Below, piece after piece: positions 1-29,231 of a stretch of 29,231 bases of DNA. Source of the stretch: a virus; IMG/VR virus record IMGVR_UViG_3300045012_000017, positions 1-29,231 of that record. The stretch is one strand, 5' to 3'. The notes beneath the pieces were generated by a model. The model was given only the letters and a program-made list of their open reading frames with translations, was not told where the DNA came from and did no database searches. The position numbers and the translations under genes were made by a program. Every line of letters starts with the position of its first letter. Within the stretch, counting starts at the first letter, position 1.

Positions 1-189
1 CCTCATCTCATGAATATCCTCAAGAAGGCAGACCGCAAGCTCATCACGTTCAGGCGCAACCTCCGAGGCATGGACAGCAGCACCATCAACATGCTGCTGG
101 ACGACTACTACGACTCTCCTGGTGAGACCTTCACTGCGGACGAGTACAAGATCCTGCTTGCCGAGGCACGGTTCAGGCGGCTGATCTAG
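1..189 (+). CDS. Hypothetical protein, possibly 5'-truncated by the window edge
   Basis: The reading frame is open from the first base to a TAG at 187-189. An in-frame ATG at position 10 would give a 59-residue protein starting MNILKKADRKL, but the frame is also open upstream and no ribosome binding site is visible in the nine preceding bases, so the gene may begin outside the window. The product is small and charged, with a basic first third and a more acidic second half containing DDYYDSPGETFTADEY. It carries no motif I recognise. The stop overlaps the GTG of the next gene by one base, which places it in the same rightward operon as the three genes after it. Confidence 0.6.
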   Translation, partial: PHLMNILKKADRKLITFRRNLRGMDSSTINMLLDDYYDSPGETFTADEYKILLAEARFRRLI

Positions 190-389
190 TGGCAGGACCT
201 GGAATCCTCAGGGTAAAGTTCTTCCTGACCAACAGTCGAGTGGCAACAGCAAGCTACCAGAACGGGACTGAGCTGCAGCTCAGGCAGCAGCTCTTCACCA
301 ATGTCACCATTCCGACCGACATCGGTCCGGTACTGGTGAAGGAGATCCTGAACTACCAGATCGTGAACGTGGACGGAGGCAACACGTGA
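189..389 (+). CDS. Hypothetical protein (66 aa)
   Basis: A 66-residue frame starts at a GTG that shares one base with the upstream stop, which suggests coupled translation. The protein (MAGPGILRVKFFLT...) looks like a small soluble beta-rich domain with alternating hydrophobic residues. It has no signal peptide, membrane segment or cysteines. The stop lies inside the GTGA that starts the next gene. I do not recognise a family. The tight packing, rather than any motif, is the main reason to call it real. Confidence 0.6.
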   Translation: MAGPGILRVKFFLTNSRVATASYQNGTELQLRQQLFTNVTIPTDIGPVLVKEILNYQIVNVDGGNT

Positions 390-625
390 CACCGTACGGC
401 CCAGAGTCCGGAGTGTTCGATGCGCCGGAGTATCCTGAACAGCTTGAGTTCGACCTGAATCCGCAGGAGTTCGCCGCCCATGCGGCGGCGTACGGAGAGC
501 CAACAGGGGAGCTGACCCAGGAGACCGGTTGGATCACCTGGGATGAGATCGGTAGGCAGTTCGGCCTGACCAAGGAGGACTTCAACCAGGACGAAGAGAC
601 CATGAGCAAGGCGGCGGACGAGTGA
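386..625 (+). CDS. Hypothetical acidic protein (79 aa)
   Basis: The gene begins at a GTG overlapping the preceding stop by four bases (GTGA) and ends in a TGA that overlaps the next GTG in the same way. The product is strongly acidic, with many Glu and Asp residues and very few basic ones. It contains WITWDEIGRQFGLTKEDF, which could be a short helix-turn-helix-like segment at about residues 50-67, though that reading is tentative. No family is recognised. It belongs to the same rightward operon as its neighbours. Confidence 0.6.
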   Translation: MTPYGPESGVFDAPEYPEQLEFDLNPQEFAAHAAAYGEPTGELTQETGWITWDEIGRQFGLTKEDFNQDEETMSKAADE

Positions 626-846
626 GCAGCGAGAGGGGTTGCACGCTGCACGCCGATGGATGTAAGTGCTACGCAATGTGGGGCATCATCTGGCTCGTTC
701 AGTCCGAGAGTCAGCGCCGTGATGCTCACGGCTGGGCAACCTACAGCACCCTCAAGGTTGCCGAGCGAGCTCGAGGCGAGGACAGAGTGTCCATCACCTT
801 GTTCCATGACGGAACCTGGAAGCATGGACTGCATGAAGTGAAGTAG
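622..846 (+). CDS. Hypothetical protein (74 aa), last gene of the rightward operon
   Basis: This frame starts at a GTG overlapping the upstream TGA and ends at TAG 844-846, eleven bases before a strong terminator hairpin. The protein has Cys7, Cys14 and Cys16 near the N terminus (CTLHADGCKC), a hydrophobic WGIIWLVQ stretch and a basic C-terminal part ending HGLHEVK. The cysteine and histidine cluster might bind a metal, but the spacing is not a standard zinc finger. A second frame across the same interval is treated as a shadow because this one fits the overlap pattern of the operon. Confidence 0.6.
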   Translation: MSSERGCTLHADGCKCYAMWGIIWLVQSESQRRDAHGWATYSTLKVAERARGEDRVSITLFHDGTWKHGLHEVK

Positions 847-856
847 TAGAAACACA

Positions 857-897
857 AATGAAGCCCCATCCCAGGAGTAGTGGGATGGGGCTTCATT
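857..897. terminator. Bidirectional terminator between convergent operons
   Basis: A perfect 17-bp inverted repeat (arms 857-873 and 881-897) encloses the 7-base loop GGAGTAG. The outer pairs are AAT/ATT and the core is GC-rich, so an RNA hairpin followed by U-rich sequence is available on both strands. It lies between the last rightward gene and the last gene of the leftward late operon, where a shared terminator is expected. Confidence 0.93.
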
Positions 898-909
898 ATT
901 CTGTGGATC

Positions 910-1224
910 CTAGTACGCGGTCAGCGTGAACCAGTTGGTACCGTCGGTGATGAACTGCTTCGCGTGGGCAGCACCGGTGGCCAGGGTGGTGTTCGCACCA
1001 CCGTCAATGGTACCGGTCGCCGGGGTGATGGTGACAGTCTGAGCGGAGGCGTCCTTGTAGACAGTATAGGGACGGCCGGGCTGGACAGTCGCAGCACTCG
1101 GCAGGGTAACCGCAGTGGCACCAGTCAGAGCCGCCAGAAGCAGGACGTAGTCGTTCTGGGTGAGGACGTTGGTAGTCGCTGCGCTGGTGCGCAGCGTTTC
1201 GGAAGTGTTGTCAAGACCCGACAT
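910..1224 (-). CDS. Small beta-structured virion protein, fibre-tip-like
   Basis: This is the last gene of the leftward operon (104 aa). A strong Shine-Dalgarno AAAGGAG lies seven bases before its ATG at 1224. The sequence is rich in Thr, Ala and Val in short beta strands, with segments such as VTLPSAATVQPG, VTITPATGTIDGG and a C-terminal ITDGTNWFTL. In my knowledge of phage proteins this is the pattern of C-terminal tail-fibre or appendage domains, where a glycine turn is followed by a DGxNW ending. It is probably a small exposed structural protein, although it lies beyond the lysis-like genes rather than beside the fibre gene. Function is inferred from composition only. Confidence 0.72.
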   Translation of the reverse strand: MSGLDNTSETLRTSAATTNVLTQNDYVLLLAALTGATAVTLPSAATVQPGRPYTVYKDASAQTVTITPATGTIDGGANTTLATGAAHAKQFITDGTNWFTLTAY

Positions 1225-1227
1225 GGG

Positions 1228-1440
1228 TCACTCCTTTACTTTGAGCCAGGCATCTACCTTGGCATCAACGGTGGGGATCTGCATGATCCGTGTGATTGTC
1301 CCCGCTACCGCGAGGATTGCCGCGCTGACACCGGCAGTCGTACTGACTCCCAGCTTGGCCGCGAGTTCTGGCGCAACAGGTGCCAGACCGATCAGGGTCG
1401 CTAGTACGGAACGGGCAACCTTCGCCCAGGTTGTTTTCAA
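1228..1440 (-). CDS. Holin-like small membrane protein
   Basis: The 70-residue frame uses a TTG start six bases after the stop of the upstream gene, with GGTGAAG as a plausible ribosome binding site. The protein has two hydrophobic segments, at about residues 11-27 and 34-51, a basic N terminus (KTTWAKVAR) and a charged tail. This size and topology fit small actinophage holins, which permeabilise the cytoplasmic membrane so that endolysin reaches the wall. The adjacent peptidoglycan-binding protein and membrane-anchored coiled-coil protein support a lysis role. An ATG-started alternative frame over the same DNA lacks hydrophobic segments and is rejected. Confidence 0.65.
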   Translation of the reverse strand: MKTTWAKVARSVLATLIGLAPVAPELAAKLGVSTTAGVSAAILAVAGTITRIMQIPTVDAKVDAWLKVKE

Positions 1441-1446
1441 TTCGCT

Positions 1447-1689
1447 TCACCATGCGCCAATCGGGATGAGACGGTCGACCTCCTGTGCAACCGAGAGGTT
1501 GATTGTACCAGTGATTGTCATACCGAACAGCAGTTGCAGGCCACGAATGGCCTGCCTTGTGGGCTCATCCATCCTGCCCGTCTCCTCGCAGTGCAGTACC
1601 CGCTGCACGTGCTTGACGGCATCGATGTCGAACTCCCTGGTCGGAGACTGGATGATCTCCTTCTTGAACCACGGGCAGTCCGTACTCAT
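1447..1689 (-). CDS. Stand-alone peptidoglycan-binding domain protein
   Basis: This 80-residue protein matches the PG_binding_1 pattern: VKHVQRVLHCEETGRMDEPT (residues 25-44), then RQAIRGLQLLFGMTITGTIN and a final VDRL, corresponding to the family order of xVxxLQ, DGxxGxxT, AVxxFQ, GLxVTG and a closing helix. Such domains bind the peptide stems of cell-wall peptidoglycan. No catalytic domain is attached, so it may serve as a separate targeting subunit or a virion wall-binding factor. The ATG overlaps the upstream stop (ATGA). Confidence 0.7.
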   Translation of the reverse strand: MSTDCPWFKKEIIQSPTREFDIDAVKHVQRVLHCEETGRMDEPTRQAIRGLQLLFGMTITGTINLSVAQEVDRLIPIGAW

Positions 1690-1973
1690 ACGCCCACCTT
1701 CTCTGCGATCCTGGTGACGATGGCCTTGACTTCCGCGACCTCGGACCTCTGAGTGACCATGTCCTTGAGGACTTCGAGCTGCAGTTCCATGCGTGCTATC
1801 TGCTCGGCCTGTCCATTGTTCTGGTTCTCCAGGAAGTCAACCTTGGACTGCAGTAGCTGGTTAATGCTGGCGTGTCCTTGCAGGGCTTGAGCCCTGCCAG
1901 CGATGATGCCTCCGACCAGCGAAGCGACAGCTGCCACGACCAGGATGACATACCCTGTGATGTTCTCGAACAT
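1686..1973 (-). CDS. Membrane-anchored coiled-coil protein
   Basis: The chosen ATG overlaps the preceding stop (TGATG); a TTG three bases upstream is an alternative. The 95-residue protein has one N-terminal transmembrane helix (about residues 6-26, GYVILVVAAVASLVGGIIAG) followed by a heptad-like helix from about residue 38 to 75 (INQLLQSKVDFLENQ and onward). This N-in anchored rod topology is seen in phage holin or antiholin accessory proteins and in i-spanin-like proteins. Neighbouring holin-like and wall-binding genes suggest lysis, but no specific family is recognised. Confidence 0.65.
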   Translation of the reverse strand: MFENITGYVILVVAAVASLVGGIIAGRAQALQGHASINQLLQSKVDFLENQNNGQAEQIARMELQLEVLKDMVTQRSEVAEVKAIVTRIAEKVGV

Positions 1974-4072
1974 CAATCCACCTGCTGTCCGACGGTAGCA
2001 GGGATCGGTGGGACGTCGTCAGCGACGGTCCTCATGTTGATCTTCAAGTAGCCACCGTAGTTCTCCTGGTTCGGTCCAGGCGGAGCCATCATCACGAACT
2101 GGTAGGTGTCGATCACTACTGATGTCGACACGTTGTTGATGAGGTCCTGGAAGTTGACAGTGTCACCGCGCTGGCACATCAGGCGTATCTGATTGAGAGT
2201 ATCCAGTGCGTACAGGTCACCGCCTATGCGGTTCCCAGCCTTGTCCTGCTGGTTGTTGAAGCAAAGGAACCACTTGCTCAAGGTCCTCTGCTTTGTCTCG
2301 CCGGGAAGTGCCTTGATCTGCCAGCCGTTCATGCTGGCACCCTGCGAAGGTGCAGTGGTGGAGGCGAACAGGTAGAACTTCAGCTGGATGTAGTCCTGCT
2401 GCCCGTACGGATACGTGATCGATACGTCGGTGACTTCCGGGGAGATGGCATTGGTGTAGGTGATGTACGGCGTCTCACCGCCACCAGCATCCAGTACCGA
2501 CACCGACAGGGAACCTTCGAGTGGAGGAGTCCTGATTGAGAAGTACTTGAACAGCTTCGGTGCGAGGGTGTTGAACCGGCACCGGCCGGTCTGCAGGTAT
2601 CCCTCACTGACCAGGTTGGTGGCATGCTCGACCCACAGTGTGCCCTGGATGACATTGCTGGGGATCAGGCTCGTGTAGAGCACTCGCCCAGACTGCGTGA
2701 CTGCCACATCCCAGACCGGTTCAGCCGTCCCGCTGTTGTACGTCCACCTGGTCCAGGCGTTCGTAGTGAAGCCGGTGACGTTGTCAGTATTGACAGTGCC
2801 TAGGTCGATGGCGAAGGTGCCCCAGGCACCGTCGTGCTGCGGGAGGTAGCTGTACGTTCCGATCACGGCAACCGTGCCATAGAAGGCGATACCCTTGCAG
2901 CCGTTGGTCTGCCCGACCTTCTTCGGGAAGTTGAAGTTCAGCGGGCTATAGGACAGTCCGGTGGCAGACACACTCGCGACACGGGCTCCCTGGTCGGTCG
3001 CCAGGATCAGGTAGGTACCGACATAGAAGGCTATGTCGTTGATCTGCTCCCCGGCAGGGAGCACTGCTATCTGCTCAAGGCCGTTGATCAGGGTGACCGG
3101 AGTGGTGGCGTAGGTCGTCTTGTAGACATACCCGCAGTACCCGTCGTTGGCTGAGACGTAGACAGCGTCAGGCCCCTCGGTCATCGAGGTGATGACCTGC
3201 CCCTGCGGTGCGACAGCAACCGGGGTGGGAAGGGCAGTGCGGGATCCGGTGGTGTTGAGCTGGTACAGGTTGTTCCCGGAGGACAGCAGGAGCTGTCCCT
3301 TGGCGAACTTGATGACCTTCATATTGTGCAGGCCGTCACCGGCATAGATGTTCGTGGTGATACCGGCTTCGGTGCACGACCAGACTCCGTCGTCACCAGT
3401 GGCGAACTGGTCCTGGTACACGAAGATCTCATTGCCACCCTGCGCTCCACCACCGAGGTACGCTATTCCCCCGGTGATCCCGAAGTCGTGGCCTGTCTCT
3501 GTCGGCAGGACGGCGGTGCCGTTCAAGGTGATGTCCGCGACCCCTACGGTCGCGTTGTAGATCGAGTGTCCTCGTGCGATGAAGACATTGTCTCCACCAG
3601 TGGAACTGTTGAAAGTCTGGAGGAATGCGTTGTACGAGAATCCCTGGTCGAGACCAGTTGGTAGCACTGCCGAAGGATTCGCCTGCCTTAGCAGGCTGAT
3701 CTGGCTGTAGTCAGTGAAAGGGTCGATACCCAGTGAAGTCTCATACCTGGTGTTCTTCGTGATCAGGTACGTATCCTGAGTGTCGGGGTCCTGGTAGACA
3801 ATCCCAGCTCCACCGTTGAACTCCGACTGGGACCGAAGCCACCACTGATTGAGCGAGTACTCGCCAGGGTCCTTGTAGCTGTCGAACTGCTGCTTGCGCT
3901 GGTCCACTGGTGATTCGACGTCAGGCTTCTGGTCGTCGGTAGCGGACAGCAGGGGCACTCCTCCGAGTGCCCAGTCAAAGATGTTGCTCTGCAACTGGTA
4001 GTTGCCTGAGGACAGACCGACCCGACCAGATATCTTCTGGGGGATTCGGTTGACCATGGAGTAAAAGCCCAT
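1973..4072 (-). CDS. Large tail protein, possible nozzle or beta-propeller tail component
   Basis: The 699-residue protein starts at an ATG with GGGGGCGG just upstream, ten bases after the tail-fibre stop. It is rich in Gly, Thr and aromatic residues. Repeated blade-like units run from about residue 150 to 480, for example GITGGIAYLGGG, VYVSANDGYCGYVY, DIAFYVGTYLILATD and GIAFYGTVAVIGTYSYL. The C terminus (about 500-699) is a separate beta-rich region. Beta-propeller proteins of this size form the nozzle of T7-like tails (gp12 family). The position after adaptor and fibre genes fits a distal tail component. I could not assign the family by direct motif, so minor tail protein is the safe call. 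Confidence 0.75.
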   Translation of the reverse strand: MGFYSMVNRIPQKISGRVGLSSGNYQLQSNIFDWALGGVPLLSATDDQKPDVESPVDQRKQQFDSYKDPGEYSLNQWWLRSQSEFNGGAGIVYQDPDTQDTYLITKNTRYETSLGIDPFTDYSQISLLRQANPSAVLPTGLDQGFSYNAFLQTFNSSTGGDNVFIARGHSIYNATVGVADITLNGTAVLPTETGHDFGITGGIAYLGGGAQGGNEIFVYQDQFATGDDGVWSCTEAGITTNIYAGDGLHNMKVIKFAKGQLLLSSGNNLYQLNTTGSRTALPTPVAVAPQGQVITSMTEGPDAVYVSANDGYCGYVYKTTYATTPVTLINGLEQIAVLPAGEQINDIAFYVGTYLILATDQGARVASVSATGLSYSPLNFNFPKKVGQTNGCKGIAFYGTVAVIGTYSYLPQHDGAWGTFAIDLGTVNTDNVTGFTTNAWTRWTYNSGTAEPVWDVAVTQSGRVLYTSLIPSNVIQGTLWVEHATNLVSEGYLQTGRCRFNTLAPKLFKYFSIRTPPLEGSLSVSVLDAGGGETPYITYTNAISPEVTDVSITYPYGQQDYIQLKFYLFASTTAPSQGASMNGWQIKALPGETKQRTLSKWFLCFNNQQDKAGNRIGGDLYALDTLNQIRLMCQRGDTVNFQDLINNVSTSVVIDTYQFVMMAPPGPNQENYGGYLKINMRTVADDVPPIPATVGQQVD

Positions 4073-4081
4073 GCCGCCCCC

Positions 4082-5506
4082 TCAGACGATTCGGGTTGCC
4101 CTGATGTACGATCCCTGCATGACGGTGGTAGCAGTAGCGTTGCTGGTGTTCTGTGCCCAGTAGAAGGTGAGCGACCCGAATGCCGATACGACCACGGTTC
4201 CGTTGACACGCATACCGATGAGCGACGGAGTACCGAACGTGCCCGACGTCAGGGTCGTACCGACTGCTGCGGATACGACAGCAGGCTGCAGAGTGGATCC
4301 GGCAACGGCAGGGGCAAGGAGCTGCAACAGGCTATTGGTCAGAGTGCCAGTGAACTGGAACTGGTACTTGATGTCCGAGGATCCGTTGGCACCGTTGTAG
4401 AAGATGATCCCGTCAATGGCATACGTGCCTGGCACTCCGAGTGGAATCGTCAGGAACGTGTCGGCAGTCAGTGTGGTGTTGCTGGTCCGGGTGGTGTTGG
4501 AAGTGGAGTAGCCCACCCAGTTGCCGTTGATGGGACCGTTGTTGATGATCCCACCACTGGGCAGGATACCGAACAGCTGAGTCGAGTTGACTTCGAACGA
4601 GGCAAGGTTGGCAGACTGCCCAGTCGGAGCATTGACGGTCAGCGGCACCGCAGTGGTGGTGCTGTTGGTGACTGCAATGCCACCAGTGTTCTGTACGGCG
4701 AACGCCAGATTGCCACTGGGTGCATAGAAGTCGGCCACATCGGTGGCCGAACCTGTGGGTGCCGTGACGGTGAGCGGAGTCGTGACAGTGTTCAGTGCCT
4801 TCACAAGGGTGTTGCCTTCGGCCTGAACGCCGAAGGCAAGGTTGCCGTTGTTGCGCAGGGCCAGCAGGAACTGTGCGGCAGTCGGAGCAGTGGGGTTGAT
4901 CGAGACAAGGTCGACGTTGGTTGCCGTGTCAACCGGCGAGATCACCACGTCGCCGACAGGGTTGACTGCGATCAGACCAGTGCTTGCGGCATTCTCGACA
5001 TAGATCAGGTCTGCAGTCTGACCGGTCAGCCCCTGTACCGTCAGGGTTGTGGCACCCACGCCACTCGAAGGACCGATGACCATGTTCGGAATCGGACCGT
5101 TGATGACAGGGTCGACAAGGGTCTTGTTGGTCAGCGTCTGCACATCGGTCGTACCGACAACATCGGAGATGCTGACGATGCCGTGTACACCGTTGTCAGT
5201 ATTGACATGGGTATCGTACTCGGTGAAGTCACGGGCACTGGAGACGTGCCTGACGTTCGCACCCAGGGCATGCGCGGCAGCGGATGTGGAGTCGACAGCC
5301 CGAGTCACATTGACGTTGAGGCCAGCGGCCGAAGTGACATCGCACAGCTCTTCCAGGCTGGTGCCGTAGTCGAGTGCGATCGTGTACGGGTAGTTGATCG
5401 GGTAGCCGGTGAGGCTTTCCAGTGGAATGGTGGTTGCTGTATTGGAGATGGCAGAGGTCAGAGTGGTCGGCTCTGCCACCGAGGAGAAGTATCGGCTCTG
5501 GCCCAT
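4082..5506 (-). CDS. Tail fibre / receptor-binding protein
   Basis: The 474-residue protein begins MGQSRYFSSVAEP and has three parts. Residues about 13-100 are a beta domain (TTLTSAISNTATTIPLESLTG through AHALGANVRHVSSARDF) that I know from the N termini of many actinophage tail proteins. Residues about 155-320 hold four imperfect repeats built on V-x-APTG, A-x-F and NLAFGVQxxGG. The C-terminal 140 residues form a beta sandwich ending FYWAQNTSNATATTVMQGSY, typical of actinophage fibre tips. It probably recognises the host surface. It follows the adaptor gene closely. The coding DNA contains an 11-bp perfect hairpin at 4812-4839. Confidence 0.85.
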   Translation of the reverse strand: MGQSRYFSSVAEPTTLTSAISNTATTIPLESLTGYPINYPYTIALDYGTSLEELCDVTSAAGLNVNVTRAVDSTSAAAHALGANVRHVSSARDFTEYDTHVNTDNGVHGIVSISDVVGTTDVQTLTNKTLVDPVINGPIPNMVIGPSSGVGATTLTVQGLTGQTADLIYVENAASTGLIAVNPVGDVVISPVDTATNVDLVSINPTAPTAAQFLLALRNNGNLAFGVQAEGNTLVKALNTVTTPLTVTAPTGSATDVADFYAPSGNLAFAVQNTGGIAVTNSTTTAVPLTVNAPTGQSANLASFEVNSTQLFGILPSGGIINNGPINGNWVGYSTSNTTRTSNTTLTADTFLTIPLGVPGTYAIDGIIFYNGANGSSDIKYQFQFTGTLTNSLLQLLAPAVAGSTLQPAVVSAAVGTTLTSGTFGTPSLIGMRVNGTVVVSAFGSLTFYWAQNTSNATATTVMQGSYIRATRIV

Positions 5507-5514
5507 GTAAATCC

Positions 5515-6441
5515 TTAGGAAGAGAAGGTCTGGTATTCGGGGTAGAGCCGACGGATGTAGTCCTGCTCTTCCTGGAGCCGCCTGTAGTACAGGTTCCAGA
5601 AGTAGTTCGCCGCATTGGTGGCCGACCCTGCGGGGACCAGCGGTCCACGCTCGGTGGATTCCACTGCCTTCTGCTGGAGACGGGCAGGCTCATAGCCTGC
5701 CAGCACGCGGGCAGCAGTGCCGTACACGACACAGTCGGAGGACCGCTCAAAGAAGCCGGTAGTGGCAGCGTACTCGTCGGTCATGTTGACCAGGGTGTTC
5801 GGAGGCTGGACTGTAACGACATGCACTGCCCGTCCGGGGACGATGAAGTCCATGATCTGCAGGGTCTTGCCGGTCACCGAAGCATTGTTGCCATCGGATG
5901 TGGTACTTGCCTGGGGATTGAATCGCCAGGTCTGGGACGGGAACCATACACGGGAAGGGCCGATGGTGTCGGCCGTCACACGGTAGACCTGGTCAGTCGT
6001 GGCAGGAAGGTCGAACTCGTACCGAGCCGCCACCTTCGGGAAGTCGTACTGCGCGAAGACCGGCAGACTCGGGTACATCGCCACGATGGTGTTGTTGATC
6101 TCACGCTGGATGGCACTGCGGGGAAAGTCAGGGTCAGCTGTGACAAGTGCATTGGTGCTGTGAGTCGTGGCGGTCGTACCGAAGATGCCACGGCCGTTGG
6201 TTCCAGCGGCAACGGTCACGAGACCGTTGTTCACGTTGTAGCTGGTGACGTACATCAGCTCGTTGTCGATCTCGTTCACACCACGAGAGATCGAGGTGAC
6301 GGTTCCAGGGTCGACGGTGAAGGTCGTGTCCGTAGCCGCCATCGGAGCAGTCAGCCAGGAGAACTGGTCCTGGTTCTTGGTGTAGCCCATGAGGAGCTGC
6401 TTGACCGCATCAGTCAGGCCCTCATATGTGATGGTAGTCAC
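5515..6441 (-). CDS. Head-tail adaptor / tubular connector protein
   Basis: The 308-residue protein starts at a GTG preceded by AGGACAGGTGAT. The N terminus has a helix (EGLTDAVKQLLMGY), then a beta insertion (residues about 28-105, LTAPMAATDTTFTV to ATTHSTNALVTADPDF) resembling the N-terminal domain of the tail-fibre protein encoded next. Helical and beta segments follow (PRSAIQREINNTIVAMYP), and the C terminus is a helix-rich part with YRRLQEEQDYIRRLYPEY. Aromatic, helical adaptors that bind the portal and carry the tail have this size and position. The assignment rests on position and general architecture; an exact family is not certain. Confidence 0.65.
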   Translation of the reverse strand: MTTITYEGLTDAVKQLLMGYTKNQDQFSWLTAPMAATDTTFTVDPGTVTSISRGVNEIDNELMYVTSYNVNNGLVTVAAGTNGRGIFGTTATTHSTNALVTADPDFPRSAIQREINNTIVAMYPSLPVFAQYDFPKVAARYEFDLPATTDQVYRVTADTIGPSRVWFPSQTWRFNPQASTTSDGNNASVTGKTLQIMDFIVPGRAVHVVTVQPPNTLVNMTDEYAATTGFFERSSDCVVYGTAARVLAGYEPARLQQKAVESTERGPLVPAGSATNAANYFWNLYYRRLQEEQDYIRRLYPEYQTFSS

Positions 6442-6453
6442 GGATCACCTGTC

Positions 6454-6828
6454 CTAGTAGCTACCGGATGCGGCGGCGCATACGCCGCTTGCCCCGTTGA
6501 AGTTGAGCTTGAGAGTCGCAGCCTCGGAGGCTGCGGATACCACCGTGACCGGTACGACCACTGAGTTGCTGTTGGATGTGCCCAGCAGACTCAGGAGATT
6601 GATGGCCGGAGCGGCAACGGCCACCTGAGCCATGACATCGCCAGGCGAGTAGAAGGCGAGTCCGCCTTCGACCGTGACAGACGGATAGTTGACCGAGGCC
6701 GAACCGCCAGTGAGGCCGTTCTGTGCGGCCGACAGGGTGATGGTCCCCTGGAAGAACGCCTCGCCAGCCGGGATGGTGAGAACGGTTCCACCGTCAGTAG
6801 TGGAGCTGCCAGCGATGTACGTTCCCAT
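6454..6828 (-). CDS. Small beta-rich virion protein (124 aa)
   Basis: The start chosen is the ATG at 6828, which overlaps the TAA of the upstream gene (TAATG). A longer in-frame extension upstream would add 40 residues rich in Cys, His and Arg that look like out-of-frame translation of the neighbour, so it is rejected. The protein (MGTYIAGSSTTDGGTVLTIP...) is made of Ser, Thr, Val, Ala and Gly strands, without charged clusters. It ends NFNGASGVCAAASGSY. Composition and location between capsid-associated genes and the adaptor suggest a decoration or tail-surface protein. No family is recognised. Confidence 0.68.
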   Translation of the reverse strand: MGTYIAGSSTTDGGTVLTIPAGEAFFQGTITLSAAQNGLTGGSASVNYPSVTVEGGLAFYSPGDVMAQVAVAAPAINLLSLLGTSNSNSVVVPVTVVSAASEAATLKLNFNGASGVCAAASGSY

Positions 6829-7292
6829 TAGGCAATCCTCGTCGCAGTGATGGTCGCCATGTACTCGGTGCCGCCAGTTGCATTGTTCACGGCAGTGACA
6901 GTCATGGCTGTGGCACCAGTGGTGAAGTAGACCTGTCCGACGTAGCACCAGCCGTTACCGGCATTGGTGGGGATTGTCAGGCGAGTGGTCTGACCGTTGG
7001 CAGTGAAGGCCATGTTGCCCTCATCGGCTGCGGCATTGCCCGACAGGTTGCCCCAGATGTTGACGAGGTACAGTCCGTTTCCGAGGGATCCGGAAGCGAT
7101 GGTGCAGATAGTCGTACCGGCCGTAGGGGCCGATACCGGGGCGGAGTTGGTGGAGAGCGACTGCGCTAAGAACGGGGTCGTCACCTGAGTGGCAGGGAAG
7201 TTGGAGACGGAGACGGATCCACCAGCACCACTGCCGATGTTGGTTCCGTCAGGATTGACGGCACGTACGATCATGCCTGGGGACTGTGTCAT
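6828..7292 (-). CDS. Beta-rich virion protein (154 aa), possible head decoration or tail appendage
   Basis: The protein opens MTQSPGMIVRAVNPDGTNIG and continues as a beta-sandwich-like sequence. Its second half (LYLVNIWGNLSGNAAADEG, TTRLTIPTNAGNGWCYVG, TAMTVTAVNNATGG, MATITATRIA) resembles the C-terminal tip domain of the tail-fibre protein encoded about 1.3 kb further on, including the closing TATRIA compared with RATRIV. This suggests shared ancestry of an exposed domain. The ATG overlaps the upstream stop by four bases. A structural role is inferred; the exact place in the virion cannot be read from sequence. Confidence 0.7.
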   Translation of the reverse strand: MTQSPGMIVRAVNPDGTNIGSGAGGSVSVSNFPATQVTTPFLAQSLSTNSAPVSAPTAGTTICTIASGSLGNGLYLVNIWGNLSGNAAADEGNMAFTANGQTTRLTIPTNAGNGWCYVGQVYFTTGATAMTVTAVNNATGGTEYMATITATRIA

Positions 7293-7555
7293 ACGCTGAT
7301 ACTCTCAATCACGTTCTCGGAATCGAAAGCCTTGCCGGTTCGCTGGGAGATCTCCATGGCATCACTGACCTTCTGCATGGTCGTACCGGAAGGATTGACA
7401 CCCTGGCGCTTCGCATCACGGTAGGCATCCAGCTCAGCATCCCAGGCCTTCGAGGCCTGGAGGTTGGCGATAGGCGCGACCTGAAGTCGCGCAGCCCTGG
7501 CACACTCACCCCAGGTGGAGTGATCCTTGGTCGAGCATCCACTACGGCACATCAT
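7289..7555 (-). CDS. Conserved actinophage protein with MCRSGC N terminus
   Basis: I recognise this as a small family common in Streptomyces phages, whose members begin MCRSGCPTxDHxxWGECARA. Here the protein reads MMCRSGCSTKDHSTWGECAR, followed by a helical WDAELDAYRDAKRQGVNPSGT and a C-terminal helix. The ATG at 7555 (or 7552) has GAGG upstream and keeps the conserved N terminus; an ATG at 7573 is possible but adds six unconserved residues. Cys3, Cys7 and Cys18 with a His between them could bind a metal. The function of the family is unknown to me. The start lies inside the end of the upstream gene. Confidence 0.75.
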   Translation of the reverse strand: MMCRSGCSTKDHSTWGECARAARLQVAPIANLQASKAWDAELDAYRDAKRQGVNPSGTTMQKVSDAMEISQRTGKAFDSENVIESISV

Positions 7556-7760
7556 GCCTCGCAATCGAAGCATTCGCCCACATCACCATCTGGTCCAGGC
7601 TGTTGACTGCCATGGTCAGCTCCTGCGACGGAGGACAGATGTTGCCCAGTAGCACGGCCAGAAGCCGTGCCCGGTTACGGATCTCCTCATATAGCGGGAT
7701 CTGGTCCGGGGTAGGTGCATGATAGGTGAAGCGGTCGGCGATCCTGAGATGGTCAGTCAT
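7542..7760 (-). CDS. Acb2/Tad1-like hairpin-domain protein, predicted counter-defence sponge
   Basis: The 72-residue protein has the landmarks I associate with the Acb2/Tad1 hairpin-domain family: an N-terminal RFTYHAP (residues 10-16), a helix with EEIRNRARLLAVLL, a CPPSQE turn (42-47) before the second helix, and a C-terminal MWANASIARH (60-69). Acb2 proteins bind cyclic oligonucleotides and so block CBASS; Tad1 proteins sequester Thoeris signals. Which ligand this one would bind cannot be read from sequence. It is embedded among late structural genes and overlaps both neighbours, so it would be made with virion proteins. Family assignment is from memory of the motif and not from a search. 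Confidence 0.7.
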   Translation of the reverse strand: MTDHLRIADRFTYHAPTPDQIPLYEEIRNRARLLAVLLGNICPPSQELTMAVNSLDQMVMWANASIARHDVP

Positions 7761-8082
7761 TGTCGCCTACCGAGTTGGTAGCGTAGATTCCCTGACGCTT
7801 CGGGTCGTGCTGGGATCCGAGCACAGCCTCACAGTGCATGTCGATGACACGCTGCAGGCCGGTCTCAAGGATGCCCTTCTCGTTGTACTGGATCAGAGTC
7901 GTATTGCCACCAGGACCATTGCCGTAGCAGCACATGCAACCACAGTCAGGACCACAGCTGCAATTGCCAGGCGTGCAGCCGCACGCCGGAGATGTCGGAG
8001 TCTTCGCGACATCGATGATCTGATTCGGGGCATCGTACATCCCACGCTCGTAGCCCATGGCATTGCCGTTGGAGAGTGCCAT
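7753..8082 (-). CDS. Cysteine-cluster protein, predicted metal binding (109 aa)
   Basis: The ATG at 8082 overlaps the upstream TGA (TGATG); a GTG one codon earlier is possible. Residues 34-52 hold eight cysteines in the order CxC, CxC, CxC and CC (CGCTPGNCSCGPDCGCMCC). This density resembles metallothioneins or small zinc or iron-sulphur clusters. The flanks are ordinary: MALSNGNAMGYERGMYD before, and TLIQYNEKGILETGLQRVIDMHCEAVLG, a helix with a ninth cysteine, after. The C terminus reads HDPKRQGIYATNSVGDND. Neighbours are small head-region and accessory genes. The function is not known. Confidence 0.72.
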   Translation of the reverse strand: MALSNGNAMGYERGMYDAPNQIIDVAKTPTSPACGCTPGNCSCGPDCGCMCCYGNGPGGNTTLIQYNEKGILETGLQRVIDMHCEAVLGSQHDPKRQGIYATNSVGDND

Positions 8083-8273
8083 CACTTGCCCTTCTTCCCG
8101 CTTGCCTTCTTCTTGCCAGCGGCAGCCATCTTGGACATCTTGGCATTGCCGTATTTGGCTCGACCGGCAGCCGCAGCAATCGCAGCTCCCTTCTCTCCAC
8201 CCCCGGCAGCCTTGGCTACGGCCGCGAAACGGCCGCCCTGACCGAGCGGTGCATCCTTGTTGGGCTTAGCCAT
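8082..8273 (-). CDS. Small basic Ala/Gly/Lys-rich protein (63 aa)
   Basis: The start MAKPNKDAPLGQGGRFAA at 8273 is preferred because it overlaps the end of the upstream gene by eight bases; an earlier in-frame ATG would add 15 residues overlapping that gene more deeply. The protein is dominated by Ala, Gly and Lys and ends AAAGKKKASGKKGK. Its composition is like that of histone-like tails and of small basic proteins found in actinophage head gene clusters. It may bind DNA, but no fold is evident. The coding DNA holds several short GC-rich inverted repeats. Confidence 0.7.
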   Translation of the reverse strand: MAKPNKDAPLGQGGRFAAVAKAAGGGEKGAAIAAAAGRAKYGNAKMSKMAAAGKKKASGKKGK

Positions 8274-8520
8274 TGAGTCTTCCCAGCCTTTCATACTTCT
8301 CTTCAGTGGAATGACCATCCCACTGCACGCCAGGAACGACGGCTAGGTGGCCAAAGAGGTCTAGGTCATCTGGACTGACGTGCCAGGAAAGCTGACCTTC
8401 TGGAGTCTGCACATACAGCACCGGCCAGTCGGGTTCGCTTGGATCCGAATGGCTCAGCCTCGAAGGGTAGACCTTCGACAGGAATGATGTAAGGTGTGCT
8501 CGCTCGCGGTAGATGTCCAT
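8266..8520 (-). CDS. Conserved actinophage protein of unknown function (84 aa)
   Basis: This protein opens MDIYRERAHLTSFLSKVYPS and contains GQLSWHVSPDDLDLFGHL and a closing QWDGHSTEEKYERLGRL. I recall homologues in actinophages with a very similar W-D-x-H-(T/S)-T-E-E-K-Y-x-R-L ending and a LSWH core, but no assigned role. The ATG at 8520 overlaps the upstream TGA (TGATG). Tryptophan- and histidine-rich conserved positions suggest a folded enzyme-like or binding domain. It sits in the accessory cluster downstream of the capsid gene. Confidence 0.75.
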   Translation of the reverse strand: MDIYRERAHLTSFLSKVYPSRLSHSDPSEPDWPVLYVQTPEGQLSWHVSPDDLDLFGHLAVVPGVQWDGHSTEEKYERLGRLNG

Positions 8521-8843
8521 CACGTAACCAATGTGAAGTTGGCCGAAGTGATTGCACCACTAGAGCCAGCGATGAGTTGTGCCATGTCAGTGGAAGACAC
8601 GATGTAGTTATATCCGCCCTGGTAGTACCTGAGTCCATTGGGCTGGATCACGGTCGGGGCTCCAGGCCCCGTACCTGTGTAGTTCAGTACATCCGTGTAG
8701 GATTCATACCGGCCGATCTCGAACACATTCGGAGAGACTTCAAGGACGCTCTCAGCCCTATTCATCCTGTACCGCTCCATCAGCGGCGACCACGCGAAAG
8801 GGGCCTCCGACACAGTCGGAGTAGCAAAGTAGTACTCGGACAT
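8520..8843 (-). CDS. Small capsid-proximal protein of unknown function (107 aa)
   Basis: The ATG at 8843 gives MSEYYFATPTVSEAPFAW and has GGGGC about eight bases upstream; a TTG at 8855 would add four residues. The middle reads VFEIGRYESYTDVL, then NGLRYYQGGYNYIVSSTDMAQLIAGSSG. The YxGGxxYxVS segment followed by a helix and a glycine turn recurs in small proteins encoded just after actinophage capsid genes. It could be a head-completion or decoration component. The gap to the capsid stop is 23 bases. Confidence 0.68.
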   Translation of the reverse strand: MSEYYFATPTVSEAPFAWSPLMERYRMNRAESVLEVSPNVFEIGRYESYTDVLNYTGTGPGAPTVIQPNGLRYYQGGYNYIVSSTDMAQLIAGSSGAITSANFTLVT

Positions 8844-8866
8844 CGGAGGCCCCAATCACTTGGTTA

Positions 8867-9811
8867 TCAGGTGGTGTTCTGGATCGAGCTGGTGGTCTGC
8901 TCGATGATCAGAGACTGCGGACGGTAGAGCGACCAACCCGCAACGCCGTACCAGCCGAGAGGCTGGAACCGGGTCAGCTTGTCAACGACCGGGCCACGGA
9001 TGGTGTGGAACTCTTCAGCAACCGCCTCGGCCAGGGCCTGCTGGCCCATGAGGTAGGTGTTGAAGACTCGAGTCGGAGTCGTGCCAGTGTTCAGGGTGTT
9101 GAGGCATCGAGGGGTCTCGATGTACGCAGCACCTTCGTACTCACCGATCTCGCCAGCCCAGATGTTGTCAGCAGAGCTGTACGACATCGGGATACGCCAA
9201 CCGTTGTTACCGGTCTCGGACCGCAGGTCGAGGGAGACCTCCGGGTGGATGTACCGGGTGTAGAGCGTCCCCTTGTTCGGGTGGACGAACTGGCTGCGGA
9301 GCTTCGCGACACCCATGCGGGCGATGTCGGAACCGTAGATGTCGAACGGCTGAACGCCGTTGACAGTGCCAGTGTTGTACAACGGCGCAGCAAGCGCCGC
9401 GAACGAGGCGGAACCGTTACGCCGGATGGTCTGAGTACCACCGGCGAGGACGTTCTGAACGATCAGGTCGACAGAGTCGACAAGGTTCCACGCAACCTGG
9501 TTGACGAGACCAGCGGTCACGTCAGTGAAGCTGAACAGGTCCAGCTTGTTGGACACCAGGATGGCGTTGCCGTACTCGTTCAGAGTGACGGACACAGTGG
9601 TGGGCTGACCGGCCGCGACAGCGTCCGGGTCCACCAGTTCATTGAGGGGCGTGATCTGCTGCGCCAGGTCGGCGTACAGCTCGAAGACCACACTGGAACC
9701 GGGCATAGCCTGCTGCACGGGGCGCTTGTCCGCTGCCTGACGGAACATGGGCTGAGCACGCAGTGCGAACTCAAGAGCCCTGTCGTAGGTAGTCTGGACA
9801 AGGTTGCTCAT
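8867..9811 (-). CDS. Major capsid protein, N4-gp56 family type
   Basis: The 314-residue protein carries features of the N4-gp56-type HK97-fold major capsid protein: an N-terminal helix RALEFALRAQPMFRQAADKR, then GSSVVFELYADLAQQITPLNE, the glycine/threonine-rich strand QPTTVSVTLNEYGNAILVS, a central LRSQFVHPNKGTLYTRYIHP, and a C-terminal GVAGWSLYRPQSLIIEQ. It forms the shell after assembling on the scaffold encoded immediately upstream. The length fits the family. The 69-base gap before it contains a 6-bp tetraloop hairpin (9863-9878), and no strong Shine-Dalgarno is evident. Confidence 0.88.
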   Translation of the reverse strand: MSNLVQTTYDRALEFALRAQPMFRQAADKRPVQQAMPGSSVVFELYADLAQQITPLNELVDPDAVAAGQPTTVSVTLNEYGNAILVSNKLDLFSFTDVTAGLVNQVAWNLVDSVDLIVQNVLAGGTQTIRRNGSASFAALAAPLYNTGTVNGVQPFDIYGSDIARMGVAKLRSQFVHPNKGTLYTRYIHPEVSLDLRSETGNNGWRIPMSYSSADNIWAGEIGEYEGAAYIETPRCLNTLNTGTTPTRVFNTYLMGQQALAEAVAEEFHTIRGPVVDKLTRFQPLGWYGVAGWSLYRPQSLIIEQTTSSIQNTT

Positions 9812-9862
9812 TGCAGCGGTGCCCGTAAAGGCGTTCGCCGTAAGATCAGATCCTTATGGAGG

Positions 9863-9878
9863 GAGCGCTAAGGCGCTC
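9863..9878. other. Hairpin in the scaffold-capsid gap
   Basis: Arms GAGCGC and GCGCTC (9863-9868 and 9873-9878) pair perfectly around TAAG. It lies in the 69 bases between the scaffold stop and the capsid start. A second small dyad, GGCGTTCGCC, is at 9830-9839. There is no U tract, so a terminator is unlikely. An mRNA-stabilising or processing hairpin that lets the capsid gene be expressed above its neighbours is possible, but this is inference. Confidence 0.5.
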
Positions 9879-9880
9879 GA

Positions 9881-10357
9881 TTAACGGAGATTCTGGAATT
9901 GGGCGATCAGCTCCTGGACATTGGTTGCCTGGTTGATCCCGCGCTGCACGTCTTCGATACCGGTTGACTGCCGTCCTTCGCTACCAGCCTGAGAAAGCTG
10001 CTGGTACTGGAGCTGCTGTTCCTGTGTAAGGATTGGTGCCGAGGGGACGACCGGCTCACCGGTGCCCTGCTGGTTCTGCTCGCCCTGGATTCCGAAGGCG
10101 GACTTGATGTCAGTGACCCAAGACTTGATAGCCTCCGGGTCGGCATCGCCCTTGTACAGCGAAGCCGCTGCCTTGGGGACGCCTAGTTCGTCAAGCACAG
10201 AAGAAACCGTGGTCTGCTTGAGCTGGCCCTGCACGTCTGCGAGTGCCTTCTGAAGTTCCTGGTTCTGCTTCTGGACGTTCTCAGCCCAACTGCGAAGGCC
10301 GTTGTTGGTGTTTCCTTCGAACGGGTTGGTGTCGTCGTTGCCGAACATATCAGTCAT
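9881..10357 (-). CDS. Scaffolding protein
   Basis: The 158-residue protein has the usual scaffold composition: acidic N terminus (MTDMFGNDDTNPFEG), a long Gln/Lys/Glu helix (WAENVQKQNQELQKALADVQ, about 24-43), a region AASLYKGDADPEAIKSWVTD, a low-complexity Gln/Pro/Gly linker, and a C-terminal helix NQATNVQELIAQFQNLR that would contact the capsid. Scaffolds guide capsid assembly and then leave or are degraded. The position directly upstream of the major capsid gene supports the call. A 126-base gap separates it from the upstream tRNA; that gap contains TATCAT on the minus strand (10446-10451) as a possible -10 box without a convincing -35. Confidence 0.82.
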   Translation of the reverse strand: MTDMFGNDDTNPFEGNTNNGLRSWAENVQKQNQELQKALADVQGQLKQTTVSSVLDELGVPKAAASLYKGDADPEAIKSWVTDIKSAFGIQGEQNQQGTGEPVVPSAPILTQEQQLQYQQLSQAGSEGRQSTGIEDVQRGINQATNVQELIAQFQNLR

Positions 10358-10483
10358 GTGACTGTGCTCCCAGTTTCTGTTTCAGTTAATCGAACGCCGA
10401 TCGTGAACCCTGGGGAGAATTCACTAAAGCTCGTTCTACCGGTCTATGATACGTAGAAAAGGGCCGGTCGATCTATCTACGAG

Positions 10484-10560
10484 TAGCGGGAGTGGGAATC
10501 GAACCCACACATTGGCCCAGACTCTAGGCCTGGCGTCTCTTCCATTTGGACTATCCCGCG
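10484..10560 (-). tRNA. tRNA with atypical anticodon loop (isotype uncertain)
   Basis: Read on the minus strand, the acceptor GCGGGA pairs with TCCCGC (six pairs; a seventh outer pair would be C-U). TA follows at positions 8-9, then a 3-bp D stem GTC/GAC with GG in the loop, an anticodon stem CCAGG/TCTGG, and a T stem GTGGG/CCCAC with loop TTCGATT. The seven-base anticodon loop is CCTAGAG, which has C instead of U at position 33 and places TAG at the anticodon (codon CUA, Leu). The variable region is short, unlike a true tRNA-Leu. CCA is not encoded. It lies inside the late operon between two virion genes. Confidence 0.75.
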
Positions 10561-10567
10561 AGTCTTG

Positions 10568-11470
10568 TTACGCCAGTTGCCCGCCCCCATGGCGGGCCAG
10601 ACCCTGTGCAGCGCCACCGGATACACCGGAGACATTGGCCCTCGCCCATGAGGCGAGGCGGCTCTGGAGCTGGGCAGAGTTGATGTCATTCCCAGTACCA
10701 GCCGTACCGGCACCAGGCTGGAACACTGCCTGCTCTTCATTGCCGTATGTGTAGTTCTGACCGAACTGCTGGCCTAGCTGCTGGAACGTGTTGAACTCCT
10801 GGGAGATCTGACTGTATCCCTGGGCCGCCTGAGCCTGGGTGAATCCGGCCTGGGCCAGTTGGGTGGCATATCCCTGGTCGAAGGTCAGTCCCCGCTGGAG
10901 TGCCTCGCTGCCGATGGCAGCGGTATTGGCCTGCTGCTGGAGGATAGGGAGAGCCTTGGTCGGATCCAGGAAGTAGGCAGTCATATCTCCCTGGCTCAGT
11001 CCCATCTGGTTGAGTGCTGCCGTATAGCTTGGCGACGCCGTAAGCGTCGCTTGACTGGCCAGCTGGACTCGGGACTGCAGTTCACTGGCTGACATGTTGT
11101 TGCCGATGAACTGGGTGAAGTCGGACGGACTGTCGTAGAATCCTGCGGGCAGTCCTGCTGCCCGCTCCACTGCCTGGTAGCTCTGCTCAGCAGAGAGGTA
11201 GTCGGCCGGGGAGAGAACGGAGAGTCCGTTCTGCTGCCTGATGGCATTGCCTGCGAACCTCTGCTGGTACTCAGGAGTCTGCTGGAGTAGGACTGTGATC
11301 GTGTCGGATCCGTAGCCCTGCTGCACATAGCTCAGAATGGTCGGTGCCAGGCTCGCCAGGCCGTAGCTGGTGAATAGTGCCAGCAGGCTTGTGTAGGCGT
11401 CCCTGTTGGCCCCTGTGAGGTCCGTGGCAGCGGCACTGGAGGAGGACGTGGAAGGCGCTGGTGTAGTCAT
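10568..11470 (-). CDS. Internal virion (ejection-type) protein, 300 aa
   Basis: This Ala/Gln/Ser-rich helical protein contains segments I know from a family frequent in actinophage virion gene clusters: LLALFTSYGLASLAPTIL, YVQQGYGSDTITVLLQQTPE followed by YQQRFAGN, GLSVLSPADYLSAEQSYQAV and LPAGFYDSPSDFTQFIGNNM. The order helix, TPEYxxRFA, LSPxEYL, GLPxGFYD is typical. The role is probably that of an inner core or ejection protein, but other phages place similar proteins with the tail. The start overlaps the upstream stop (TGATG). The last 50 residues are glycine-rich and low complexity. The tRNA gene begins eight bases after its stop. Confidence 0.72.
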   Translation of the reverse strand: MTTPAPSTSSSSAAATDLTGANRDAYTSLLALFTSYGLASLAPTILSYVQQGYGSDTITVLLQQTPEYQQRFAGNAIRQQNGLSVLSPADYLSAEQSYQAVERAAGLPAGFYDSPSDFTQFIGNNMSASELQSRVQLASQATLTASPSYTAALNQMGLSQGDMTAYFLDPTKALPILQQQANTAAIGSEALQRGLTFDQGYATQLAQAGFTQAQAAQGYSQISQEFNTFQQLGQQFGQNYTYGNEEQAVFQPGAGTAGTGNDINSAQLQSRLASWARANVSGVSGGAAQGLARHGGGQLA

Positions 11471-12756
11471 CAGAAGGCCTTCCCGAAGTCCTGTAGCACC
11501 TGGTGTGCTACGGTATAGAGACTGTCACGTGCATTGTTGGTCTGCATCCACCTGGGATCGGACCTGAGGTCGTTCTCGAACGACCACAAGGGCTGGCCCG
11601 GAGCACCGGGCGTGCCCGTAGCCGTCAGTGCCTTCTGGATGGTGGGATCGAACGCACTGATCGAGCTGGGATTCAACTCAAGGATCGTACCCATCTGCTG
11701 AATGTACGGACTGGCCAGGTCCTGCACTGTCTGTCCGCCGTTGATCTGCTGGGCGAACTGGCTGTACTTGGATACAGCAAGCTGCTTCAAGGCAGCTTGC
11801 ACATCGGTGAAGGTGCTGGTTCCCTGCTCGATTCCACGGATCATGTTCTGGTACCAGGGATTCGAGGCGGTCACACCCATCGAGTAGGCGTACTGCAGTG
11901 CGTTGTTGTACTGCGTCTCTGCATCCCCGGACATCCGTCCACCCGTCAGGGTGACGTACTGGCCAGCGAAGTACTGGGCCTGCTGGTCGGACCAGCCCTT
12001 GGCTGCGATGTTGTACGACAGTGTCGACAGGATCGACTTCATCTGTGCGGCCGGGACGTTCACACCAGTACTGGCCAGCAACTGCTGAGCCTTGACATTC
12101 GCTGCGGCCATCTGCTGGTTGGCTTCTGCTGGATCCGTAGCAGCCAGCGTGATGAACTTGCGCTCTGCGGCATCGTGAGTCTTCCACCAGTTGGTAGTCA
12201 TCAGCGTTGCCTGGAACTTGTCGTTGCTCCACTGGCCGGTGACGGCCTCGTTGAAGATTGTCTTCAGCTCAGGGTTGGCATTCAGGAACGCCTCAGTAAA
12301 CCCGTACTGTTCCGCCAGTGTTGCCGGATCGATGCTGGCTGGGGTAGTCGTACCACCACCTCCAGCATTGTCGGTACTACTCGTTGTGGTTACCGGCTGA
12401 CCGGCATTCGACAGAATGGTGCTGGCATAACCAGCACCAGCACCCAGGTTGCCCGGTCCCGCATTGTAGGCCTCTAGTGCCTTCTGTATGCTGCCACCCT
12501 CTTGGTGCAGCAGTTGGCCCATGTAGGCAGTGTAGGCATTGAAGGCATCCCCGACATTGAACGGGGAGCCGTATCCGACTTCGGCGAAAGTGCCAGGCAT
12601 GAACTGGGCAATGCCTTCAGCTCCAGCGGGGGACACGGCATTCGGATTGAAGCCGGACTCCTCGTTGATCTGAGCTGCGACAATCGATGCGGAGATGCCC
12701 AACGCCGCTGCGGCGGCGTTCACATACGGCTGGTACTCAGCTGGGACGTTCGTCAA
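11470..12756 (-). CDS. Virion lytic transglycosylase with internal-virion C-terminal domain
   Basis: The 428-residue protein begins with an SLT-type (family 1) lytic transglycosylase domain: NEESGFNPNAVSPAGAEGIA (31-50) with likely catalytic Glu33, then QFMPGT and a closing LEAYNAGPGNL near residue 98. This enzyme cuts glycan strands so the genome can cross the wall during entry. After a Thr/Gly/Ser linker (about 118-140), residues about 145-428 form a helical domain paralogous to the C terminus of the next upstream gene, sharing LAEQYGF, TNWWK, QINGG and NNARDS positions. It overlaps that gene by four bases. It is likely an ejection protein delivered with DNA. Confidence 0.85.
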   Translation of the reverse strand: MTNVPAEYQPYVNAAAAALGISASIVAAQINEESGFNPNAVSPAGAEGIAQFMPGTFAEVGYGSPFNVGDAFNAYTAYMGQLLHQEGGSIQKALEAYNAGPGNLGAGAGYASTILSNAGQPVTTTSSTDNAGGGGTTTPASIDPATLAEQYGFTEAFLNANPELKTIFNEAVTGQWSNDKFQATLMTTNWWKTHDAAERKFITLAATDPAEANQQMAAANVKAQQLLASTGVNVPAAQMKSILSTLSYNIAAKGWSDQQAQYFAGQYVTLTGGRMSGDAETQYNNALQYAYSMGVTASNPWYQNMIRGIEQGTSTFTDVQAALKQLAVSKYSQFAQQINGGQTVQDLASPYIQQMGTILELNPSSISAFDPTIQKALTATGTPGAPGQPLWSFENDLRSDPRWMQTNNARDSLYTVAHQVLQDFGKAF

Positions 12757-14069
12757 GAAGCAACCCCCAGATTCTGGAGTACCTGGTGCCCTATCGCCAT
12801 AGTGCTGTCACGTGCATTGTTGGTCTGCTGCCACTGCGGAGACTGTCTGACCATGTTCTCGAAGTCGGACTGTGTCATACCGTTCGGCTGGCCTTGTGCG
12901 TTCGTGCCGTTCAGCGCCTGCCGGATCATCGGAGTATTCAGACTGTAGCTGGTATCCGGCTGCTCCAGCAGCTGGGATGCTGTCTGGATGTACGGCTGTG
13001 CGATGTCGTTCATCGTCGCACCACCATTGATCTGCTCCTCGTACGCGGGGAACGTACTGATGGCAGTCTGACGGATCTGGGCCTCGGCATCGTCCTGGGT
13101 CATGAGCCCCTTGGCGATGAGCTGTGCCTGGTTCTTGACTGCCTGGTCAGAAAGGTTGACTCCCTGACTGTAGGCATACTGCTGAACGGTGTGCTGGAAT
13201 GCTCCTGCGGCACCCCCGAGGGTGCCGTTGTTCTGGAAGTTCACATAGCTTCCGAGCATCTCTTCAAGCTGGCCATTGTCAAGGTTCGCCTTGATGGCAG
13301 TGTTGACGATGTTCCCCATCTGGGATGCGGGAATGGCAGCACCCATAGCCTTGGCCATCTGGGTGATCTGCACGTTCATCGCCAGGACCTGGGCATTCCA
13401 CTGGGCAGGGTCGGTCTGCTGGGTGACGAGTGCCTGCTTGGCGGTGTCGCTATTGTCCTTCCACCAGTTCGTATTCTGCAGTGCAGCCTGGAACTGTGCG
13501 GTACTCCAGGTTCCGGCGACAGCCTCACTGAACACGTTCTTCAGATCCGGGTTGCTGTTGAGGAACGCGTAGGACCAGCCGTACTGCGCTGCCAGCTCCT
13601 GGGGGTCCAACTTCGGAGCCACGGCGGCTCCGCCTGTGTAGTTGAAGTTGACGCCAGAGCCTGAGCCGTTGACGCCAGCGATCTGGCGTCCACCAACGAA
13701 CCTGGACATGTAGTAGTCGTTGGCCATGCTGGTGACGCGAACGGCTTCACCTGGCTTCGGAGCTTCCAGGATGTTGCCGTTCCCCACATAGATGGCGACA
13801 TGGTCGGGACTGTCGGTACCAGGACTGGCACTGAAGAAGACAAGGTCACCGACCTGCAACTTGTCGGACGCTACAGGCGTCCCGACACCTATCTGGTCGT
13901 AGGTGGTCCGGGGCAGGTTGATCCCGAAGTTCTTGAACACCTGCTGGACCAGGCCACTGCAGTCGACACCGGAAGTGAGGCTGTTGCCTCCCCAGACATA
14001 CGGCGTCCCCTCGAACTGCTCACCGTAGCTGACGATGTCCTGTGCTGAGATTCCTGATGGAGTAGTCAT
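12753..14069 (-). CDS. Virion NlpC/P60 peptidase with internal-virion C-terminal domain
   Basis: Residues 1-125 are an NlpC/P60 cysteine peptidase domain: GTPYVWGGNSLTSGVDCSGL (21-40) with catalytic Cys37, LQVGDLVFFS (71-80), and DHVAIYVGNGNILEA with His90. Glu102 lies where many members carry a second His, which the family tolerates as a variable polar residue. Such enzymes cleave peptide bonds in peptidoglycan. After a short linker the remaining 280 residues are paralogous to the C terminus of the downstream transglycosylase gene (LAAQYGW, TNWWK, EQINGG, NNARDS). It is probably an ejected virion protein acting on the wall at infection. The start overlaps the upstream stop (TGATG). Confidence 0.87.
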   Translation of the reverse strand: MTTPSGISAQDIVSYGEQFEGTPYVWGGNSLTSGVDCSGLVQQVFKNFGINLPRTTYDQIGVGTPVASDKLQVGDLVFFSASPGTDSPDHVAIYVGNGNILEAPKPGEAVRVTSMANDYYMSRFVGGRQIAGVNGSGSGVNFNYTGGAAVAPKLDPQELAAQYGWSYAFLNSNPDLKNVFSEAVAGTWSTAQFQAALQNTNWWKDNSDTAKQALVTQQTDPAQWNAQVLAMNVQITQMAKAMGAAIPASQMGNIVNTAIKANLDNGQLEEMLGSYVNFQNNGTLGGAAGAFQHTVQQYAYSQGVNLSDQAVKNQAQLIAKGLMTQDDAEAQIRQTAISTFPAYEEQINGGATMNDIAQPYIQTASQLLEQPDTSYSLNTPMIRQALNGTNAQGQPNGMTQSDFENMVRQSPQWQQTNNARDSTMAIGHQVLQNLGVAS

Positions 14070-15031
14070 CAGAGCGGGTTCCCACTCAACAGTGACTGCA
14101 GTGCGCCCATGTAGGTTGTCGCAGCCTGGTAGTTGGCATACTCAGAGGTGCCACGGATGTTCTGCTCCGCGATGTTCTGAGCACCAGTGGAGCTGACACC
14201 ACCAGTAGACTTCAGAGTATCCTGCGATACCACGAAGCCTTCAGGGTTGTACTCCTTCTGGACCGTGGAGATGGTCGGGTTGGCAGTCTCGACCTGGTTC
14301 AGGTTGGCATGGAAGGCAGCTTCCTCATCAGCAGTGGGTGCCCTGCCCAGCAGCGACTGCGCTGCTGATACGAAGATAGCATTGGCATCCTGCTGAGAAG
14401 TCAGGGTGACGTTGCTGACGTCCTTCGTGACAGTCTTGTTGTCTTTCCCGATACCGCCGGAGTTACTGGAGATGTCCTTTGCGAGGACATCCCAGGGCGT
14501 GACAGCCTGACCAGCCTGGGCATAGTTGGCTGCCTGCTGAACCAGGCCGCTCCATGCCGTTGCAAGCTGGGCATCAGTTGCCGTGTAGGCCGTACTGTCA
14601 ACCAGTGCGTACTGAGCCCTGAACTCGTTCTGCTGCGCCTGGGTCCACTGGTAGTACATGTTGTCAGCGGCCTGCTGGTTGACCACGACAGGAGCGCCAG
14701 CCTTGCTCCCCACGGTCGCGCCGGGGAGAGTGAAGGTGGCACCAGGATCATAGATCCCGTAGGTCTGGGTCTTGCCGCTGAGGGTGGCACCCAGGCCGGT
14801 CTGCTGGAATCCAGGGAGCTGGCTCTGACTCCCCGGCCCAGCCCCTTGGGGCTGACTCTGTGTCGTACCGAAGTAGATGTTCCCACCAGCGGAGCTGGTG
14901 AATGCTCCGACATTGCCAGTCAGGGTCTGCGGTGCGGTGTTGGCGGCAGCCACGGTGGCCTGCGCCTGCTGGGCCTGCGCCTGAGCGGTAGGAGCAAGAC
15001 CGGCGGTCTGCTCCGGTGACGGTGTGGTCAT
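14069..15031 (-). CDS. Internal virion protein, 320 aa
   Basis: A strong Shine-Dalgarno (AGGAG, six bases upstream) precedes the ATG at 15031. The first 80 residues are Ala/Gln/Gly-rich and low complexity; the middle contains QWTQAQQNEFRAQYALVDS and QAVTPWDVLAKDISSN. The last third has QSLLGRAPTADEEAAFHANL, a segment recurrent in actinophage internal or tape-like virion proteins, followed by NIRGTSEYANYQAATTYMGA. No enzyme domain is seen. Neighbouring genes with wall-degrading heads suggest one ejection complex. Function is inferred from context. Confidence 0.72.
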   Translation of the reverse strand: MTTPSPEQTAGLAPTAQAQAQQAQATVAAANTAPQTLTGNVGAFTSSAGGNIYFGTTQSQPQGAGPGSQSQLPGFQQTGLGATLSGKTQTYGIYDPGATFTLPGATVGSKAGAPVVVNQQAADNMYYQWTQAQQNEFRAQYALVDSTAYTATDAQLATAWSGLVQQAANYAQAGQAVTPWDVLAKDISSNSGGIGKDNKTVTKDVSNVTLTSQQDANAIFVSAAQSLLGRAPTADEEAAFHANLNQVETANPTISTVQKEYNPEGFVVSQDTLKSTGGVSSTGAQNIAEQNIRGTSEYANYQAATTYMGALQSLLSGNPL

Positions 15032-15039
15032 GTCTGCTC

Positions 15040-18000
15040 CTAACCGTTCAGGGCATTGGCTTGTGCCACTTCATTGGGGTTCGGCACATTAGTGCCGTCG
15101 TACACGTCGAACAGGTCACCGGTAAGATACCTGTCATACAGCGTCTGAAACGCCGTATTGGACTGAATGATGTTCATCACCGACTGCTGGAAGTACGCCT
15201 TGAGGTCCTGATTGGACTTGGCATTGATGTCGCCAGATCCAGAACCCAGAGCCTTCTTTAGTGTCGGAGGATACTCAGCGCCTGAGCGCTGAGCGAGTGC
15301 ACCCTGTACGGTCGCCCTGTATCCCAGGTATGCCTGAAGGCCCTGGATATCCTTGCGCCCACTCAGCTCCTTGGCGGTTGAGATGTCAAGGAGTGCGAGG
15401 GCGTTGGCATTCTGCTTCGACGGATCGTAGTCGTCGTAGGCTGCGGTCCAACTGGCATTGTAGAAGTTGTTCGGCGTGACACCGTCAGGCATAGTAGCCG
15501 AGCTGAGAACCTTCACGAACGCCTGCTTCTGTGCGAGCAGATCCTCGGCACCCTTGTCGTTGAACGTTGTGAGTCCACGGTTGTAGAGCTGGGCAGTGAG
15601 GCCGTTCATGTAGCTGGAGTACTGGTCCCAACCGAGGTTGGTCTCCATCTCGGTCCAGGCCTCCTGTGGGGTCTGCTTGACCCGCTGGCCGCTGATGACC
15701 TGCTGCTCGTATGCGGACTGGCTGTAGGCTCCAGCGCCCTGGCTTCCGATGATGACACCGGCCAGGCTCGGGTTCTCATTGATGAGGTTGGCGTAGCGCT
15801 TGGCGAGCATCTGTCCGGCATTGGTCGCCGGGATTCCAGGGATCTCGTTCTTGTTCAGACTGGCAGTGAAGGCATAGGCCGAGTCGCCGTACTTCGCATA
15901 GAACACCTGGTCTGCCGTGTCAGGGTTGGCAGCAGTGATCGTGTTGTACTGGTCACGGAAGAACTGGTACGGATCCTGGAAGTCCATCGAGAACGGCAGG
16001 ACGCTGGTCCCCTTGAACCATGCCTTCATGGCTGCCATCTGCTGACCACGCGCTACAGCATCAGCCCAAGTGGGCTGCTTGCTGAGCGATCCCTGCTCCC
16101 ACCGGTAGTTCAGGTCCTGCATGGCCTGCAGTGTCGTAGCAGCGACGGAACCATCAGAGTTGGAAGTCTGAATGGAACTGAGTACCGAGCCGTAGAGCTC
16201 GGACATGCTGCTCGGCTGGATCCCAGTAGGCAGGATGCCAATCTTGGTCAGGAAGTCGCCGACCGACGGCGGCTCCGACATGGCGAACTTGTTGGCTGCC
16301 ATCTCGACAACCGGGCCTTCACCAGGATTGAACCACGGGTCATTCCTGAATGCGAGGTTCAGGGAGGACAGCGGGATCTCGGCGACAGCATTGGGACCAT
16401 AGGGGTTCTTCCACTGCCAGCCGTTACCGGACAGCAGCGAGGTCGCCGCATTCATGGTCTTCATCATGTCGTTCGGCATCTGGAACCGGATCATGGTCTG
16501 GTCCATCGGGACCAGGTACTTCTTGCCGGTACTCGGGTCGATGCTGTATCCGTCGACAATCGGCTGACCGTTGTAGGTGTACTCCTTGCCGATCCTCATC
16601 GGGGCAGAGTAGATCGCTGCCATGTTGCCGACAACGCCAGGCTTCTCCGCGAGGATCCTGCCCCAGCGGTTGGCTGCCTCCTGGCCAGCCCCGAAGAATG
16701 GGGACACGAACCTCGTGGCATGCTGGACCTTAGTCTCGAAGTCCATGTTGTATGTGAACTTCTTGACATCACGGACAGCATTGGCTCTTGAGATACTGGC
16801 AACCTTCTGCAGTTCCTCATTGGTGAAGTGGGTCTTGCCCTGAGCCTTCGCCAATGCGAAGGCCTCCTTTACATGGCTGCGATACAGGGTTGCAGCGAGA
16901 GGATTGCGGGACAGGATATTGGCGGGCTGCTCAGCGGTCCACTTGTAGTACTTGCTGATGATCTTGTCGATCTTCTGCATGGAACTGGACTGGCCAGTGG
17001 CGATACCGTAGTCGGCACCGTGCACAGCAGGACGGGCGTTCTGGCCCGTCTTCTTCATGGCATCCAGGACATCCTCATCACTGCCCCCCTTGGCCACAAG
17101 GGAACGCAGCGCCTGGAAGTCCGGGGAAGTAGCAGGAAGGTAGTGGTTGACGTGGGCCGCAATACGGTCCGCCAACTCATCCGCTCCCCAGTTGTAGATC
17201 CTGCCACCAGACCCAGTGAGGTTGGTACCGACTGCCTTGTAGTAGTCAGCGCCGTGGCCTCGGAGCCACGTCGCAATCTCAGCAGGAGTGCGACCCTTGA
17301 CCACCATCATGGCAGCAGGGTCGTTCTGGATCTGCTTCTGGACCGAGTTCAGCCATGCCTTAAGGTGCTCGGGATCCGAGTTTAGGTATGCCTTGGCATT
17401 GTACTCACCACGGAAGTCAGCGAGCAGGTCAGCCGCAGTGCCCCCAAGGGCACTGTTGAAGGTGTTCCGCATGCCGTTCTTGTCGACATACATACGGCCC
17501 TCAGGGCCTTCCCCGAATCCGGGGACGGTGTAGCCGTTCGAGTTGGTGACACGCTTGTCGACCAGCTTCGCATGGTCGTTCTCCAGGACTGCCTGATTGG
17601 TCCGCATCTGACTGAGCTGGTCGTCCAGGTCGGCAATGTTCGCCTCATGGAAAGTCAGCATCTTCTTCTGGAGCGGAGTCTTCAGGTAGGAGGCCTCGAT
17701 CTTGGCGCGGGCAGCCTTGGCCTCTTCGAGCTTCTCACTCAGGGAGTCGACCGCACTGTTCACAGCGAGACGCTTGGCCTCGTACCCACTGCTGTCGTAC
17801 AGCCAAGTGGCCTTGCGGAGGAACTGGCCCTTCAGGCCCTTGGTTGCATTGCTCGCAATCGTGTACGCGCCCAGGCGTGCAGCCTGGCCGAGGAAGTCGT
17901 CAGACATCTGGCGAAGACCGTACCCTAGACGGACGTGGGCGTTGAACTTCCAGATGTGGTTGAACGTATCAGCGAAGGCGTTGTACGCATCCTTGGAGCG

Positions 18001-19929
18001 CTGCATTGCCAGGCCGGGTCGGATCTGCTTGGTCACATCCTGGGATGCTTCCTCGTAGGACTTGCCCTCATCTATGAGTCGCTGGAATGCCTTGCCGTTC
18101 AGCTTCAGGATGTTCTTCATCTTACTGAAGTCCATCACTGTGTGGTAGTTGCCCTGGAGCTGGGTCTTGAGGACCGGGTGCGTCATGATGAGGGAACCGT
18201 CAGCCTCGTCGATACTGTGCGCCATCCCGAGGTCGTTACCTGCGGCATCCTTGAGGGATGCCGTGGAGTAGATCGAGTTGAAGGCATGGGCTCGACCGTT
18301 GCTGAACACGTTGTACAGCGTCTGCGCACCGTGCTCGTCCATACCGGCATTCGCTGCCAGGCGTGCCAGGGTCTTGGCTTCGAGGCTGGTGACCACCTGG
18401 CGCTTCAGGTCGTACGGCGCTGCAATGTAGCTGCTGACAGCGGTAGAACGCTCGGCATCCGTATATACCCCGGACTCACGGAGCTGGGCATCCAGCTCGC
18501 GGTGCGAGTTGGGGTCCTTCAGGTCGAGCCAGCCGTTCGGCAGGACGTTCGACCATGAGGTTCCGACCTTGTTGAAGAACCGCAGAGGCCGTGCGAACAG
18601 GTGGTTGTACAGGATACTGCCACTTCCCGCATAGGAATACAGCGGGTTGGCCGCAGCCATAGCTGCGGACAGCGTGGGCGTGATCTTCGAGTTGAAGTAC
18701 AACCCCTTCTGCAGACCGGCACCCTCAGCAGCGAGCTGGTTGCTGACAATGTGGGTCTGGTTCTCTACATCCTGCATCTTGTTGGTAGCGTCGGCAAGCT
18801 CCAGTGCGTACTGCTGACCCATCGGAGATGCAGGATCAGGAAGCTTGGCGATGTTCGAGTGCAGCAGGTTGATCTTCTGCTGTGCATTGAGGAGATCATT
18901 GCCCAGCTGTGCGTTCTTGGCCTTCAGTCCATCGAGGTGGTTCTGGTCCCCGAGACCGGCCTTGATGACACCGTTGAGTTCGTCACGGTCTTTGGCCGCA
19001 GCCATCGAGGCTGCGATCGTACCGGACATGGCACCCTGCTTGGCGAACGGCTGCTTCACTACCCACTGGGCGAACTGGTCGTCACCGATCTTGTCCTTCA
19101 TGCCCTGGATGTAGTCGCCGAACTTCACGAAGTTCGAGCCCTCGATGTTGGATGCGAGGGCCTTCTTGCTGACCTTAGTGAGTCGCTCACCCCACGCGTC
19201 TGCGATGGAGTTGACGCCTTCGGGTGTCGCACCAGCAAGCTTGGCAGTGCCGGTCAGGGCCTTGCCCACGAGAGCACCCTTGAAGGTGGCGTTCTCTGTG
19301 GTGACGATCGGCTTCACATAGCCGACGTCCTTGATGTACTTCAGACCCTTACCGGCGAGAGCCAGCGGATCCAGGTAGAAACCTGCTGCGGCATCCATGC
19401 CACCGGACACCCACTGCTGAATGCCGTGGTTGAAGTAGGCAGTCTTCTGGTCCGGGTGGTCCCAGATCAGGGTGCCGTCAGTGTTCTGCCCAATGAGCTG
19501 CTTCTTCTCCCAGGCGTCATCGAAGAAGCCACGGGCATCGATGTAACCAGCCTGGCCAGGAGACACGTTCTTGGCAAGGTCCCAAGACTGGGTCCAGGTA
19601 GACCCGGAGAACAGGGACTTGTTATTGACGTCGGCTTCCTGTCCTGCAATCAGGGCAGTCGTCAGCGGGTGGGAGATGACATTGCTATACAACCAGTACA
19701 TTCCGGAGCCGATAGCCTCCAGTGGATGCATGATCGCATCACCGAGGTTGGCCTGGTCGAGACCCTTGGTCTCGATCTGCTGCTGGATCTGCTTGTCGTA
19801 GGCGTTCTGCATCTGCTGGATCGCCTGCGGGGAACCGGCAGTGAACGGGGCAACGCCAGGAGTCGGGTTAGGCTGGCCGACCAGGGTGGTCGGCAACTGG
19901 CTCCCCTGCGGCTGGACTGGCGTTCCCAT
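15040..19929 (-). CDS. Very large internal virion protein (1629 aa), probable DNA-ejection protein
   Basis: This is the largest gene in the window. The N terminus is a Pro/Gln-rich segment, followed by HPLEAIGSGMYWLYSNVISH (68-87), which is mildly hydrophobic. Helical, coiled-coil-prone stretches are seen near residues 330-405 (NAQLGNDLLNAQQKINLLHS and onward) and in the KLEEAKAARAKIEASYL region. The C-terminal third contains THFTNEELQKVASISRANAV and RFVSPFFGAGQEAANRWGRI, motifs shared by large internal proteins of podoviruses and some tape-measure-like proteins. I looked for single-subunit RNA polymerase motifs because N4 virions carry a polymerase of large size and found none convincing. 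No tail tube gene adjoins it, so an ejection protein is favoured over a tape measure. Confidence 0.75.
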   Translation of the reverse strand: MGTPVQPQGSQLPTTLVGQPNPTPGVAPFTAGSPQAIQQMQNAYDKQIQQQIETKGLDQANLGDAIMHPLEAIGSGMYWLYSNVISHPLTTALIAGQEADVNNKSLFSGSTWTQSWDLAKNVSPGQAGYIDARGFFDDAWEKKQLIGQNTDGTLIWDHPDQKTAYFNHGIQQWVSGGMDAAAGFYLDPLALAGKGLKYIKDVGYVKPIVTTENATFKGALVGKALTGTAKLAGATPEGVNSIADAWGERLTKVSKKALASNIEGSNFVKFGDYIQGMKDKIGDDQFAQWVVKQPFAKQGAMSGTIAASMAAAKDRDELNGVIKAGLGDQNHLDGLKAKNAQLGNDLLNAQQKINLLHSNIAKLPDPASPMGQQYALELADATNKMQDVENQTHIVSNQLAAEGAGLQKGLYFNSKITPTLSAAMAAANPLYSYAGSGSILYNHLFARPLRFFNKVGTSWSNVLPNGWLDLKDPNSHRELDAQLRESGVYTDAERSTAVSSYIAAPYDLKRQVVTSLEAKTLARLAANAGMDEHGAQTLYNVFSNGRAHAFNSIYSTASLKDAAGNDLGMAHSIDEADGSLIMTHPVLKTQLQGNYHTVMDFSKMKNILKLNGKAFQRLIDEGKSYEEASQDVTKQIRPGLAMQRSKDAYNAFADTFNHIWKFNAHVRLGYGLRQMSDDFLGQAARLGAYTIASNATKGLKGQFLRKATWLYDSSGYEAKRLAVNSAVDSLSEKLEEAKAARAKIEASYLKTPLQKKMLTFHEANIADLDDQLSQMRTNQAVLENDHAKLVDKRVTNSNGYTVPGFGEGPEGRMYVDKNGMRNTFNSALGGTAADLLADFRGEYNAKAYLNSDPEHLKAWLNSVQKQIQNDPAAMMVVKGRTPAEIATWLRGHGADYYKAVGTNLTGSGGRIYNWGADELADRIAAHVNHYLPATSPDFQALRSLVAKGGSDEDVLDAMKKTGQNARPAVHGADYGIATGQSSSMQKIDKIISKYYKWTAEQPANILSRNPLAATLYRSHVKEAFALAKAQGKTHFTNEELQKVASISRANAVRDVKKFTYNMDFETKVQHATRFVSPFFGAGQEAANRWGRILAEKPGVVGNMAAIYSAPMRIGKEYTYNGQPIVDGYSIDPSTGKKYLVPMDQTMIRFQMPNDMMKTMNAATSLLSGNGWQWKNPYGPNAVAEIPLSSLNLAFRNDPWFNPGEGPVVEMAANKFAMSEPPSVGDFLTKIGILPTGIQPSSMSELYGSVLSSIQTSNSDGSVAATTLQAMQDLNYRWEQGSLSKQPTWADAVARGQQMAAMKAWFKGTSVLPFSMDFQDPYQFFRDQYNTITAANPDTADQVFYAKYGDSAYAFTASLNKNEIPGIPATNAGQMLAKRYANLINENPSLAGVIIGSQGAGAYSQSAYEQQVISGQRVKQTPQEAWTEMETNLGWDQYSSYMNGLTAQLYNRGLTTFNDKGAEDLLAQKQAFVKVLSSATMPDGVTPNNFYNASWTAAYDDYDPSKQNANALALLDISTAKELSGRKDIQGLQAYLGYRATVQGALAQRSGAEYPPTLKKALGSGSGDINAKSNQDLKAYFQQSVMNIIQSNTAFQTLYDRYLTGDLFDVYDGTNVPNPNEVAQANALNG

Positions 19930-19931
19930 AG

Positions 19932-20126
19932 TTAGTCTCCGGGGTTGTAAGGTGGCGTCTGGCTCTGGAACAGGCTGGACGCTATGGCACTGATAGCAGT
20001 GCGCGACATCGGGATGCTCGACAGGTCATAGGCGACGCGGGGAGTCTGATTGGCGACAAGTGCCAGGCTCCCGAGGTCATCAGCCCACTGTCCAGGATGC
20101 TCGTAGGCGGAGGGGGCTTCAGACAT
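19932..20126 (-). CDS. Hypothetical protein (64 aa)
   Basis: The short protein MSEAPSAYEHPGQWADDLGS is followed by a helical region and ends LFQSQTPPYNPGD. Its ATG lies eight bases inside the preceding gene and its stop is two bases before the large internal virion gene, so it is firmly part of the operon. It has no cysteines, membrane segments or recognised motifs. A small adaptor or core-assembly component is possible from location, but nothing in the sequence proves this. Confidence 0.62.
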   Translation of the reverse strand: MSEAPSAYEHPGQWADDLGSLALVANQTPRVAYDLSSIPMSRTAISAIASSLFQSQTPPYNPGD

Positions 20127-20550
20127 TGGAACTGCTCGCCTTGATCTGCCGGACGATGTTGCCCAGTGCCCAACTGGAGTTGGGCTGATTGGACATGAAC
20201 TGCAGGACTGGCAGGTAGGACTGGAGGGACTTCATGTCCTGTCCGGACTGGTTGGGCAGCCCAAGGCTGGACATGTCGGGTCCAGGGCCAGAATTGGCAC
20301 CGGCAGTGACAGGCTCATTCGGTCGCTGACTCGGTGCCCCGATCGGAACCACCTGCGCCGCGAGTGGGTTTCCAGCAGGCTGAGCGGGTGCCTGGCCCGA
20401 GTCCGCAGCCATGGGAGCACCCTGCTGCTGCGACTGGTAGGCCTGCTGTTCTCCGTAGTCGGCATTGGGCAGATCCCTCGTCTTCTGTACGTCTCCGATG
20501 TCAGTGCGCTTGGCGAATCCGCCAGGGCCTGATACCTGGTTAGCGACCAC
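20119..20550 (-). CDS. Low-complexity Gln/Pro/Gly-rich protein (143 aa)
   Basis: The gene begins at a GTG overlapping the upstream stop by eleven bases. Residues about 35-105 are rich in Gln, Pro, Ala and Gly (QQQGAPMAADSGQAPAQPAG and onward) and look disordered. A compact C-terminal part, LQSYLPVLQFMSNQPNSSWA then LGNIVRQIKASSSNV, could be a short helical binding module. It lies between the portal-linked small genes and the internal virion proteins. Function unknown. Confidence 0.62.
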   Translation of the reverse strand: MVANQVSGPGGFAKRTDIGDVQKTRDLPNADYGEQQAYQSQQQGAPMAADSGQAPAQPAGNPLAAQVVPIGAPSQRPNEPVTAGANSGPGPDMSSLGLPNQSGQDMKSLQSYLPVLQFMSNQPNSSWALGNIVRQIKASSSNV

Positions 20551-20743
20551 TGATCATCCCTTCGAACTTGCGGTCGACATCACGCTGCATCTGGTGCTGC
20601 ATCGTCATCATGGCCAGACCACTGAGGGTCTGGGCTGCTGCGTCCGCAACACTGGAAGCGAAGTGGAGACCGACGGCCAGAACGGACAGCCTGTCATGCC
20701 TGAACGGCTTGAGTACGTATTCGATCCCCACTTCGTCGTCCAT
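20540..20743 (-). CDS. Small helical protein (67 aa)
   Basis: The ATG at 20743 overlaps the upstream TAA (TAATG) and is preferred over a start 57 codons earlier that would read through the neighbour in another frame and is full of Arg and His. The protein MDDEVGIEYVLKPFRHDRLS continues AVGLHFASSVADAAAQTLSG and LAMMTMQHQMQRDVDRKFEG. It has an amphipathic or weakly hydrophobic central helix and a charged C-terminal helix. It could associate with the membrane or with a helical core. No family is recognised. Confidence 0.62.
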   Translation of the reverse strand: MDDEVGIEYVLKPFRHDRLSVLAVGLHFASSVADAAAQTLSGLAMMTMQHQMQRDVDRKFEGMISGR

Positions 20744-21045
20744 TACTTGGCCATGCTCCCGCCGCCCATGGTGAGCGGAGTGTTGACCTCGATAGTCGAG
20801 TTCGGGCTGATGGCGGGAGACGGGCTGTGGGCCCGGCTCGCACCGGTCTCGCTGGTGGACTCGATGCCGTCGAACTCGTACGGCTGCATCATCATGCCCT
20901 TCAGGGTCTCCCACTGGGTCGAGTTCTTCTCGGCGTGGCCCGGGAACATGCCAGAGGTCATGCCCTGGTCGTCGGAGAACTGGCCGTCAGGGCCAGAGGT
21001 GAAGCCGGTAGTGACACCACCGACGCCCGCAGATTCGTACGCCAT
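20743..21045 (-). CDS. Hypothetical protein (100 aa)
   Basis: The protein MAYESAGVGGVTTGFTSGPD is rich in Gly, Ser, Thr and Met and contains MFPGHAEKNSTQWETLKGMM and a C-terminal TIEVNTPLTMGGGSMAK. Both ends overlap neighbouring stop or start codons (TAATG at each side), a pattern of tightly coupled translation. No domain is recognised. Position near the portal suggests a head-vertex or ejection accessory role, which is inference only. Confidence 0.62.
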   Translation of the reverse strand: MAYESAGVGGVTTGFTSGPDGQFSDDQGMTSGMFPGHAEKNSTQWETLKGMMMQPYEFDGIESTSETGASRAHSPSPAISPNSTIEVNTPLTMGGGSMAK

Positions 21046-21227
21046 TACGCTGCCTTCTTCCGTGTGTTAGCGGCAGGAGGTTCCTCGACCGCTTCAGGCT
21101 CACCGCAGCGACCGCAGCGGAGCTTGCCCAGTTGATCCTGAATGTACTGGTACAGCTCGCCGAGATGGCAAGAAGTACAGATGCCGCCGACATGGGTCGG
21201 CGTCTGGCTGAGGCTGGTCATGCTCAT
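21045..21227 (-). CDS. Small zinc-ribbon protein (60 aa)
   Basis: Two CxxC pairs, Cys17-Cys20 (CTSC) and Cys38-Cys41 (CGRC), are separated by 17 residues, LGELYQYIQDQLGKLR being the core of the spacer. This is a rubredoxin-like or zinc-ribbon arrangement that probably binds one zinc. The tail is basic and proline-rich (EEPPAANTRKKAA). The ATG overlaps the portal stop (ATGA). Its role is unknown; zinc ribbons near portal genes could act in assembly, regulation or nucleic-acid binding. Confidence 0.72.
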   Translation of the reverse strand: MSMTSLSQTPTHVGGICTSCHLGELYQYIQDQLGKLRCGRCGEPEAVEEPPAANTRKKAA

Positions 21228-23065
21228 CCGGCCGGACCCCTACGGTTGATTGTTGCGGAAAGGTTGGGCTGCCCACTGGCAGACATGCCAGCAAGCAGTG
21301 ACATCAGGTCAGCTCGCCCACCGGGCCCCTGGCCTGCTTGACCAGGGGCAACACCTTGGGGAAGGCCACTCTGTTCAAATCCTGGAGGGAGACCGGGTTG
21401 CCCTGGTCCTCCTGCTCCTGGAGCCATACCAGGACCGCCAGCTGATCCAGGCTGACCTGGCGGAGCTCCTGGCGCTGGCTTGGGGGTGAAGGCTTCGAGG
21501 ACTGCTTCATGCAGTGGTGTTCCCTTCTCCCTCAGTTTGATCACCTGCGCCGCTTCCTTGAGAAGCGTCGTCGGATCCTGACCCTGCGATGCCATGATGC
21601 CGATCTGCTGGAGATAAGCCATGAGGCCCTGCTTGATCGCATCAGTGATCTGTTCGTTGTCTATCTGGGTCTGCAGTTGCACGATGTCGATGTCCATCGG
21701 CAGCTGGCGCTGTACAAAGTCGCGAGAGACAAGCTGATCTCCGCGAAGCTGGAGCAGTGCAACGATCGCACGTGCCGGATCCTGGCCTGCTGCAAAGCCG
21801 TACGTGACATCAACTGTGTGTACTCCGTGGATGTCCTTGACCGGAGTGTAGGACTCTTCGAACGGTGTTCCATTCACCATCCCCCTGATCGTCTTCTGGA
21901 CATCAGGCCAGAGCTTCTCGTCCATGTCGAAGGCCATCTCGATGGCACAGCGGAGTGCCTCGGAGGCAACCTGCTGGCCAGTGGTGATGACCATGTTGAA
22001 GTTGCCCATGAGGGCTTGTACGCCCTTGCCGGTGATGATGCTGGCATCGATGGAGCCTGAGCGTGCCTCGTTGTAGCGCACACTCTTGTACAGCTCCTGC
22101 TCCAGCATCTCCTGTTCCTGCGTGGCAGCCTGTGGAACATCCAGCCCGACCCTGCGGATCTTGTCCGGGGAGTCAGTACGGATGATGGCATCGTCACCGA
22201 AGGTCATCTGCTGGACATCACGAGGCACCGCCAACGGTGCCCGGATCGTCTTCTCGGTCGCCTCCAGTCCGAGCAGGGCCATGCGGCCCTTGGCGAGCTG
22301 GACCCAGATGGCGTCGTCCCAGGCACCACGGATCTCCTTGTCGAAGCCCGGACGGACCGCGATGGAGATGGTCACCTTGCCCATGGGGTTCGGCATGCTA
22401 GAGACGACCTGGTTGGAGTGGCCGGGCAGGAACATCACGATCTGGTCGGCATCCACATACTTGCAGATCTCGATCTCTCGGGAAGCCCACGTGTTGTCGT
22501 TGCTGTTGTTCGGACAGAGCACCCGCCTCAGGGCGGGGTGCTTGGCAACGAGGTGGACAGCCTCCTCGTACCAGACCTTGCTGTAGGAGACAAGCTTCCC
22601 GAACAGGTTCCACTGAGGATAGATGCCGATCGGGTTCTCAACCCTGATGACAGGCATCTGGGATTCGAAGTCCGGCTCGACACAGTAGACGCCCATGCCG
22701 TACGACATGTAGGAGTCGCAGAACTCGACCTGCTTCCCCGAGGGAAGCTGGGAGCGCTGGACCCAGTAGTGTGCGATCTTGGTCCGCTTGGCAGAGAACT
22801 TCTTGGCTGCCTGGCTGGTGATCACACCAGAAGTGCAGTTGATGCTGGGCATGACACCCATGGTCTCGGAGATGTCCCGAGCGGTGGTGTCGATGAGGTT
22901 CGCCACGATTGGCTTTGGCCATGCGTCAGGCATGGCACCGGGCATGATGGTGTCTACATCCCCGGACCGGATGTCCCGGACATCCTTGTTCCGCTGATCG
23001 CGGGCCCTAGCGGCGAACCTCAGCTTCGTGACCAGGTCGGCGATTTCACTGTTGCTGAGTGCCAT
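21224..23065 (-). CDS. Portal protein
   Basis: The 613-residue protein has portal-like architecture: an N-terminal helical region (ALSNSEIADLVTKLRFAARA), IANL-type segment PKPIVANLIDTTARDISETM, a wing region with EFCDSYMSYGMGVYCVEPDF and VENPIGIYPQWN, a stem-like part around SIDASIITGKGVQALMG, and a C-terminal helical crown (LMAYLQQIGIMASQGQDPTT). The last 90 residues are a Pro/Gly-rich extension. Portals form the dodecameric DNA channel at one capsid vertex and bind the terminase. GAGG lies upstream of the ATG. Size and location between terminase-lysis genes and head genes support the call. Confidence 0.82.
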   Translation of the reverse strand: MALSNSEIADLVTKLRFAARARDQRNKDVRDIRSGDVDTIMPGAMPDAWPKPIVANLIDTTARDISETMGVMPSINCTSGVITSQAAKKFSAKRTKIAHYWVQRSQLPSGKQVEFCDSYMSYGMGVYCVEPDFESQMPVIRVENPIGIYPQWNLFGKLVSYSKVWYEEAVHLVAKHPALRRVLCPNNSNDNTWASREIEICKYVDADQIVMFLPGHSNQVVSSMPNPMGKVTISIAVRPGFDKEIRGAWDDAIWVQLAKGRMALLGLEATEKTIRAPLAVPRDVQQMTFGDDAIIRTDSPDKIRRVGLDVPQAATQEQEMLEQELYKSVRYNEARSGSIDASIITGKGVQALMGNFNMVITTGQQVASEALRCAIEMAFDMDEKLWPDVQKTIRGMVNGTPFEESYTPVKDIHGVHTVDVTYGFAAGQDPARAIVALLQLRGDQLVSRDFVQRQLPMDIDIVQLQTQIDNEQITDAIKQGLMAYLQQIGIMASQGQDPTTLLKEAAQVIKLREKGTPLHEAVLEAFTPKPAPGAPPGQPGSAGGPGMAPGAGGPGQPGLPPGFEQSGLPQGVAPGQAGQGPGGRADLMSLLAGMSASGQPNLSATINRRGPAG

Positions 23066-23076
23066 AGAGCCTCACC

Positions 23077-23886
23077 TCAGGTGGTGGGTACGGTGGGAGC
23101 CACTGCAGCCGGGGTGGGTGTGGCAACAGGCTTGAGGCCGTTGAAGAACTCGTGGATGGTGTTGATGGACCACGCGTCCACAGCGGGGGCATTCTCAGGG
23201 ACGGTTCCCTTGAGTGCGTTGGCGAGCCAGAAGATCGTGTCTGCCACGATCACACCGCGCTCCTCCTGGATCGCCGCTACGGCGGCGGCCTTGACGTTCG
23301 CAAGGTCTTCGGCATTGAGGGGCAAGTCAATCTCCTGGGGATACTGGCCGAAGTCTGCAACCTCGGAATCGTCTACATCTGCTCCGCCACTGAGGACGGT
23401 ACCGCCGTCCTGGCGGATGGTGGCATAGGGCGACCACTGGCCGTTCGACCATGCCGAGGTCTGCCACAGGTACTTGTACCCGGCAGCGTGCGCGCCCTCG
23501 ATGACCTTGATGCCACCGTAGACTCCGACGTAGTCGACACCTATGACGGATGCCACTCCAGCGAAGTACTGCTCTGCCTGGGGCCACTCGGCATCGGTGT
23601 CGACAGCGAAGTAGATCGGCATATCCTTCGGAAGGCCGACAGCCTTCTGCTGGGAATAGGCCTGGGAAGCGTCCTGTACGCCCTTGTCGCGGCCTTCCAG
23701 GGCCGCCCCGGCGGTATACTCCCAGACGGTCACGACAGGCAGTCCTGCGGCCGTATAGGCCGTTACCTCATCGGCCGTGAGGTTCTTCGTCGGGTCGTCG
23801 CTGAAGTATCGTGCAACCCACTTCGCCCCGGTGGCCTTGATGCCGTCCGTATCCGGACGCGCCCAGGCAATGTCAATGCCCTTCAT
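23077..23886 (-). CDS. DUF1906 (Rv2525c-like) glycoside-hydrolase-fold endolysin
   Basis: A strong Shine-Dalgarno, AGAAGGAG, precedes the ATG. Residues 1-185 match the DUF1906 / Rv2525c-like glycoside-hydrolase-type domain: MKGIDIAWARPDTDG with Asp5, VARYFSDDPTKNLT, LPVVTVWEY with Glu56, MPIYFAVDTDAE with Asp96 and Asp98, and YVGVYGG. The domain occurs in actinophage lysins and is thought to act on cell-wall glycans. The C terminus has a helix (AEDLANVKAAAVAAIQEERG) and a Pro/Thr/Ala tail but no recognised wall-binding module. The start overlaps the preceding membrane gene by 14 bases, so holin-like and lysin functions are adjacent. Confidence 0.82.
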   Translation of the reverse strand: MKGIDIAWARPDTDGIKATGAKWVARYFSDDPTKNLTADEVTAYTAAGLPVVTVWEYTAGAALEGRDKGVQDASQAYSQQKAVGLPKDMPIYFAVDTDAEWPQAEQYFAGVASVIGVDYVGVYGGIKVIEGAHAAGYKYLWQTSAWSNGQWSPYATIRQDGGTVLSGGADVDDSEVADFGQYPQEIDLPLNAEDLANVKAAAVAAIQEERGVIVADTIFWLANALKGTVPENAPAVDAWSINTIHEFFNGLKPVATPTPAAVAPTVPTT

Positions 23887-24175
23887 CGTGCTCCTTCTGG
23901 CATTCGAGCATCTCCTTCATGAGGGCCAGCTCCTTCTTCACCATGTCGTGTGTCTCCTTGGCCTGCCTGGTGACGGACCGGCCGGTAACGGCCGTACCCA
24001 CCATGAGCAACGGGAGACTCCAGAGCTGCACAGTATTGGACCAGTAGAGCAGCGTGACCATGAGACCGGGGAACAGCAGTGGCAGGAACCCGTACAGAAA
24101 CAGCGCATATGTGGTGTACATCGTGCCGAAGATGTCGGTGGCCTTGACGGCCACCCACTCATTGAACTTCCTCAC
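23873..24175 (-). CDS. Small two-helix membrane protein, holin-like or lysis accessory
   Basis: The GTG start overlaps the upstream stop (GTGA). The 100-residue protein begins MRKFNEWVAVKATDIFGTMY and has hydrophobic helices at about 19-42 and 48-65, then a charged helix (RSVTRQAKETHDMVKKELAL) and a basic/acidic tail. Two-helix proteins of this kind next to an endolysin gene are holin candidates; RKFNxWxAVK starts are also known from a broader family of small actinobacterial membrane proteins. Two such proteins lie in tandem here, perhaps as a holin/antiholin pair. Confidence 0.68.
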   Translation of the reverse strand: MRKFNEWVAVKATDIFGTMYTTYALFLYGFLPLLFPGLMVTLLYWSNTVQLWSLPLLMVGTAVTGRSVTRQAKETHDMVKKELALMKEMLECQKEHDEGH

Positions 24176-24525
24176 TCGACACCCATCTTCTGCGCCAGCC
24201 TCTTGAGGAGTTCAAGAGTGCGCATGTCTACCTGGTAGTCCTCGGAGACGGTTGCACTCTGCGCAGCCTCGATGGCTGCGATCCTCTGGAGCATGTCGTC
24301 CATCTTCTTCGAGCTGCGGGCACCGGAGTAGGCCAACGCTGGCTGTGTGATAGCGGAGTACACCGTCAGCCAGTACAGAAGCAGGAAGCCGTTGGCATCG
24401 AGCTTCGGAAAGAAGAACTCGACAAGGACAACACCTACGGTGACTCCGAAGGTCTGCCACACTCCAGGACCTGATGTGAACCAGTCCTCGAACCAGGCGA
24501 GAGCTGCATCGCTCCACTTCTTCAC
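24172..24525 (-). CDS. Two-helix membrane protein with coiled-coil tail
   Basis: The GTG start overlaps the terminase stop (GTGA). The 117 residues comprise WSDAALAWFEDWFTSGPGVW, membrane helices at about 21-39 and 46-65 (VTVGVVLVEFFFP and FLLLYWLTVYSAITQ), and a C-terminal helix (KKMDDMLQRIAAIEAAQSAT and on) that could form a coiled coil. With the downstream membrane gene and lysin it makes a plausible lysis cassette. No specific family is recognised, so its role as holin, antiholin or anchor is open. Confidence 0.68.
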   Translation of the reverse strand: MKKWSDAALAWFEDWFTSGPGVWQTFGVTVGVVLVEFFFPKLDANGFLLLYWLTVYSAITQPALAYSGARSSKKMDDMLQRIAAIEAAQSATVSEDYQVDMRTLELLKRLAQKMGVE

Positions 24526-26480
24526 GACCAGCCCCCGTTTCCCGATTGCATAGCTGCTTGGCTTGCATAATCCAGATCTACTGTCATGACCTTCTCCCTG
24601 TCCCTCTGGGACAGGTACCTGTTAGGGATGGTGAACTGGTTGTCGAGCTGGTCGCACAGTTCACGTGCCCTGATCTCCGCGAACCACAGTGCCATGACCA
24701 AGTCGGTCTTCGACTTGGTCTCAGGGAACCAGGTGGTGAGCTGCTCGACCAGGGCCTTGACTCCCTCGGAGCCGCCACGGTTCGGGAGCTTGATGAGGTT
24801 GCGGCCGGTCTCATGCCCGTCGAACAGCATCGACATGGAGGCAACACCGAAGTCCGTGTCCCACTTGTTCTTGCCAGTGAAGTGCTCCTTGAGGAGGCAG
24901 CCCCGCTGGGCCATGAACTTCCGCAGTTCACTCGACTGGGTCACCATCAGGTTCATGGCGTTCTTCTCGATACGCCACTCGTTGATCCTGTACTTGACTG
25001 TCAGCTCTTTGATCTTGTCGAAGATGTCATCAGGCTTGCAGTGCGGCTTGGTCCAGCAGTCCAGCACCCAGCGCTCGCCGCTGTAGCGGTCGACCGCCAT
25101 GACGATGCTGGCACTGTGGCCTGTCATCGCCGGGTCGAAACCCCCGATGACATATGTACCTTCCATGCCATGCGCACGATGGCCGGGTGCGCCACCAACC
25201 AGAGGGCCAGGCTGACGCATGCCGTTGACACAGCCAACCACTTTAGCAACCGGGAAGATCGCATCCTCGATCACCTGCTCCTGCATGTAGACCATGGCCC
25301 AGTTCCGAGGGGACATCTTCGAGCGCTTCTTCTGAAGCGCCGGTCCGTCCCACATCGGATAAGTCCCGTCGGCAGCCTGCTCAACAAGCTTCTTGGCCTT
25401 CAGAGAGACTGGGGGTCTGTTGGTCCTGGGCCAGAGCGTGACCCACTCCCTGACGTCGTCACTGAACTCCAGCACTGCGGGCTGGGTCAGGTAGGTCCAG
25501 GGGGAGGAGTCGTCGTCGCTGTAGTACTCGGGCTTCTGGATCTCCACGTACAGATCAACAGGGGCCAGTCGAGTGCCGACCAGCAGGAGCTTCCCGCCGG
25601 GAACAGCGAGACGTGACATGATCTCGTTCTGGATCCAGTCGATCTGCTTCGCGAAGTCATGAGCGTTCCCCATGTCCACACAGTCGTCCATGACGATGAG
25701 GTCGGCACGGGCACCGTAGATCTGACCACGGATACCGACAGCACGAACCGTCGGATCCTTCTCGCCAGAGTCACGGCTGTCACCGGAGACGTAGATCTCA
25801 CTGGCGGTCCAGGCGGAGCTGTTCGCATCGAATCCGCCCTCAGGGGCGAAGTCCATCTGCAGCTTCGAGTAGGACGAGTTGGTACCGGCAAGCCTGTCCT
25901 TGACCGCGCGGAGGAAGCGCTTGGCCATCTCCTGGGTCTTCGACACGATAATGATACGTACGTTGGGATCCTCGCAGATCCGGTACGTCACATAGTTGAT
26001 CGTGACCGTCGTGGACTTGGCATGCTCAGGGGGAGTGTTGATAATGAGGACTTCAGGCTCACCAGGCGAGTACACCTGGGACTCATGGAGGTTCCTGGGT
26101 TCACGGTCCTCAAGGAGGTCGATCCACTGGAGGTGGTGATTGAAGAGCTGGGTGTCCAAGTACTTCATGCAGAAGTCCTCGAACGAGGGCATGCCCTCAG
26201 CTCTTCCCTCCCCGGGATTCGTAGCGATCGCCTTGAGGCGATCCATGTCCTGCCGAAAGTTGGGATCAGTCCTACGCCAGTACTCATAGGTCTTGACGGA
26301 CAGACCGAGGTCCTCCATCGCCCTAGCGATGGGGATGCCCTTCTTCCTATAGCCGAGAACGATCTCCTTGTTCCTGGCTGCTCCCTCTCGGGAGCCCTTC
26401 TTGCCGATGTTCTTGCCGCCTACCTGTGCGACATTAGGAGAGTACTTGCCGTCCTTGGCGAGCGTATTTCTGTTCGCCAT
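24522..26480 (-). CDS. Terminase large subunit (ATPase-nuclease), with N-terminal HTH-like region
   Basis: This 652-residue protein drives DNA packaging. With the ATG at 26480 as start, an atypical Walker A PPEHAKST lies at 150-157, Walker B LIVMDD at 261-266 and a coupling motif GTRL at 302-305. The C-terminal RNase-H-like nuclease has GGFDPAMTG (Asp449), RIEKNAMN (Glu505) and KTDLVMALW (Asp593) as likely metal ligands. Residues about 40-85 (GYRKKGIPIARAMEDLGLSV, KTYEYWRR) look like a helix-turn-helix, a feature usually found in small terminases. A GTG at 26489 is an alternative start with GAGAGAG upstream. It is the first gene of the late operon. Confidence 0.92.
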   Translation of the reverse strand: MANRNTLAKDGKYSPNVAQVGGKNIGKKGSREGAARNKEIVLGYRKKGIPIARAMEDLGLSVKTYEYWRRTDPNFRQDMDRLKAIATNPGEGRAEGMPSFEDFCMKYLDTQLFNHHLQWIDLLEDREPRNLHESQVYSPGEPEVLIINTPPEHAKSTTVTINYVTYRICEDPNVRIIIVSKTQEMAKRFLRAVKDRLAGTNSSYSKLQMDFAPEGGFDANSSAWTASEIYVSGDSRDSGEKDPTVRAVGIRGQIYGARADLIVMDDCVDMGNAHDFAKQIDWIQNEIMSRLAVPGGKLLLVGTRLAPVDLYVEIQKPEYYSDDDSSPWTYLTQPAVLEFSDDVREWVTLWPRTNRPPVSLKAKKLVEQAADGTYPMWDGPALQKKRSKMSPRNWAMVYMQEQVIEDAIFPVAKVVGCVNGMRQPGPLVGGAPGHRAHGMEGTYVIGGFDPAMTGHSASIVMAVDRYSGERWVLDCWTKPHCKPDDIFDKIKELTVKYRINEWRIEKNAMNLMVTQSSELRKFMAQRGCLLKEHFTGKNKWDTDFGVASMSMLFDGHETGRNLIKLPNRGGSEGVKALVEQLTTWFPETKSKTDLVMALWFAEIRARELCDQLDNQFTIPNRYLSQRDREKVMTVDLDYASQAAMQSGNGGWS

Positions 26481-26535
26481 ATGCGGCACATCTCTCTCGT
26501 GTCGGCCGGTCCTGTCGGACCTCACTTCAAGGTAG

Positions 26536-26748
26536 GCAGCCCTCAGGGGCTGCTATCCGGGGGGATGATTCCCAGGAGGAAGGGGCTCTAGGGGAAAGCA
26601 GGAGGGAGCCCATAGGGGCTCCTGCACAGGGGACCCTGCTACAGGTGCTACATGGTACGGACCCTCAGGGGTCCGCTCCAGTGGTCTTCTGGAAGAAGAC
26701 ATACCCGTGGCTACTCAGTTGTAGTTAGCCACGCCCTAAGGGGCGTGG
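26536..26748. other. Chain of perfect hairpins in the late-operon leader
   Basis: At least five perfect hairpins with 7-8-bp stems lie nearly end to end: arms 26536-26542/26547-26553 (loop TCAG), 26605-26611/26616-26622 (ATAG), 26658-26664/26669-26675 (TCAG), 26684-26690/26694-26700 (GGA) and 26729-26736/26741-26748 (TAAG). Alternatives also exist: GCAGGAG at 26598-26604 pairs with 26619-26625, and GTGGCTA at 26707-26713 pairs with 26726-26732, each competing with a listed hairpin. There are no U tracts. The region is the 5' leader of the terminase mRNA if the promoter at 26774-26802 is used. A regulatory RNA or a packaging site are both possible. Confidence 0.8.
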
Positions 26749-26773
26749 AGCTTGTGTCTCAGTGTGTCCCATT

Positions 26774-26802
26774 ATTATAGAGGCGATATGATCATGGTCC
26801 TC
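26774..26802 (-). promoter_or_regulatory. Predicted late promoter with perfect -10 box
   Basis: On the minus strand a perfect TATAAT occupies 26779-26774, and the -35 position 17 bases upstream reads GAGGAC, which is weak. The predicted start is near 26767, giving a leader of about 290 bases before the terminase. A weak -35 with a strong -10 is typical of activator-dependent promoters, and a Crp-type site lies at the matching distance upstream. The genes from 26480 to 910 have almost no other gaps where a promoter could sit. Confidence 0.65.
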
Positions 26803-26820
26803 AGATGGGATTGCGAAAAG

Positions 26821-26836
26821 TGTGACCAACGTCACA
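26821..26836. promoter_or_regulatory. Crp/GlxR-type operator upstream of the late promoter
   Basis: The palindrome TGTGACCAACGTCACA has perfect TGTGA and TCACA half sites spaced by six bases, the core recognised by Crp-family regulators, and it also fits the GTG-N6-GNCAC pattern described for Streptomyces Crp. Its centre, 26828.5, is 61.5 bases upstream of the predicted late transcription start, the classical class I activator position. This could place late transcription under host cAMP-receptor control. The binding itself is inferred. Confidence 0.6.
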
Positions 26837-27118
26837 GGATGAACTAGGACATACAGGGACAGAAGGGCCTATGGTTCGACCAGAGAATTGCAGTGGGAGA
26901 TACGACTACGACTGCGACTCGGATTAAAAAACGTCCCGGTCTGTCCTGGTTTGCGCAGCGACTTGTGGATCATGTCACTCATCACATTGTGTCATCGATC
27001 ATCATCATTGAGTCATCGTTGAGGATTGTTTGATGTTGATTGGATTGTTGTGTGTCGATGTCATCATATGTGTGTATGTATGTACATGGTCAGCATGTAT
27101 GTCATGTGTGTGCCTGTG

Positions 27119-27180
27119 AATCACAGGTGATGTGGACGTATGGCCATGGAATCGCAGGTGATGCAGCAGTGTGGCCATGG
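27119..27180. repeat. Two tandem imperfect 31-bp repeats in an AT-rich stretch
   Basis: The copies are 27119-27149 and 27150-27180. Both start AATC(A/G)CAGGTGATG and end TGGCCATGG; differences are concentrated in the middle six to eight bases. The surrounding stretch, about 26940-27200, is visibly richer in A and T than the genes and full of TCATCA and TGTATG runs, with no coding gene I can support. Iteron-like repeats in an AT-rich divergent region suggest a replication origin or a regulator-binding cluster. Confidence 0.7.
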
Positions 27181-27207
27181 ATATGATGCTTATCGTCACA
27201 TTGACGC

Positions 27208-27240
27208 GAACTGTCTAGATGTGTCTGTGACAGACAGTTC
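27208..27240. promoter_or_regulatory. Nested inverted repeats, operator-like
   Basis: A 9-bp inverted repeat (GAACTGTCT at 27208-27216 with AGACAGTTC at 27232-27240) spans 15 bases. Inside and overlapping it is the odd palindrome TGTCTGTGACAGACA at 27222-27236. The related half-site CTGTCT or AGACAG therefore occurs repeatedly within 33 bases, as expected of a site for a dimeric or tetrameric repressor. It lies about 200 bases upstream of the first rightward gene of this block. Confidence 0.5.
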
Positions 27241-27277
27241 CATATGGTCAACCATTCGTCTAGTTAGGAACCTTAAC

Positions 27278-27306
27278 CAGTCCTGCACTGTCCAGTGTAA
27301 GGACTG
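27278..27306. promoter_or_regulatory. Long interrupted inverted repeat
   Basis: CAGTCCT (27278-27284) pairs with AGGACTG (27300-27306), and inside them CACTG pairs with CAGTG around TC, with one base unpaired on one side and two on the other. Together this makes a 12-bp interrupted stem. It is upstream of the predicted rightward promoter, so an operator is more likely than an attenuator; a terminator of upstream leakage is an alternative, although there is no T tract. Confidence 0.5.
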
Positions 27307-27373
27307 AACGGGTCGACGCTGCTTACGGCGGACCACTTTCATCACGGATCGGTAACGTTCCAGCGGATCGGTC

Positions 27374-27402
27374 TTGACGCGGCGAGCCACGTAGACCAGA
27401 TT
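27374..27402 (+). promoter_or_regulatory. Predicted rightward promoter for the acidic protein gene
   Basis: TTGACG (27374-27379) is followed after 17 bases by CAGATT (27397-27402). The -35 is near consensus and the -10 keeps A2, A4 and T6, which is acceptable for actinobacterial vegetative sigma factors. Transcription would start near 27409, leaving a short leader that contains AGGAGG before the ATG at 27436. Confidence 0.5.
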
Positions 27403-27435
27403 CGGCACCGCACCACTCACACACAGGAGGCAGCG

Positions 27436-27822
27436 ATGCAGATCGATCTCACGAAGCCGCAGACGGTGCGGCTGAACCGCAAGTGGAACGGCTACGAGAT
27501 GGTCGTCACCCACACGCCGAACACCGGCGAGACGGTTGTCACGGCTGGCACGGAGATCCTGGCTGAGACGGTCGAGTGGTTCGACGAGGACATGCTCACG
27601 GTCGCCGCAGCAGGCGAGATTGCGAACGCTGTCTCGTATGAGATCGTCGCGGCTGCACACGTCGAGGCGCTGGAGATGAACGAGGACATCGAGATGGTCG
27701 AGTCCTACGACGACTGCAAGCCCGACTGTTACTGGGCGAGCGACTGGGAGGGCGGGTTCGAGTCCGAGCCGTACATCGTCCACGAGACTGTCTGCCCCAA
27801 CCACTGGAGTTCCAACCTGTGA
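27436..27822 (+). CDS. Strongly acidic protein (128 aa), probable early gene
   Basis: A consensus Shine-Dalgarno AGGAGG lies seven bases before the ATG. I count 25 Asp and Glu against 5 Lys and Arg, so the protein is highly negative. The N-terminal third is beta-like (VRLNRKWNGYEMVVTHTPNT), the middle contains ILAETVEWFDEDM, and the C-terminal part has CKPDCYW and ETVCPNHW with three cysteines in total. It could be a DNA-mimic or host-takeover protein, judged by charge, size and position as first rightward gene beyond the divergent region. No family is recognised. The next gene starts within its stop codon. Confidence 0.82.
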   Translation: MQIDLTKPQTVRLNRKWNGYEMVVTHTPNTGETVVTAGTEILAETVEWFDEDMLTVAAAGEIANAVSYEIVAAAHVEALEMNEDIEMVESYDDCKPDCYWASDWEGGFESEPYIVHETVCPNHWSSNL

Positions 27823-27980
27823 CCGGTACGACCCTCCAGAACACCAGCACGGCGGACCTGAAGGCCAGACTGGCCGAGTTGCGGGAGGTTCACCGCCATG
27901 ATCCCCATCCGCCGAAGCGGTACGCGGCACTGACGGACATCCGGTACATCATCAAGGAGCTGATCAGACGCGGAGAGTAG
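27819..27980 (+). CDS. Small hypothetical protein (53 aa)
   Basis: A GTG overlapping the upstream stop (GTGA) opens a 53-codon frame ending at TAG 27978-27980, directly before the terminator repeats. The protein MTGTTLQNTSTADLKARLAE then LREVHRHDPHPPKRYAALTD and IRYIIKELIRRGE is helical, with an amphipathic first helix and a basic second one. Short proteins of this two-helix type occur in actinophage early regions, but no function is known to me. Coupled start and terminator position support the gene. Confidence 0.7.
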   Translation: MTGTTLQNTSTADLKARLAELREVHRHDPHPPKRYAALTDIRYIIKELIRRGE

Positions 27981-27985
27981 GGGAG

Positions 27986-28010
27986 GGCCGCTTCGGCGGC
28001 CTTTCCTTTT
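27986..28010 (+). terminator. Intrinsic terminator, first copy
   Basis: GGCCGC and GCGGCC pair as a 6-bp GC-only stem closed by C(TTCG)G, the very stable UUCG tetraloop, followed by TTTCCTTTT. It lies a few bases after the stop of the 53-residue gene and ends the rightward transcript. Confidence 0.9.
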
Positions 28011-28025
28011 GCCCATATGGGGGAG

Positions 28026-28050
28026 GGCCGCTTCGGCGGCCTTTCCTTTT
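28026..28050 (+). terminator. Intrinsic terminator, second identical copy
   Basis: The same stem, UUCG loop and T-rich tail as the first copy, 40 bases downstream. A double terminator would insulate the promoters downstream at 28287 and 28416 from read-through, or give a graded block that antitermination could overcome. Confidence 0.9.
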
Positions 28051-28210
28051 GCCCATATGGTTGCAAATACCAACCGTCCGATTGGCCGGCCGAAATCCCG
28101 TTATCGTTCCGTGACATTGCCGTGACCAGTCCGTGCTGGAACACGAGGACTCATCCCCCTAAATTTGTGTCCAGAAGGAAAACGCAGCACAGGCAGTGAA
28201 GATCGGATTG

Positions 28211-28283
28211 AGATCCTCAAGCGAGGATCTTGGCGGTTGCAGTCGCAACCGACGGGTCTTGCTTCCGGAAACTCGGAAGCAAG
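28211..28283. other. Three consecutive perfect hairpins upstream of a promoter
   Basis: AGATCCTC/GAGGATCT (28211-28218 and 28223-28230, loop AAGC), CGGTTGC/GCAACCG (28234-28240 and 28245-28251, loop AGTC) and CTTGCTTCCG/CGGAAGCAAG (28258-28267 and 28274-28283, loop GAAACT) follow one another, the last ending three bases before a TTGACA. None has a U tract. The preceding stretch 28061-28210 contains a GGCCGGCC palindrome but no gene or promoter I can support. Confidence 0.8.
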
Positions 28284-28286
28284 TAC

Positions 28287-28315
28287 TTGACACGGGAAAC
28301 TCGGCCTACTAGCGT
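28287..28315 (+). promoter_or_regulatory. Predicted rightward promoter P1
   Basis: A consensus TTGACA (28287-28292) is followed after 17 bases by TAGCGT (28310-28315), a good actinobacterial -10 form (TAG at the first three positions, T at the sixth). It starts three bases after a 10-bp hairpin. The transcript would run through P2 and the boxA-like site into the gene at 28698. Confidence 0.65.
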
Positions 28316-28415
28316 CTTCCTCAGCACCACGGACCACTCAGTAGCACTGCGACCGACCTAGTCGGCCAGTTCGAACCAGTGATTCACGGTGCGAATCCCT
28401 GAAGCCAGGGAAAGC

Positions 28416-28443
28416 TTGACAAGCACGACCCACCTGCTAAGGT
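28416..28443 (+). promoter_or_regulatory. Predicted rightward promoter P2 with dyad over the -10
   Basis: TTGACA (28416-28421) is followed after 16 bases by TAAGGT (28438-28443). Immediately upstream a hairpin TCCCTG/CAGGGA (28396-28401 and 28406-28411, loop AAGC) ends four bases before the -35. The -10 is embedded in a dyad, CCACC/GGTGG around TGCTAA, which could be an operator or an early-transcript hairpin. The predicted start is near 28450, giving a leader of roughly 250 bases. Confidence 0.7.
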
Positions 28444-28517
28444 GGTTGCAGCACCACAGAGCAAGCCGAGAAGCACTCGTCCGGACTAGCAACCGGCCGC
28501 AAAGCCTTCGATGGGTC

Positions 28518-28536
28518 GTTCTTTGAGAACTCAACA
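28518..28536 (+). promoter_or_regulatory. boxA-like antitermination site
   Basis: GTTCTTTGAGAACTCAACA closely resembles the boxA region in rRNA operon leaders of actinobacteria and the Bacillus form TGTTCTTTGAAAACT, which recruits Nus factors. It lies about 70 bases downstream of the predicted P2 start and upstream of any coding sequence, as a nut-type element should. The core GTTCT-TTG-AGAAC is itself a dyad. The role in antitermination is inferred from sequence similarity recalled from known leaders. Confidence 0.7.
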
Positions 28537-28557
28537 TTGTGCCACTAGTGGTAAACG

Positions 28558-28576
28558 GCAGGGCTTGAGGCCCTGC
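28558..28576. other. Leader hairpin downstream of the boxA-like site
   Basis: GCAGGGC (28558-28564) pairs with GCCCTGC (28570-28576) around TTGAG. A near-identical hairpin with the same stem and loop TTGA lies inside a late gene at 1880-1897. A palindrome CCACTAGTGG precedes it at 28542-28551, and a further 7-bp hairpin (28659-28665 with 28673-28679) sits just before the Shine-Dalgarno of the next gene. It may be a boxB/boxC-type partner of the boxA-like site or an attenuator without U tract. Confidence 0.65.
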
Positions 28577-28697
28577 AACTACTAGTCATCTCTCTCTTTC
28601 CCTAAATCAAGGGTTGGTGGCAGTCAGGCTCCCACAGTTGCCTGTCGCCTTCCCGGATCGCACAGCGAATGACTGTGCGGTACACAGGGAGAGAGAT

Positions 28698-29231
28698 ATG
28701 GGCGAGAACAACATCGTTGTCACTGTGGAGAGCGCCATTGAGGCGCTCAAGGCTGCGGTGACAGGGAAGGGCGAGGACTACGTCTACGTCAACGGCGCAG
28801 GCGAGAGCCCGACAAGCCTGGAGGATTCTGTCCGGTGCAGCTATGTGCACTGGAGTGCATCCTCCGGCGTCCCCGGATGCATCGTCGGAAACACCCTGCA
28901 TCGTCTTGGTGTTCCACTGCGCGACTTCTCGGAGGCCGAGCACCACTCGGCCGAGGATCTTGAGAAGTACATCCCGAACCTCGTCTTCGAGGACGGCGTG
29001 GGTGAAATCCTTCAGGCTGCACAGACAAAGCAGGATGCGGGGAAGACCTGGGGCACGGCATACCGGGCCGCACTCAATGAGGCCGGATGGCTCCACGGTG
29101 ACTCCCCTCACACCCCCGGAACGCTGCACGACTGCGTTGTCTGTGAGAACAACTGCTTCTGTGGCAACCTCGAAGCCGGGACCAAGTGCCTGTTCTGCAA
29201 CCTGCAGGACGGCAACTTCGGGGAGGCCATG
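28698..29231 (+). CDS. Hypothetical protein with C-terminal cysteine cluster, 3'-truncated by window
   Basis: An ATG at 28698, with GGGAGAGAG a few bases upstream, opens a frame of 178 codons that continues past the window edge. The N-terminal part (MGENNIVVTVESAIEALKAA) and middle (DFSEAEHHSAEDLEKYIPNL, AGKTWGTAYRAALNEAGW) look like a soluble helical domain. Residues 146-167 hold six cysteines in the order CxxC, CxC, CxxC (DCVVCENNCFCGN, then KCLFC), a probable zinc-binding module. It is the first gene after the P1/P2 leader, so probably early. No family is recognised. A 7-bp hairpin (28730-28736 with 28742-28748) lies within its first codons. Confidence 0.8.
   Translation, partial: MGENNIVVTVESAIEALKAAVTGKGEDYVYVNGAGESPTSLEDSVRCSYVHWSASSGVPGCIVGNTLHRLGVPLRDFSEAEHHSAEDLEKYIPNLVFEDGVGEILQAAQTKQDAGKTWGTAYRAALNEAGWLHGDSPHTPGTLHDCVVCENNCFCGNLEAGTKCLFCNLQDGNFGEAM

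Follow-up and report, generated by a model that had tools for sequence, protein, structure and literature searches.

We found a perfect Crp-type palindrome in front of the putative late promoter of a Beephvirinae-like phage fragment, at the position of a class I activator site, and this arrangement recurs in related phages. The best reading, to which we assign a probability of roughly two in three, is that the palindrome would be bound by host Crp and that Crp would act there by class I activation. The analyzed DNA, here called the window, is the complete stretch of 29,231 nucleotides of IMG/VR record IMGVR_UViG_3300045012_000017, a virus fragment of 29 kb.

The Crp-type site and the putative late promoter in the window

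Judged by terL homology and gene order, the window is a piece of a Beephvirinae-like phage. The TerL protein shows about 62-64% identity to that of Immanuel3, WRightOn, FlowerPower, Stella and other Beephvirinae, and the order of the late genes from terL over lysin and portal to the capsid region agrees with Immanuel3 and WRightOn. All of these phages were isolated on Streptomyces, and PMC11536984 describes Abafar as a virulent podovirus. A DNA search with the promoter region returned no match among the cultured phages; short elements are therefore conserved, not the surrounding sequence.

The sequence TGTGACCAACGTCACA at positions 26821-26836 is the sole perfect TGTGA-N6-TCACA of the window (Table 1). 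A sequence-only reading of this DNA had described such a site centred 61.5 bases upstream of the predicted start of a promoter with a perfect TATAAT and a poor -35, preceding the virion genes. All three points were confirmed. The dyad at 26828.5 is located 61.5 bases from the predicted +1 at 26767, the hexamer at 26779-26774 of the minus strand has no TTGACA-like partner at the -35 position (17-bp spacing), and terL is the first long gene downstream on the minus strand, followed by the genes for the endolysin, the portal and a 1629-aa protein. A sigma-70 scan did not call this promoter.

Table 1. Features of the late promoter region and the late block in the window.
Feature	Position	Strand	Basis or remark
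Crp-type palindrome TGTGACGTTGGTCACA	26821..26836	-	dyad 26828.5, at -61.5; motif match, conserved in relatives
Spacer between site and -10	26780..26820	-	without -35 consensus; GAGG-N15-CCTC inverted repeat
-10 hexamer TATAAT, putative late promoter	26774..26779	-	relatives have TATAVT at the same spacing
Predicted transcription start	26767	-	inferred, first T of TATAAT set at -12
Predicted late-mRNA 5' leader, about 240 bases	26526..26766	-	CCCCT/AGGGG-core hairpins
terL, large terminase, first gene of the late block	24522..26525	-	homology; start at 26525
Remaining late block in the window: lysin, portal, 1629-aa protein, capsid-region genes	1973..24521	-	order as in Immanuel3/WRightOn

Dinucleotide shuffles gave an expectation of 0.07 perfect palindromes per window and of 0.004 within the surrounding 1.4 kb; the palindrome together with TATAAT at class I spacing did not arise in any of 300 shuffles. 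When up to two mismatches were permitted, 11 copies of the motif were observed in the window, compared with 18.5 expected. A general enrichment of degenerate sites was therefore rejected, and the evidence consists of the perfect copy and its conservation.

The predicted leader contains three or four hairpins: three (26729-26748, 26657-26676 and 26536-26553) were listed for the identical locus L004, and a further one (26605-26622) was read from the sequence. Most of the 63 loci compared below have GC-rich hairpins with a CCCCT/AGGGG core and differing arms within the 300 bases that precede terL; inside terL they are less frequent. After the early plus-strand genes the window contains an exact 40-bp tandem duplication (27980-28059), which holds a GC-rich hairpin followed by T-rich sequence and is terminator-like.

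Conservation of the palindrome in related phages

For comparison we used 80 IMG/VR loci and cultured phages, dereplicated to 63 loci, a few of which have little upstream sequence. Upstream of terL, 31 perfect TGTGA-N6-TCACA palindromes occur in 47 kb, distributed over 28 of the 63 loci, and none occurs in the 235 kb from terL onward. The gap of 6 is essentially exclusive, as other gaps give 0-1 palindromes upstream of terL; in the same region the reversed control palindrome at gap 6 was not found, and the next most frequent gap-6 palindrome is present in 5 loci. In the complete genomes of Immanuel3, WRightOn, Stella and Abafar, perfect sites are located solely at the late promoter, at an expectation of 0.03-0.2 perfect sites per cultured genome; in Abafar they are listed two times, owing to duplication of the terminal repeat. 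FlowerPower contains two sites with one mismatch each. Three loci (L012-L014) carry the palindrome far upstream, at -1059 to -1070 and without a clear -10, and three others (L011, L015 and L016) have no site with up to one mismatch.

Most core columns of the aligned sites reach 1.7-1.9 bits (1.1 for the first column), and the columns between and around the core about 0-0.9. Taken as an alignment pattern, ten conserved core positions, the first one less so, with mostly variable inner and flanking positions are a binding-site footprint. According to the sequence-only reading, lack of the palindrome in close relatives would have counted as a refutation. We found palindrome and spacing kept well beyond close relatives, and a functional site of the Crp type in class I position is thereby supported. 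We judge the cis-element to be genuine and conserved, and a function to be very probable.

Spacing to the -10 hexamer and the second site

Measured from the dyad to the first base of the -10 hexamer, the distance is 48-50 bases in 20 of 29 site/-10 pairs. The strict hexamer TATAVT around the sites shows a peak at this distance (13 cases) and a second peak at 104-105 (9 cases), since many phages carry a second, distal site. In many relatives this site is found 55-57 bases upstream of the first, near the terminal repeat; in FlowerPower the distance between the sites is 46, about one helical turn shorter. The distance from dyad to -10 is 43 in L067 and L075 and 45 in L041, compared with 49. In the nearby relatives L007-L010 the palindrome is kept, and the likely -10 is located about 62-64 bases from the dyad. 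The earlier claim of a class I Crp-activated promoter is supported in part: palindrome and class I spacing are conserved, but the exact -61.5 is not kept in these four loci, and L011, L015 and L016 show no site.

A scan of IMG/VR for the palindrome with TATAVT at this spacing yielded at least 119 stretches, and most of the 80 that were inspected are low-GC contigs. Spacing without conservation therefore proves little, and geometry alone was rejected as proof.

Immanuel3, WRightOn, FlowerPower, Stella and Abafar share with the window the late gene order and a Crp-type site before terL. In these five phages two sites lie close to the end of the terminal repeat and the promoter is mostly TATATATA, whereas the window has one site and TATAAT. 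Of the five cultured genomes, four contain the sequence TATATATA, which contains or adjoins the -10, exclusively at this promoter; Immanuel3 is without it and has TATAGGTATAGT. Many relatives (L020, L028, L069, L074, L162 and others) contain a TGTC-N15-GAC inverted repeat 9-11 bp after the site. Lying between site and -10, it is possibly a second operator; in the window it is replaced by the GAGG-N15-CCTC repeat.

The neighborhood of the terminal repeat raises the question whether the sites serve packaging or terminal-repeat processing, as targets of the terminase or of an architectural protein, and not transcription. In four cultured genomes the terminal repeat ends exactly at 275, 264, 253 and 263, respectively, and the distal site begins 28-29 bp further on; in most two-site relatives it is 31-37 bp away from the start of the end hairpin. 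Since the distance between distal site and hairpin is nearly fixed, DNA-end processing may account for some of the conservation and is a possible role of the distal site; the window contains the proximal site only. The proximal site, however, is tied in its position to the -10. In single-site phages the distance to the -10 stays roughly similar, while that to the hairpin varies (74, 133). Moreover, the terminal-repeat hairpin was looked for in the window and not found. As an explanation for the sites in general we consider packaging improbable. At the start of L002, L003, L089 and L090 the terminal repeats end inside a conserved hairpin, between AGTG and AGTCCC, 28-29 bp before the distal site. 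The terminal repeats are 253-275 bp long, and the Abafar record has instead a 396-bp repeat that includes both sites.

Host Crp as the candidate binding protein

Among 61 sites, position 6 is Y in 54 and position 11 is R in 55, as in CRP sites. The Rex operator, TTGTGAA-N4-TTCACAA, has the same outer half-sites and spacing, but it differs in the inner A6...T11 pair, which occurs in none of the 61 sites; Rex was rejected on the basis of these inner bases. The strong consensus of the Streptomyces Crp (SCO3571) regulon, GTG(N)6GNCAC (PMC10033298, citing Gao et al. 2012), is fitted by the palindrome TGTGACGTTGGTCACA of the window on both strands, and by 45 of the 61 sites in the relatives. The Streptomyces Crp examples quoted in PMC10033298 are less perfectly palindromic than the phage sites, at which binding is predicted.

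The Crp homologues encoded in the genomes of Streptomyces composti and S. hoynatensis carry the LVGASRETVNKAL helix with the CRP recognition motif SRETV. These two genomes contain 3 and 4 such palindromes compared with 0 control matches. In both of them (L096 and L100) a perfect Crp-type palindrome is located just upstream of a GAF-PAS-GGDEF gene, a possible link of Crp to c-di-GMP.

It is also conceivable that a regulator encoded by the phage, a repressor or an activator, binds the palindrome and times late transcription. The sites occur almost exclusively at a single promoter of the phage, genes for a sigma-like protein, WhiB and HTH proteins are present in these phages, and the TGTC-N15-GAC element may be the site of a phage factor. 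We nevertheless regard this explanation as unlikely. The motif fits the Crp consensus given in PMC10033298, and the two Streptomyces genomes contain it as well, each of them next to a GGDEF/PAS gene. Furthermore, no cyclic-nucleotide-binding domain (PF00027) was found in 15 phage records, the record of the window being a fragment, and a phage-encoded Crp was rejected for this reason. Two reports count against host Crp: the E. coli site is reportedly not bound by Crp from S. coelicolor (review PMC5449483), and tagged Crp from S. tsukubaensis gave no shift on the cya promoter (PMC10033298). Motif match, the absence of a phage gene for a cyclic-nucleotide-binding protein from the records searched and the recognition helix of the Streptomyces homologues together point to host Crp as the probable acting protein.

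The phage sigma-like gene and its neighborhood

Each of the 11 relatives searched, among them the near-identical G001, has a phage sigma-like gene. Sigma region 4 of the encoded protein is supported by profiles, and its structure model is weakly similar to sigma factors (best Foldseek E 0.016, to sigma-28). Given this gene, the holoenzyme at the late promoter may be that of the phage or that of the host. In cultured genomes a calcineurin-like phosphoesterase gene precedes the divergent sigma-70-like gene (L002:35380-36880, L254-L262); the phosphoesterase shows superfamily-level matches only, and a function as cAMP-phosphodiesterase is speculation. In some relatives the sigma gene is preceded, at a distance of 0.8-1.6 kb, by a perfect palindrome of the Crp type. 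In G004 another perfect site is located 50 bases before a TACAAT in front of the phosphoesterase-sigma operon, and class I spacing of the extra sites near this operon was seen in G004 only.

Discussion

The phage site shares with class I CRP promoters of the E. coli lac type the sequence TGTGA-N6-TCACA, a dyad at -61.5, a usable -10 and a weak or absent -35, and in both cases a fixed spacing has been kept in evolution. In contrast to the lac type, it belongs to a phage late promoter, the sites are often arranged in tandem (-61.5 and about -117), several relatives add the TGTC-N15-GAC repeat, and activation is predicted. The sign of regulation cannot be read from sequence, and position alone was examined; host Crp could thus bind and repress, or merely bend the DNA, so that the late genes would be delayed and not driven. 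At CRP promoters, repressor sites more often overlap the region from -35 to +1. The classical layout for activation has a dyad near -61.5 and a poor -35 (for the class definitions see PMC5449483), and repression or bending appears to us quite improbable.

Class I activation by host Crp would work as follows. The palindrome is the predicted binding site of host Crp, a member of the cAMP receptor protein family, and the Crp dimer at -61.5 would contact the alpha-CTD of the host RNA polymerase. The polymerase would in this way be recruited to a late promoter with a good -10 and no usable -35, and the phage sigma-like protein may help to read it. In the many relatives with a second site 55-57 bp further upstream, a second dimer is probably added. 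The late block is presumably transcribed from this promoter, Crp probably activates it and does not repress it, and cAMP probably matters; the late block from terL to holin would then be made well only with active host Crp.

Virulent phages are usually thought to time their late genes by factors of their own. In the open literature searched, no earlier report of a host-Crp-type site at a phage late promoter was found. The near-perfect Crp-type site, kept at a fixed promoter distance in very different relatives, suggests that host cAMP/Crp may switch on or tune the late genes. The connection to germination and development of the host, which the sequence-only reading had drawn, is a speculative extrapolation. 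It is a tentative thought, rather doubtful at present, that host cAMP/Crp gates the late block throughout a subfamily of actinophages which are probably strictly lytic, with tandem dimers beside the terminal repeat and, in certain members, with an additional Crp site at the phosphoesterase-sigma operon. The phosphoesterase might then adjust cAMP, and phage output would track the nutrition and development of the host.
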